From positions 1 to 61,747 of the forward strand of contig JABINC010000017.1 of NCBI GenBank assembly GCA_018697675.1: DNA of 61,747 nucleotides. The letters are read 5' to 3'. A program made the position numbers and the translations under genes. Under the pieces are notes generated by a model. The model did no database searches. It was not told the origin of the DNA and saw only the letters and a program-made list of their open reading frames with translations. This DNA is from Candidatus Peregrinibacteria bacterium. Its GTDB lineage: Bacteria > Patescibacteriota > Gracilibacteria > UBA1369 > JABINC01. Below, piece by piece: positions 1 through 61,747 of this stretch; the first letter of the stretch is position 1; the number at the start of each line of letters is the position of its first letter.

Positions 1-42
1 AAAGATGAATTATCTGCAGATCCAGATTTACAAGAAGGCTAG
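1..42 (+). CDS. C-terminal end of a truncated CDS (...KDELSADPDLQEG*)
   Basis: Frame 1 reads aaa gat gaa tta tct gca gat cca gat tta caa gaa ggc tag; cut by the window edge. Confidence 0.45.
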   Translation, partial: KDELSADPDLQEG

Positions 43-125
43 TTTCCCCCTTCTAAAAAAAAGGGAAATCAAATTTGTTCTTTGTTCTCAAAATTCCAAT
101 CCTTATTCAGGAGTGGGAAATGTAT

Positions 126-310
126 TTCATGTAACGGCCAGTTTCTATCTGAAGTTGTGACCGAGAGTGATGATACAATACATGATCATCTAAACGAGGG
201 AAACAATTTGAGTGGAGTGAGCTGCAAGCGAACGAACCAGATAGAAACTTGTTACATGAGTCGAGCTTTAGCGAAGACCAAGCCAGAGTGCAGCGTCCCG
301 AAGGGCTGGC
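126..310 (+). ncRNA. Candidate structured RNA (unknown class; strand uncertain)
   Basis: Long-range inverted repeat TCATGTAAC-ggcc-AGTTTCTATCTG (127-151) with CAGATAGAAACT-t-GTTACATGA (238-259), inner GATGAT/ATCATC stem, and a 3' hairpin GCCAG...CCCGAAGGG...CTGGC (282-310). Confidence 0.4.
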
Positions 311-324
311 GCAGAGTCCACCTA

Positions 325-1224
325 CTATTTCAAGTGCTCATTGAAGAAGTATTTATCAATATTTCCACTAGATCCTACTGTATTTTGAATATAGTACAGT
401 ATGAAACCAATAGCTCTACTGACAATGAGTGCTTGAGAGCGTTCTTTATTTTTCACCATCGTTCCAAATTTGTACGTCGCCTTTTTCTCCCTTGGGTTTG
501 CAATTGCAAAATTATGTGGAGGATCATTCTGCACTATTGCATGTATAAATCCGTCTAAACTAGTAATAATATCGATTTCTGGCTTATATTTAGAAGTAAT
601 CCAAACGTGTTCAATACTTTTTGGAGATTTAGTTCCTTTAGTTAGTTTCGCAGTTGGGTTGGAACGTAAACTTTTACTATGTTCTAAACCAATTATGCCA
701 ATGATTGGATTTGCACAATATCCTCCGGTCAATCCGCCACCTAGTTCAACCCCACCAGGTAAAAGTTTCTTTTTATTATATTTATTTACCCCAACTTTTG
801 AAATAATATCATGTATATGCTCAAAAGCTCCTTTTCTTTTCTTTGTTCCAAGTAAGCTGTATTTATCAATTTTTCTTTTTATTTCAAATATTCCTACAAC
901 AGATTCTAAAGGGACTATTTCCATTCCGCTTTCTTTGTCGACGATGAATATTGAATGAGGAACTAGAGTATCAACAACAATCATATCAATTTGTGGAGAT
1001 ATATTTGGCTCTTTTGATTTACTTTCAGCGGAGACAATATATCCGTGTGTTACGTGAAACCTTTTTGGTAATATATTTTTAAATATTTCTCGTATTTCAT
1101 TTTCTACTAAACTGCCAGAAATCGATATGTTCTTTGTATACTGATGTGACAACAATGACTTCTCAAGCAAGTATTCAATATACTTTATATTTAGGTGAAA
1201 AAGGTCTTTGTATGTTTTTCCCAT
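325..1224 (-). CDS. DUF6602-like protein
   Basis: 299 aa ORF; pattern GSLVENEIREIFKNILPKRFHVTHGYIVSAES...SPQIDMIVVD...FEIKRK resembles DUF6602/nuclease-like proteins. Confidence 0.6.
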   Translation of the reverse strand: MGKTYKDLFHLNIKYIEYLLEKSLLSHQYTKNISISGSLVENEIREIFKNILPKRFHVTHGYIVSAESKSKEPNISPQIDMIVVDTLVPHSIFIVDKESGMEIVPLESVVGIFEIKRKIDKYSLLGTKKRKGAFEHIHDIISKVGVNKYNKKKLLPGGVELGGGLTGGYCANPIIGIIGLEHSKSLRSNPTAKLTKGTKSPKSIEHVWITSKYKPEIDIITSLDGFIHAIVQNDPPHNFAIANPREKKATYKFGTMVKNKERSQALIVSRAIGFILYYIQNTVGSSGNIDKYFFNEHLK

Positions 1225-1338
1225 TTTATTGATTTAGTAGGTGGATTTTATGTAACTCGTTTTTAGGCGCGATATTTTAGAGTTTTTTTAAGTCTGTGTG
1301 GTATAGGGGGGATATTAATATCCTTTAATATTCTCTCT

Positions 1339-2313
1339 ATGGAGACAAATTATCATAGTTTGGGGCAAATAGAAACTTTTTTGGAAGCGACTAAAAATGA
1401 GTTGACGATTAGGCGGTATAGTTCTAAAACGGTGAAGAGTTATTTATCTTGTTTGAAACGGTATTTTTGTTTTGTTGAAGCGCAAAATCGAGGTTTTGCG
1501 GAAGTGGATGAAAGGTTGGTGAAACTTTTCTTGTTGGAGGAATTAGATGGGCAGAGTGGATCGACCCTCAACCTATATTTAAGTGCGATTAAGTTTTTTT
1601 ATCGGCAGGTTGCAAAAGTGGATTTTTTTGTGGATATGAAATTTGTGCGAACGCGTAAGAAATTGCCAGTTGTTTTATCCAGATGTGAGATTATGAGATG
1701 TTTGGAATCATTAGTGAATCGGAAACATCGACTGATGATTGCGCTTGCATATGGGGCGGGGTTGAGGGTAAGTGAGGTGGTTAACTTGAAAATTCGAGAT
1801 TTGGATTTTGAAAAAGGGCTTATTTATGTGAGAAATCCTAAAGGTGGTCGTGATAGGGTCACCTTACTCCCTCGGAATTTGTATAGAGATATTGAAGATC
1901 TTCTTTGGTCTAGACGAAGAGGTCTTGGAGTCTCAGAATGTGAGAAACAATTCTTTGGGCGGCAAGGATTGAACTCAAAATGTGAATTAGGGACGGATTT
2001 CTGTGGGCAGGTACTGGGGAATTTTTATCTTTTTTGTAGTGAGAGGAAATTTAAACCCAAAATTGGTGGGAGAATGAGCGTGCGAACAGTTCAACAAGTA
2101 TTCAAAACTGCTCTTAAAAAAGCTGGAATTATGAAAAACGCTACTTTTCATTCCCTCCGGCATAGTTTTGCTACTCATCTTCTCGAAAATGGCGTAGATT
2201 TACGTAAAATCCAAACTTTACTTGGTCATCGAGACATCAGAACCACCTTAGTTTACACGAAAATAACTGACCATGGTCTCCAGGTGGTGAAAAGCCCTTT
2301 CGATGAATTTTAA
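1339..2313 (+). CDS. Tyrosine recombinase/integrase (XerC/D-like)
   Basis: N-terminal SAM-like region; catalytic motifs AYGAGLRVSEVVNLKIRDLD, HSLRHSFATHLLENGVDLRKIQTLLGH and YTKI. Confidence 0.93.
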   Translation: METNYHSLGQIETFLEATKNELTIRRYSSKTVKSYLSCLKRYFCFVEAQNRGFAEVDERLVKLFLLEELDGQSGSTLNLYLSAIKFFYRQVAKVDFFVDMKFVRTRKKLPVVLSRCEIMRCLESLVNRKHRLMIALAYGAGLRVSEVVNLKIRDLDFEKGLIYVRNPKGGRDRVTLLPRNLYRDIEDLLWSRRRGLGVSECEKQFFGRQGLNSKCELGTDFCGQVLGNFYLFCSERKFKPKIGGRMSVRTVQQVFKTALKKAGIMKNATFHSLRHSFATHLLENGVDLRKIQTLLGHRDIRTTLVYTKITDHGLQVVKSPFDEF

Positions 2314-2407
2314 TTCTATAACCTCTTATTTTATGAAAAACCCCTCTCTGTGATGACGCAATTCGTCACTCCCTATTATATTCTCAACTTCAGTTTCAGT
2401 TTTAGCC

Positions 2408-2436
2408 TCAACTTCAACTTCAACTTCAACTTCAAC
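2408..2436. repeat. Tandem hexanucleotide repeat (ACTTCA)n with degenerate copies from about 2384
   Basis: Direct reading: tcaacttcaacttcaacttcaacttcaac. Confidence 0.85.
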
Positions 2437-2826
2437 CTTTCCAATTGCCTATATCTTTCAACTCTTCACTTTTAGACGCAATATTACGAGTCATTTCGAA
2501 GGTTATATTTAACCCCAATAGCCAACTCAATATTTTCGCTTATATATGCCATTCTTGTAACAAGTTGTATGCAGATAACCCTTGTCTTTATTTAAGCCAT
2601 CTATGGTTAAGTTTTTAGACGCAATATAATTTATATATACAATATCGTATGTAACTCTCTACAATTCTAGGCTCCGTAAGTTAGACTGTGGAGAGTTGGT
2701 TTATTCTGTTCCATCATTATTTCTTTGTAAATATTCTCTTGCCGTAAGAAGACGCTTTATATAGAATTCCCCTGCCCTTTTTGAAGGGATGATGGTGTCC
2801 CGTAAGCGGTTCGCTATCAAGAGAGT

Positions 2827-2902
2827 GCGCGAGTAGCTCAGTGGATAGAGCAGTAGCCTTCTAAGCTATTGGTCGCAGGTTCGATTCCTGCCTCGCGCGC
2901 CA
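2827..2902 (+). tRNA. tRNA-Arg(UCU), CCA encoded
   Basis: GCGCGAG acceptor pairs CTCGCGC; anticodon arm GTAGC-CTTCTAA-GCTAT; T arm GCAGG-TTCGATT-CCTGC; 3' G-CCA. Confidence 0.96.
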
Positions 2903-2911
2903 TTTTTGTGT

Positions 2912-3595
2912 TTAAAAAGCGGGTATATGGTCGAGAGCCAAGAAGATAAGCATGGCAATGCAGTTGTTTACCATGTGAAATGCGATGGTTGGAATGACTG
3001 AGTAATTAGCTTTTTTGTAGAGGTAATTTAGGATTAGGGAGAGTAAAAATATTCCTGCTATGGTTTGGAATTGGAAGTGGAGAAAGGCGAATATTCCGGC
3101 TGTGATAATTGATGCTGGGACAAATGAATAGCGTTTTAAGAATGTTTGCAGTAGGAAGCCTCTGAAGAATATTTCTTCGATAATTGGTGCAATTATCACT
3201 ACTATTATGGCTCCAACTACTTTTGTGGAGGTGTTGCCCTGGAGGAAAGGCAGGGCTTCCTGTGGGTCAAACCCTGGGATGTTGAATGGGAGTATGACAG
3301 ATAGGAGTGTCATGAGAATTCCTGCGAGAAACAGAAGTCCGTATCCGAGGAAAACTAGTTTGATTGTTTGTTTTATTGGATGTGGGTGGAAATGAAAATT
3401 GAGGCTTAGGTCTTTTGCTTTTAATTGTTTTTTTATGATAAGAATTCCCAAAGGAATAGCAAATGTGAGAACTGTAATCGAGTATATTGCTGTCAGGGCA
3501 ATAGCTGTGAATTCTTCGGGGACCGCTATCCAATTAAATTCTTGAAAGGCTAGTATTGCTATGTTTAGGGCAGCGTAAACCCCGAGGATTTTCAT
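2912..3595 (-). CDS. CPBP (CAAX-like) family intramembrane metalloprotease
   Basis: Multi-TM; motifs EEIFFRGFLL, FAFLHF and HMVNN. Confidence 0.9.
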   Translation of the reverse strand: MKILGVYAALNIAILAFQEFNWIAVPEEFTAIALTAIYSITVLTFAIPLGILIIKKQLKAKDLSLNFHFHPHPIKQTIKLVFLGYGLLFLAGILMTLLSVILPFNIPGFDPQEALPFLQGNTSTKVVGAIIVVIIAPIIEEIFFRGFLLQTFLKRYSFVPASIITAGIFAFLHFQFQTIAGIFLLSLILNYLYKKANYSVIPTIAFHMVNNCIAMLIFLALDHIPAF

Positions 3596-3772
3596 GCCCT
3601 CATTGAATGACCATTTTGTATTTAAGAGTTTTTTTATAGGTAAGTTGGTTAATTTGGTGGTTATGTGTAGATTAGTTTTGCGATGTAACTTTATTGTAAT
3701 GTGAAGAGTCTTTCAAGTTGTATAGAAGCTGGCTATCTATTATAGTGCCTATCGGAATTTAAATATTTTTAG

Positions 3773-4828
3773 ATGATTGAAGATAATCCTGCAAATGTTA
3801 GTAGTGGAGAGGCTGTGGCCGATGGAGCTGAGGCGGTGGATGATCGTTTGGTGGAGGGGAATTTTAAGACGTATGACCAATTTGAGAACAAGCTTAGACC
3901 TCAGAATTTAGTAGAATATGTTGGGCAGGCAGGAATTAAGGCGAATTTGGGTATTTCTTTGCAAGCTTCGCTAAAACGCGGGGAGCCACTTGAACATGTA
4001 CTGCTTTATGGACCGCCGGGGCTCGGCAAAACTACTCTTGCTGGAATTATCGCAAATGAAATGGGTGCTAATTTAAAAATAACTTCTGGGCCAGCGCTTG
4101 AAAAGCAAGGTGATATTGTAGCGATTTTGACCAATCTGCAAGATGGAGATGTGCTTTTTATAGATGAAATTCATCGCACCAAGGCTCCGATCGAAGAAGT
4201 TTTATACAGTGCAATGGAAGATTTTTGTGTGGATATAATCATAGGCAAAGGGCCATCTGCCAGGTCTATGCGGATTCAATTGCCTCATTTTACGCTAATT
4301 GGTGCTACTACCAAGGTTTCTATGCTTTCAAATCCTCTTCATGATAGATTTGGAAATATTTATAAGCTCCAATTTTATAGTGAAGAAGAAATTGCAACTA
4401 TTTTACTTCGCTCTGCAAAAATCTTGGGAGCTAAAATTAATGAAAAAGCTGCTGAGCGACTAGCTTGCGCATCTAGGCGTACTCCCCGTATAGCAAATCG
4501 GCTTCTTAGGAGAGTTCGGGACTACGCGGAAATCTATGATATTGCAGAAATAGACCTAAAAAGCACAGAGAAAACTCTCGATATGCTGGGAATTGATATT
4601 TTGGGACTCGACCAAAATGACCGTGAACTTCTAATTACTATAGCTCAGAAATTTCGCGGTGGCCCTGTTGGCCTAAACACTCTCTCTGCTGCAACTTCAG
4701 AAGAAGAAGGTACTATCGAAGATATGTACGAACCATTCCTACTCCAACTCGGATTCCTAGAAAGAACTTCAAAAGGTCGCAAAATCACAGATAGAGCGCT
4801 TGAACATCTTGGGATCAATTTATTTTAA
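3773..4828 (+). CDS. ruvB: Holliday junction branch migration DNA helicase RuvB
   Basis: LRPQNLVEYVGQ, GPPGLGKTTLAGIIANE, FIDEIHR, GATT, C-terminal RuvB winged helix. Confidence 0.97.
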   Translation: MIEDNPANVSSGEAVADGAEAVDDRLVEGNFKTYDQFENKLRPQNLVEYVGQAGIKANLGISLQASLKRGEPLEHVLLYGPPGLGKTTLAGIIANEMGANLKITSGPALEKQGDIVAILTNLQDGDVLFIDEIHRTKAPIEEVLYSAMEDFCVDIIIGKGPSARSMRIQLPHFTLIGATTKVSMLSNPLHDRFGNIYKLQFYSEEEIATILLRSAKILGAKINEKAAERLACASRRTPRIANRLLRRVRDYAEIYDIAEIDLKSTEKTLDMLGIDILGLDQNDRELLITIAQKFRGGPVGLNTLSAATSEEEGTIEDMYEPFLLQLGFLERTSKGRKITDRALEHLGINLF

Positions 4829-4875
4829 GAATGTCTTGTTTGTTTTAAGAAAAATAAAAATTTAATTAAAATTCT

Positions 4876-6345
4876 ATGAAAAAAATACTAATTGCTATTT
4901 TTATACCTGTTTTTCTTTTTGTTATGACCGGATGTGGAAGTTCTGAAGTAGAAAACACTATGGAGGGCGCAAAAGTAGACTACGTCGGCACATTGAAAAG
5001 CCTCGGCGAAATCTCGGTAGAAGGCAAAGCTGATCATATTCTAGAAACAGCTGGAGAGGATGTTTATTATGTCTACAGCGAATTTCTGGATCTAGATAAA
5101 GCCAAATATCGAGATGCCCGTGTTCAAATAATTGGCGAAGTTGTATCTGTTACTGAATCTGGCAAAGAGATTATTGCTATCAAAAGTATTATCCCTATTT
5201 CAAGGGAAACTGTGGAAGAGGATTCAGTGGAAGAAACTCCTAAAAAATATCAAAACCTTGAGCTTGGGTTTCGTATAGAAAATATGATTGCCTGGAAATT
5301 CGTATCTGACGAGGGAGGTAAAATTGAATTTGAGAAAGATGGTGCAAAATTCACGCTTTCCCGTCATGAAAACGGCTCTGCGTCATCTCTGGATGAATGG
5401 CTTATATTAAATGAAAAATCAAACACCTCCCCTACTCTACTTGGGCCTGATTCATTGAAATCATACCTTGTGGAGGAAGAAGGTGTATTCACCTATTTTG
5501 TATCTAGAACAGATGAATTTATTTATGAAATTTCAGGAGAATACCCAAGTTACAATCTTAAAAATGAGCTACTGACAATAGTAAATTCTTTCCGATTTGT
5601 CCCTATGAAAGAAGTAGAAAAAATTGTTGAGGAAGAGGCTGCAGATGCTGATTATGCTCTTGCAAAAGCCTATTTTAATAAAAATTTAAATGACCTCACT
5701 CCTGATTATGGCGGCAGTAATTACATAATGAAACGATTAGAATTCAGCGTTGATAAAGAAGAGAATAGTTTTGTTTATATTGTTTATGAAGATGACAAGA
5801 GCGAATATATGGCACTTTTTGAATATGAGGTACTTCGAGGTGGGGTTGTGAATGTGGTTACGCATGGATATTTCACTCCTGGAGTTATCGTGGATTGGGA
5901 CTTAAAAGATGGCGAAGACCTAGCCAAGGGGCGGGAGAAGACAATTATCTACAATGATGAGGCTCCTGTCGTAACAGTAGAAGAAGGTTATCGTCTTTTC
6001 GAAAGTGGCCCTTTTGATTTCACCGTGCAATATCCATCAAATTGGTATGTCCAGGGGCAAGGCGGCAAATACCTCTTCAATGACGCTCCGCTTGATGGCA
6101 CGTACCTTATGTATATAGAAGTTCAAAAGAAAAAGATGTCAGATGTTATAGCTGATATTCCTTTTAGTTTTGAGAGTACCGATCTTGTTATTGCTAGAGA
6201 GAGTTTCATAGCTAGGCCTATCAAGGATAAAGACGGTCTGTACATAGTCTCTTCGCGCAATGATGGGGATGAGGCATACGTTCTCTGGGCAGAAAAAACT
6301 CACGAGTCTATCCTTATAAAGATGGCTAATAGGATTGTAGATTAA
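4876..6345 (+). CDS. Putative lipoprotein
   Basis: N-terminus MKKILIAIFIPVFLFVMTGC (lipobox); 489 aa. Confidence 0.7.
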   Translation: MKKILIAIFIPVFLFVMTGCGSSEVENTMEGAKVDYVGTLKSLGEISVEGKADHILETAGEDVYYVYSEFLDLDKAKYRDARVQIIGEVVSVTESGKEIIAIKSIIPISRETVEEDSVEETPKKYQNLELGFRIENMIAWKFVSDEGGKIEFEKDGAKFTLSRHENGSASSLDEWLILNEKSNTSPTLLGPDSLKSYLVEEEGVFTYFVSRTDEFIYEISGEYPSYNLKNELLTIVNSFRFVPMKEVEKIVEEEAADADYALAKAYFNKNLNDLTPDYGGSNYIMKRLEFSVDKEENSFVYIVYEDDKSEYMALFEYEVLRGGVVNVVTHGYFTPGVIVDWDLKDGEDLAKGREKTIIYNDEAPVVTVEEGYRLFESGPFDFTVQYPSNWYVQGQGGKYLFNDAPLDGTYLMYIEVQKKKMSDVIADIPFSFESTDLVIARESFIARPIKDKDGLYIVSSRNDGDEAYVLWAEKTHESILIKMANRIVD

Positions 6346-6452
6346 TTTTTTTGTAACCTTTTGACAGCTTTCGCATTTTAGCTTGTGAGAACGTAAAAAA
6401 TTCAAAATTCAAATTTCAACTTATTTCAATTTTACAATTTAACCCTATAAAA

Positions 6453-9170
6453 ATGTCTAAATTGAAAAGATTACTAAAAAACGTCCTATCTATTGGGACT
6501 TCCGTAGCAGTGGTATTCGCATTGCTTTCTCAGAGCGTACTTGCTCTTTCACCGATTCCTCAGCCTGATCTTACCGTTCAGGATATTTTCCTAGATGGAG
6601 CTACACTCAATATTAAAGTGGCCAACACCGGAGTTGTAAATGCTGACCCAAGTATAAATGGTTATACTTATATATGGGTAGATGACATGATTTCTCCAAG
6701 ATGGACTTACAATTGGATGACCCTGAATAAGTCTTTCTTAAAAAGAGATGGTTTTCTTCTTATGAAACCCATGAATTTGTATGGAGAACACACTGTCATG
6801 GTATGTGTTGATAATTCTGATTTGGTCGCTGAGTCAGATGAATTCAACAATTGTCGCACTGAAACTATAGGTCAAGCGGAAGAGCCAGTTGAAGAACCAG
6901 TTGAAGAGCCTGGATCAGGACCTGAACCAGTAGTTATTCGACCTGATCTTACTGTTACAAGAATTTCTAGAGATGTTGACAGTAATAGGCTTGATATTAA
7001 GCTTACAAATTTAGGTAATGGTCCTGTAGAAAATGATAATGCACGAGTATATGTTCATGTAGATAACATCCAGCGTGTAAATCATAACTTTAGAGTTCTT
7101 ACCAATGACGGATTTATGGAGCAAGGCGGTTCGGGAACTTTTCAGCCATTAACCTTTGGAACTTTCCCATTGACGGCAAATGTTTCTCATAAGATTCGTG
7201 TTTGTGTAGATGCGACCTCTTTGATTACTGAATCGAATGAGCACAATAACTGTCTTACTCAACATCTAACTTATACAGAGGCTCTGCCAGAATTGATTGA
7301 CCTTAAGGTTTCTGATATTCGTGTCGAGGGTTCTAATAACATACTGACAGTTGATGTGAGAGGTTACGGAGATGTTGAGCTGCCACATACTACAAATGGG
7401 CATACATATATATACGTTGATAATATGAGTTCTCCACGTTGGACTTACAATTGGAGCTCTCTTTCTAATAAGAATTTCCTAAATGGGCATGGGCAACATG
7501 CGCAAATTCAACCAAGTGCTCTTGGTGGAGGTGAGCACACAATTAAAGCCTGTGTGGACGCCCTAAATGCTGTTGAGGAATCAGATGAAGACAATAACTG
7601 TCGTACTGAAGTTGTGCATGTAGAAGTCGAGGATAACAATGGAGATACGGTGGAGCCTGAACCAGCTCCAAGCGCCCCTACGAGCGGCGCAGATCTTATT
7701 GTTACCAATGTAAGTTTTGTGTCTATCAAGGATAATGAATATCGTGCTGTTCCTTATGAAATGCACGTAACTGTGAAAAACCAAGGAACTGAGGCGGCCT
7801 ATACAAATTACCCATCTACTGGAATGCCTATTTGGATTCAAAATACTGCAGATGAAAATGAAAGGTGGATGTATGAGTGGTTTTCTGGAAAAAATGACGG
7901 ATTAATGCTCTCTCCTGGACACTTCAAAACTTATACATACACTTTTGATGAGATGGTGTTTGGACAGTTGGAGGCAGAGTTCAAAAATATGTTCAATGAA
8001 GGATATAATGCATATGAAGTTATAGTTGATAAAAACTTTAGAGATATTGATGTCTCTTCAGGTTCGCATACAAATGGAGTTGTAAATGAATCAAATGAAA
8101 ACAATAATTCTTATTCGACAGCACTTCATATAGACTCAGGAAGTTCTTCTTCTAACAACAATTCTGGTAATTCTTCTGGGCCTATCGGGCTTGAGTATGA
8201 TGTAGAGATTAGCTCTAGTCCTGCTGCTACTTATGTATCTAGAGGGAAAGGCGAAATTAAAGTGAAGAAAGGTGATACAGTTGTATTTACTAGGAAAGTA
8301 GATTCGGGGAATTCTGTGAATGGTGGATGGGTATGGAATTTTGATAAGCATATGCTTGGCTGTGAGGCTTTTCCAGATTTCGATAGCCCTACATTCCGTT
8401 GTACAGTTAAAAAAGAAGGGATTGGGAAGGTGTCTATCACTATGTATCCTGTTACAGCTGACGGAGTTCAGCACAAAGTTCATTCAAATACAATCTATGT
8501 AACAACTAAGGATCCTGACACATTCACTCCTTTCAATGGAACTGTTACTACTGGGACTAATTCTTCTTCTAATAATGCAAATATTGATCTTCCACCTGCT
8601 GGATTTGAAAATGATGTAAATACAGGCTCTGGAAACGTTTCTAATCCGTTCTCGGACACAAATACTAGAACTCTAGCTGGTAAGGCGGCAGCGTCGCTTT
8701 ATCACTGGGGAATTATTGGAGGATTTCCTGATGGACAATTCAAAGGGGCTCGGTCTGTGAATCGTGCTGAAGCAGCTAAATTCCTTCTCTTGAGTAGATA
8801 TGAGAGCGTACCTAATAACTCAAATAGTGGGGTCTTCCGAGATGTTCTGGATGGAGAATGGTACACAAAATACGTAATGACTGCCGCTGCTCTGCACATC
8901 ATAAACGGATATGCTGATGGGACTTTCAAACCTGCTGATACTGTAAACACTGCGGAGTTCCTGAAAATGCTTACTCTGACATTTGATCTACAGCAAAACA
9001 TGAGTCATTCATTCACAGATGTGCCTAGAGGTGATTGGTATGCTAAATACGCTGGGATCGCTAATACGTACAATTTATTCCCAGACAGAGGAAATCGTTT
9101 AGAGCCAGCTCGTGAGCTTACTCGTAACGAAGTAGCTGTAGCTATCTACAACTACCTCAGTCAGAGATAG
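6453..9170 (+). CDS. Surface protein with CARDB repeats and C-terminal SLH domains
   Basis: Signal peptide; repeated PDLTV...vCVD...ESDEFNNC units; three C-terminal SLH-like units (IIGGFPDGQFKGARSVNRAEAAKFLL, IINGYADGTFKPADTVNTAEFLKML, ELTRNEVAVAIYNYL). Confidence 0.88.
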   Translation: MSKLKRLLKNVLSIGTSVAVVFALLSQSVLALSPIPQPDLTVQDIFLDGATLNIKVANTGVVNADPSINGYTYIWVDDMISPRWTYNWMTLNKSFLKRDGFLLMKPMNLYGEHTVMVCVDNSDLVAESDEFNNCRTETIGQAEEPVEEPVEEPGSGPEPVVIRPDLTVTRISRDVDSNRLDIKLTNLGNGPVENDNARVYVHVDNIQRVNHNFRVLTNDGFMEQGGSGTFQPLTFGTFPLTANVSHKIRVCVDATSLITESNEHNNCLTQHLTYTEALPELIDLKVSDIRVEGSNNILTVDVRGYGDVELPHTTNGHTYIYVDNMSSPRWTYNWSSLSNKNFLNGHGQHAQIQPSALGGGEHTIKACVDALNAVEESDEDNNCRTEVVHVEVEDNNGDTVEPEPAPSAPTSGADLIVTNVSFVSIKDNEYRAVPYEMHVTVKNQGTEAAYTNYPSTGMPIWIQNTADENERWMYEWFSGKNDGLMLSPGHFKTYTYTFDEMVFGQLEAEFKNMFNEGYNAYEVIVDKNFRDIDVSSGSHTNGVVNESNENNNSYSTALHIDSGSSSSNNNSGNSSGPIGLEYDVEISSSPAATYVSRGKGEIKVKKGDTVVFTRKVDSGNSVNGGWVWNFDKHMLGCEAFPDFDSPTFRCTVKKEGIGKVSITMYPVTADGVQHKVHSNTIYVTTKDPDTFTPFNGTVTTGTNSSSNNANIDLPPAGFENDVNTGSGNVSNPFSDTNTRTLAGKAAASLYHWGIIGGFPDGQFKGARSVNRAEAAKFLLLSRYESVPNNSNSGVFRDVLDGEWYTKYVMTAAALHIINGYADGTFKPADTVNTAEFLKMLTLTFDLQQNMSHSFTDVPRGDWYAKYAGIANTYNLFPDRGNRLEPARELTRNEVAVAIYNYLSQR

Positions 9171-9232
9171 AGCCCCTACTCTGTTGCGGTTTAGGATCTG
9201 GCAGGGAATAGAATCTTTTAAATAAAGTTTAA

Positions 9233-9276
9233 GGCTCTCGGACTTCAATGTTCGGGGGTCTTATTTTTTGATTTCT
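9233..9276 (+). terminator. Rho-independent terminator-like hairpin
   Basis: GGCTCTCGGAC-ttcaat-GTTCGGGGGTC (with G:T pairs) then TTATTTTTT. Confidence 0.7.
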
Positions 9277-9376
9277 TTTAACAGTAATTATTAATTTCTA
9301 ACCCTTCTCTAACATGCATAAATATGATATAATATTAGGATTTGTAAATTTTATTAAAATCCTAACCAAACGGTTT

Positions 9377-11713
9377 ATGAAAAATTCTAAGAAATTCCTC
9401 GTTGGGTCACTAATTGTGGCACTGGCTGTAGGAATACTAAGTACGTTTGCCTTGTCTTCAGGAGAAGACTTGACCGGACGGACGAGCGTGAAAAATGCTA
9501 AAAATGTTAAGACTGAACGGGTCGCAAAAAAGATGTCTCGTGAAACAATGAAGAAAATGGTTGAAGAGAGGAAAATGAAAAAAGGAGAAGTTAAAGTTGA
9601 TAAGAAAGAGCTTCTTAAAAAGGAAATGGCTAAAAAAGAGGTTGTGAAGAAAGAGATTTCAAAAAAGGTTGTAAAAGAAAAAGCTAAAAAAGAAGTTGTT
9701 GATGTTACTGAAATTCAAGAAAAGAGTGCTACAACACCAGTATCAGCTGGTGTTTATAGATCAGATGGTTATCCTGATAACCAAGATGTAGTTGTGGGAG
9801 TTACTGATTATTCTTTTGTAACTGTAACTGTTGAAAATTATGACCTTACTCAAGATCTCACTCTAGAAAGCTTTAGTTTGCAAGATGGACCTGTTGTGGA
9901 CATAGATGGTACTTTGCTTATGAATATTGGTGTGTATGAGCATGACACGAACACTCTTCTCACGACAGTAGAGGATATGGGATCTGATGACTACATCAAT
10001 TTCTCAAATTTGAATTATGTTTTGCCCGCAGGATCATCTGTGGAATTTGATATTAAAGGAGATGTCTCTCTTACTTGGCCTACTGTGGATGATTTACAGC
10101 TTTTTGTTACTGAATTTGATGTGTCGGATAGCAATGGTGATTCTGAAATAGTTGAATATCCCCCTGAGTGTGCTGGAGGACCAAGTTACTGCCCGGGAGA
10201 AGCTGTGATGTCTGCGAATTTTGATTTGAATAATGGTGGAGTATTAGCTATTACTTTTACTGCACAGTCTGATTCTGAATATGAAAGCTTGATCACTCCT
10301 ACTGGGGATTGTATGCCATATATAAATAACATCCCTCTTCTTTTGGAATGTACTCACACTGTCGCTGAATTACAGTTCCATCCTGAAAATGATAGTGTAT
10401 TGCTTCAGAAGTTAGTTCTTCATAATGATGATAATACGGATGATTTCAGTGATATGTTTGAGACTTTCTTCCTCGTTGATATTGAAAATGGGGATATTCT
10501 TGATACGGGATTGTTAACTGATACTGGAATGATGGATGATGGAATGGTTACTTTTGATTCATTTAGTTATTTAATCAACCAAGATGACTATGTTGATTTA
10601 GCTGTTTTGACCGAAGTTGACGATATAAATGAAGCCTATCAGTCTAGTTCATATTTGAATCTTTATCTTGATCAGCAACCTACTCCATCTACTTTACAGA
10701 TTCTCTCAAATAGCAATGCTATGACTATGGATGTAACTGATACATCTACCTTAATAGACATGGCAGATGATGGAGATGATTACCAGCAAATGCACATAAC
10801 TAGAAAAAGTATTCCAACTGTTTCTTACAATAATGGGAATATTGTTACGGAAATAACTGGTAGTGTTGCAGCCAAAGAAGTATATGAATTTGAAATCTCA
10901 GCTGACAGCGCCGGAGATGTGGACTGGAAGCGTGTGACTTTTGATATAACGGATTCAGGTATTGGAATATCATCTAATAATTATCAACTTTATTTAGATG
11001 GATACCCTAATCCTTTGAATGTTGCGCCTGCCTCTATTTCAGGAGGCGAAGTTATTATTGATACTGATATGACTCAAAGAGTGTCAGCGGGGATTTCAAG
11101 CGCTTACGTGCTTAAGGCCGATCTCACAATCACTGATACAACTAGTGATCAAGTTCTTTCTATAGAACTTACTGCAGAAGATGATACGACACTACTGACA
11201 GATTCTTATTACGATATATATTATGCCATGGGAGCTGACTTTATTTGGTCGGATAGAGCGGATATGAATCATACTCTTTATACTAATGATTGGACCAATG
11301 GTTATCTTATAAATTACTTTGATGTGGAGACAGTGAATATTGCTTATCAAGGGGTTGAGCCAGCAGAGCCTAATTCGGACCTTGTAGTGACTGATATTGA
11401 ATATGATTTTGTTGGTCATGAGCTAGAATTTATTGTTCAAAATATTGGTAATGAGCCTGTGAGAGAAATAGATATCGCTGATGAAGAATTCGCCATTTCT
11501 ATTTCTCAAAATGGAAATATGTTGAATCCTTATTTTGAACCAGAACAAAGTACATTGTCTCGTTTGAGCGCTGGCGGAGAGGTTGAGCTTTCATTTCCTG
11601 GAGTTTATTTGATTGGTGGGAATAATGAATTTGAAGTTTGTGTAGATGTGGATGAACAGGAAAATGAGTTGGATGAGAGTAATAACTGTATGAGTGTCAA
11701 TATAGGCAATTAA
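9377..11713 (+). CDS. Secreted surface protein with C-terminal CARDB-like domain
   Basis: ORF 9314-11713; likely start at 9377 (MKNSKKFLVGSLIVALAVGILSTFALS signal peptide); Lys-rich N-terminal region; C-terminus SDLVVTDIEYDF...FEVCVDVDEQENELDESNNC. Confidence 0.75.
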   Translation: MKNSKKFLVGSLIVALAVGILSTFALSSGEDLTGRTSVKNAKNVKTERVAKKMSRETMKKMVEERKMKKGEVKVDKKELLKKEMAKKEVVKKEISKKVVKEKAKKEVVDVTEIQEKSATTPVSAGVYRSDGYPDNQDVVVGVTDYSFVTVTVENYDLTQDLTLESFSLQDGPVVDIDGTLLMNIGVYEHDTNTLLTTVEDMGSDDYINFSNLNYVLPAGSSVEFDIKGDVSLTWPTVDDLQLFVTEFDVSDSNGDSEIVEYPPECAGGPSYCPGEAVMSANFDLNNGGVLAITFTAQSDSEYESLITPTGDCMPYINNIPLLLECTHTVAELQFHPENDSVLLQKLVLHNDDNTDDFSDMFETFFLVDIENGDILDTGLLTDTGMMDDGMVTFDSFSYLINQDDYVDLAVLTEVDDINEAYQSSSYLNLYLDQQPTPSTLQILSNSNAMTMDVTDTSTLIDMADDGDDYQQMHITRKSIPTVSYNNGNIVTEITGSVAAKEVYEFEISADSAGDVDWKRVTFDITDSGIGISSNNYQLYLDGYPNPLNVAPASISGGEVIIDTDMTQRVSAGISSAYVLKADLTITDTTSDQVLSIELTAEDDTTLLTDSYYDIYYAMGADFIWSDRADMNHTLYTNDWTNGYLINYFDVETVNIAYQGVEPAEPNSDLVVTDIEYDFVGHELEFIVQNIGNEPVREIDIADEEFAISISQNGNMLNPYFEPEQSTLSRLSAGGEVELSFPGVYLIGGNNEFEVCVDVDEQENELDESNNCMSVNIGN

Positions 11714-11726
11714 TCTGTTTTTCTAA

Positions 11727-11765
11727 AAGCCCTGGGCTGATATATGGCCTGGGGCTTTTTTTGGT
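11727..11765 (+). terminator. Rho-independent terminator
   Basis: AGCCCTGGGC-tgatatat-GGCCTGGGGCT then TTTTTTT. Confidence 0.85.
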
Positions 11766-11939
11766 TGATTTTTGGAGAGTATATTTCAGGACATTAGTGG
11801 GTGAAAGTAAAGCGGGGATGTAAGTCTGGGACTTAAAAAAAATAGCGAAATGAGGTAGAATACGTTAAGTAGGAATTGAAAAATTTCTAATCGTGGAAGG
11901 AAAGATCATCTCAATATATTCATCTTTAAAAAAACAAAA

Positions 11940-14612
11940 ATGACAGATCAAGGACGTTTTGAAAAATTTACCAAAGAGGCGAAGCAGGCCCTGATAATTG
12001 CGCAAGATACTGCTAAGCAAATGACTTCTTCCTATGTTGGGACTGAGCATCTTTTGATAGGTGTTTTGAGTCAAAAGTCTTCTCTTGGAGCGTCTATTTT
12101 GAATGAATTTGGAGTATCTTTAGATAATGTGCAATTGGTTCTTAAGTCAGTTGGGAGGATTGCTAATACGCAGATGAAACCTGGTCAGCAAGGCGGATTA
12201 TCTGGATTTGCTAAGAAAGTTATAGAGGATGCCGTGAAGTGTGCGCATGAATATGAGCATTCATTTGTTGGGACTGAGCATTTACTTTTCGCTGTTGTGA
12301 ACCAAGAAAATACAGCGGCTACAGTGATTTTGGAGAATATGAAAGTTAGTACCGAAGATATACGTGCGAAAATTATTGAGACATTTGATAATCTGAAATC
12401 TCCTGCGGGAGCGATGAAAGGTGGAGCTGATAAAACTGGAGCTGGTGGGCGCAAAAGTGCCGCTGGGAATCCAGCTGATATGAGCCAAGGAATGCCGCCG
12501 GGAGCTCAAGGTATGAATCCTCTTGAATTCTTTTTAAGTGGGCTACATGGAGTTTTGCAAAATCAACCTAATCCTGATCAGCCTGCTCCAGTGCAGAAAG
12601 CTGATCCTGGGCAGAAAACTTCTACTCCTGCGCTTGATTACTTCACAACTGATCTTACAAAAGAATGTCGTGAAGGGAAGTTAAATCCAGTGATTGGACG
12701 TGAGAAAGAAATTGAAAGAATGATTAGTATTTTGCAGCGTAAAACAAAGAACAACCCAGTTTTGATTGGTGAGCCAGGGGTTGGTAAGACGGCTGTTGCT
12801 GAAGGATTGGCTTATGCGATTATTGATGAGCGAGTGCCTGATGGAATGCTCGACAAGCGTATTTTATCACTTTCTATGGCTTCGGTTGTAGCTGGAACTA
12901 AATACAGAGGTGAGTTTGAAGAGCGCATTAAGCAAATTATTGACGAAGCTACTACTTTGGATAATGTGATTTTATTTATAGATGAATTGCATACTGTCGT
13001 TGGAGCTGGTAGTGCCGAAGGTAGTCTGGATGCAGCGAATATCTTGAAACCTGCATTATCCCGAAATAAGATCCAAATGGTTGGAGCTACTACAATTTCA
13101 GATTATAGAAAACATATTGAAACTGATTCGGCGCTGGAGCGTAGATTTCAGCCTATTACTGTAGATGAGCCAAATGTGCAGGATACTCTGGCGATTTTGA
13201 AAGGACTCCGAGAAGGATTTGAAGAGCACCACAGCTTAGTTATAAGTGACGACGCTCTGGATTCTGCTGTTAAGTTGTCTCATCGCTATGTAAATGACAG
13301 ATTTCTGCCGGATAAAGCTATTGATCTGATCGATGAAGCTGCTGCACTAAAAGTGATTAAAACACCTAAACATTCAAATTCGATCAAGAATTTCCAAAAA
13401 GATCTTAAAAAAATCACCAAACAGAAAGAACAAGCGGTTGCTAATCAGGAATATGAATTGGCCGCAGAGCTCCGTTCGAAAGAATTGAAACTTATTGAAT
13501 CTATCAACGAAGCTAAAAAGGTTAAAATCCCTAGAGATCAGCGTGAAAGTATTAATGCTGATGATGTTGCGAAAATTATTGAACGTATGACTGGAGTTCC
13601 TGTTTCAAGGTTGCTTGCACAGGATGTTGAGAAGCTAAAAAACCTTGAAGATACGCTTGGGAAAGTGATTATTGGTCAAACTGAGGCGGTTCACGGAGTT
13701 TCTAAGGCGATCCGCAGAGCTAGGACAGGAATTGGAAATCACAGACGGCCTATCGGGGCCTTCATGTTTATGGGGCCAACTGGAGTTGGTAAAACAGAGC
13801 TAGTAAAACAGCTCGCTAAGCAGGTCTATGATAACGAAGATGCTCTTGTGAAAATCGATATGTCGGAATTCATGGAACGCCACAACACTTCACGTTTAAC
13901 CGGTACAACTGCTGGTTATGTAGGTTATGAAGAAGGTGGCCAATTAACAGAAAAAATCCGAAAGCACCCCTACTCTATCGTACTATTTGATGAGGTGGAA
14001 AAAGCTCATCAAGATGTATTTAATATCCTCCTACAAATCATGGAAGATGGGGAACTGACGGATGGTAAAGGTCGCAAAGTTGACTTCAAAAACACGATTA
14101 TTGTAATGACTTCGAATATTGGTTCTGAAGAACTTACAAACAAGGCCGCGAAGATCGGGTTTTCGCTTAGCAAAGACGAATTAGCAGAAGCTGAAGAAGC
14201 TTATGAAGAGAAAAAAGCCCAGGTTTTGGAGAAGATGAAAGAACACTTCAAACCTGAATTCATCAATCGTTTGGATGGCGTACTCGTGTTCCGTCCGCTA
14301 AAGCATGAACACATCAAAAAGATCGTGAAACTGCACGTAGCTCAGATCGAAGAACGTCTTTCTGATAAAGACATTCATTTTAAGCTTAGTGAAAAAGCCC
14401 TCGACCATCTCGCAAATGTTAGTTATGACCCGGAATTTGGAGCTAGACCGGTTCGTCGAAAACTCCAAAGCTTAATTGAAGACCAATTCTCAGATCTTTG
14501 GATTGATAACAAGATCAAAGAAGGAGATACTCTTACAATTGGTTTATCGAAAGATAAAATTACTTTGAAGCCAACGAAAGTTGCTGCTAAAAAGATTGCG
14601 GAAGTGAAGTAA
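11940..14612 (+). CDS. clpC: ATP-dependent Clp protease ATP-binding subunit, ClpC-type
   Basis: Two Clp_N repeats, two AAA+ modules (GEPGVGKTAVAEGLA, GPTGVGKTELVKQLA), UVR-like middle segment. Confidence 0.94.
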   Translation: MTDQGRFEKFTKEAKQALIIAQDTAKQMTSSYVGTEHLLIGVLSQKSSLGASILNEFGVSLDNVQLVLKSVGRIANTQMKPGQQGGLSGFAKKVIEDAVKCAHEYEHSFVGTEHLLFAVVNQENTAATVILENMKVSTEDIRAKIIETFDNLKSPAGAMKGGADKTGAGGRKSAAGNPADMSQGMPPGAQGMNPLEFFLSGLHGVLQNQPNPDQPAPVQKADPGQKTSTPALDYFTTDLTKECREGKLNPVIGREKEIERMISILQRKTKNNPVLIGEPGVGKTAVAEGLAYAIIDERVPDGMLDKRILSLSMASVVAGTKYRGEFEERIKQIIDEATTLDNVILFIDELHTVVGAGSAEGSLDAANILKPALSRNKIQMVGATTISDYRKHIETDSALERRFQPITVDEPNVQDTLAILKGLREGFEEHHSLVISDDALDSAVKLSHRYVNDRFLPDKAIDLIDEAAALKVIKTPKHSNSIKNFQKDLKKITKQKEQAVANQEYELAAELRSKELKLIESINEAKKVKIPRDQRESINADDVAKIIERMTGVPVSRLLAQDVEKLKNLEDTLGKVIIGQTEAVHGVSKAIRRARTGIGNHRRPIGAFMFMGPTGVGKTELVKQLAKQVYDNEDALVKIDMSEFMERHNTSRLTGTTAGYVGYEEGGQLTEKIRKHPYSIVLFDEVEKAHQDVFNILLQIMEDGELTDGKGRKVDFKNTIIVMTSNIGSEELTNKAAKIGFSLSKDELAEAEEAYEEKKAQVLEKMKEHFKPEFINRLDGVLVFRPLKHEHIKKIVKLHVAQIEERLSDKDIHFKLSEKALDHLANVSYDPEFGARPVRRKLQSLIEDQFSDLWIDNKIKEGDTLTIGLSKDKITLKPTKVAAKKIAEVK

Positions 14613-14757
14613 ATTCTCTTTCTTAATGGTTTTGGCTAGCGATTTCCTCTTGCATTTTGACCTTCCTACAATTAGAATCCCCCTGCTCCTTAGCTATAGG
14701 CGACACGTAGCTAGAAGCATATAAATATATTTTAAGAAAGTCGCACATATTAAGCTT

Positions 14758-15972
14758 ATGGCTGCAACAAAAACAGAACCTCATGTTATGGACGCTCTTA
14801 TGAAGGATTTCGTTCCTATGAAAGTTACTCCTGGAGAGCTTGTTGAAGGTGAGGTTATTTCAGTTCAAAAGAACTGCATTTTGGTTGACCTAGGCGGAAT
14901 TCTAACTGGAAGTATTGTTGGGCGTGAAACTAAAGACGCTTTTGATACTGCCAAGGATCTTCGTCCTGGTGATACTATTTCTGCTGTTGTTCTCGAAGAA
15001 GAGAATGACGAAGGGTTTACGGTCCTTTCTTTCCGTAAAGCAAGTCAAGAAAAGACTTGGAGAACATTTATCGACGCTTACGAAAAAGATGAAACGGTTA
15101 CCGTTAAGGCAACTGAGGCAAACAAAGGTGGGCTTCTACTTGACCTTGATGGAATCAAAGGGTTTATCCCTGTTTCACAGCTTGCGCCACTCCACTACCC
15201 TCGTGTAAATGGAGCTGATGCCGCTCAGATCCTTACAAAGCTAAAAGAACTTGTAGGAATCGACTTAGAAGTTAAGATCCTAAATCTTGATAAAGATAAT
15301 GGGAAACTTATTCTTTCTGAAAAAGCTGCATTCCAAGCTGATCGTGAGAAAACTCTTGAAAAACTTGCAATTGGTCAAAAAGTTAAAGGTAAGGTTTCAG
15401 GTATTGTCGCATTTGGTATTTTCGTTACATTTGGACAGGTTGAAGGGCTTGTGCATGTATCTGAGATCGAATGGGGACATTGTAAAGACACTCGAAACTA
15501 TGGAAAAGTTGGTGATAAGGTTGAAGTTATGGTTATCGGTATCGAAAACGGCAAGATTTCACTTTCTATGAAGAGACTAACTGCCAATCCATGGGAAAAT
15601 ATCAAAGGTAAATTCCCAGTTGGAGAAAAAGTTAAGGTTAAAGTTAATAAAGTCACTCCATTTGGAGTATTTGTTGAACTTACTAACCAAATCAATGGTC
15701 TTATTCATATTTCTGAATTATTTACAGAAGATCAAGAACCTACTGATCCTACTGAAGTCTTCAAAGCTGGGCAATCTGTCGATGCTTGGATCATCACTAT
15801 CGATGAGAAAGAACACAGAATCGCCCTAACTGTTCGAGAAAGCTCTATCAAGAGAGTTCTTGAAGGTGGTGATGACAAAGTAGAGGCTCCTAAGAAAGAG
15901 AAAAAGGCTGAACCTGAGGTTGAAGAAGAGGAAGTAGAAGAAGCTCCTACTGAGGAAGCAAAAGAGGAATAA
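14758..15972 (+). CDS. rpsA: 30S ribosomal protein S1
   Basis: Four S1 repeats (e.g. GQKVKGKVSGIVAFGIFVTFGQVEGLVHVSEIEW). Confidence 0.92.
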   Translation: MAATKTEPHVMDALMKDFVPMKVTPGELVEGEVISVQKNCILVDLGGILTGSIVGRETKDAFDTAKDLRPGDTISAVVLEEENDEGFTVLSFRKASQEKTWRTFIDAYEKDETVTVKATEANKGGLLLDLDGIKGFIPVSQLAPLHYPRVNGADAAQILTKLKELVGIDLEVKILNLDKDNGKLILSEKAAFQADREKTLEKLAIGQKVKGKVSGIVAFGIFVTFGQVEGLVHVSEIEWGHCKDTRNYGKVGDKVEVMVIGIENGKISLSMKRLTANPWENIKGKFPVGEKVKVKVNKVTPFGVFVELTNQINGLIHISELFTEDQEPTDPTEVFKAGQSVDAWIITIDEKEHRIALTVRESSIKRVLEGGDDKVEAPKKEKKAEPEVEEEEVEEAPTEEAKEE

Positions 15973-15995
15973 TCCTCTAAAGAGAATTAAGAATC

Positions 15996-16029
15996 AAAAA
16001 GGCCTCGCCTCAGCGGGGTCTTTTTTTTA
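15996..16029. terminator. Terminator between rpsA and the converging gene
   Basis: AAAAAGGCCTCGCctcaGCGGGGTCTTTTTTTT. Confidence 0.8.
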
Positions 16030-16794
16030 TTCGTATCTTAGCTCGCCTTTTATACGTAATTGATCCATTCCTTGCTGCATCTGCCTTAAATGAGCCCTCC
16101 TTATACTCAATCGCCCCTCCATTAATTCTTTTAAAATTTTTCTTGAATATTGATCGTCCTCTATATCGAATCTTTCTTTAATTTTGCTCAATATGGATTC
16201 TTCATCTAAAGAATTCAAACCAAATATCTCTTCATTAATATCAAGAATATTTCTGGCTATTGTTTTTCCTATAGCACTATCAAGAGAGAAAAGTCGGTTT
16301 GTATCAACTAACCAAATTTTAGATCCTTCAAAAAGAACATTGCCTTGTCCAAATTTAGATAAATCTACTAATCTTTGTTGCTCTGCTCCAAATGCCATAC
16401 ATGCATCTAGAAATTTTTTAAGTGACACCAGAAATTGGTATTTTTCTGATGCCGTTTCGAGAGTATTTATATGCCCTTTAACAGTTCTTGAATTAAATAA
16501 TTCATATATCATTTCTGAATCGATTTTTGTTGTTTGAATTGCATGTGCAAGCCCTCCTCTCATTTTTATCACAACTAGGCGTGGATTCACTAAAAACTCA
16601 CCAAAATAATACTGAAGTAGCTGTATATCACTCCATTCTTTACTAACTACCCTTGGATCTTCGCTAATCCTTAAAATGCTAGGTTCTCCAGCTATATCCA
16701 TGGGAACTATATAGTCTCCTACTTTAAGCTCATCCCTTGCCCTACCTAGACTGTCATCTGAAACCTTAATTGGGCTACTACAACGCTTTGCCAT
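16027..16794 (-). CDS. Hypothetical protein, possible divergent kinase-like fold
   Basis: 255 aa; LVDLSKFGQGNVLFEGSKIWLVDTNRLF resembles a catalytic loop/metal-binding arrangement (N...D). Confidence 0.5.
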   Translation of the reverse strand: MAKRCSSPIKVSDDSLGRARDELKVGDYIVPMDIAGEPSILRISEDPRVVSKEWSDIQLLQYYFGEFLVNPRLVVIKMRGGLAHAIQTTKIDSEMIYELFNSRTVKGHINTLETASEKYQFLVSLKKFLDACMAFGAEQQRLVDLSKFGQGNVLFEGSKIWLVDTNRLFSLDSAIGKTIARNILDINEEIFGLNSLDEESILSKIKERFDIEDDQYSRKILKELMEGRLSIRRAHLRQMQQGMDQLRIKGELRYE

Positions 16795-16850
16795 TTGACG
16801 ATATTACGAGTGGCTATTCTACGTCATTTTAACAGGTATGTCAATCAGGC

Positions 16851-16947
16851 TTGTGCCCGGGCACAGAAAACGTACGAAATATCGTACAAAAGTTACTCCC
16901 GGGAGTTAAATTATAAAACAAATTTAAAATCTTTCATCCGCCGGCGG
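16851..16947. repeat. Cluster of four palindromic elements
   Basis: TGTGCCCGGGCACA (16852-16865), GTACGAAATATCGTAC (16872-16887), ACTCCCGGGAGT (16895-16906), CCGCCGGCGG (16938-16947). Confidence 0.85.
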
Positions 16948-16952
16948 GAGAA

Positions 16953-19900
16953 TTAAGACAACGCCCCTACTCTATATTCTTCCTTAACAAATTCGCACCA
17001 GGTGCAGGTTTCTTCGTTGCAACCGTGACTGAATTCGTGACGCATTATCTTGCCATAAACGTCTCTTATTTGAGATTTAACTATTTCTGTATCTTCATGT
17101 GTAATTGGAATCTGGATTTTTTTGTACTCTCCTGAGCGGGAATCTTTTTCGATGAAATCTATTTCCCCAATAGTCATGCGCCATGGCTCACGAGTATCAA
17201 GATCTGTGAGAATTTTGTAAAAAACCATCTGTCGCCAATAATTCCCACCGAGCGGATCTTTTTCACTTGGAGGCTTCATATGGGGCAAAGCATAGGCAAA
17301 GCTACCCGTTTTGTAATCGATGACTTTTGTTTCCATGTTTGTAGAAGGGGGAGCTGAGTTTGTAGAAGAGAGTACTTCATCGCTTCGCGACGAAGTGTTA
17401 AACTCGATTTTATCTATCTTTCCTGTGACTGGGATTCCCTCTAGCGAAGCATTCCAAACAAAATATTCAAGTCGAACATTAGTGTTCCAAGTGTCTTTGT
17501 ATTTTGCATGGTATCCTTTCAAAATTTCAAAACCATATTCAAGTCTGCGGGAAAACTGCTGAGATGTAAAAAATGGCTGATTTAACTCCATTCCCTGTTT
17601 GAAATATTGTAAAAGAAGGGTCAAATCCCCAAATGAATTCAAACGTTTAGCATTTTTGAAGAAATTTTCTAATGCATAGTGCACGGCGATCCCAAAGGCC
17701 ATATTTTCCGTAGCTGGCCGCGGAACTTTCAAAATATTTTCAAAGTAAAATGCTACCGGGCATTGCAAATATTTGTTCAAATGAGTCGGAGAAAGTTTGT
17801 AATCCTTGAGAAGATCTGTCAGGTATTCTGATTCTATAATCTGTACGTTTTTTCTCTGCATACTGCTCATCAATGAGCGATGATAACGTGCAATGCTATC
17901 ATCTGGCAGAGATTTCTCTTCTGGCTTGATATCAGGGTTTTTCTCCAATATCTCTGTCACAAATTGACTGCGTTCTATTTCCTTATCGTTTAGGTCACGC
18001 ATGGCATATGAAATATTCAGATGCTTTTTGGCTCGCGTAAGTGCTACATACATAAGTCTGCGGGTCTCCTCGGTATCGTCTCCTGTGTTCGAGAATGTGA
18101 GTGTATTTGGAAATGAGAATTGACCTCTTCTTCCTTTGATTTTATCCCAGGCTTTTGCGTTGCAGCCGATGATAAAAACGTATTTGAATTCATGTCCTTT
18201 TGATGAATGAGCTGTTATAAAATTTACTCCTTTTCGTGCGTATGTCATTTTCGAAAGTGGCATAGAGATGCCGTGCTCATCCATCTTGGAGATCATTTTC
18301 AAAAGCTCTTTTAGAGTTAGTTTTGGGTTTTTGTAGCATTCCTCTTTTACAAAATTAAAGAAAGTCGTGAGTATGCGCATTTTCCAAATTTTCTTATCGG
18401 AATTCATGATGTTGTTTAAGATTCCTGCTTCTTCAAGAATGGTTTCGAGTAGTGATAATATGTTTAGGCTTGGGACCGCTCCGATCCATCGATTCAGCCC
18501 TTCTCCCAGTGTCAGAATCTTCCTTTTTGAATCCTCCGATACTAGGCTTGTTAAGATCGCTTCGTCCGCTATTAGTTCTCGTAGGCTTGGGGAGAGACTT
18601 GGCAATTGCTGAATACCTTCTGAAGAATGCCTTCGTTTTCTATGTTCTACTTCGAGCTGTTTTAATTTCGCTGAAAGCAGCGCTATATCCCGTACGGAAA
18701 TATTAAAAAATTCATAATGAAGCAGGTGGAAAAGAGATCTTTCCATAGAATATGGCTCTTCGAATTCCCCTGAAATATATCCCAATATATTCAAAATCGT
18801 CTTCATGAATGGAAGCGATAGAATATTTGTAGATTCTTTTACATTTAGAGGTATTTTCTTTTGCTCCAAAAGTTTGATGATATTGAAAGCCTGTCTATGC
18901 TCGCGATAGATCACTGCTACTTCTGATAGATCGATATTATTCGAATGTAGGTTTTCTATAATCTCTGCGATGCCCGCTTCTTCATGTGCAGTATTGTAAT
19001 ATTCACTTACCGTTGGATTTATTTCTGAGGTCGCAATATCTGCATTGGAAGCTGTGAGATTTTTTTCTAATTCTGGAATTTCATTTATGAGACGTTCGCT
19101 GTTTTTTTCAATCAAAGAGGCCGCTGTGTTCAAAATTTTCTGTGAAGAACGATAGTTTTTTGTGATCATAATTTTCTCCACGGAAGCCTTATGACGCTCG
19201 TAAAAGCTCATGATATTGCGCAAATTCGCCCCTTGAAACCTAAAAATAGATTGATCGTCATCTCCAACTATAAAAATATTTGGATTATCCCAAAAATTCG
19301 TTAATAAATTGATAATTTCATTTTGAGAACCATTTGTATCTTGATATTCATCGACCAAAATATATAAAAACCTCTCTTGATAAGTTGCCAGCATGTTCTC
19401 GTTTTCCTGAAAAGCCTTCACAAGCCAAGAAATCATATCTTGATAATCATAACAATTGGTAGCTTTCAAAAATTCCTGATAACGAGGGAATTCTCCTGCG
19501 GCTGCTTTTAGTTTTTCCATTTTCTCTGTTTCTGCAGTGATCAAACGTTGGTTTGGATCCCCTGCCTGAATTCCTTTCGATGAGTTTGCTCGTTTATATT
19601 GAAAGTCTGGTTCATTTGGCAAGGTTTGTAGGTATGTGTCCACAGCCTCAATTACGTTTTCGGCAGTATAATTTTCAGCCTTCATAGTCCGAAAAAGATG
19701 TTTCAATCTGCCCACTTCGTGATAACTCGAAACATGATACAGCGCATGAGAAGTTGGGAAAGTATCTATCAAATTCTCTAAAAACTGTACAACTTCTAGC
19801 TCTGATACCAGAGAAAGTTCTCTTTTCCCAAAATAATCGAGATTACTTTGAATCACTTCATTACAAAAAGCATGAAATGTGTAGATATTCACTTTGTAAG

Positions 19901-20216
19901 CCTCTGATCCTATAAATTCTGTAAGCCTTTTTCTCATGGCAATGGTTCCAGCGTCCGTAAAGGTCAAACATAATATATTATGGGGCTGTGAATCTGTCTT
20001 CTGCAGAATATTTGCAATTCTAGCTGCCAAAACCTCAGTTTTACCCGTCCCGGGCCCCGCCACAACCATCACTGGCCCTTCTATAGCTTCAACCGCCCTC
20101 CTCTGCTCAGGGTTTAAATTCTTTAATCTTTGTTCGAAAACAGTTGTCATTTTGAATGGATAATTGCCGGAGTTTGATTGTACGACTTCGGCTCGAGTTT
20201 TACAAAGCCAAAACAA
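16953..20216 (-). CDS. UvrD/PcrA-like superfamily 1 helicase with C-terminal PD-(D/E)XK nuclease domain
   Basis: NPEQRRAVEAIEGPVMVVAGPGTGKTEVLA, LVDEYQDTN, GDDDQSIFRFQGA, LMYVALTRAKKHL; C-terminal GKIDKIEF...KVIDYKTG. Start may be 20150. Confidence 0.93.
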   Translation of the reverse strand: MFWLCKTRAEVVQSNSGNYPFKMTTVFEQRLKNLNPEQRRAVEAIEGPVMVVAGPGTGKTEVLAARIANILQKTDSQPHNILCLTFTDAGTIAMRKRLTEFIGSEAYKVNIYTFHAFCNEVIQSNLDYFGKRELSLVSELEVVQFLENLIDTFPTSHALYHVSSYHEVGRLKHLFRTMKAENYTAENVIEAVDTYLQTLPNEPDFQYKRANSSKGIQAGDPNQRLITAETEKMEKLKAAAGEFPRYQEFLKATNCYDYQDMISWLVKAFQENENMLATYQERFLYILVDEYQDTNGSQNEIINLLTNFWDNPNIFIVGDDDQSIFRFQGANLRNIMSFYERHKASVEKIMITKNYRSSQKILNTAASLIEKNSERLINEIPELEKNLTASNADIATSEINPTVSEYYNTAHEEAGIAEIIENLHSNNIDLSEVAVIYREHRQAFNIIKLLEQKKIPLNVKESTNILSLPFMKTILNILGYISGEFEEPYSMERSLFHLLHYEFFNISVRDIALLSAKLKQLEVEHRKRRHSSEGIQQLPSLSPSLRELIADEAILTSLVSEDSKRKILTLGEGLNRWIGAVPSLNILSLLETILEEAGILNNIMNSDKKIWKMRILTTFFNFVKEECYKNPKLTLKELLKMISKMDEHGISMPLSKMTYARKGVNFITAHSSKGHEFKYVFIIGCNAKAWDKIKGRRGQFSFPNTLTFSNTGDDTEETRRLMYVALTRAKKHLNISYAMRDLNDKEIERSQFVTEILEKNPDIKPEEKSLPDDSIARYHRSLMSSMQRKNVQIIESEYLTDLLKDYKLSPTHLNKYLQCPVAFYFENILKVPRPATENMAFGIAVHYALENFFKNAKRLNSFGDLTLLLQYFKQGMELNQPFFTSQQFSRRLEYGFEILKGYHAKYKDTWNTNVRLEYFVWNASLEGIPVTGKIDKIEFNTSSRSDEVLSSTNSAPPSTNMETKVIDYKTGSFAYALPHMKPPSEKDPLGGNYWRQMVFYKILTDLDTREPWRMTIGEIDFIEKDSRSGEYKKIQIPITHEDTEIVKSQIRDVYGKIMRHEFSHGCNEETCTWCEFVKEEYRVGALS

Positions 20217-20276
20217 TTAACTGTTGACTTTTAGACTGAATGTGCTTTAATTAAGCACTCTTAATTTTAAATAAAT

Positions 20277-20600
20277 ATGACAGAGACCAATACAAATAAT
20301 GGTTCGGAAACCGCCAGAAGGAGTTACCCTGTACTAAGGAGTAATGATGGGAATTTAGTGGTAGATACTACGCCAGGATCATGGGTGGTTGAATACAACG
20401 GCACGAGGTGTGCAAGAGGAAAGCGTGAGTTTGAAGGAGGAAATGGATATGTTCGACATGGAGGCGAGATAGATCTAATTAAAATTTATGAAAGTGGTCG
20501 ATTGGTCGCTGACTATGCATTAGATCAGGTAAATTGGGATCCTGGAGTTTTGACCCTCTTAAGATCTTTTCGAGGAGGAGTAGCTGGAGCTGTTAGATAG
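20277..20600 (+). CDS. Hypothetical protein (107 aa)
   Basis: ORF with coding-like composition; resembles the next ORF. Confidence 0.55.
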   Translation: MTETNTNNGSETARRSYPVLRSNDGNLVVDTTPGSWVVEYNGTRCARGKREFEGGNGYVRHGGEIDLIKIYESGRLVADYALDQVNWDPGVLTLLRSFRGGVAGAVR

Positions 20601-20653
20601 GCTTTGAAAGACTAAATTATAACAACTAAAATATTTAATTAAATAAATTTAAA

Positions 20654-21145
20654 ATGGCTAGATGGAAAAAAGTAGATGATGTGGCACCAACTTTGGAAGA
20701 AGCCCCGAGAGAATATACTCCTATTACAAGTAGTGATGGACTCATTAAAGTTGAGTGGCATCCTGATAAACCTGGTGATATAAAAGTTTCATCTGTCCGA
20801 GGGAGCAATTGTAGAGCTGTATTGCAGGGAGAGTATTCGCCTGGCTGTACACTTAATTTGCTGGTTGTATTTGATGGAGGGGAAGGAAAGCAATATAACT
20901 TTAATACTTCTTCTTCAACTATTGAGTATAAAAGTAGTTTTATATCGCCTAATAGACCTGTAGATGGTTCTAGAAGAGGTGTACGTGGGCTTATTTTGCC
21001 CCTTCTAGCTATTGCTATCCTTGCAACCTGTGTGACAAGGCTAAGCTGCAATAATTGTGGAGATGCTGGGAGTAATGATACTCCTACTGAGACTGAAACT
21101 GGTTCAACAGAAAATACTGAAGCGGATGGATTGGCTCTTAGATAG
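20654..21145 (+). CDS. Hypothetical protein (163 aa) with C-terminal membrane segment
   Basis: C-terminal GLILPLLAIAILATCVTRL hydrophobic stretch. Confidence 0.6.
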   Translation: MARWKKVDDVAPTLEEAPREYTPITSSDGLIKVEWHPDKPGDIKVSSVRGSNCRAVLQGEYSPGCTLNLLVVFDGGEGKQYNFNTSSSTIEYKSSFISPNRPVDGSRRGVRGLILPLLAIAILATCVTRLSCNNCGDAGSNDTPTETETGSTENTEADGLALR

Positions 21146-21165
21146 TTTCTATTGGAACTTTCGTC

Positions 21166-22848
21166 TTATTTGGCTGCATCACAGAATTCCTGTGCTCTCG
21201 CCGCGTCTACGAACTTGACGTCGTATTCTGGGCGGAGGCTTGTTGATCTCATATAAGCTTTGACTCCTTCATCTATCGCTATTCCTCCAAATATGTGAGG
21301 ATTTGCTGCGATCAATTCCTCTAATGGTATTGGAAGATCTGAAAGCGTTGGTGGGTTTGTTTGGGAGGCTTTTTTTCGTGTTGAAAAGGTCGTATCTATA
21401 CTTGTTTCTGGTACTCCAGCTTTGAAGGTTCCCGGATCAATAACCCATCTACCATCTGGACCTTTTCTTAGGCCATTACTATTTGCCATGTGGCTTTTGA
21501 ATCTAGCTTTGAAATAGATTGTCATTATTGTATCCATATCAAAACCTGGCCAATTCTCCTCTCTTTTTGGTGCTTTTTTGAGATCTGGAATAATTATCTG
21601 CTGTGAAATCTCAGCTAATGGTATCCTCATCAGAAGCTCTGCATTCATTCCACCTTCATAAAGATCGTCAAGTCCGAATCCTTTTTTATGAAGAGTCGCG
21701 AGCGTTGTTGGAGATGTGTTTTCGACTTGGACTGGAGTTTGGATTTCGGTTTCTGCAGTTTGATTTACTAAGTCACGGGCACCTACCATTGCGCATCCAG
21801 CTCTGAGTACGTAAGTCCTACTCAAAATATCCCCTGGGGAATTGTGGAGAGGATTAGTTACATACCATTTTATATCATCTCCTGGTCTAAAACTTGGTGC
21901 TCCATTATATTTTGCCATTACATCTAGCCAATCTGCATTTTCACCCAATGCTTGTTTCTTCTTCCATAGAATTACTGCAGTTGCAGTTAAATGATGTCTG
22001 CGACTTTTTCTTTGATCTTCCGACATGTAGTGATCACCCGTTCCCGAATCTTCATAATCTCCAAATCTTCCAACTGTCATGGTTACGCCATCTATTTCTA
22101 CTGCAGCTCCGTTATTTTCACCTTCGCCATAAAATACTCGTTCGCCTCCACTCCTTGCCGTACCTGGCATATGTTGGCGACTTCCCATTTCACCGTCTCC
22201 TCCATATATATATTCTGTATCGGCCGTTTCTATCATGCCCGCAGCAATAATTAATTCCGCAGGAACTCCTGTCACCTCTTCAATATGCCTAGCGTAATTC
22301 ACGTCATCTTCACTGAAATATGCACCTATTGTACCTGGAGAAGTGTATGCAAGCGCTCTTTTTACAACTTTTAGTTTTTTACCAAGCCTGTCCCGGTATC
22401 CCCAACCTTTCTTGGTCAATGAAGCTGCTATGGTGGCTCTACTTGCAGAGTTTTTAACCCATGGCTTGTATCCATCGATTCTCTCAGATGCCGACCTCCA
22501 AGCTCTTTCCATCTCTGCTCTAGCTTCTTCGGTTTTCATCTCATCTGGAATCAGGTCTGCTTCGTTGAATTCTTCTATTTCACAAGAGGCCTCTCCTGAT
22601 TCTGAAGGAACAACTTCTTCTGTTGGTTCCTCTTCTGTGGCATTGGTTTCAGCCATTTGGCTACGGACCAAGTGTATGCCGAATAGAACAGCTACTACAC
22701 CTGCTGCTCCCACGGGGATCATAACCGCTGGATCTTTACTCCAATGATAGTCTGCGTCACGCTCTGAAGAGTTTGCAGGTTTGCTAGGTATCTTACCTCC
22801 CGGCCTTGTTAGATCCTCTGAACGAGGCTCTCCGTTTGATACTGGCAT
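21166..22848 (-). CDS. Membrane-anchored lytic-transglycosylase-like (SLT) protein with LysM-like C-terminus
   Basis: TM VMIPVGAAGVVAVLFGIHLV; GVPAELIIAAGMIETAD...GEMGSRQHMPGTA...MAKYNGAPSF; PPTLSDLPIPLEELIAANPHI...STSLRPEYDVKFV. Confidence 0.7.
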   Translation of the reverse strand: MPVSNGEPRSEDLTRPGGKIPSKPANSSERDADYHWSKDPAVMIPVGAAGVVAVLFGIHLVRSQMAETNATEEEPTEEVVPSESGEASCEIEEFNEADLIPDEMKTEEARAEMERAWRSASERIDGYKPWVKNSASRATIAASLTKKGWGYRDRLGKKLKVVKRALAYTSPGTIGAYFSEDDVNYARHIEEVTGVPAELIIAAGMIETADTEYIYGGDGEMGSRQHMPGTARSGGERVFYGEGENNGAAVEIDGVTMTVGRFGDYEDSGTGDHYMSEDQRKSRRHHLTATAVILWKKKQALGENADWLDVMAKYNGAPSFRPGDDIKWYVTNPLHNSPGDILSRTYVLRAGCAMVGARDLVNQTAETEIQTPVQVENTSPTTLATLHKKGFGLDDLYEGGMNAELLMRIPLAEISQQIIIPDLKKAPKREENWPGFDMDTIMTIYFKARFKSHMANSNGLRKGPDGRWVIDPGTFKAGVPETSIDTTFSTRKKASQTNPPTLSDLPIPLEELIAANPHIFGGIAIDEGVKAYMRSTSLRPEYDVKFVDAARAQEFCDAAK

Positions 22849-23023
22849 TTTGAATTGCTTTAAAATCTATCGAGTACTCCATGCTAGCGGAAAATTTTAT
22901 TTTGTCAAGGCTAGAGATGATGAAAAATACTCTTGAAAGTTCATACCAACTGAGGATATACTCACCTTACTTTTTATATAGAAAGTAATTAGTATTCGTT
23001 TGTAATTTTTAAGTTTAAGAAAT

Positions 23024-24205
23024 ATGGAATATATTATGTTGCTCGCGATAATTGGGTTGATTGGCGTGAATGTCTGGAAGATGAAAAACAAAGATGATTC
23101 TGGGCTCGAGAAAAAGATTGAGGAGGCGTACAGAGAAAAGGTTTCCGGGCTTGAGGTTGAGCTTGGGAAAGCTAAGTCGGATCGGGATAAATTGTCTGGT
23201 CAGGGAAAGGAATTGTATGCACAGAAAGTGAGTTTGGAGACGGATAATAAGGTGTTTCAAAGTAAAACTGCGGAACTTTCGAGAGAAGTTACTACTTATA
23301 AAAATCGTGAAGAGCAGACTAAGAGAGAATTTGAGAAGCGCGTTGCGGATTTAGAGGAATCTAGGAAGGCATTTGAGGATGAAAAAGTTCGTATCAGGCG
23401 TGAAGATGAAGAGCGATTGGCATTGGAAGAAGCAGATCGAGATAGAGTTTGGAATGAGCATGAGAATGTCTGCCTAGCGGCTATGAAAGAGGTGTGTCAG
23501 AAACCTGAGCTTGGGTTTAGTTTTTATGAGAACACCTCCCTACCCGATTCGTTTGATGGAACGCTGAAGCCTGATTTTTTGGTTGAATTCTTAGGGCAAT
23601 ACATAATTTTTGATGCGAAAATGTCTCGATCTAGCTCACTGCAGAATTATTTGAATGAGCAGGTGAAGAAAACTGTTAAAAAGATTAAATCCAGTAAAAA
23701 CAAAGATGAGATTTACAATACCGTGTTTTTTATCATCCCGACTATAGAATTTGCTGATTTGAAGAAGACTCATTTTTATGAAGAAGGATATAATTTCTTT
23801 GTAATTCCTGTTGAGGCATTTGAGGCAATTTTATCGAGCTTTAAGCGGATTACGAACTATGAGCTCGCAGAGAGCTTTGACCCGAAAGAACGTGAAAATA
23901 TAGTGAATTTGATAGCTTCTTACGACCATCACATCAGCCGGCAAAATGCTGTAAATCTGCTGACTTCTATCGAAGGATTAAAAGTTATGCATCGTAAAGG
24001 AAGCTTGTCTGACGACATTAAAGAAAGTGTAGAAACCACGAAGAAGAAAATGCGATTGGAGAACTTCAAACCCACTGATCTCAAGCGGTTTATCGACAAT
24101 CCTGAAGAACAAATAGCAGCTGTAAACAAGCTGGTCTCCCCTAGAAAACCCGCTGTATCTGAAAAAGAGCTTTTGGATGTGCAACAGACAATGTTAGAGG
24201 AGTAA
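23024..24205 (+). CDS. RmuC-like protein (N-terminal TM, coiled coil, PD-(D/E)XK-like core)
   Basis: N-terminal TM then long coiled coil; LKPDFLVEFLGQYIIFDAKMS resembles the RmuC nuclease motif. Confidence 0.65.
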   Translation: MEYIMLLAIIGLIGVNVWKMKNKDDSGLEKKIEEAYREKVSGLEVELGKAKSDRDKLSGQGKELYAQKVSLETDNKVFQSKTAELSREVTTYKNREEQTKREFEKRVADLEESRKAFEDEKVRIRREDEERLALEEADRDRVWNEHENVCLAAMKEVCQKPELGFSFYENTSLPDSFDGTLKPDFLVEFLGQYIIFDAKMSRSSSLQNYLNEQVKKTVKKIKSSKNKDEIYNTVFFIIPTIEFADLKKTHFYEEGYNFFVIPVEAFEAILSSFKRITNYELAESFDPKERENIVNLIASYDHHISRQNAVNLLTSIEGLKVMHRKGSLSDDIKESVETTKKKMRLENFKPTDLKRFIDNPEEQIAAVNKLVSPRKPAVSEKELLDVQQTMLEE

Positions 24206-24271
24206 GAATTTGACAAATAGTTTTTTGATACGTACATTGTTTTCCTGGTATTTTTTTAATCAAATATAATT

Positions 24272-24916
24272 ATGACAGCAGAAAGAAGTGAACTTGTTTT
24301 ACATGGAGAAGACCTTGTTAATGGCCTTATAGCTCTGCACGAAGATGCTTCTAAGCATAGGCTTTTACAATTTGGGACTGAACAAGACCCTCATCCTATA
24401 AAAGACAGAGTAGAATCAGAAGCTCGTATGCTAATGCATTTGATCGCGGGCCTAAGAGAAGGGAGTATAGATGAAGATGGTATATTGGATGTGATTGACC
24501 ATAATGTTAATCAGCAAAAAATGGATATTGCAGGAAATACTGAACCAGGTGTTCGTAAAGGCCTAAGGTTTCCTTGGGAATCTCCTTTCCCTCCTAAGCC
24601 TCATGACTTTAGAAGTCCTAGTGGGTATCATGCAAGAGGTATGGTTGATGCTGGAGAAAGAGCTAGAGCTCTTTTGACTACTGGTGAAAGGCAACTAGAG
24701 GATGGTGTTATATTTGAGGAATCTACAAGGCTGGGGCCTTTTGGCGCTGGTACAAACTTGGGACTTATAGGGCCAAGTGTAGATGATTTTGTTCGATTTA
24801 ACGGAAGATATAGCCACCTTGGACATATGAGATCTAGACATGTAAGAGCCTTAGAGACTGTTAAGGGCGTAGCTAGAGATGAAATGCTTGCTGTATTTGC
24901 GAAGAGATTGAAATAG
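24272..24916 (+). CDS. Hypothetical protein (214 aa)
   Basis: Single ORF without recognised motif. Confidence 0.55.
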   Translation: MTAERSELVLHGEDLVNGLIALHEDASKHRLLQFGTEQDPHPIKDRVESEARMLMHLIAGLREGSIDEDGILDVIDHNVNQQKMDIAGNTEPGVRKGLRFPWESPFPPKPHDFRSPSGYHARGMVDAGERARALLTTGERQLEDGVIFEESTRLGPFGAGTNLGLIGPSVDDFVRFNGRYSHLGHMRSRHVRALETVKGVARDEMLAVFAKRLK

Positions 24917-25033
24917 ATAGGGGTTAGAATCTGGGGGCCAAATAGAACAAATTTTCCTTTGTATCTAGAGGGAGTTTCTAGTAGACTGCTACCGCTCCGA
25001 AATTAGATGGAGCAAAAGGTAATCTTTAGACTT

Positions 25034-27100
25034 ATGTACGTTACTCTCAAAAATCTTGCGAAGCGCATTGGAATCAATGCGGAAGAGCTGAAAGTCAAGT
25101 TAGATGACTTGGGTTTTGAATATGATGAGGAGCAAGGGGTTGAGGAAGATATTGCTGATTTGGTTGAGGAAGAATTGAAATCTGACGAGGATATTGTTGG
25201 AATATATGATGACATTGTAGCGAAAGAAATGGAAAAAGAACTTATCAAGAGTCAGCGTAAAAAAATGGCTGGGAAGGATAAAAAAGTTAAGAAGAAAAAA
25301 GATGAGGAAGAGGTTGTAAGAGCAGATGTACTAAAGATCAGGGATACTATTTCTGTGAAGGAATTTTCTGAAAAAACTGGAGTTAATGCGGCGAAAATCA
25401 TTGGGGAGTTGATGAAAAATGGGATTTTGGCAAATATCAATCAGCAGATTGATTTCGAAACTTTGGAAATCTTGGCTGATGAATTTGGGATTACGTTAGA
25501 ACGTATTCGAGGAGATGTAGACATCGAGGATGTGATGAAGGGGAATCTGGAGAATTTATTGGATGAACCAGACAAATCGAAGCTTATTATTCGTCCCCCC
25601 GTTGTGACTATTATGGGGCATGTAGATCATGGTAAGACAAAATTACTTGATTATATTCGTGAAGCGAATGTGGTTGCCGGTGAAGCTGGAGGAATTACTC
25701 AACATATTGGGGCATATCAAGTTGAGAAAAACGATAGAATGATTACTTTTTTGGATACTCCTGGGCATGAGGCGTTTACCGCTATGCGTGCTAGGGGTGC
25801 AAAAGTTACGGATATTGCAATTCTAGTAGTCGCTGGAGATGAGGGGGTTAAGCCACAAACTATTGAGGCTATAAACCATGCAAAAGAAGCAGGAGTTCCA
25901 ATAATTGTAGCAATTACAAAGATGGATAAGCCAAATGTGAATGTTGAAAAAGTTAAGGGTGAACTCGCGGAGCACGGGCTCCAATCTGAGGATTGGGGAG
26001 GTAAAATAATCACCGTACCAGTTTCTGCTATGACCGGAGATGGCATTGATCAACTGCTTGAGATGATTCTACTGGTGGCTGACATGGAAGCTCTGAAGGC
26101 AAATCCAGATAGACCGGCTGTTGGAACAGTAATTGAGGCTCATCTAGATAAAAGTCTTGGGCCTGTGGCGACTATTCTTATCAATACTGGAACTTTGAAA
26201 GTGATGGATCCTGTGATTATTGGGAGCGCATATGGACGAGTTAAACTCATGAGAGATCATCTTGGGAAAAAGAAAAAAGAGCTTGGTCCGTCGGGGACAG
26301 CTCAGGTGGCGGGACTATCTAAGGCGCCACAAAGTGGAGATATTTTGCAGGCCGTTAATAATGAGAAAGAAGCTCGAATCAAGGCGACGTCTATTGCTTC
26401 GATCGAGAGATCTCGTATAGCAGGATCTATGGGAATCAGTATGGAAACTCTGATTGATCACATTAAATCTGGTAAGCTGAAGACTCTGAAAGTTCTGCTA
26501 AAAGCTGATACTCAGGGATCTATTGGGGCTATCAGCGAGGCTTTGGTGAAGATCAAAGGCGAAGGCGTTGGAGTTCGTATCATTCATTCTGGAGTTGGTA
26601 ATGTTACCGAGTCAGATGTGAATATGTGTTCTGCGAGTTCTGCCGTGATCTTGTGTTTTCATGTAGAGGCTCCTATGCAGGTCGAAAGACTTGCTGAGAA
26701 AGGAAATGTGCAAATTTTGAAATATCAGATTATTTATAACTTACTTGATGAAGTTAAGAATCTTCTTGGTGGACTTCTAGAGCCAGAAATTGTAGAGCTT
26801 GATCTTGGACATCTAGAGGTTAAGGGGATTTTTTACACCAAGCGAAAAGAAATGATTATTGGTGGGAAAGTGACAAAAGGTGTTATGCAAAATAAAGTAA
26901 AAGTACGTGTATTTAGAGGTGAGGGGCAAGTCGCAGATGGCTACATAAGTAGCCTGCAGAAAGGAGAAAAGACTATCGATGAAGTGAAGAGTGGAAATGA
27001 ATGTGGTATAAAATTTGGAGGGAATTTCAAAATTGAGATAGGTGATGTTTTGAAAGCGTATAAGTCAGAAACTCGGATGCGTACATTGGAAGGTAATTAG
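25034..27100 (+). CDS. infB: Translation initiation factor IF-2
   Basis: RPPVVTIMGHVDHGKTKLLD, TFLDTPGHEAFTAMRARGA, TKMD; ORF 25007-27100, likely start 25034. Confidence 0.96.
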   Translation: MYVTLKNLAKRIGINAEELKVKLDDLGFEYDEEQGVEEDIADLVEEELKSDEDIVGIYDDIVAKEMEKELIKSQRKKMAGKDKKVKKKKDEEEVVRADVLKIRDTISVKEFSEKTGVNAAKIIGELMKNGILANINQQIDFETLEILADEFGITLERIRGDVDIEDVMKGNLENLLDEPDKSKLIIRPPVVTIMGHVDHGKTKLLDYIREANVVAGEAGGITQHIGAYQVEKNDRMITFLDTPGHEAFTAMRARGAKVTDIAILVVAGDEGVKPQTIEAINHAKEAGVPIIVAITKMDKPNVNVEKVKGELAEHGLQSEDWGGKIITVPVSAMTGDGIDQLLEMILLVADMEALKANPDRPAVGTVIEAHLDKSLGPVATILINTGTLKVMDPVIIGSAYGRVKLMRDHLGKKKKELGPSGTAQVAGLSKAPQSGDILQAVNNEKEARIKATSIASIERSRIAGSMGISMETLIDHIKSGKLKTLKVLLKADTQGSIGAISEALVKIKGEGVGVRIIHSGVGNVTESDVNMCSASSAVILCFHVEAPMQVERLAEKGNVQILKYQIIYNLLDEVKNLLGGLLEPEIVELDLGHLEVKGIFYTKRKEMIIGGKVTKGVMQNKVKVRVFRGEGQVADGYISSLQKGEKTIDEVKSGNECGIKFGGNFKIEIGDVLKAYKSETRMRTLEGN

Positions 27101-27120
27101 ATTTTAATAGCAAATCTAAG

Positions 27121-27957
27121 ATGAAGATTCTCGTGACAGGTGGGAATGGGATGTTGGCACATGCCATTCTGAAAGAGTTGAAGAATGTGAGCGGTGCTGA
27201 GGTGCTGTCTGGCGACAAAGATGTTTGTGATATAACTGATAAAAGGGTGATTGACCGGATTTTCGCTGAATTCCAACCTGATTTAGTGCTGAACTGTGCT
27301 GCTTATACTGCAGTAGATAAAGCCGAAGATGACCTTGAAACAGCTATGGCGGTCAATGCGGCCGGCGCGAAGAATCTGGCTGAAGCTTGCCGAGATAGTT
27401 CCGCAGTGCTCGTGCATTTCAGTACAGATTATGTCTTCAAAGGTGATAAAAAAGGTTATGATGAGGATGATGAACGTGGGCCGATAGGGGCTTATGGCCT
27501 ATCCAAAGCGAAAGGTGAGGAATATATCGAGGAAATCATGGCTGGCAAGAAATATTACATTGCCCGTACATCTTGGCTATATGGTCCAAATGGACCTAAT
27601 TTTGCGGATACCATGATTCGACTGGCAGGGGAGCGGGATAGTTTATCGGTTGTAGATGATCAGCATGGCACCCCTACTCTAACTATTGATCTCGCAAAAG
27701 CCGCTTTGGAGCTCGTTCATGGTGAGTTTGCACCAGGGACCTATCATCTCACTAATTCTGGAGACTGTACTTGGTATGAATATGCTTGCAGGATTTTTGA
27801 TCTCAAAGGAATTGATATTGAAGTTGAACCGGTCGATAGCTCCGCATTTCCTAGGAAGGCTGTCCGTCCTGCATTTTCTATTTTGAATAACAACAAAGGG
27901 CCGTCGCTCCGTCATTGGAAAGAAGCCCTGGAATATTATATTGAGAATTTTACTTAA
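27121..27957 (+). CDS. rfbD: dTDP-4-dehydrorhamnose reductase
   Basis: MKILVTGGNGMLAHAI; NCAAYTAVDKAEDD; HFSTDYVFKGD; YGLSKAKGEE. Confidence 0.93.
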   Translation: MKILVTGGNGMLAHAILKELKNVSGAEVLSGDKDVCDITDKRVIDRIFAEFQPDLVLNCAAYTAVDKAEDDLETAMAVNAAGAKNLAEACRDSSAVLVHFSTDYVFKGDKKGYDEDDERGPIGAYGLSKAKGEEYIEEIMAGKKYYIARTSWLYGPNGPNFADTMIRLAGERDSLSVVDDQHGTPTLTIDLAKAALELVHGEFAPGTYHLTNSGDCTWYEYACRIFDLKGIDIEVEPVDSSAFPRKAVRPAFSILNNNKGPSLRHWKEALEYYIENFT

Positions 27958-27973
27958 TTTTAACTGAGGATTT

Positions 27974-28918
27974 ATGACTGTTTTACTCACAGGATCGCTA
28001 GCTTATGACATAATCATGACTCATAATGGAAAATTTTCTGATAATTTGATTGGTGGCAAACTGGATGATCTGAATGTGGCTTTTTTGATAGATTCAAAAG
28101 AGAAGGAATTTGGGGGCTGCGGCGGAAATATAGCGTTTAATTTGAGTTTGCTCGGCGAGGAAGTTGATTTGATTGGCCGAGCTGGTCGAGATTTTGCGGA
28201 TTATGAAGAATGGCTTACAGAGATCAATATAAACACGGACAGTGTTATTATTCATGATGATTTGGATACTGCTATCGCTTATGTGACCACAGATTCGGAT
28301 GGGAATCAGATCACGTCTTTTTATCCTGGAGTCATGCAAAAGCCCGATAAATTCCGCCCAAGCTCTAGGAGGCAGTATGAATTGGCTGTAATCTCGCCAG
28401 AAGACACAGATTGGATGAATACCGCAATTGACTATTGTATTGCAAATAAGATCCCTTATGTTTTTGATCCTGGGCAACAGATTCCCGCTCTTTCAAAAAA
28501 ACAACTTATGCATGGGATTGAGAGTGCCCAAGTTGTGATTGTAAATAAATATGAATTTGAGCTTATTCAAGCGAAAACTGGATTGACTGCAAAGGGCTTA
28601 ATCAAGCAAGTACCTACATTTATTGTGACATTAGGATCCAAGGGTTCGCATATCTACACGTATGGAAATTTATTCAAAATTGGGATTGCTACACCACGCA
28701 AAGTTGTTGATCCAACTGGCTGCGGCGATGCATATAGAGCTGGAATAGTCACAGGCATGAGATGTGGCTTTGGATGGGAGCTAACCGGCCAAATGGCAGC
28801 CACAATTGCCAGTTATGCCGTGGAGGAATTCGGCACACAAAATCATTACTTCGAATTAGAAGAATTCAATACTAGATTGAAAAAGAACTTTAATGCTGAA
28901 TTAAATCTGGAGCATTAG
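27974..28918 (+). CDS. PfkB-family carbohydrate/nucleoside kinase
   Basis: GGCGGNIAFNLSLLGEEVDLIGRAGRDF; DPTGCGDAYRAGIVTGM. Confidence 0.9.
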   Translation: MTVLLTGSLAYDIIMTHNGKFSDNLIGGKLDDLNVAFLIDSKEKEFGGCGGNIAFNLSLLGEEVDLIGRAGRDFADYEEWLTEININTDSVIIHDDLDTAIAYVTTDSDGNQITSFYPGVMQKPDKFRPSSRRQYELAVISPEDTDWMNTAIDYCIANKIPYVFDPGQQIPALSKKQLMHGIESAQVVIVNKYEFELIQAKTGLTAKGLIKQVPTFIVTLGSKGSHIYTYGNLFKIGIATPRKVVDPTGCGDAYRAGIVTGMRCGFGWELTGQMAATIASYAVEEFGTQNHYFELEEFNTRLKKNFNAELNLEH

Positions 28919-28931
28919 ATCTAGCTGAGAA

Positions 28932-30128
28932 TTAGACGGATTGTAAAATCTTTCGGTTCTTATCTAAGAGAGATTTTTTTGTAGCAAGCTCTGATACAAG
29001 GTGGGTCTTTATATGTTTTTCGTATTTTTGAAGATCTCCATGGGTTTTTAATAGAGTGTCTGTTGAGGTTTCTTTTAAACTCAATACAAAATCTTCTAGG
29101 TTTAAACTTCTTGCAAAATTTCTAACTTTTTCTGAATAGCTGAGACCTATGAATGGAGTTCCAACTAAGGTTGCAAAAATCAATGAATGCAGTCTCATCC
29201 CGAGTAAAAAATCAGCTCCTTTTATTAGATCAAGTGTCTCTTTAAGAGAGTTATTTTTATGAACATGAACAGAATTTTTATCTAGCTCATTTTGATCAAT
29301 TAATTTGTTCAAGTATTCTTGATCCGAAATAATGCCGCCTCCAAATGGCTTCAGGTAAACCTGATAATCGTTTTGACTAATCAAATGATTTATGAAATCA
29401 ATTACCGCTTTTTCGTACAATTTATTTGTTCTTTCTAGGTAGCGTAAACTTATGACTGCATATTTTTTTTGGTCAGTTTTTTCTTCTGTTTCTTCTTCGA
29501 TTTGTTCTCCTTGAATTTCTGATAAAATCTCTTTTTTTCGACTTTTTCTTTCCAATAAATAACTAATATTTAATGCCGGATCTGCTGTAATTGTAACTTT
29601 TCCATCCTCAATTCCTAATTTTTTCAGTCTTTTTGCAGATTCCTCATCTCTAACTGTTATTTTCTCAGCCCACAAAAAGGCTTTACGAGTTAGAATACGG
29701 GCCAAAGTGCTCCGCAGAGGCCCTACAGAATTACCATATATCACTATTTTTTTCTTGTATAGCTTGGCTGCTAGGGCTTGAATAAACCAGATGAAGACCG
29801 CTTTCCAAGTTTGATCATCTGTAAAAAGCCCCCCTCCTCCCAATATAAACACATCCGCTTTCTTTAGCGCTTCGATTGTTCCTTTTCTGTTCTTTTTGCT
29901 TAGAAATTTGAATAATGATTTTATTCCAGATGGCATGAAGGCTACTGAATCTACCTCTAAGTTTGGTACATCCTTGTATGTCACCTTTGTAGCACTTGGA
30001 TCTCCGCTAAATATCGTTACTTTCCCTCCACTAGAGATGTTTTCCAAATCATATAAAATCCCCCTCAAAATGGCTTCATCGCCGAGGTTTCCCGCTCCGT
30101 AATTTCCGCATATTATATAGTGTTTCAT
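28932..30128 (-). CDS. csaB: Polysaccharide pyruvyl transferase, CsaB-like
   Basis: MKHYIICGNYGAGNLGDEAILRGIL; GGGLFTD; LLGMRLHSLIFATLVGTPFIGLSYSEKV. Confidence 0.85.
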   Translation of the reverse strand: MKHYIICGNYGAGNLGDEAILRGILYDLENISSGGKVTIFSGDPSATKVTYKDVPNLEVDSVAFMPSGIKSLFKFLSKKNRKGTIEALKKADVFILGGGGLFTDDQTWKAVFIWFIQALAAKLYKKKIVIYGNSVGPLRSTLARILTRKAFLWAEKITVRDEESAKRLKKLGIEDGKVTITADPALNISYLLERKSRKKEILSEIQGEQIEEETEEKTDQKKYAVISLRYLERTNKLYEKAVIDFINHLISQNDYQVYLKPFGGGIISDQEYLNKLIDQNELDKNSVHVHKNNSLKETLDLIKGADFLLGMRLHSLIFATLVGTPFIGLSYSEKVRNFARSLNLEDFVLSLKETSTDTLLKTHGDLQKYEKHIKTHLVSELATKKSLLDKNRKILQSV

Positions 30129-30132
30129 GATA

Positions 30133-30753
30133 TCATTCTACCATGTCTTTTACTGGGGCAAAGCTCTTTCTGTGAATTTCGCATGGACCGTTTTTCTGAA
30201 TCAGATCTCTATGGAGACGCGTACCATATCCCTTATGCTGCAAAAACTCATACAGAGGGTACTTCTCATGCATTCTAGCCATATATCTATCTCGTGCCAC
30301 CTTGGCAAGTATAGAAGCCGCTCCAATCGCCGGTATCTTCCCATCTCCCCCAATTATGTAAGTTGCTTTCATATCAAATTTGAAATTATCTCGACCATCT
30401 ATCAACAATTCCTGTACCTGTAGCTCCGGATATTTCTTCAAGAGGCCTTTGTATGCCTTTTTAAATACCTCTCTACAAGCTTTTCGAAGTCCATGTTTGT
30501 CGATGTATTTGTGGCTACATTTGGCTATATGGAAGTATGTTTTCTCTTTTATTTCATCATAAAGCCTATCCCTTTGCCGAGAAGTTAGTTTTTTTGAATC
30601 ATCGATGCCTTTTATACCATGCCGTTTTGGTAAAACCACACATGCAGCAAAAAGCGGCCCTGCAAGCGGCCCCCTTCCCGCTTCATCGATTCCCGCTGTG
30701 ACTTTTATATCGGCAATAGCTTTATTCATACTAATTCCAGGATTTTTTACCAT
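30133..30753 (-). CDS. rnhB: Ribonuclease HII
   Basis: AGIDEAGRGPLAGPLFAA; IDDSKKL; GAASILAKVARDRYM. Start could be 30729. Confidence 0.95.
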   Translation of the reverse strand: MVKNPGISMNKAIADIKVTAGIDEAGRGPLAGPLFAACVVLPKRHGIKGIDDSKKLTSRQRDRLYDEIKEKTYFHIAKCSHKYIDKHGLRKACREVFKKAYKGLLKKYPELQVQELLIDGRDNFKFDMKATYIIGGDGKIPAIGAASILAKVARDRYMARMHEKYPLYEFLQHKGYGTRLHRDLIQKNGPCEIHRKSFAPVKDMVE

Positions 30754-30820
30754 ATTGTTTAAAATACCTCTGGGATTTTACTCTCCACGCCAAGGTGGGG
30801 CAAGGTCCGAAGTAACTTTC

Positions 30821-30899
30821 GTACGATATTTCGTACAAAATAAACCTCCGGCGGTGAAAAACGTACGACTTTTCGTACGTTTTCTGTGCGTGCACACAA
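30821..30899. repeat. Palindromic repeat cluster related to 16851-16947
   Basis: GTACGATATTTCGTAC (30821-30836); AAAACGTACGA-cttt-TCGTACGTTTT; TGTGCGTGCACACA (30885-30898). Confidence 0.85.
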
Positions 30900-30911
30900 A
30901 TTCTAAAAGTT

Positions 30912-31244
30912 TTAAGCTGCTTCATCCATCTTCATAGGAGCTTCTTCCGCTAGTTTTAACCAATCTGCTACTAGGCGTTCATCACCTGCTGTCAAATAAC
31001 TTATAGCCCATGATTTCGAATACCCCTTTGATTGCAGTAATTTCACAGCCTGATAAGATCTTTTTATAGTGTTTTTTAGATCTAATTTTTCTTTAATCTT
31101 CCCCTTTAATTCTTTTATATCTACTGCAGTGAAACCCTCTTCTCGCACCCAATTCCAAAAGTCCCTTGGCATTGACTTGAAGTGGTAATGCCCTGCTAAA
31201 GCAGGGGGTCTGAATGTTATTTTTTCAAGAATAAATTGATTTTG
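30912..31244 (-). pseudogene. Out-of-frame 3' portion of the zincin-like gene at 31225-31980 (86 aa ORF 30912-31172 plus upstream open frame)
   Basis: The frame is open from the G8 tract (31245-31252) through the ATG at 31172 to the stop at 30912; joining the two halves needs removal of one G. Confidence 0.65.
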
Positions 31245-31980
31245 CCCCCCCCTCTATGAACGAAGCTATTTCATCTTTTAACCTTATCCTCAGCATCTTT
31301 GCCACTTGCTCTGACAGTGAATCAATTTGTTGAGGCTTATCCAGCTCTTCATCTAGGTCTAACTCAAATTTTCCTATACTAGGGTTATTGACCAAGAAAC
31401 GCGTAATGGCATGCCTTGTTTCATGTGGATCTGTAGAAGCACCCCCCTGAGGTCCACGTATTGCTATTTCAACTTTCTTTTCTTCACCGTTTAAGTCTAC
31501 TATCCTCTGTCCACTATACCCGCTAGTAGTCGCCTCTTTTATACTTCCCCTTATCTTCAACCAATCAATCGGATTCAAGAAATGTATATTGATTGAGAAT
31601 GGCGTTATTTTCAATCTAAATGGACCTTTCGGTGTGAAATCAAGGAGTTTCTCAACCAATTCTTTTTTTGTGAACTGTTCTTTTAGAGCAATATTGGTTA
31701 GTGCGCTTTCTCCTAATTCTGCCTTTAACTCATCTTCTCCTTCTATAATCCCTCCTTCTAATTTTTCGAAAGCCCCTTCTGTTTCTTGGGCGGTCATATT
31801 ATTAACGTCCATAGCTTTCACTTGCTCAATTAAGTCTGCCGTTGAAATAGCTTCTGATATTCTGCTTCTCGTATCTGCAGAAACCTCTGCTATCTCAGAA
31901 GGAAGGGACTCCTTGGTGGCTTCAGCGGCTTCGGTACCTTCTTGTACTTCTAAAGGTTCATTGTTTTCAGCGTCTGTCAT
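31225..31980 (-). CDS. Zincin-like metallopeptidase domain protein, apparently frameshifted near its 3' end
   Basis: DPHETRHAITRFL (HExxH) and downstream LKDEIASFIEGG; frame lost after the G8 tract. Confidence 0.6.
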   Translation of the reverse strand: MTDAENNEPLEVQEGTEAAEATKESLPSEIAEVSADTRSRISEAISTADLIEQVKAMDVNNMTAQETEGAFEKLEGGIIEGEDELKAELGESALTNIALKEQFTKKELVEKLLDFTPKGPFRLKITPFSINIHFLNPIDWLKIRGSIKEATTSGYSGQRIVDLNGEEKKVEIAIRGPQGGASTDPHETRHAITRFLVNNPSIGKFELDLDEELDKPQQIDSLSEQVAKMLRIRLKDEIASFIEGGAKSIYS

Positions 31981-32059
31981 AAGACCTCTTCTTGAATTAA
32001 TAGTACTTAATTATACCAAAAAAAGAGCAAAATTACTACCCTGGCAGTTAGTTTCCACT

Positions 32060-32088
32060 AAAAAAGCCCCCGAGAAGGAGGCCTTTTT
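32060..32088. terminator. Bidirectional terminator downstream of rplS
   Basis: AAAAAAGCCCCCGAGAAGGAGGCCTTTTT. Confidence 0.75.
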
Positions 32089-32111
32089 GATTTTTAGTTT
32101 TCTCGGAGAAT

Positions 32112-32624
32112 TTATTCTGTCTTTTCTTCAGGAGTTTCTTCCTTAGCTTCTTCTGCCTTTTTCTCTGCCTCTGCGGCTTCGCTTTCAGCTTTTAGAGTTT
32201 CTGCGTCAGCTACTGCATTTATTTCCCCTTTAATTAGGGCTGATTTATCCAAAGGAATCTCATCTCCTTCTGAAAGGTAGGTCTCTTTTAGACGAGCGCT
32301 TTTACCTGTTAATTCTCTCATATAGTACATTTTTGCTCTGCGGACCTTCGCCTGCTTAACGATTTCAACTTTATCAATATTTGATGAATGTAGAGGGAAG
32401 ATCTTCTCAACTCCTACTCCACTAACTATTTTTCGAACTGTGAAAGTTTTGTCTACTCCGTATCCAGAATTTACGCGAATCACAAGTCCTTCGAAGATTT
32501 GGATACGTTCTTTTCCACCTTCTTTAATTTTCTGATGTACACGTACAGTGTAACCAGTGCGAATTACAGGGGTATCTGCCTTCACTGATTTGATATTTAC
32601 CTTGTCTACAAGCGTTTGATTCAT
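32112..32624 (-). CDS. rplS: 50S ribosomal protein L19 with acidic C-terminal extension
   Basis: GYTVRVHQKIKEGGKERIQIFEGLVIRVNSGYGVDKTFTVRKIVSGVGVEKIFPLHSSNIDKVEIVKQAKVRRAKMYYMREL; start taken as MNQTLVDK rather than the 32705 ORF start. Confidence 0.94.
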   Translation of the reverse strand: MNQTLVDKVNIKSVKADTPVIRTGYTVRVHQKIKEGGKERIQIFEGLVIRVNSGYGVDKTFTVRKIVSGVGVEKIFPLHSSNIDKVEIVKQAKVRRAKMYYMRELTGKSARLKETYLSEGDEIPLDKSALIKGEINAVADAETLKAESEAAEAEKKAEEAKEETPEEKTE

Positions 32625-32738
32625 AGTTTTATGGTCCAAAAAATTTTTAGCGGGCTGATTATATATATGCCTACACAGACTTGCAAGAGAAAACTTTAAA
32701 AACATGTGCTTTTGAATTTAAGGCAGACGAATAAAAGA

Positions 32739-32775
32739 CGGAAAAATATTCTGGAGAGAGTTGAATATTTTTCCG
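32739..32775. promoter_or_regulatory. Perfect 13-bp inverted repeat hairpin upstream of rplS / downstream of the wHTH gene
   Basis: CGGAAAAATATTC-tggagagagtt-GAATATTTTTCCG. Confidence 0.75.
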
Positions 32776-32814
32776 CAGGTGGTAGTGCAGTTGGTTTATC
32801 CTGCCGTTATACGG

Positions 32815-33384
32815 CTATTCTAAGTGTTTTGAGAGCTTGTTCACTCCAATTATATTGGTTGAATCTTCGACTAAGTCCTTTATGAACTTATCATTACATT
32901 CGATTCTATACAAGAAATCATCTTTTGACATTATACTGAATTTTATTGGCTCATCTGTTTTCGCCTCCTCATCTAGCAGTTTTTCTAGTTCTGTTTTGTT
33001 TACATTCCCTACAAGTAGGAGATCGCAACTCGATTTTTTATTAAGAAATGCCCCAGAAAGCACCAAAAAGTGCACATCCCCGAGCTTGCTTATCTTTTTT
33101 ACAAGTCCTTCTTTTGAATTCATGCCTTTCATTATAATAGAATGAAGTTCATTGAATAAAAGGAAGTTTTTATTAACTGTATAGTATTTTTTCCTGTTTT
33201 TGGTACGTGAACGAAGCAGTCCAAGTCTTTTTAGACTATCAAGTTCTCGACGCACAGAGTTTATCTGCTCATCCAGCATACGAGTTAATTCCCGGATGAA
33301 GAACTCTCCATCGGGGTTTTGCATAAATACTGCAAGTAGTTTTACTCTCGTACGAGAGGTGAACAGGGCTTTTAACAAATCCAT
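32815..33384 (-). CDS. Winged-helix DNA-binding protein fused to a degenerate nucleotidyltransferase-like domain
   Basis: N-terminal wHTH (FFIRELTRMLDEQINSVRRELDSLKRLGLLRSR); C-terminal FLVLSGAFLNKKSSCDLLLVG resembles a minimal NTase motif lacking one Asp. Confidence 0.7.
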   Translation of the reverse strand: MDLLKALFTSRTRVKLLAVFMQNPDGEFFIRELTRMLDEQINSVRRELDSLKRLGLLRSRTKNRKKYYTVNKNFLLFNELHSIIMKGMNSKEGLVKKISKLGDVHFLVLSGAFLNKKSSCDLLLVGNVNKTELEKLLDEEAKTDEPIKFSIMSKDDFLYRIECNDKFIKDLVEDSTNIIGVNKLSKHLE

Positions 33385-33502
33385 AATACTATGGGTGATA
33401 GACAGTGGGGGTCTTGGGGGTTAAATTAGGGGGGTGAAACTGAAGGCTTTATTGAGGGGGGCCTTCATCTGAGCAAAAGAGGTGTTCAAACCAGGTGTAA
33501 AA

Positions 33503-33519
33503 GTACACATAATTTGTAC
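33503..33519. promoter_or_regulatory. Inverted repeat GTACA-N7-TGTAC (possible operator)
   Basis: gtacacataatttgtac in non-coding DNA. Confidence 0.45.
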
Positions 33520-33669
33520 AGCAGAGTCACTGTAAATCTTTTGGGTGGAAAAATCAATGTCTTTTTGCAAAAAATTTGTTCAACCTCTGCTTTTTGGCTT
33601 ATACAAGAGGTGTTAATTGTTGTTAACAGGATTGAATTGATCTAAAAATTTAATAATTTTTATGAACGT

Positions 33670-33686
33670 GTACAATTTTTTTGTAC
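33670..33686. promoter_or_regulatory. Inverted repeat GTACA-N7-TGTAC (second copy)
   Basis: gtacaatttttttgtac, same spacing as 33503-33519. Confidence 0.45.
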
Positions 33687-33737
33687 GTAAAATGGTGGTA
33701 AAAATATTTACCTTCAAATAATGATGAATAGCTATGA

Positions 33738-33768
33738 AAAAACCCACTCAATTTTCTTTAAGTGGGCT
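33738..33768 (-). terminator. Rho-independent terminator
   Basis: On minus strand: AAAGCCCACTTaaagaaaattgAGTGGGTTTTTT. Confidence 0.8.
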
Positions 33769-33817
33769 TTGATCAAAGTTGACAAGCGATGCTGAGCGAT
33801 AGAATCAACATAGATTC

Positions 33818-34066
33818 TTACTCGTCATCTTCATCGTCTTCATTCTTTTTTGAAAATAATGAATGTAGTAGGCCATGATAGAAAAATCCACATATCACAC
33901 CAAGTCCCGCTACCCAGAATATAAGTACTGTCGGAGTAGTAGTAGCTGATAATTCTCCGAAGAATACGTACATATCCACACAAACAGATTGAATATTCTC
34001 AAATGCGATGATCAATATCACTATAGTTGTGATAACTGATCCCATGAGATAAAGATATCTAAGCAT
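33818..34066 (-). CDS. Small two-TM membrane protein with acidic C-terminus
   Basis: 82 aa, two hydrophobic segments, tail KKNEDDEDDE. Confidence 0.65.
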   Translation of the reverse strand: MLRYLYLMGSVITTIVILIIAFENIQSVCVDMYVFFGELSATTTPTVLIFWVAGLGVICGFFYHGLLHSLFSKKNEDDEDDE

Positions 34067-34134
34067 TGTTAAATGTATTAATTTATTTTTCTTTTACGAC
34101 ATTATAGCAAATATGCTTTTCAAAGCGCAATATG

Positions 34135-35445
34135 TTACTTCTTTGCGTCCTTCTTCAAGTACATTCCAAAGACTTTGCTCACAATCATCATGTTTTTAAG
34201 CCGTAGACTCCCCTCGCCTGCTTCTGAGTAATATTCGTCAATCTTTGGCTGCTCTGAAGCTGGATATTTTTGTTTTACCATCTCTATCTCCTTTTTGAGT
34301 TCTGAGTCTGTAACTGTAAATTTCTCCTGCTCAATGATGTAATCCATTGCAAATCGCATAACAATTCTCTTGCGAGCCTCTTCCTCCATGCCTTTTTTAA
34401 TGTCTTCTTCTTTTTGGCCGCTTAGCTCAATGTGTTTCTCAAAAGGAATTCCGCGCGACTCCATCTGTTTTTTGTAATCCGCAAATATCACTTCGGTCTC
34501 ATCTGCAACCAGCTGGTCTGAAAACTCAACTTTAGTCGCTTTGATTAACTTTTCTATGAGTTCCGCCTCAGCTGCAGCATGTGCATCCTCTGTTTTTTTC
34601 TGCATTAGAACGTCTTTCACGTATGCTTCGAAGTCTTTTTTGTTGGTCTTCATTCCATTTGTAGCCTCTTTCATGAAATCCTCATTGTATTCTGGCATCT
34701 TTTGTTCTTCTAGACGTTTCAACTCTGCTTCGAAAGTAATTTTCTTACCTTGGAAATCCTTCACATGGTACTCCTTCGGAAAAGTCAGCGTAAAAGTTTT
34801 CTTATCCCCAACTTTCATACCAATTACTTCTTCTTCAAATCCTGGAACAAATGAGTTAGAACCCAGAATCAGTGGATGGTTTGAACTCTTTGTGTTATCC
34901 GCCTCCTTGCCTTTTTCAGCTTTGGTTCCTTCATAACCTTGAAAGTCGAGCTCAGCCCTGTCTCCATTTTTGGCAGCACGTGTTACATCACTCCAGGCCC
35001 CCTTCCCTTTCAAAAGTTCGTCAATTGCCGCTTTGATCTCTTTGTCTGTAACCTTTGGCTCTTTCACACTCACCTTGATCTTCTTGTATTCTTTTACTGC
35101 TGCAGTCGGCTTGATCGCCACTGTCGCAATGTACTCAAGTGGATCTTCTTTTTTGATTTCAACTTTTGGCCGAGCCATCACTTCAATCTTATTTTTGCTC
35201 ACCGCATCACGATAAGTTTCATTGAGTGCAATATCGATCGCAAGGCCGATAACCCCATCAGGATTGATATGTTTGCCAAGCTCATCTTTTGGAATATGCC
35301 CTGGGCGAAAGCCCTTAATTTGCACATTCTTACCAAGCTCTATCGTTGCCTTTTCTTTGTAGGCAGCGAAATCCTTATCAGTAAGCTTTACTGTAAGCTT
35401 CACCTCTGACTTTGGAGCGTCTTCGATTTTTACATCTGGTGTCAT
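34135..35445 (-). CDS. tig: Trigger factor
   Basis: KGFRPGHIPKDELGKHI; PPIase region ELDFQGYEGT...FVPGFEEEVIGMKVGDKKTFTLTFPKEYHVKDFQGKKITFEAELKRLEE; C-terminal chaperone region. Confidence 0.93.
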   Translation of the reverse strand: MTPDVKIEDAPKSEVKLTVKLTDKDFAAYKEKATIELGKNVQIKGFRPGHIPKDELGKHINPDGVIGLAIDIALNETYRDAVSKNKIEVMARPKVEIKKEDPLEYIATVAIKPTAAVKEYKKIKVSVKEPKVTDKEIKAAIDELLKGKGAWSDVTRAAKNGDRAELDFQGYEGTKAEKGKEADNTKSSNHPLILGSNSFVPGFEEEVIGMKVGDKKTFTLTFPKEYHVKDFQGKKITFEAELKRLEEQKMPEYNEDFMKEATNGMKTNKKDFEAYVKDVLMQKKTEDAHAAAEAELIEKLIKATKVEFSDQLVADETEVIFADYKKQMESRGIPFEKHIELSGQKEEDIKKGMEEEARKRIVMRFAMDYIIEQEKFTVTDSELKKEIEMVKQKYPASEQPKIDEYYSEAGEGSLRLKNMMIVSKVFGMYLKKDAKK

Positions 35446-35796
35446 AACTTTTTTGGTTAAATAAATTAAAATATTGTTTGTTGATTTGACCTACGTTTAG
35501 CCCAATTACCTTGCGATTCCTATTCGCACACGTCAGGTACCCTACTAAAAACGCTAGCAGAAAGCAACACTTGCTTTATAAATGGCCATAATTTCACGTA
35601 TTGTATTTCACAATATTCCCCCCGTTCCGTCCAGTAGTTTTAACTGAACGAAAACCCATTTTAAGGTATAATATTAAGAATTTATAAAACAAAAGCGTAG
35701 CCAAACAACGGATAGGGAAAAGGTCTGCAGAGGATCTGGGGAACTAAAGCCCATCGTTAAAACGCAATCCAAAACGCAATTAAAATAAAAAGTTTT

Positions 35797-38700
35797 ATGG
35801 CAGTACCTCCACAAAAACCAGAACATGAACACAGAGATGTCGAAGATCGTCGCGATAGTATGGCGTCAGATCTAGAGTCTAGGGAAAGGCTTGGGTTGAA
35901 GGCGAAGCCTAAGAGGAGTTTTACTAACTTAACGACTACTACAGTCGCGACCGGTAACCTTGATTCAACCAAGGTAGAAAACCCAAAGGATGTTGCAGAG
36001 ATCATGATTGATTCTCTCAAAGTTGATAAGTCTTCGTTGTCTCCTACGATGAGAACAGTTGTTGAGGTTTATGAATTGATTTTAGATCCGACCGCACGAA
36101 TGACTCGTGAACTTCGTGATGATCACTTAGAACCACTTAGAGCGCTTCGAGATACTGGAACGCCTCTAGATGCAGAACAAGAAGAATTGCTCAAAGCTCT
36201 CGAAATGTTGGATAGATCAGCTCCGTTTACCGAAGATGATCCACGGGCAGATGCCGAAAGAGGAGAACCTAGGGGAGAATTAGATCCTACTAGGAAAACT
36301 GCCATAGAAACTGGCGCTCAGGTACTTAAAGATAAGAAAAAAGAATATGATGATGCGGTAGCTGCTGGGACGGATCCAACTACCCTACCCCCTGCCCTCA
36401 CGCCAAAAGAAGAAACAACTCTTCAAGTTTACGAAAAACTTCTAAGTCCTCGTGGAATTATGGAAGAAGATTTGTATGAAGAGCTTGTCAGGTTGGAAGG
36501 CGCAAAGAAAAAATATGATGATGCGGTAACTGCGGGGACTACTCCACTACCTACCGCTTTAACTACAGAAGAAGCTGCCCTACTGGCAGCGCTACAAGAA
36601 CTAGAGACTATTGCTCCATATGGACCTACATCTAGACCGAAGGATCCTACCGCTATTGCTGTTGATTCGGCTGCTGAGAAAGAAAAAATTCGTGACAGAT
36701 TGGCTGAACTAACTATTCAGAGGGACCTTCTAAGTCCTTGGGAGCAAGAATTTATATTATTGCTCGATGATAAAGATTTTTACGGGACTGGAAGGTCTAC
36801 AATGTTCTTCTTGGAAAAAGGGAATTTCAATCCGGATAATTTCACAGAAACAAAGTTTGCAAGAATGATTGATCAATTTGCTGCACAACAAAGAGCGGAA
36901 GGTAAACTTGAAGATAAAATACCAGTGCTCGCAGCAAAACTTTCGGAAATCGCAACCAATATTCGAATGATTCAAGAGGAAGCAAAGATTAAATTGCAAT
37001 TCGAACAAGAGTTAATCGGTGCAGCAAAGGAAGAAATGGACCAAATGCCGAAGCAAAAATTGACGCGACAAGTGAAGCGAAGGCTTCGAAGAATTCGATT
37101 TGGGCTTGAAAGAGAATTTGCTAAGAATCCAAACAAAGGACTACTTGCACTCGGAGCTGGAGTACTTATGCTCGGCTGGGGACTGACAAGTGATAATCCA
37201 TATGTAGAGAAAATTCGCAAAGCAATGTACGGAGGTACTGGGCTTATACTTGCTGGAGTTGCGGCTGATTTTGCATCTGGCGCAATACTCGATAAGCCGC
37301 TCTCAAAGCAATTTGAAGAAATGTCACGGCTTGCAGGGACGCGGATTTCAGAAAATGTAGACAATTTGTTCAGACAGCACACTATCGGAGGGATAGATGC
37401 TGACATGGATACACAGCTCAGCTATCTGAGTACTACATTTGGACTTCTCAGGCACCGATCATTTGGTGAAGTATGGGATTTATATGAAAAAGCGAAAACA
37501 TCTGGTTCTAATAAAATTAGAATTCCAGGTATAAATGAAAATAATATTTTTGATAAACATTCTAGTTCTGAGGCATTTTTCCTTGGAATGCAGGTATTTG
37601 ATAATAGATATGGAGATGAAATCCGGCATTTACTGGAAACAGAAGGGCATATTCCTGGAGCTGGACTATCGATGATGAATGTTATTACACATCTGGTTGC
37701 CCTGGATCGTGATTCTAGAATTAAAGCTAAACCATTTGAATGGATAAAAAATCGATTCGGAGCCGGACTCGAATGGGTATGGGCCAAAGGAGGCAAACTC
37801 TCTGACAGCATGCAGCATATGCTTAGTGCAATGGTTGGGACAGCACATGGTATGGAGAAATATTTCCAATCTATGTTCCCAGAAGATAAGTATGGCAAGA
37901 TAAAGGTAATGTGGAACGAGAAAGTAATTGTACTTCCTGGAGGAGTGCGATGTGCTTTTGATTATAATTATAGGACTCTAGTTCAAGGAAGAGATCCAAA
38001 AGAAGTTGTAAGTGGGATTATTCTGAAAAACAAACATGACGAAGAGCACACAAAAGTCTTCGGCCTCGAAGCCAATAATAAAGAAGACATTGAAAACTTC
38101 GCTAAGCAATTGATCCGGGATACTGCAGTGCATAAGATGCCGAAGGTTCTGGAAGGAGCTGGAGATGTTTGGGATATGAAAGAATTCGCAAGGACCATGC
38201 CTCTTGATTGGAATGATAGTGAGAAAAGTTGGTTTGTTCCTGGTTTCGAAGTCGGGGCGAAGACTTACAAGATAAAAACTGTTGATGAAGATGGGAATCC
38301 TACTACTGAAACCCGAACTCTCGAGTTCCCGGGTAGCAGAAAGAATGTTTTCCTTAATTTGAAAGAAAAAGGAGATGAAGGTACATTTATGATTAGGTTC
38401 TACCGAAATGACAAATTCTGGGATAAGACCGCCCACCCTACAGAAAGCCTTGCTCAAATGAGAGCTAACATTGAAAAAGAGAATTTCAAGAACTGGCTTC
38501 TAGATGCATATCATTTCCCATTCTCTGTAAATGACATTGAACTTGAAGAGAAAAACTGGGAAGACATCCGCGAAGGCCGAGCGTCTTCTATAGAAGGGTA
38601 TGTAAAAAGTACTACCAGACGTATCGGGTTTACGGGTGAATTCAAGGATATGGATCCTATTATTGAAGAAAGCAGCAGCAGTGCCGTTGGGGATATAATA

Positions 38701-40239
38701 AAATCAGCCCCTATGATGAGTGCAGCTGGCCATACTCAGCTTGTATTTGAATTTAAGGTCCCGGGCACAACAGATGTCGACAAAACGCAATACTGGGAAG
38801 CATTCCTCGTCGAGCTTATTACAACGCGATTTGATAATCTCAAATCACTTGCTGGAAAAGGGAATGAAAAATGGTTCAAAGACTTATTCTCTGTTCAATG
38901 GCCATGGGAGTACTTCAAAGATATATTTGGAGGAGGTTCAATAGATGAGACTGAATGGGCAAATCAATTGGAAAGTAGAAAACAATTACTAATTGAGATG
39001 GTAGAAGGTGGGGACATAACCCCAGATAAGACGGCTATGCTAAACGACACTCTTCGCTCATTGGCCAAGGTTGAAGAAGCTTTAGAGGAGAAGATAGGGC
39101 TCGAACAAGAAATAGACAAAGATATGTTCGAACAAGTGCTTACTGATCTCGAAACACTTGAGATGCCACCAGAAGCAAGGGCTGAATACACGGCTTTCAA
39201 ATCACGACTCGAGCACTTTTATAATTTTGAACCAGAGGCACTTCAAAGAACTCTGCGAATATTCCAAAAACTTCTTTATACAAAAGACGCTACCGGCAGA
39301 ACTTTGAAGACTATTCTAGAAGATCCAAGTACTACTCCTGAAGACAAGCAACACGCCGTGGAATTCCTGCAATTCTACAGTGAAAAAATGATTATGTACT
39401 TCAATCAAAGCAAGAGCGGTAAAGGGCTTGGGCAGATCTCACTTATAAAAGATGTGGGACCTTTGGAGATACAAATCAATGAATCCCTGGAAAATGATGG
39501 CAGTATAAAACGTGATTTCACAAATGGATATCAAAAAAATGTATGGCCAACACTTGCGGAATACATGTCTCCTGTAGATGGAAGTCTAGAAAGAAAACGA
39601 TTCGATGTAATTAGAAATATGCATGAGATGCATAGGCTTTGGATGTACCACACGAATTTGGTTATGCAGCCACTTTTAACTAGGCTTGCCTGGAAACCAT
39701 TTGGGTTTGATTATCATACCAGAGGTGACATAGATCCTCAATTGATAGAATTTCATCCTCACAACATAATAAGTGGAGGAAAAGTTTTAGGATTTCCTAT
39801 GATCGGAGATGCTCTTGAACAGACATTCCAATTTGAGCATTACGATATCATCTGGCGAGTATTGGATACACTTGGTCTTTACCCGAAAGGGCTTGCTGGC
39901 GGATTGAAATACCCTACTATAGGAAGTGTTAACAATTTCAAACGTGATGCAGGGAATATGATGGAACGACGCATCCAAGAGTACACTACGGATGAAGCGC
40001 TGACTCTTTTCATGAACCCAGCGACAGTAACTGCTGGAGAAAGGGCTACGGCCATTACTGGTCTTTTCCCAGGCGATCCAGAAGCTCAAGCTAAAGTTTC
40101 TGGAGCTGGCTATGAAGATATAATGTACTTAGCATTCAACAAAAACATGGAAGACTTATGGGGATCAAATCGTCTGAGTAGCAACTTAATAGGCGAAGGC
40201 CTCCATGAGGTCGTAACTAAGCCTGTTGTTGGTCCTTAA
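35797..40239 (+). CDS. Giant protein of unknown function (1480 aa), membrane-associated
   Basis: Long ORF; paired hydrophobic segments GLLALGAGVLMLGWGL and GGTGLILAGVAADFASGAIL; N-terminal degenerate duplication. Confidence 0.85.
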   Translation: MAVPPQKPEHEHRDVEDRRDSMASDLESRERLGLKAKPKRSFTNLTTTTVATGNLDSTKVENPKDVAEIMIDSLKVDKSSLSPTMRTVVEVYELILDPTARMTRELRDDHLEPLRALRDTGTPLDAEQEELLKALEMLDRSAPFTEDDPRADAERGEPRGELDPTRKTAIETGAQVLKDKKKEYDDAVAAGTDPTTLPPALTPKEETTLQVYEKLLSPRGIMEEDLYEELVRLEGAKKKYDDAVTAGTTPLPTALTTEEAALLAALQELETIAPYGPTSRPKDPTAIAVDSAAEKEKIRDRLAELTIQRDLLSPWEQEFILLLDDKDFYGTGRSTMFFLEKGNFNPDNFTETKFARMIDQFAAQQRAEGKLEDKIPVLAAKLSEIATNIRMIQEEAKIKLQFEQELIGAAKEEMDQMPKQKLTRQVKRRLRRIRFGLEREFAKNPNKGLLALGAGVLMLGWGLTSDNPYVEKIRKAMYGGTGLILAGVAADFASGAILDKPLSKQFEEMSRLAGTRISENVDNLFRQHTIGGIDADMDTQLSYLSTTFGLLRHRSFGEVWDLYEKAKTSGSNKIRIPGINENNIFDKHSSSEAFFLGMQVFDNRYGDEIRHLLETEGHIPGAGLSMMNVITHLVALDRDSRIKAKPFEWIKNRFGAGLEWVWAKGGKLSDSMQHMLSAMVGTAHGMEKYFQSMFPEDKYGKIKVMWNEKVIVLPGGVRCAFDYNYRTLVQGRDPKEVVSGIILKNKHDEEHTKVFGLEANNKEDIENFAKQLIRDTAVHKMPKVLEGAGDVWDMKEFARTMPLDWNDSEKSWFVPGFEVGAKTYKIKTVDEDGNPTTETRTLEFPGSRKNVFLNLKEKGDEGTFMIRFYRNDKFWDKTAHPTESLAQMRANIEKENFKNWLLDAYHFPFSVNDIELEEKNWEDIREGRASSIEGYVKSTTRRIGFTGEFKDMDPIIEESSSSAVGDIIKSAPMMSAAGHTQLVFEFKVPGTTDVDKTQYWEAFLVELITTRFDNLKSLAGKGNEKWFKDLFSVQWPWEYFKDIFGGGSIDETEWANQLESRKQLLIEMVEGGDITPDKTAMLNDTLRSLAKVEEALEEKIGLEQEIDKDMFEQVLTDLETLEMPPEARAEYTAFKSRLEHFYNFEPEALQRTLRIFQKLLYTKDATGRTLKTILEDPSTTPEDKQHAVEFLQFYSEKMIMYFNQSKSGKGLGQISLIKDVGPLEIQINESLENDGSIKRDFTNGYQKNVWPTLAEYMSPVDGSLERKRFDVIRNMHEMHRLWMYHTNLVMQPLLTRLAWKPFGFDYHTRGDIDPQLIEFHPHNIISGGKVLGFPMIGDALEQTFQFEHYDIIWRVLDTLGLYPKGLAGGLKYPTIGSVNNFKRDAGNMMERRIQEYTTDEALTLFMNPATVTAGERATAITGLFPGDPEAQAKVSGAGYEDIMYLAFNKNMEDLWGSNRLSSNLIGEGLHEVVTKPVVGP

Positions 40240-40266
40240 TAAATAATAAATTTAATCATTTTTTCG

Positions 40267-41892
40267 ATGGGAGAAGCTGTTAGAAAATGTGGAGACGAAG
40301 GGAGGAAGGAGCCTTGTCCTGGAGAGCCATTTGGATTGGAAAGGATTTTTAGTGGAGTTAAGAATGGGATTAAAACATATGTTGATAATTTTGAAAATCT
40401 TGGTGAAATAGCTCGTGGGATTGAAGATATTATTGGAGAGAAATTCGAAGATTTCAAAAGCATTGAAGAGTTTGAAGATCAATTTTATAAGAAAATAGAA
40501 AGTAAGATTGACACCTTAGATCCAAAAACCGCTATTGACGCTCTGATTTTTTTCTTACCTATACTTTTGCTAAAAGATCCTGAATTACATGCCCAGCTAG
40601 AGGAAGGATTATCTATATATTTTGACGAGGATGATCTACCTATTACCAAGAAAAAGCTTGAAAAAGACGTACTTTTGGCTGCAAAGATAGATTTGGCAAA
40701 GGCAGGGTTTAAATTAGTAACCATGAATGAAGCAACGATTGAGGGAGTTCGTACAAGCCTAAAAGCAAACACTAAATTTAAAGATGACACTATTGAGAAA
40801 ATGATTGATAAGGTTCAGGAAGTTGAACTTACCGATGAACAAATCATAAGAGCGGTCAATATAATCACTGGATATCCTGAAGCGAATGATGAATTTGCTG
40901 ATGGAGCAGAAAAACGCGAAGAGAAAGAAAAAGAAGGGGAAGAAGACCATGTTATTGAAGTGCCCGATATAACCGCTGAAGATATTGCCAGAGCTGACAA
41001 GCGTAGAAAAGAGCTTGAGGGATACAAGGGGCCTGTTTATATACCTACTGTAGAAATTCCGAAATTGGACCCTGAAAAAGATGAAGAATTAGATCCTTCA
41101 AAACTACCGGGAGATGAATATGCCAGAATCCGCAGGATTGCCGAATGGTTAAATAAAGATACAGAAGACTATACCGGAGAAGATAATCGCAATTTCATAA
41201 GAAGGAAATTATCAAAGAATTTTCATATAACAGAGGCTATTCCCCCTAATACAACAGTATTCAATGACAATCTTGAAGATTTTCTGAGTTGGTGGAATGG
41301 AGCTGTTGAAACTTATGAAGACCTAGAAATACGCAACCGAGAAGAAGCTCGGCTAGTTGTAAACATGATGTGCGGAGTTTACCCCGGTAACGACCCTTGG
41401 GGGAAAAGAGAACAAGAACATGCTAAGTGGGAGGAGACATCTGACACATATTGGGAAGGAGTTGGTAAGACAAGACAAGATGCAGAAGATGCTGAAATTG
41501 AGCGCTTGCGGAAGGAAGAAGAGGAGCGTTTGCGGAAGGAAAAAGAGGAGCGTGAACGAAGAGAAAGGGAGGAACGAGCTCGTAAAGAAAGAGAAAGGCG
41601 TGAACGAGAAGGAGATGATGAGGACGAAACTGAAGATGAGGATGAAGATACCGATGATGGAGGTCCAAGCGGTGGAGATCCAAGCTCGGGTGGTTCTGAT
41701 AAAACTGGCGGAGATAAAGATGATAAGGAGTCTGGCTCGGATAAGGGAGGTGGTGAGGAGGATGAGGATGAGGAACCTGCTGCAGAAGACCCTGCCGCAG
41801 AATTAAGAAGAAGAAGAGAAGAGGCCAAGGCAGCAGAAGAAGATCAGAAAACAACAGGCACTCCTAGAGATAGTGGTGGAGTGCAAAGATAG
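40267..41892 (+). CDS. Hypothetical protein (541 aa) with charged E/R/K-rich helix and acidic/Gly-rich tail
   Basis: ORF 28 bp after the giant gene; EIERLRKEEEERLRKEKEERERREREERARKERERRERE. Confidence 0.8.
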   Translation: MGEAVRKCGDEGRKEPCPGEPFGLERIFSGVKNGIKTYVDNFENLGEIARGIEDIIGEKFEDFKSIEEFEDQFYKKIESKIDTLDPKTAIDALIFFLPILLLKDPELHAQLEEGLSIYFDEDDLPITKKKLEKDVLLAAKIDLAKAGFKLVTMNEATIEGVRTSLKANTKFKDDTIEKMIDKVQEVELTDEQIIRAVNIITGYPEANDEFADGAEKREEKEKEGEEDHVIEVPDITAEDIARADKRRKELEGYKGPVYIPTVEIPKLDPEKDEELDPSKLPGDEYARIRRIAEWLNKDTEDYTGEDNRNFIRRKLSKNFHITEAIPPNTTVFNDNLEDFLSWWNGAVETYEDLEIRNREEARLVVNMMCGVYPGNDPWGKREQEHAKWEETSDTYWEGVGKTRQDAEDAEIERLRKEEEERLRKEKEERERREREERARKERERREREGDDEDETEDEDEDTDDGGPSGGDPSSGGSDKTGGDKDDKESGSDKGGGEEDEDEEPAAEDPAAELRRRREEAKAAEEDQKTTGTPRDSGGVQR

Positions 41893-41910
41893 AGCCCTGC
41901 CCATTCCAAC

Positions 41911-44900
41911 TTACTCATCCAACTTTGGCTGCCTTATAAAGTCATCTGTTTCTTGAATGAATGCTATTAAATCTTCTACATTATTGAACCTCCCCAATAC
42001 TTTTGAAGGAAGCATATTGCCATCTGTATCTAGTTTTCTACCCACATACTGAACACCTGCTTCATCTGTATATAATTCCCATTCAAAAGTTAACAACGTT
42101 ATAAAATTGCCATCCATATTCCCATCTCTGTCCAATAAATCCACATAGAAATTACCTATTAATTCATCTGATCTCAGGGCACCTTCTGCGTCCATATAAT
42201 CTGCGCCAAGTGGATTAACAAGGACTGTATGAGCGCTACGATTGTCATATGTAGTAAATAGCAAATGATTGTTCCTCCCCCCTGTTGCAAAAACTCCTTC
42301 GGGCATTACAGACTGCTCTGCATTCCCTTTATTCACGCCTTCCCAAAGCACATGCGCAAATAATGGATCAAGCATATGCTTATGCTCCAGTCGCACTAGT
42401 CCAGCATTCGAAATATCTTCTTGTGATGCTTTAGAGAAAAATGAAGCATTTGGATCAGCTCCATCCATATAAAACAATGAAAATGTTCTTGGCAATTTGA
42501 ATTTCCACATGTCTTCTGATGTAAATGGAGCGTCGAATTCAACATATGCTATAGGATACTCTGCTGTTTCAATGTAAATTGGCACTCTTACAACATTAAG
42601 CCCCCCTATATCTACTACTTCGGCTTCTTTTGAGTAAATTCCATACTGCTCAAATTTCTCTGTTTCAATCCCTATTTTCTTTTCTGCCTCCTGCAAAGTC
42701 CTTTGTACGTTATAGTTATTCAGATCTTCATCAAGATCTTCATTATTCATTAATAATTCTCTGATCCCCTCCCAATCTTCTGGCGAGCGTCCTTTGCCCA
42801 GAAGTTTCCTACGCTCCTTACGAAAAGCTTCATGATCAATACTGCTCTTGCTTGGATCCATTGTGTCCATCAATTTTACGTACTTCTTGTGCTTATCATC
42901 TTCATAAAATAAGATTTCATAGTAGGCATCCTTAATTATCTTGTACTGATCCCAAAACCTTTCTGGGAATATAAATTTATTATCTTTTGCTATACGCGCA
43001 TATAGTTTCGTTGCTGTGATAAAGAACTTGATCTCACGGGCTGTCATTTCCCTGCGATGAATTAACATTCTTGACACATGTGGATAAAAGAATTCATCCA
43101 GCCACCTTAGAGTTAAAGTAGGATCACTTGATATGAGTTCGTATAAACTAACTGTGTCATTAGATTCAAATTTCACTCCCAATGCTTCTTCAGAAACTCT
43201 CAACAGTCTGGCTATTGGCCTATTGACTGTTTGTTCAGTATGACCCTCGTAATCTCTATGCCATCTATCCCTTGCATATTCAGCGTGCCAAGGTTTGTCT
43301 ACGCTCTCATATCTATCAGCTCCTTCGTCTAATATTCTCGACATATCGCTTCTGGTTGTAGAAGCTGCAAACATTCTCTCAATACAAAAATTCTCCAGGT
43401 TATAGTCGGCTCTTTGCAAGATAGGCCTTTCTTCTTCTGAAATCGTTACATCTTCTATTTCAGATGCATCTATTCCTGGATCAGAAGCTGTCTCCAAGAG
43501 TATTCCAAAATCACCTATATTATTTCGATTTACTTTCAAAAATGACCCAGGACGCAGATATGTGTTTTCCATGTGTCTTTTCCATTCTGGATGAGGTTCA
43601 TGATATACGCCCTTTTTATCCCTTCCTCCAAAATAATGTCTATTTAATTCAATGAATTCTACGGGATCAATACCACACATGATTAGATCTTGAATCGTAG
43701 GTGGTCGCATTCCACGGGCATATCTATCTACATGCAATATCACCAACCCGTCATCTTCGTCGACTACTGCAAATGGAGCGTCTTCTTCAGGTCTTTCAAA
43801 GGTTCCTTCATCGATCACCCTTGACTGCAATCTGACAGGCTTTGCTAAATGTTCTCTGTATACGATATTCGGTTCCCCTAATTTTTCTATTTCTTCTGGC
43901 GTCCTTTCCTTGTCTCCTAAGAAAACTGAGAAAATAACACCTAGCTTTTCTCCATACCGCTTTCCACTTTCTGGAAGCTTAAATGCTACGTCTTTAGGGA
44001 ATGGCACTCTTAAGAACTGATATTCTGCATTCCAACCATTTTGATATAACCTATCGACTCCAAATCCTCCTTTGGTTAATTCTGCAAGACTTACTTCATC
44101 TGATTCTTCCTCATCGGGAACTTTCACCTCCTCATACTCTGGAGTGTAATCATCCAGCACCTTCCAATCAATTCTAGATGCTCCACGCAAAGCAAATGCA
44201 AATTTGAGAGCATATTTACGACTTTCTTTTGAGGCTTCTTGAATCCTTATTCTTCTTTCCTTCTCTTTTCTCTTAGCCTCAGACAGAGTGCCTTTCCAAA
44301 ATTTAGCACTTTCTCCAGGATATGGCCCACTGATTATATAACTTACTAAACCTCCATAATTATCTGCTGCATTCCCAAATCCTTCTGGGACTTTGTAACC
44401 TGGCCCTCCATTGTATTTTAGTGCAGCTTCAAACCATGTTCTTATATTTCGACTATTAAATTTGGCCCCAGCAATTCTTCCGGTCCCAAAGAAACTTTCC
44501 GTTCCATATCTTCCATCCTCAAATGGGTAATAAATATCTTCATTTTCTACATCTTGATAATCCCCGTATCTTCCAATTACAACTTCTGTACCGTCTCTAT
44601 TTATGACATAACTTCCATCTCCTTTGTATTCCACCTCCCCTTCTCTATACCCGACTAACCCACCTGCCGGCCTTGCTGTTGTGTCCATATGCTGGAATGG
44701 TCCTGCGGCACCTACCATTGACATCATTGGCACATTACCGGTTTCTATTAATCCGATTGCTGCGATCACTTCACGTGGAACGCCCGAAGCTTTTGAGGCT
44801 TGGTCTATATTATATAAATCTTCCAATGAATATGCGCCCCCCCCAGATGTATTGTAATATGTGTATGGACTAGCAAGTGAGGTAAATTCTCCTGAATGAG

Positions 44901-45339
44901 CAAATCCAAGAAGCCTTACGGCTTTATCTATTCCTGTTTTCACAAACCCATCAGCTCTTGCGATATGATCTACGACACCTTTTGACTTCCCTAAATCCCT
45001 TTCATATGCTCTTTTGAATTTTCCCCCATGACTTTCTGCATATCCTTCTTCTATCACATCTCCCCCCATCTCAATAACAGGGCTGTCTGCAGTTAAGCCG
45101 TCTTCACTTTCTGGACCGTAGTCTTCGGCGTAGTATGGTTCGTAGGCGGAGTCATTCATGTCTCCGGTTGCTGGGTCGTATCCGAATTGATCTCGGAAAT
45201 CCTCTAAGTCGCCTTCGTAATCAACATCAAAATCCATGTATGCAGGATTATCGATAGATGAGCTTTCCCCAGATGTGTTTGATCTTTCGCGTGACGGCTC
45301 TAGGCCATCATCCCTTATTGGTTCTTTATCTTGTGCCAC
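41911..45339 (-). CDS. SLT-like (lytic transglycosylase) protein with LysM-like segments (1142 aa, GTG start)
   Basis: GVPREVIAAIGLIETGN...GAAGPFQHMDTTARPAG...EAALKYNGGPG; PPTIQDLIMCGIDPVEFIELNRHYF...YLRPGSFLKV. Confidence 0.75.
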   Translation of the reverse strand: MAQDKEPIRDDGLEPSRERSNTSGESSSIDNPAYMDFDVDYEGDLEDFRDQFGYDPATGDMNDSAYEPYYAEDYGPESEDGLTADSPVIEMGGDVIEEGYAESHGGKFKRAYERDLGKSKGVVDHIARADGFVKTGIDKAVRLLGFAHSGEFTSLASPYTYYNTSGGGAYSLEDLYNIDQASKASGVPREVIAAIGLIETGNVPMMSMVGAAGPFQHMDTTARPAGGLVGYREGEVEYKGDGSYVINRDGTEVVIGRYGDYQDVENEDIYYPFEDGRYGTESFFGTGRIAGAKFNSRNIRTWFEAALKYNGGPGYKVPEGFGNAADNYGGLVSYIISGPYPGESAKFWKGTLSEAKRKEKERRIRIQEASKESRKYALKFAFALRGASRIDWKVLDDYTPEYEEVKVPDEEESDEVSLAELTKGGFGVDRLYQNGWNAEYQFLRVPFPKDVAFKLPESGKRYGEKLGVIFSVFLGDKERTPEEIEKLGEPNIVYREHLAKPVRLQSRVIDEGTFERPEEDAPFAVVDEDDGLVILHVDRYARGMRPPTIQDLIMCGIDPVEFIELNRHYFGGRDKKGVYHEPHPEWKRHMENTYLRPGSFLKVNRNNIGDFGILLETASDPGIDASEIEDVTISEEERPILQRADYNLENFCIERMFAASTTRSDMSRILDEGADRYESVDKPWHAEYARDRWHRDYEGHTEQTVNRPIARLLRVSEEALGVKFESNDTVSLYELISSDPTLTLRWLDEFFYPHVSRMLIHRREMTAREIKFFITATKLYARIAKDNKFIFPERFWDQYKIIKDAYYEILFYEDDKHKKYVKLMDTMDPSKSSIDHEAFRKERRKLLGKGRSPEDWEGIRELLMNNEDLDEDLNNYNVQRTLQEAEKKIGIETEKFEQYGIYSKEAEVVDIGGLNVVRVPIYIETAEYPIAYVEFDAPFTSEDMWKFKLPRTFSLFYMDGADPNASFFSKASQEDISNAGLVRLEHKHMLDPLFAHVLWEGVNKGNAEQSVMPEGVFATGGRNNHLLFTTYDNRSAHTVLVNPLGADYMDAEGALRSDELIGNFYVDLLDRDGNMDGNFITLLTFEWELYTDEAGVQYVGRKLDTDGNMLPSKVLGRFNNVEDLIAFIQETDDFIRQPKLDE

Positions 45340-45358
45340 GATAGTTTTGAATTAATTT

Positions 45359-45631
45359 TTATTTTTTGTTTTCTTTAGAACGAGCCTGTATATAGTCCTC
45401 CATACCTTTTTCTATTAATTCTTCTTCCATCTCTATCATTTTATCTTTTAACTCAGGGGCTTTTTCCACCCTAACCTTCTCTTCTGTAACAAGATAATCA
45501 TATAGTTGACCTACCTGCCCTTCTGTTATTCTTCCAGCTCTGATGTCATCCACTATTTGAGTTTTTGTTTCCAGTGGGAGCACCGAAGCTTTGAGAAGTT
45601 CTACGAAATGTGTGTTTATATCTTGTGTCAT
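45359..45631 (-). CDS. Small hypothetical protein (90 aa)
   Basis: Compact spacing between the 2545 aa and 1142 aa genes; charged helical composition. Confidence 0.65.
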   Translation of the reverse strand: MTQDINTHFVELLKASVLPLETKTQIVDDIRAGRITEGQVGQLYDYLVTEEKVRVEKAPELKDKMIEMEEELIEKGMEDYIQARSKENKK

Positions 45632-45660
45632 TTTTTTGAAATTAATTAATTTTTTGTTTT

Positions 45661-48600
45661 TTAGACGTCTTCATCTTCAGGCAATTCTATGATCCCATCT
45701 GCGAAAAGAGCATTGAAATCCAGTTCTCCAGTTTCTGTTATGTATGCTATGACAGCCTCTGGATCTTCTTCTATTATATTATGAAGATCTTCGATATCTT
45801 CTTCCATCTTTTCAAATTCTCGAATACCTTCTACTCCGCCCGCCCTCTCGTATCGTAGTTGCTCTTTTTCTACATCAGTCAACTTCCACTGGTCCGGATC
45901 GTCAAACACCCCGTACTTATCTAGGATTCTTACATGATATTCAGCGTCTTTGACCAAATACTCATGCCCTGCAAGCATTATATGCGCTTCATCACGAGCT
46001 TCTGTGTCCGCCATGTGCCTCAACGTCCTGATAGCAAAATCTCTACCTGGGATATTATCAACTCCGTTGTACTTCTCTTCAAATGTTTCGTATCCGAAGT
46101 CTATACCTAATTCGTGGTATTCGAAGTCATAACCTTCATTTACACTAAATGCCGGCTCTTTACGTTTCCGTTCACTTACCGCATCTCTAAACCTTCTCGC
46201 TTCCGCCTCTTCTCTCCTACGAGTTAGTCCCATATGCCCCGAAACTCCTAACCAGAAAAATGCTTCACTTACGTATGGAGACATTATATGAGCCATTTCT
46301 GTACGAACTTGCTGGAGTTCAATATCCATCACCTCTATTTCCTGTGCCATTTCTAGTATTCTAAGCTCTGTCTCTGTCAAATCTAGCTCTCCTGCAAGTG
46401 GCTCATAATCATCCCCTTCATCCCAAGGATCCGGCTCTTCTCTTTCTCTCCTGTTATAGCGAGAACCATCAATATTGTAATCATCTTCATATCCGGCTTT
46501 TTCCCTCTCCTCTAATTTTTCTAAAAGACCTTCCATAGTACTTTCACTCATCATTGCAGCCTCTAGCGCTTCTTCCGTTCCTACGAGAACCTGCGCCGCT
46601 TCACTAACCGCTGAATCCTCGAAATCAACTAAAGCTTCAGGATCCCTACTTTCCATCGCCTCTAATAAGGCAGTTAATTCTTCCAGCTTGTCTTCATATT
46701 GCCTTCTATCTTTTCCAGGAATATTCTCGGCCGACTCCATAGCCTCTTCATACCCTTCTTTCTTCCTTCTAATTTCCACAATATGCTCATCGAGCACTCT
46801 TTCGAATTCAGCCATAGCTAAATCCCTTTCTTCTCTTGTGCCCTCTATAACACCTTCAACTAAGCTTCCGCTTACAAGGTCCTCCAAAGTCTTCACTCTT
46901 CGTTCCAAGTCATCTACTTTTTCTTTTCTTTCTGCAATCTCTTCTGTGATAAATAATCCTTCTAGAGTATTTGGTATGTATGTATCTGACCGCTCAGCTA
47001 GATCGTCCACACGTTCTGGAAATCCTACTGCTCGAACTGCGCTCCGCATGTATCTTGATGCACTGTCGCTTCGCTCCTGCTGAGTTCTCAATCTCTCTTC
47101 GTAGCGTTCTTGCCATAAAGTGTGACTAGGAATATCAAATTCTGGATTACTTTTAGCTAAAGCCACTTGAGAAACCGCATCGTTCAACACTACTTCTTCA
47201 ATTCTCATATCAACAACTGTACGTGCATATTGTTGATGCTCCGGCCTCATTTTTTCTAGCCAAGGCTCAAACGTTACGTCTTTTAGATCCTTTTCCTCCT
47301 TCTTTTTCGCAATAATTTGATTTACAAGATCTTCGAATCTATCTTTGGCATCAAGATGTTGAAAATATGCTTCTGATGCCGCTTCATATCCTCCTGGAAC
47401 CATGCTATCTGGCAATGCATCAAATGGTACGTATTCATCAACTATGTCTGCATACTCCTCTAGAATTGCATCTGCAGTTTGCATTTCTTCATAGGCTTCT
47501 TTTTGTTGCATTTCTAATTCGAATCGCTCAACCCTTATATTATATAGGTTTTTTGGAATTGCTGTATTTCTCACCATTTCCCTAAGTGCCTTTATTTCTT
47601 CTTCTAGCCTTACTACTATTTCTACGCTTTCTCTATATTTCTCTAATAATTCCAAATCCCCCTTCTCCTCTCTCATAGCTATCATTATCTCAATAGGAGA
47701 GCTTAATCCAGATAAGCCTGCAGACTCAATATATTTCTTGTAACATGTATCCCTATCACTCACAGCAGAACCTAGCTCCCACTTTATATGTTTATTCCAC
47801 TCCCCTACCATCTCTTCTATATCGCCTGGGAGATGCTCATGTTGATAGGATGTTACCGCTGTATGCTGAATAATTCTCTCAGAATGATCTAATACTGCTC
47901 CGCTTGTCCAATCTCCTGTCACAGGAAATACCGGAAGCTTTTCCCAATTTAGTGCATTCCAAGAATTAACTCTTGTTACGGTACTGCCAGCTATATTAAC
48001 TATATCCCCCTTTGAATTCCCCATTTCAAGCGCCATCAATTCAGCTATACCTCCTCCTGAAGTAACCATACCGATCCTCCCTAACAGCTCTGCTTGCGCT
48101 GCATGACCCGCTGCATATCCTTGTGCTATATGGATTGCTCCTTCTGCTCCTTTCACTGCATAATAAAATCCTAAAGCTAGGCCAACGGCAGCTTTCAATA
48201 CTGGATGAGAAATAATTGAAGCTACCAACATTCCAGCTCCAGCTCCGGCGAACCCTCCTGTGAGCCCAGCACCAAAGTAATATCCGACTGTTTCTGAAGA
48301 ATCCTCCGTATTCATCTGAGATGCTGCATGAGTTGCCATGTATAGACCCGCTATATACATCAGCATAAATCCTACTTCAGCCACCATCCCTATCTGTTTT
48401 ACGGCGAGTTGTTGTTGATATGTCATCATTGGTTTTCCTTTTGGGCCAAGCCGTCTACCTTCCCAATTTATGTCATATGTTTCTATCGGCTTTGCCTCTT
48501 TAATCGCAGCTTTTTTTATTAGTTCTATAATATTCGCTGCATTTTCTCTCAGATTTGCAAACATCTCTCTTATTGCAGGAATTTTCTCTGCACCGCTATG

Positions 48601-51600
48601 TCTAGCACGAATTCTTTCAATTATTCCTTCTGCAAATTTAGCAGGATCATTTTCGTATACTTCAAGTGGTGGCTTAACTTCTTTTGGCTCTGGAGCAGCT
48701 TCAGGAACTGCTTCCGCCCCTACTGCAGGCTCTACAAGCCTTGCTTCACCTCGAGCTGGAGTTCTTTCCAATCCTGGGTTGTCAGCAACCAATTCTAGAG
48801 GGCTGTTTGTTGGACCTTTTGGTGGTTCTCCACCGCCGCCTCCTCTTCTTCCTTCGGTTCGATTGCTCACTTCTTCTGGAAGTGGAGCGCGTTTTCTTGC
48901 TAAAGATCCCTCGACCTCGACTTCTGTCCTAAGCTTTGGAGCTTCCGGTGTTCGGAGTTCGAACACGTTACTAGGCCCTTCTACTGGGTTCGAAGCCGTA
49001 CCTCTAACTGGGTCTGCAGCTCTGGCCGTTGGGCCACTTTCTCCACTTGCCGGACCTTTAGGTGGTTCTGGCATTGGCCTCGGAGCAGGTTCTGATCCTC
49101 TCATTGGAGCTCCTGGATCAGAAACTGGTCGTGGTGTTGAAGGTTTTGGTTCTGATTTTGGAGAATGTACTGCTTCGTCCACAGCTATTCTTTCCGCTCT
49201 TCTCTCCGCTGCCCTTGTATCTCTTGCCGCCTTCCTACCTCTTTTAAGATCTTCTTCACCTAAAAGATTTACCCTTTGTTTTGCATCTCCTGGGGTGCTT
49301 CCTCTGCGTCGCCGTCGCCATCCCCATCTCCTCCTTCCCTTTTTAGCTTCTTTTTCACGTACTTTTATATCTTCAAGCGTTTCTGTTGGCTGTACCTCTA
49401 CAGGTTCTGGAGTGGTAGCTGTTCGTTGCTCTAGACCTAGGATATCTCTTATATAAGATTCTATTTCTAGAAAACTTCTAACCACATGACTATCTGTAAC
49501 TTTTCCTTCAATTAGATCTAAAGAGGCGTCAACTATCCCTTTTGTTCCCATTCTTCCATCAACTCTTCTTTTGCATGACTCTTCAATAGCTGCCACCTCT
49601 GCCTCCGGTACATTGTGCCAGTTTTCTCCATCAAAGAATCTCGCCTCCACCCTTGTCTCTCCACCCTGTGATTTTTCAGTAAATTCTACTTTCATTGTAG
49701 TCTCTTTCCCTCCTATTATTTCTTCAAGAGTGTATGTAGTTTTATTACCTTGTGTAGTTTGAGTCAGTTTTTGTTTTATATTTTTACTTTCAAATTTGTC
49801 TGGAGCTTTAACTTCTTCTTTAGCTTTTTCAACCAATGTATCTCTCTCCCCCCCTGTCACACCTCTCTGAGTTGCTTTTCCTCTCGCTTTTTTGGCAGCC
49901 TCCTCTCTTAATTCAATTTCAACCTTATCCTTTAATTCTTCTGCTCGTTCGTAAGGACCATATTTTATCTCCTCCCCTTCTTGCCCACGGCCTTGAAAGG
50001 TTTCTGTATCAGGAGCTGGGTAACCTACGTTTTCTCCCGGCAATATTGTTCCATCTTCTAGAACAAAATAATGTTTTATTGTAACTTCTTGAGTCCACCT
50101 GTGTTCTCCCATCACCCATCTTTTTGGCCCTCTACCCCTCTCTGCTTCTGACAAAACCCTTCCTTTTAACTCTCCAACTTCCTGTACAATTATATGCTCT
50201 CCTTTCCCAATATTTACACCTGAATCTGTTCTTATATGGTATTCCATTCTTTCAGCAACTACTATACGGCCAGCCCCTTTGCGCCCCTTGTTTATCTCTA
50301 CAGAATCAACCCTACTCGCTCTATCTGTCGGATTTACACTTCCGTCTAATGCACCCGTCTCATTCCCTGCATGCAAAACTACTCTTTTTCGTCCTAAATC
50401 AAGATCGCTAAATGGAGTTCTGTTTGCACGAGATCTTTCTAATCCTAATTTTTCTTCTCCAATTTTTCCTAGGGTACGGCTTGTTATTCTCATCCCCCTA
50501 GATGCTTTACCTCTTAACCCTGGATTAGTCTCTGCCGTTTCGCCTCCTATGAATGTTCCAATACTTTCAACCCCCCATATTATACTGGCGAGTGCAATTA
50601 ATAAATCACTTATCCTATCTATTTCCCAATCCCCATCTTCAAACAATCCCGTTGGTTCATATTGCATCGTCTCTGGATTCCATTCAAAGTCGTAATATAC
50701 ATCATTTATTAATATCTGTACTCCCACACCTATAGATAGTGGGGCAAAGACTGGAGCTCTTCCTATTGTCTTGCCCACCTTACTATTTCTGACAAATTGT
50801 ACCGCTTCAATTTTCCCTGCCCCCTGCAGCAAGGCGTTGGCTCCAAATCCAAGACGTTCTAGCGTGTAAGCTCCAAGTCTTATTGTAGAGCCCCCTGTCC
50901 TCCAAATAGCTGCTCCTGTATTCCCAACAAGTCCCCCCGGCATCTTTTTACCCCATTTAAATCCCCATTTTGAAGTAGCTGTTCTTGCTTGACCCAATGT
51001 CCACTGTGCCCCTTGCCACGTTCCACCGGCTGCCATTGATAAAGATGGATGCCTCCCTGAAATCATGTTCCATACCCAAAAGTTTTTTATCCAATCACCA
51101 TGAGATATTTCTTCCCATGCATACGGTAGAGCCCCTCCAAGAGTGCTCATAAATGCCATTCCTGCGCTGCCCCCCTCTTTATCTATTTTTTTAAAATTAT
51201 CATAAGGGTAGTGTAACAAGATATCTGAAACCATATCCATTATACAATATCCACCTACGACCTTTGACGCACCTGAGAGAAAGGCACTCCCATCAAGGGG
51301 GAATGACAAAAGGCTAACTGTTGGAGGTATTACATTCCATGAGGTTTCTGCAAGCCAATGACCTGCGCCCATCCATCCAAGACGCGGCATCAACTCTTCT
51401 ACTTTCCATCTGGCCCAATGGTCCGTAGCTTTTCTTATATCTCTTTGCCACTCTTTATCCTCTTTACCTTCTTTTAAGGCCCAAATACGTCTCGCAAGAT
51501 TTTTCCCATCGAATTCTAAATCAAATCTATCACCGTTTTTTTCAGCTTCCCTTACAAACTCTTCTATCTTGTCTGGAGTAAGACCTAGAAGTGTAATTGT

Positions 51601-53298
51601 CTCTCCTACCGTTGCCCCACCCCAGGCGAAGTCATCTTCTTTCTCCCACCCTTTTGGAGTCAGACCTCTCTTTGCAGAATCCAATGTTCTACCAAATATG
51701 CTTCTTTTATCCCATACGTGGCCCGCATCCTCCTCCATAAGAGAACTATTTAAAATTTCCTCAAATTGTCTTCCAGCTACTTCAGCGTCCATATCCAACA
51801 TATTGTCAAAGAAATCTTCTAGCTTTGGATAGCTTTTCAAGCCTTGTAATATGCTTTCTACAGTTTGATCACTGCGATCTAGAGATTTTTCCAATACCCG
51901 TTTCCTACCTGCCTCTGACCATTCACTTCCGAGAAACCCTCTTATGCCTCCTTCCTCAAATAATGCATCTATTTCTGCTGCTTTTTCTTCTGCATATGCC
52001 ATGGTGCTATCATAAGCTGCTCCTGCCATCTCAGGCAGTTCTTTCCCAAGTTGCCAAGCATCATTCCATCTATTTAAAACCCATTGCTTAACTCCACCTT
52101 CTTTTTCTTGATCTTCTCCAACTTCAATACCCAATTCTTCATCGGTCATTTCCTCAAATGCTTCCTCAAAAAACATTTCATCTGCAGTTATTGCTTTGAA
52201 ATCCCCTTCTTCCACATAATGAGCAAGAAGGTTAACCGGAGACCTATCTCCCCCCATCAGATTTATTCCGCTTTCTCCCACTATACAAAACATATCCATA
52301 AGCTTTGAATAAGGGGAACTATCCGCTGATAGATATTTATTTACCGCTATTGCTCCAAAAACATCTTGGAATGTCGTTTCAAGTCCCGAGCGCCCCCCTC
52401 CTCTAGCATCATTATCTTCAACTATTTTTATAGTTATATCCGTTACTAAATCTGTCAAAATTGCAAATGATGAATCTTCTGGAGCTTTTCTTCTTTCAAA
52501 TGCGCCTATATCTGGATTGCTTCTAAACTCTCCACCTTTTGTATGACCAGCTTCATAAAGGTCTAGCATTGCTTCAATGGCGAGATGAGCTTTTGTTACC
52601 CTCTCATCACCAATGAGCGTTGTCCTCTGGCCGTACTCTTCTAACACCTTAACCATATACCCTCCCATCATCTTCATAGTTTCTTGCGCTTCTTTGTATT
52701 CTAAAAAAGCGCTGGGTGGATTTGGATCACTTAAAAATGCATCTTCTGGCAAATCTGGGAAATATGGCTCTATCATTACTTCTGATACAAACTGGCGAAT
52801 CTCTGCGCGATCTTCTGGTTTGAGTTCTTTTCCTTCTGCCAGTTTTTGCAAGCCTGATCTACATGTGTCCACAGTTTGTTCACGTGTCATTTCTGCCATG
52901 GCTTGGTATTGCATTTCAAATTGGGCGCCGGTGATCATTCCTTTTCGGAAATCTGAGCGGATTGAGTCAAATTTTTCTAAAAACTCAACAGCTTCAACCA
53001 TTGTGATAACGTAATTTCCGTCTCTATCGAGCAACATACCTGGCAAAGCTGCCGCTCCTAAAATTAAGTGCAGTGCTCCTATTCCGGCTACATCTATAGC
53101 CATTTCCTTAAGTTCATCTTGATCTAGTTCTTCTGGAGTCAATCCTTGAAGTTGCTCCCTTAATAGGGGCATATCGAGCCCCATACGTTTTCTTAATCCA
53201 CGTTCTAGTTTTCGTATACCGACTCCTTTGTAAGTATCATCTATACCTTCGAACCTATCCTGTCGTTCTGGTTTGTCTGGGTTATTTGTTTGTGCCAT
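45661..53298 (-). CDS. Giant membrane protein of unknown function (2545 aa)
   Basis: Uninterrupted 7.6 kb ORF; several hydrophobic segments, Pro-rich/Arg-rich linker, Gly-rich TM pair (YYFGAGLTGGFAGAGAGMLVASI), coiled-coil C-terminus. Confidence 0.88.
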   Translation of the reverse strand: MAQTNNPDKPERQDRFEGIDDTYKGVGIRKLERGLRKRMGLDMPLLREQLQGLTPEELDQDELKEMAIDVAGIGALHLILGAAALPGMLLDRDGNYVITMVEAVEFLEKFDSIRSDFRKGMITGAQFEMQYQAMAEMTREQTVDTCRSGLQKLAEGKELKPEDRAEIRQFVSEVMIEPYFPDLPEDAFLSDPNPPSAFLEYKEAQETMKMMGGYMVKVLEEYGQRTTLIGDERVTKAHLAIEAMLDLYEAGHTKGGEFRSNPDIGAFERRKAPEDSSFAILTDLVTDITIKIVEDNDARGGGRSGLETTFQDVFGAIAVNKYLSADSSPYSKLMDMFCIVGESGINLMGGDRSPVNLLAHYVEEGDFKAITADEMFFEEAFEEMTDEELGIEVGEDQEKEGGVKQWVLNRWNDAWQLGKELPEMAGAAYDSTMAYAEEKAAEIDALFEEGGIRGFLGSEWSEAGRKRVLEKSLDRSDQTVESILQGLKSYPKLEDFFDNMLDMDAEVAGRQFEEILNSSLMEEDAGHVWDKRSIFGRTLDSAKRGLTPKGWEKEDDFAWGGATVGETITLLGLTPDKIEEFVREAEKNGDRFDLEFDGKNLARRIWALKEGKEDKEWQRDIRKATDHWARWKVEELMPRLGWMGAGHWLAETSWNVIPPTVSLLSFPLDGSAFLSGASKVVGGYCIMDMVSDILLHYPYDNFKKIDKEGGSAGMAFMSTLGGALPYAWEEISHGDWIKNFWVWNMISGRHPSLSMAAGGTWQGAQWTLGQARTATSKWGFKWGKKMPGGLVGNTGAAIWRTGGSTIRLGAYTLERLGFGANALLQGAGKIEAVQFVRNSKVGKTIGRAPVFAPLSIGVGVQILINDVYYDFEWNPETMQYEPTGLFEDGDWEIDRISDLLIALASIIWGVESIGTFIGGETAETNPGLRGKASRGMRITSRTLGKIGEEKLGLERSRANRTPFSDLDLGRKRVVLHAGNETGALDGSVNPTDRASRVDSVEINKGRKGAGRIVVAERMEYHIRTDSGVNIGKGEHIIVQEVGELKGRVLSEAERGRGPKRWVMGEHRWTQEVTIKHYFVLEDGTILPGENVGYPAPDTETFQGRGQEGEEIKYGPYERAEELKDKVEIELREEAAKKARGKATQRGVTGGERDTLVEKAKEEVKAPDKFESKNIKQKLTQTTQGNKTTYTLEEIIGGKETTMKVEFTEKSQGGETRVEARFFDGENWHNVPEAEVAAIEESCKRRVDGRMGTKGIVDASLDLIEGKVTDSHVVRSFLEIESYIRDILGLEQRTATTPEPVEVQPTETLEDIKVREKEAKKGRRRWGWRRRRRGSTPGDAKQRVNLLGEEDLKRGRKAARDTRAAERRAERIAVDEAVHSPKSEPKPSTPRPVSDPGAPMRGSEPAPRPMPEPPKGPASGESGPTARAADPVRGTASNPVEGPSNVFELRTPEAPKLRTEVEVEGSLARKRAPLPEEVSNRTEGRRGGGGGEPPKGPTNSPLELVADNPGLERTPARGEARLVEPAVGAEAVPEAAPEPKEVKPPLEVYENDPAKFAEGIIERIRARHSGAEKIPAIREMFANLRENAANIIELIKKAAIKEAKPIETYDINWEGRRLGPKGKPMMTYQQQLAVKQIGMVAEVGFMLMYIAGLYMATHAASQMNTEDSSETVGYYFGAGLTGGFAGAGAGMLVASIISHPVLKAAVGLALGFYYAVKGAEGAIHIAQGYAAGHAAQAELLGRIGMVTSGGGIAELMALEMGNSKGDIVNIAGSTVTRVNSWNALNWEKLPVFPVTGDWTSGAVLDHSERIIQHTAVTSYQHEHLPGDIEEMVGEWNKHIKWELGSAVSDRDTCYKKYIESAGLSGLSSPIEIMIAMREEKGDLELLEKYRESVEIVVRLEEEIKALREMVRNTAIPKNLYNIRVERFELEMQQKEAYEEMQTADAILEEYADIVDEYVPFDALPDSMVPGGYEAASEAYFQHLDAKDRFEDLVNQIIAKKKEEKDLKDVTFEPWLEKMRPEHQQYARTVVDMRIEEVVLNDAVSQVALAKSNPEFDIPSHTLWQERYEERLRTQQERSDSASRYMRSAVRAVGFPERVDDLAERSDTYIPNTLEGLFITEEIAERKEKVDDLERRVKTLEDLVSGSLVEGVIEGTREERDLAMAEFERVLDEHIVEIRRKKEGYEEAMESAENIPGKDRRQYEDKLEELTALLEAMESRDPEALVDFEDSAVSEAAQVLVGTEEALEAAMMSESTMEGLLEKLEEREKAGYEDDYNIDGSRYNRREREEPDPWDEGDDYEPLAGELDLTETELRILEMAQEIEVMDIELQQVRTEMAHIMSPYVSEAFFWLGVSGHMGLTRRREEAEARRFRDAVSERKRKEPAFSVNEGYDFEYHELGIDFGYETFEEKYNGVDNIPGRDFAIRTLRHMADTEARDEAHIMLAGHEYLVKDAEYHVRILDKYGVFDDPDQWKLTDVEKEQLRYERAGGVEGIREFEKMEEDIEDLHNIIEEDPEAVIAYITETGELDFNALFADGIIELPEDEDV

Positions 53299-53363
53299 TT
53301 TTGTTTTGAATTAGTTTTTGTTTTTATTTTTTGTGTTAGTAAGAGCTCTCTTGTTGCAACTCT

Positions 53364-54359
53364 TTATACTGCTGCTCTCATAGCTTCTGGTGGAGCGCCG
53401 TTTGCTGCTCCTGCTGGCATCTGTTCTACAGGTGTCATTCTTTGGTCCATGGCTCCTCCATTGGCTGGAGTGGTTGTTCTTGTGGAGCTTCCGTATTTGT
53501 CTAAAGCTCCATATGTACTTCGGCCTTCGCGGAGCCCGATAGGTACGATTAAGCGATCCAAACCTCTCTCTACATGATCTCCAACTACTGCCATTTGTTC
53601 ACTGAAATGCTCTCCTGCTGAGAAAAATCTTCGGAATGAACCGAAAGCGTATTTATTGAATTTTCCAATGACAGGGATATTTGACCCCATATTTTCCATA
53701 ACTGCGAATGGGCGTCTAAGAGTTCCTGAAATCAATTTATTTATACCTCCAAATGCGCGAAATGGCATACTTGCTACATCCGGAACTAACAATGCGGCCC
53801 CGGTACCAAGCGATATTGCTGTTCTGGGCACCCAGCCAATAACTCCGCTAGCAAACCTCGTATAGCTTGATCCTGTGAAAGGATGCCAAAGCAAATTCCA
53901 TGCTGAACCAACAACATTTTGAGCTGTATCAATTCCAATTTCTTTACCGGTGCTCCATATGTCCTGCACAATTTCTGTGTCTGTTCCAATTGAGAAACTT
54001 TCCTTGACGTGCTCTAAGGTGCTTCCGAATTCTTCACGAACTGCCGCAACAACCCCTGCATATTCTTTTTTTCGCTGATCTCTAATTGCTACATCTACAA
54101 TTGATTCGTATAAACCATGATACAAACCATGTTTTGGAGCATGCCAAGCAACATCGGCTATTCCGTCTGGCACCTCAGACCAATGAGCCCGCGAGAAAAA
54201 TGTCCCCGCTTTTTGGAGGGCATCCATAGTCCCACGATTCTCAACTTCCCCTGGAGTAAGCCGATCCGCTCCACCACGTGCCATTCCGAGTATTCCACCC
54301 GCTGCAGCGATTGGTAGTCGTACTGGAAGCGTTGCTAATTTTAACAGTGATCCGATCAT
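53364..54359 (-). CDS. Hypothetical membrane-associated protein (331 aa)
   Basis: First gene of the minus-strand set; hydrophobic segments VRLPIAAAGGILGMARGG and WVPRTAISLGTGAALLVPDV. Confidence 0.75.
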   Translation of the reverse strand: MIGSLLKLATLPVRLPIAAAGGILGMARGGADRLTPGEVENRGTMDALQKAGTFFSRAHWSEVPDGIADVAWHAPKHGLYHGLYESIVDVAIRDQRKKEYAGVVAAVREEFGSTLEHVKESFSIGTDTEIVQDIWSTGKEIGIDTAQNVVGSAWNLLWHPFTGSSYTRFASGVIGWVPRTAISLGTGAALLVPDVASMPFRAFGGINKLISGTLRRPFAVMENMGSNIPVIGKFNKYAFGSFRRFFSAGEHFSEQMAVVGDHVERGLDRLIVPIGLREGRSTYGALDKYGSSTRTTTPANGGAMDQRMTPVEQMPAGAANGAPPEAMRAAV

Positions 54360-54585
54360 GGCTTAGTTATTTTGGAGGTTATAGCCCTTAAGAATGAGTT
54401 ATATACCTCTAATTAATCTTAGTATTTTAGCATATTTTTGAGATTTTTCCAAGGGGCTAAAGGTAGGCCTCGCTTGACAGGGGGATACTTGTCTTAGGAT
54501 AGGGGCAAATAATGGGGGCAAATGACGACCTTGACTTTAAGCTTTGAACGTTTTATAATCATCGCCTTAGTCATTTAAAATTAAT

Positions 54586-55308
54586 ATGATTTATAAAGAA
54601 CTTTTTGCCGTCTACTTGCCAATAATTGCCATTGCGACCTTTGCTGTTTTTAATGTTGTAAATGTGAGTGCAATGACCTCTCAGGAGGCTATTTCTGAGT
54701 CTTCAGAGTACCTCAGTCTAGACGGCAATGAAGGGAGAAGTCAAGGGTCGGAAAATGAACTTCCAAATGTAGACTCGATGGAAAGTGATGAATACATAGG
54801 AAATTATGGATTTGCAAAAAATGGAGGCTTGAAAATTTATGGAAATGAGACAAAGAAAAATTGTAAAGAAAAATTAGTAAATGCTCTAAGTGCTACTCCC
54901 GATGGACTGATCCCGAGCTCTCTTGAAATTGAACTTGGAGATTTTGACACTCCTGGGAAAGCTAGTAAATCTGGCGTGAAACTTGATTGTGATGTGCCAG
55001 AAAGTCGGTTTTTACGTATTTTTTGGCATGAACTTGGGCATTTTTATCATCTGAATGGGGGATTCGAAGGATTTGAGCGTTATTTTGGAGGGGACGAGGG
55101 GGATGGAGCTGGTTTATACAACCAAAACGGTCAGCCCAACTACATAACAAATTATGCTGCGACCAATCTTGAAGAAGATATCGCGGAGAGTTTTGCAGAG
55201 TATCTGCTGGATAAAGAAAGATTCCAGAACAAAGCAAATACCTCCCCTGCCCTAGAAGCAAAATATGAAATAATTGAAGCTTATTTTATTTCAGTAGATT
55301 ATAAATAA
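54586..55308 (+). CDS. Secreted zincin-like metallopeptidase
   Basis: Signal peptide-like N-terminus; FWHELGHFYHL (HExxH) and downstream NLEEDIAESFAEYLL. Confidence 0.72.
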   Translation: MIYKELFAVYLPIIAIATFAVFNVVNVSAMTSQEAISESSEYLSLDGNEGRSQGSENELPNVDSMESDEYIGNYGFAKNGGLKIYGNETKKNCKEKLVNALSATPDGLIPSSLEIELGDFDTPGKASKSGVKLDCDVPESRFLRIFWHELGHFYHLNGGFEGFERYFGGDEGDGAGLYNQNGQPNYITNYAATNLEEDIAESFAEYLLDKERFQNKANTSPALEAKYEIIEAYFISVDYK

Positions 55309-55329
55309 TTATAATTTAGTGAAATGACA

Positions 55330-55947
55330 TTACAAGTGAGCCTGATAATCTTCCGAGCATGAATAAAGCTCAAGACTCTCTACTAAACGGTCTAATTTTT
55401 GCATCCCATATTTCTTGGACCATTCTTTCATTTTTTCGAAATTCAAAATATCTAATTCATCAAATCTTTCAGCTTGCCAGCATCCGAAATCTGCTTTGAA
55501 TTTTTCAGAATTTAAGTAGAGATAATCTAACAAGGCTTTCTCTGGCACGGCAACCCAGGCCCCATCCTCTCTTTTTTCAACCCCGAAAAATAATTCCGGA
55601 TCAAGATGCCTATAGCTAAATGTACCAAATTCATTTACATATTCCTGTGTTTTTTTTGAAGTAATCAATGTATGAGCCGTAACCCCTTCGGGAATAATGC
55701 TATTCATAGCCAAAACCGATTCCAAACTATGATATGAGGGAGATACCATCTCCTGTCCGATTACAAACGTATTTGGATGAAAATCCGGGAAAGTGTAACA
55801 ATCCCTCTTCAATCGAATCAACTTTCCAGCCTTATATAAACGTGAAAGCTGGGTTCGAATAGATGAATCCTGTTCCTTGAAATAATTTTTCAGCTCCTTT
55901 ACAGTGAATACTTGATTGTAAAATGGACGCAGTTCATCAGCTTTCAT
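55330..55947 (-). CDS. AbiEi-like antitoxin/transcriptional regulator
   Basis: N-terminal wHTH (FTVKELKNYFKEQDSSIRTQLSRLYKAGKLIRLKRDCYTF) typical of AbiEi family; overlaps the partner gene by 11 bp. Confidence 0.78.
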   Translation of the reverse strand: MKADELRPFYNQVFTVKELKNYFKEQDSSIRTQLSRLYKAGKLIRLKRDCYTFPDFHPNTFVIGQEMVSPSYHSLESVLAMNSIIPEGVTAHTLITSKKTQEYVNEFGTFSYRHLDPELFFGVEKREDGAWVAVPEKALLDYLYLNSEKFKADFGCWQAERFDELDILNFEKMKEWSKKYGMQKLDRLVESLELYSCSEDYQAHL

Positions 55948-56794
55948 ATGCTTTTTTGTAAATTTCTAAAAGTTCCAGTGTGTCTTTAGAATATCTGTCT
56001 AGCCATTCCTTAAAAGTCCCCTCTTCCATCATTATAAATCTTTCTAAATCACGACGCATAAGTTGTTTATCAAGGTTTTTTATTTTTTTAACAATAGCGT
56101 CGCAAAGCTCCGATTCGTTTTTGAAAATCTCTCCATCTTGTTGAGAATAATTTGCATTTAAGTAATTCAAGTTAATTGGCACCATTGGATCGCGCTGTAG
56201 ATACCATTGTAAATCATAATAATCTCTTCCTTTTTGATATTCTCTCATGAGAACTGCACATAATTTACCTGCAAAAGCGGTCGGAAGATCATGAGTACTA
56301 ACCATATAATCTCCTGCCATGCTTCTATACATTTTTCTATCGTAAGAGGCCTCCCCCGGTGGATTCGTATCAAGTTCCAGTTTGATTTTGATGTTTTGAG
56401 CTGGTAAAGGTGAAATGCCAAGATCAAATAAAACTTTTGAAAAGGAAATCATAATTTTAATTACATTTCTATTCGTATTCAGTGTCATTTTCACTTTGAA
56501 TCCAGTGATTTTCTCCGAAAAGGCATTGAGCAACTCCTCATGAAAAGTTTCAGATGGAAAATTTGGGTCAGGAGCCTCAAGAGAAAGATCGATATCCTCT
56601 GAAAAACGATTTAAACCGTAAGAAAGACGAAGTAAAGTGCCTCCCATGAAATAAATTGGATATGACATTTTTGTGTAGAGTGCTTGTAAAATAAGATACT
56701 GCAATTCTTCTCTTAAATACTGGAAAAGCATCTGAGTATCCTTAACTCCATTGTATTTTTCTTTGAATGCCTGCAAGAAAAGTTCGTAGTTCAT
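55937..56794 (-). CDS. AbiEii/AbiGii-type nucleotidyltransferase toxin
   Basis: YFMGGTLLRLSYGLNRFSEDIDLSLE (GG...S-D-D) and KGRDYYDLQWYL. Confidence 0.88.
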   Translation of the reverse strand: MNYELFLQAFKEKYNGVKDTQMLFQYLREELQYLILQALYTKMSYPIYFMGGTLLRLSYGLNRFSEDIDLSLEAPDPNFPSETFHEELLNAFSEKITGFKVKMTLNTNRNVIKIMISFSKVLFDLGISPLPAQNIKIKLELDTNPPGEASYDRKMYRSMAGDYMVSTHDLPTAFAGKLCAVLMREYQKGRDYYDLQWYLQRDPMVPINLNYLNANYSQQDGEIFKNESELCDAIVKKIKNLDKQLMRRDLERFIMMEEGTFKEWLDRYSKDTLELLEIYKKAYES

Positions 56795-56862
56795 TTCTAA
56801 AAATAGACAAAAATGTATATTTACAGAAATAGTATATCTTTTTCTAAAGGTGGAGTCAAGGA

Positions 56863-57138
56863 CTAAACCCAGCCCGCCTCAAGTTCGATCTCCACCTCGT
56901 CGCCGTCTTTGCAGCACACTACCTGACATCCAAGCCGATGAGAGCCTTCTGCGCCCATCATTTCTTCGTTTTCGTTTAATCTAGAACAGTTCTCCTCGCC
57001 TTTTTTCATAGTGACCGCACAGGCCTGGCACACACCTGACCTACATGCAAATGGGACACTGATCTCGTCTTCTATGTCCATCAGGTTTTGCCCTTTCTGA
57101 ATTGGTACTTTTTTTCCGTCAATAATTACGTATGCCAT
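56863..57138 (-). CDS. 2Fe-2S ferredoxin
   Basis: FACRSGVCQACAVTMKKG...HRLGCQVVC plant-type ferredoxin cysteine pattern. Confidence 0.9.
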   Translation of the reverse strand: MAYVIIDGKKVPIQKGQNLMDIEDEISVPFACRSGVCQACAVTMKKGEENCSRLNENEEMMGAEGSHRLGCQVVCCKDGDEVEIELEAGWV

Positions 57139-57267
57139 GTTGAATTTATTAAATTTTATTTGTGTTCGAATAGAATTTTATCAGAAACAAAATGTATCTC
57201 AACTTGTGTAATTTTCAACTTATGGACAGCCTCCAAAAGCTACCTTCTGGAAGCCGTAATATTACTC

Positions 57268-57316
57268 TTGACATTTCGCGGAAAAACGTTACTATGGGGT
57301 ACTCGATATAGTAACG
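57268..57316 (+). promoter_or_regulatory. Sigma70-like promoter with overlapping inverted repeat
   Basis: TTGACA-N16-TACTAT (57268-57295); CGTTACTAT-N12-ATAGTAACG (57287-57316), 10 nt before the ATG. Confidence 0.65.
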
Positions 57317-57325
57317 CACAATACC

Positions 57326-59830
57326 ATGGCAACGAAAAAACAAGCTCGTACTGCTGCCGCCTTAGTAGCCGGTGCTGCTGGCGCCTATGGCGTATACCAC
57401 CTTGCTACCGCAGAACCACAATATGAAACACCTGCTGCTCGTATTGAAGCAGAATGTGGAATGGCTGATCCGGATGGTGTTATGGAAGGAGAAACTGGAA
57501 TAACTTCGGAAGAAATTCGTGATGCGCTCGCTGACAAACCTTTTGCTAGAAAACCTCGTAGAGAAACCCGAAGAATGGGTCGTTGTATGGAGGCTCTTCG
57601 TGCTGATGATGGCAAAATCACCGAAGGTGAAGGAAAGTTGCTGAAAATATGGGCTGAAAATTATATAGAACATTTAGTAAGCCTAATGGTTGCTGATGGA
57701 AAACTAGACTTAGAAGATGGCGATCTGGATGATATGAAATATTTTCTAACTGAGCTCGCTGGATATCTGATTGACGTACTTGCTGATTCTCCAAATATGG
57801 AGAATCGCTTAGAAGCACTAGACAGACTATATGGAGCTACTCACAGAACATGGATTTTAGGAAGAGATGGTGCTGAATTTGATCCAGATGAATTTGAAAG
57901 ACCAGGGAGCGTATATGCTTCTGATGCTGGGATTTTATCTCGGCTAATTGCTGACCTGATTATTCACATTCAAGAAAATACCGTGAAACTTTTTGAAGAT
58001 CCCGAAGAGGCAGAAAAAATGTACGAAAGCACTATGACTCGTTTTGAAGAAGCCCTGCGCAATGTAGGATTTATGTTTGATCCTAGTAAGCATGCTGCAG
58101 CGGCCGAATACCTTCGACTAAAAGGTTTGAAACTTGGCTCGATGGAAACTGATTCTCGTTCTCAACTTTTCGAAGCAATGGCTAGATACCGTTGGGGAGG
58201 CGACACAGCCCCGGGAGAATTAGAAGATAGAGAGCCAGAGGTTGAAATTCCTGAAGATGAAAGCATGTGGCAAGGTGGATGGAGAAAATTAAAAGATGCT
58301 GCAATACTGGCTGCCGAATTAGCTGCCCTTGGATGGGAAAAAGGAGCGGAACTATGGGAGGTCAAAGATGAAATATGGGAGAAAATTAGGGACGCTAAAT
58401 TTGATGAAGTTTCCGAAGCTACTAAACACACTATTGCTCAGGCACTATTTGCAAGAACTTCTTATGAAGAGGTACTTGCTGGACTCGCAGAAAGACATCC
58501 TGATACTCTTGGCAAATTCTTTGATGAGATGGTTGACATGGAAGACCCTGCTGCATATTTCGAAGAATATGTTCTCAAAAACAATGCCGTTATGAATGAC
58601 GATGCTTCAGAGATTTGGGATCTCCCAGTCGATAAATTCAACGAATACCTAACTGTAGAAACAACTCTTTGGATCCTAGACCTGACTCCTGAAACTATAG
58701 TTGCTTTTATAGAAGATTATAAATCTAACAGGGCTGCTCTCGAGCAACCTCTAACTGGAGAAGGGATTGCTAAAAAAACTTGGGGCAAAGATCCTGAGGC
58801 TATCCATGATGGAATGCAGAGATGGGTTGAGAAAAACCTAGGTGAATCCTTCCGAGGGAAACTTCCTCATGAAGAAGGGGCATGGCATGATGAAGGTGCT
58901 GCGACTGCTGCTGTATTCGTCCCATATGCTGGAATACCGGCGCAAATAGGGGCCTCCGTACATGACTGGAGAATGCTAGCAGAAAATAGCGAAGGACTTG
59001 GTAAAATCGAAATGGCAGAAGCGACCGCTGTAACAGCGGCACATACTGCCGGTGAAGGTGCGCGAACTTGGATAGCTACAAGTGCATTTGCAGCTAAGGG
59101 AGTTCCTTTCCCTGCGCCTCCTACTTGGGTAGTACCTGTTTGGATGGCATATGAGGCAGGAACCCTTTGGTTTGATCCTCAATATGACCCAGATCGTGGA
59201 TGGACTGATAGATTTGATAGAAATGAAGGCTTTGCCGATAGTTTGATTGAAAAATTCAGAATTCTTTTACTTGGACTCATAGGATTTGCTTATATAAAAC
59301 GTGATAAGATCAAGAAATTTGGATATAAGAAACGTGCCGCCGTGGCTGCTATACCTATGGTGTACGCTGCTGACGAATTAGTTAATCTTGGAGGAAAAGT
59401 ATTGAAGATTATACGAAGTACAGGAATGTCGATAAGAGAATATTTCGCCGAAGAAGAAGGTGAAGGGTACCTAGGTGATATGAGTTGGTTCGATGCTTAT
59501 GAAGGCACTTTGTTCCCTGACGGGATACCTGAATATGAAGTCGGCGATTCTGAAGACCCTGAAGATGAGCCTGAAGCGTCGTGGGAAGAAGGCGTCTTTC
59601 GTCGTCAACCGGAAGAGGTTATTGACGAATTGGTCGGCCTATTAAGACCTAGATGGGTTGATAATTATCAGCCAGAAGAAGACCAGCTTGATACTGACCT
59701 TGATGATGAGCCTGAGGTAGTTCCTGAAGCAACTCCTGAAGTAGCTGTGGAGCCTGAGGTAGCCCCTGACCTAGAAGAAGCTCTCCGAGAACCAAGAAAA
59801 CCTAGGAAGTATAGTTGGGAAACTGAGTAA
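57326..59830 (+). CDS. Hypothetical membrane protein (834 aa), related to the N-terminal third of the 2545 aa protein
   Basis: N-terminal TM; shared motif series (see findings). Confidence 0.82.
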   Translation: MATKKQARTAAALVAGAAGAYGVYHLATAEPQYETPAARIEAECGMADPDGVMEGETGITSEEIRDALADKPFARKPRRETRRMGRCMEALRADDGKITEGEGKLLKIWAENYIEHLVSLMVADGKLDLEDGDLDDMKYFLTELAGYLIDVLADSPNMENRLEALDRLYGATHRTWILGRDGAEFDPDEFERPGSVYASDAGILSRLIADLIIHIQENTVKLFEDPEEAEKMYESTMTRFEEALRNVGFMFDPSKHAAAAEYLRLKGLKLGSMETDSRSQLFEAMARYRWGGDTAPGELEDREPEVEIPEDESMWQGGWRKLKDAAILAAELAALGWEKGAELWEVKDEIWEKIRDAKFDEVSEATKHTIAQALFARTSYEEVLAGLAERHPDTLGKFFDEMVDMEDPAAYFEEYVLKNNAVMNDDASEIWDLPVDKFNEYLTVETTLWILDLTPETIVAFIEDYKSNRAALEQPLTGEGIAKKTWGKDPEAIHDGMQRWVEKNLGESFRGKLPHEEGAWHDEGAATAAVFVPYAGIPAQIGASVHDWRMLAENSEGLGKIEMAEATAVTAAHTAGEGARTWIATSAFAAKGVPFPAPPTWVVPVWMAYEAGTLWFDPQYDPDRGWTDRFDRNEGFADSLIEKFRILLLGLIGFAYIKRDKIKKFGYKKRAAVAAIPMVYAADELVNLGGKVLKIIRSTGMSIREYFAEEEGEGYLGDMSWFDAYEGTLFPDGIPEYEVGDSEDPEDEPEASWEEGVFRRQPEEVIDELVGLLRPRWVDNYQPEEDQLDTDLDDEPEVVPEATPEVAVEPEVAPDLEEALREPRKPRKYSWETE

Positions 59831-60595
59831 TTACTCCTCGTATTTTCTATCTTCCTCACCTGCTCTGAGTTCAGGGCTGTGTAGTGATTCTTCGACTTTT
59901 TCTAAAATTCCTTTGAGTAGGAAATGTGCGAAATCGTAAATTTGGCCATACTCTCCTTCGACTTTGTTTTCGGTAACGAATTCGTTGATGACATAAGTGG
60001 CGGTTTTCACTACAACTTCTTTGATTGGGGCTTTGTCTTCTGATGTGAATGTACCGCGGGTGCCCGGCATGTATACCGAATCTAGAACTTTGTTTGGATT
60101 TCCCATACCTGCTGCAAGTAAATTTTTTGCCCAAAGATCGATACCAATACGGATTTTCAATGGCAAAACTGAAATATTTTCACTGAATAATATGATTCCT
60201 CTCTCCTGCCCTTCTTCCCCACTATCTCCTTTCTGCGCCCTCTCCATAGCTTCCATTCTCTCCATGTCAGCCTCTGGCAAAGACAATTTTACACCGGCTG
60301 CCTCCTGAATATCTTCATTCCCCAGCATAATGAGACTCAAAACAAACCCCGCTGGGACATTTTGTTCCAAAAGTTGTGTTACCAAAATAACCAAATCCCG
60401 CTTTGAGCTGGTCTGGATAAATTTGAGAATAATTTTTATGAGCTTATCTTCCTGTTTTTTCTGCTTGGCTTGGGCTTTTTGAAGAGCTGCTATATGCGCC
60501 GCATTGTCCCGCATCTGTTCCTGGAAACGCTCAAGAGCGGCGGGATCTAAACCCTCGCCTCCATCGAGACCTCCAAATGACTCAAGATCTGACAT
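59831..60595 (-). CDS. Hypothetical protein (254 aa)
   Basis: Convergent, abutting the 834 aa gene; coiled-coil N-terminus. Confidence 0.7.
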   Translation of the reverse strand: MSDLESFGGLDGGEGLDPAALERFQEQMRDNAAHIAALQKAQAKQKKQEDKLIKIILKFIQTSSKRDLVILVTQLLEQNVPAGFVLSLIMLGNEDIQEAAGVKLSLPEADMERMEAMERAQKGDSGEEGQERGIILFSENISVLPLKIRIGIDLWAKNLLAAGMGNPNKVLDSVYMPGTRGTFTSEDKAPIKEVVVKTATYVINEFVTENKVEGEYGQIYDFAHFLLKGILEKVEESLHSPELRAGEEDRKYEE

Positions 60596-60672
60596 TTAAT
60601 GTGATTTAATTCTTGTATATTAAGCCAGTAAGCTGAAGTTGCCGCCTTATTGCTGGATCTCACTTTGCATCC

Positions 60673-60954
60673 CTAAGCAGCGGCATTTACGCTGACAAAA
60701 TTCTTTCTGTAGATGCGACCATCGTAACGCTTGCGTCTTTTCTCTGTGTATTCTACAACGCCATTTTTCAGAGCGTATAAAGTGTAATCATTACCTACTC
60801 CTACGTTTTCTCCTGCGAAAAATTTAGTACCTCTTTGGCGTACAAGAATATTCCCTGCAAGAACGATTTGTCCTCCTCCTATCTTTACACCTAGGCGTTT
60901 CGCATTTGAATCTCTACCATTTTTACTCGACCCTGCGGCCTTCTTATGAGCCAT
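60673..60954 (-). CDS. rpmA: 50S ribosomal protein L27
   Basis: [62 protein letters not shown]. Confidence 0.96.
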
Positions 60955-61075
60955 GAGATATGTTCTTTATATATTTTTGTTGCGCTTTTTTACAAACGCG
61001 AGCGTGATTTTAATGCATTGAAGTACTTTTGACAATGTTTTTTTTGTTTTTCTTCGTGTTTTTTTCGAGGATTTT

Positions 61076-61747
61076 TCACATCTTCCTTTTTTTAAAAACT
61101 TTTTCATCAATCGAATGTGCAATCTCATGATGTTCTCTACAAAGTGGAGCCAGAAAGTATGGATTATTACTTCTCGTGAGGCCAAATCTAGCCGTGTGAT
61201 GTACGGCTGCTGATCTCCTCTTACATTGCGGCACCGAGCAGTTAGTCCCATGTTCCTCTTTGAGGATTTTTCTGGTTTCTGCAGCTATATATCTACTCGG
61301 CCTCCTGCCTTCAATTTTCCGCTTCACTTCACGACTCACTACTTTTTTGGTTTGCTTTAATTTCCTTTCCTCCAATTCTTCTTCCCGTTTCTTCAGCATT
61401 CCCACTAGCATTTCGTTTACATCAATGCCTTTTTCTTTTAACTCTTTCAATTTAGCAATCACTTCTGATGACAATCCCAATTTCAAAATCAGATCCCCTC
61501 CCCCTTCATCACTGCCCTCTTTACATATCCCACCTTCATTCCCCATTTCCAATTTGTGCCCGGGCACAGATTCCGATCCACTGATACTATCGCCAAATAG
61601 GTCAAGCTTCTCCCGATCATCTCGGTCATTACAGTTTTTTTGATTTAATTCTGCATATTTCCCATCTCTAACCCAAGTTTCAAGAGCACTTTTTGATAAT
61701 TTTCTCACATAATGCACCAACTCTTCCTCATTCTCTTTCGTCGCCAC
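61076..61747 (-). CDS. HNH endonuclease domain protein (possibly truncated at window edge)
   Basis: HGTNCSVPQCKRRSAAVHHTARFGLTRSNNPYFLAPLCREHHEIAHS. Confidence 0.8.
   Translation of the reverse strand: MATKENEEELVHYVRKLSKSALETWVRDGKYAELNQKNCNDRDDREKLDLFGDSISGSESVPGHKLEMGNEGGICKEGSDEGGGDLILKLGLSSEVIAKLKELKEKGIDVNEMLVGMLKKREEELEERKLKQTKKVVSREVKRKIEGRRPSRYIAAETRKILKEEHGTNCSVPQCKRRSAAVHHTARFGLTRSNNPYFLAPLCREHHEIAHSIDEKVFKKRKM
61554..61570. repeat. Third copy of the TTGTGCCCGGGCACAGA palindrome, inside a CDS
   Basis: 17 nt identical to 16851-16867. Confidence 0.85.

Follow-up and report, generated by a model that had tools for sequence, protein, structure and literature searches.

The 61,747-nucleotide stretch of DNA analyzed here (the window), a single contig (C73) from a Candidatus Peregrinibacteria genome of 1.46 Mb and 94.6% completeness, contains what is close to certain to be a conserved, lineage-specific, and fast-evolving giant-protein locus. 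The conserved unit is order-wide and consists of a giant protein (B), a small partner (s), a second giant (A), and an exported zinc protease (P), which are encoded beside trigger factor. The locus is nearly pure coding DNA and holds a fixed place throughout the order, with an identity of about 30% between relatives versus about 60% for their trigger factors. Rapid divergence at a fixed place points strongly to an important lineage-specific function under unusual evolutionary pressure. A search of the accessible literature for such a locus or its families found no description; the protein families and the locus appear to be new, and a known mechanism for them may still emerge. The locus supplies concrete targets for the study of the lifestyle and the cell interactions of Peregrinibacteria, of which little is known.

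The locus in the window and in a congener

The locus and its neighborhood comprise the following features, given with their coordinates in the window and their strand:

34135..35445 (-): trigger factor; Pfam Trigger_N/FKBP_C/Trigger_C above cut-off; conserved anchor, divergent from the locus
35797..40239 (+): P0001, giant of 1480 aa, assigned to the B family by profile
40267..41892 (+): P0002, 541 aa, acidic and coiled-coil-rich
41911..45339 (-): P0003, 1142 aa, GTG start, putative SLT-type lytic transglycosylase domain
45359..45631 (-): P0004, 90 aa, helical
45661..53298 (-): P0005, giant of 2545 aa
53364..54359 (-): P0006, 331 aa, Gly/Ala-rich with weakly hydrophobic stretches
54586..55308 (+): P, exported zinc metalloprotease of 240 aa with HELGH motif; order-wide end of the locus
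57326..59830 (+): 834-aa protein, member of the neighborhood; linked to the locus in both members of the genus

The coordinates and strands that the first-pass annotation had assigned to six ORFs (P0001 to P0006) were all correct. The end that it had placed at position 54359 does not hold, as the exported protease and the 834-aa gene also belong to the neighborhood. The spacers among the six ORFs measure 18 to 65 bp, and 351 bp lie between the trigger factor gene and the divergently oriented P0001. A Shine-Dalgarno-like sequence is not evident ahead of most of the eight locus genes, whose leaders are A/T-rich. The 834-aa gene is separated from the locus by an AbiEi/AbiEii-type toxin-antitoxin pair (55330-56794, -), which shares 64 to 73% identity with its counterpart in a congener and is found near the locus there, too.

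The congener comparison was made with one genome, G001 (contig C29), where all six genes are located beside trigger factor in identical order and relative orientation. Since the congener keeps all six, the ORFs are real genes. The window proteins of 1480, 541, 1142, 90, 2545, and 331 aa correspond to congener proteins of 1537, 199, 1043, 86, 2069, and 275 aa with identities of 38, 32, 33, 29, 29, and 39%, respectively; the 199-aa counterpart of P0002 covers only residues ~203-413. Identity is higher for the flanking genes: 82% for the winged-helix gene, 61% for trigger factor, 63% over part of L19, and 64% for AbiEii. The proposal that the six genes form a system was borne out by this co-occurrence in kept order and orientation as far as a conserved multi-gene unit is concerned; the exact six-gene set was seen only in the genus.

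A similar contrast was observed in two other families, with identities of 57 to 59% for trigger factor versus 28 to 30% for B. A very close pair of loci (L015 and L016) shows 95% identity for trigger factor and 94% for s versus 53% for giant A overall. The first ~180 residues of this giant are 34% and the last ~635 residues 69% identical; the ~640 residues in the middle gave no BLAST match, and the synonymous divergence (dS) of A is 1.21 versus 0.26 for trigger factor. Because the middle lacks a match and dS is high, this part of giant A looks like a segment that was swapped rather than one that underwent rapid substitution alone.

Order-wide families beside trigger factor

Anchoring on trigger factor and on the winged-helix gene, we gathered loci across the order, of which 38 unique ones could be read for 6 kb or more beyond trigger factor. 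A divergent ORF of at least 500 aa is present within 6 kb of trigger factor in all 38 loci, compared with 7/38 on the other side. The usual arrangement at the order level is A(giant)-s-B(giant)-C-P(exported Zn-protease), with sizes of about 600-1460 aa (A), 100-140 aa (s), about 540-1450 aa (B), 150-360 aa (C), and 220-300 aa (P), and the gene content between the anchors differs among the families of the order. The second anchor is a winged-helix-like protein of 189 aa (32815-33384, -), which is linked to trigger factor across the order and is possibly a regulator of the locus. It retrieves 80 named loci, the majority from Peregrinibacteria or Peribacteria and nearly all the remaining ones from Gracilibacteria, Patescibacteria, or unplaced bins, which places the window in Ca. 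Peregrinibacteria/Peribacteria.

With BLAST or two-sequence profiles over the order, matches of the giants were confined to the genus, and scanning genome and viral contigs for P0001 patterns found no relative; A and s vary too much in their alignments for such scans. BLAST alone hence presents the giants as single-genus orphans, whereas the synteny anchor combined with iterated profiles reveals a family that can be tested and that has a defined core, partner proteins, and two enzymes. The iterated profiles assembled 28 members of B, 25 of s, and 18 of A across the order. According to the profile search, B is present in 51/89 genomes of the order (43/62 good ones), nearly always as a single copy. 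Of the 21 genomes with both genes located, 18 have B no more than 10 kb away from trigger factor, and 3 carry the two on different contigs. Other families of the class contributed 13 genomes with weaker B matches (E 4e-11 to 2e-4), mostly in frames of >1100 aa. One of these class-level loci (L118) also carries an s protein (E=5e-18), and its B giant of 1833 aa (7543-13044, +) ends in a C-terminal Peptidase_S74 chaperone-of-endosialidase domain (E=8e-20). Beyond the class, one marginal B match was obtained in a sample of 389 genomes of the phylum. In two loci of another class family (L115 and L117), exported lamin-tail/SNase proteins, together with an RNase Y-like gene, take the place of trigger factor near the B-like giants.

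By its profile matches, P0001 is the B-family member of the window. A B profile built from 24 relatives, excluding P0001 and its congener, recovered both P0001 (E=8.4e-12) and the congener protein (2.4e-18), with the next best nonmember at 0.039, and hhalign assigned P0001 a probability of 96% against an independent B profile. The conserved core comprises ~400 aa (residues ~313-714 of P0001), and the mark of the family is a pair of Gly/Ala-rich segments of weak hydrophobicity, separated by about 13 residues (near 449-465 and 480-498 in P0001), which is conserved family-wide with mean Kyte-Doolittle values of 1.66 and 1.18. The structural comparison proposed in the first-pass annotation brought no relative: the AF2 model of the B core was of low confidence overall, with a confident helical stretch at ~550-620 of P0001, and Foldseek against PDB returned nothing at E<=0.001. 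Comparison of the A family with PDB gave coiled-coil matches only, which we put down to chance; s showed a weak match to FliG (E=0.005).

The remaining window proteins stand apart. Apart from the SLT motif, relatives of P0002 to P0006 outside the genus were not detected, and neither profile nor hhalign comparison revealed homology of P0004, P0005, or P0006 to s or A. P0004 sits where s is expected, but it matches the s profile at E=2.8 and with an hhalign probability of <1%; a Pfam match to WXG100, the partner protein of ESX/T7SS, was found neither for P0004 nor for four s proteins. In the window genus, the positions of A and s hold unrelated or unrecognizable proteins, and s and A are undetected in some other B loci, too. 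Searches with the six proteins against Pfam, NCBIfam, and PHROGs found no credible domain in the giants. P0005 shares residues 123-607 with the 834-aa gene (~400 aa) and contains the Pro/Arg-rich linker noted previously (~1300-1540). Its hydrophobic segments are located near 67, 850, 899, 1636, and 1691. Hydrophobic segments had been described for the giants; they are present but just weakly hydrophobic, and no signal peptide was found in any giant.

Linked enzymes and membrane association

P0003 is a putative lytic transglycosylase of the SLT type with a real motif, as the first reading of its sequence had suggested. The domain spans residues ~165-340 with Glu199 as the catalytic residue, and a profile of P0003, its congener, and a window paralogue matched lytic transglycosylase C in PDB (E=1.7e-4) with the catalytic-Glu helix aligned. 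The Glu is invariant in these three sequences, all of which share the Gly/Gln motif; a LysM-like stretch was recognized by eye. P0003 had no Pfam match at E<=1 and did not reach the gathering score of the SLT Pfam families, and AF2 modeling of the SLT region from a two-sequence input gave a pLDDT of 31. Like the SLT lytic transglycosylases MltC and MltE, P0003 has a catalytic-Glu helix and a GxxGxxQ-type motif, but unlike them, its domain lies below Pfam detection, is known from the motif, and is embedded in 1142 aa in which hydrophobicity analysis found neither a signal peptide nor a TM anchor. At the locus, the SLT domain was seen only in the version of the window genus. The paralogue of the SLT region, a 560-aa protein (21166-22848, -) located 19 kb from the locus, possesses an N-terminal hydrophobic anchor.

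Protease P starts with an N-terminal hydrophobic segment, and its HELGH and EDxAESF motifs are conserved in the congener. The P profile family was found across the order at the same place of the locus in the different families. The protein resembles the Peptidase_Mx zinc metallopeptidases, which are likewise exported and carry HExxH, although the window protein (21.7 bits) scores below the Pfam cut-off of 27 bits; the orthologue of L019 scores 31.1. An HExxH-type motif (HETRH) also occurs in a 251-aa protein of the window (31225-31980, -) that lacks a signal peptide and a Pfam match.

The locus proteins are likely membrane-associated, but the signs for the side of the membrane do not agree. 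A composition classifier for cytosolic versus exported proteins (cross-validated AUC of 0.87) scored A as cytosolic-like in 20/21 cases, P as exported-like in 22/22, and B as exported-like in 15/42 before the hairpin and 31/42 after it. The cysteine content of A and B is about 0.2%, near the 0.09% of trigger factor and below the mean of 1.26% of the lineage's exported proteins, a comparison to be read against the 0.84% of the general cytosolic-like set itself. The charge flanking the B segments does not settle the topology, and the S74 domain of the L118 giant points outward, as does the composition of B after the hairpin. Of the membrane-spanning complex with its own peptidoglycan enzyme envisaged in the first-pass annotation, the peptidoglycan-lytic domain within a conserved system was retained; a span of the envelope or an outward-facing position was not, given the missing signal peptides, the cytosolic-like A, and the low cysteine content of A and B.

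Possible functions of the giant proteins

The reading that we favor, tentatively and at somewhat less than an even chance, is a lineage-specific, membrane-anchored scaffold or machine of giant proteins with linked wall and protease enzymes. B would consist of a long, mostly helical N-terminal region, a long C-terminal part, and between them the two Gly/Ala-rich segments, which may be inserted in the membrane or rest on it. In the rest of the order, it is encoded together with A, whose middle is probably replaceable and whose C-terminal part is apparently kept, a helical s of ~120 aa, and the exported zinc protease; in the window genus, the 2545-, 331-, 90-, and 541-aa proteins and the signal-less transglycosylase fill the locus. 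In favor of this reading count the divergent ORFs in 38/38 loci, the mostly single-copy B near trigger factor, the recovery of P0001 by an independent B profile, the family-wide pair of segments, the lack of signal peptides, the cytosolic-like A, the exported protease at a constant place, and the SLT motif. We infer that the giants form a scaffold or machine that is anchored to the membrane from its cytoplasmic side at a specialized envelope site, where the exported protease and, in the window genus, the transglycosylase would open or trim the wall and might also process exposed parts of the complex. Against the scaffold stand the exported-like composition of B after the hairpin and the S74 domain, which point outward, as well as a P0003 with no visible export route, the weak hydrophobicity of the B segments, the missing homology of P0004 to P0006 to s or A, the low confidence of the B core model, and the empty Foldseek search.

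These outward-pointing signs would suit a surface adhesin or host-interaction system, anchored by the hydrophobic segments of B with the C-terminal part outside and diverging rapidly by adaptation to different partner cells, which we consider rather unlikely. The segment replacement in A and the giant membrane proteins of Ca. Vampirococcus lugosii, proposed for host attachment (PMC8080830), are in line with it, but a signal peptide and an adhesion domain are absent, A is cytosolic-like, A and B are poor in cysteine unlike the lineage's exported proteins, and S74 is confined to a single protein. A signal-less SLT domain next to giants that have weakly hydrophobic segments is, in turn, what would be expected if giants made in the cytoplasm left by a dedicated, Sec-independent route and inserted in the envelope or a neighboring cell, with the transglycosylase breaching the peptidoglycan much as phage ejection proteins do. 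Such a delivery is unlikely: the SLT domain is restricted to the window genus, the weak PHROG matches of the P0003 motif (internal virion protein, E=0.006; lytic tail protein, 0.04) are explained by the shared SLT motif, and no secretion ATPase or channel is linked. The absence of a known secretion ATPase from the locus had already been recorded; the TraG/VirB4-type ATPase of the window genome, a member of a family present in 19/21 genomes searched, lies elsewhere as an orphan beside gyrase (L128; G000 contig C63, 8732-10879, +). A T4SS was rejected, since this ATPase, the element common to both, is unlinked on another contig and other components were not recognized near it or in the locus. 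That a lineage-defining, Sec-independent membrane machine of hypervariable giants contacts or penetrates other cells, which would make it a new cell-cell interaction apparatus, seems quite unlikely.

The locus might also be no single system but a chromosomal position that tolerates large, unrelated, and fast-changing genes. The genus-restricted proteins of 2545, 331, 90, 541, and 1142 aa (the SLT motif excepted) and the family-dependent content between the anchors argue for such a position, but we regard it as improbable because different families show the A-s-B-C-P order again, each of B, s, A, and P forms a family of homologues, and the congener keeps the order and orientation of the six genes at ~30% identity. 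The least credible of the alternatives, with only a slight chance, is a domesticated phage tail or tape-measure locus. In length, long helices, weakly hydrophobic segments, and a signal-less SLT domain, the locus resembles the tape-measure and ejection proteins of phages, and one A member out of 18 has a match to a tape-measure PHROG (2e-4). Unlike those systems, the locus is without tail genes and recurrent PHROG matches in A and B (0/28 B cores match a tail family), and it occupies a fixed, single-copy chromosomal position across the order. A search for phage relatives of P0003 found none. A contractile tail, tailocin, or eCIS was rejected, as the sheath (PF04984) was detected in 0/31 genomes with positive control genomes. 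We detected no homology to known adhesins, phage tape measures, or secretion systems, in agreement with the original description of the apparatus as uncharacterized.

Very large and variable proteins from related CPR lineages have previously been reported for Ca. Vampirococcus lugosii (PMC8080830) and Ca. Peribacter riflensis (PMC4736985), and some of them are predicted to be membrane-located or extracellular. They resemble the window giants in size and variability, but most of those described carry interaction domains or signal peptides, and the accessible passages mention no trigger-factor locus, B/A/s family, or linked protease (PMC8080830, PMC4736985). Elsewhere in the window, a 905-aa protein (6453-9170, +) has a signal-peptide-like N terminus and repeats that appear CARDB-like by eye.
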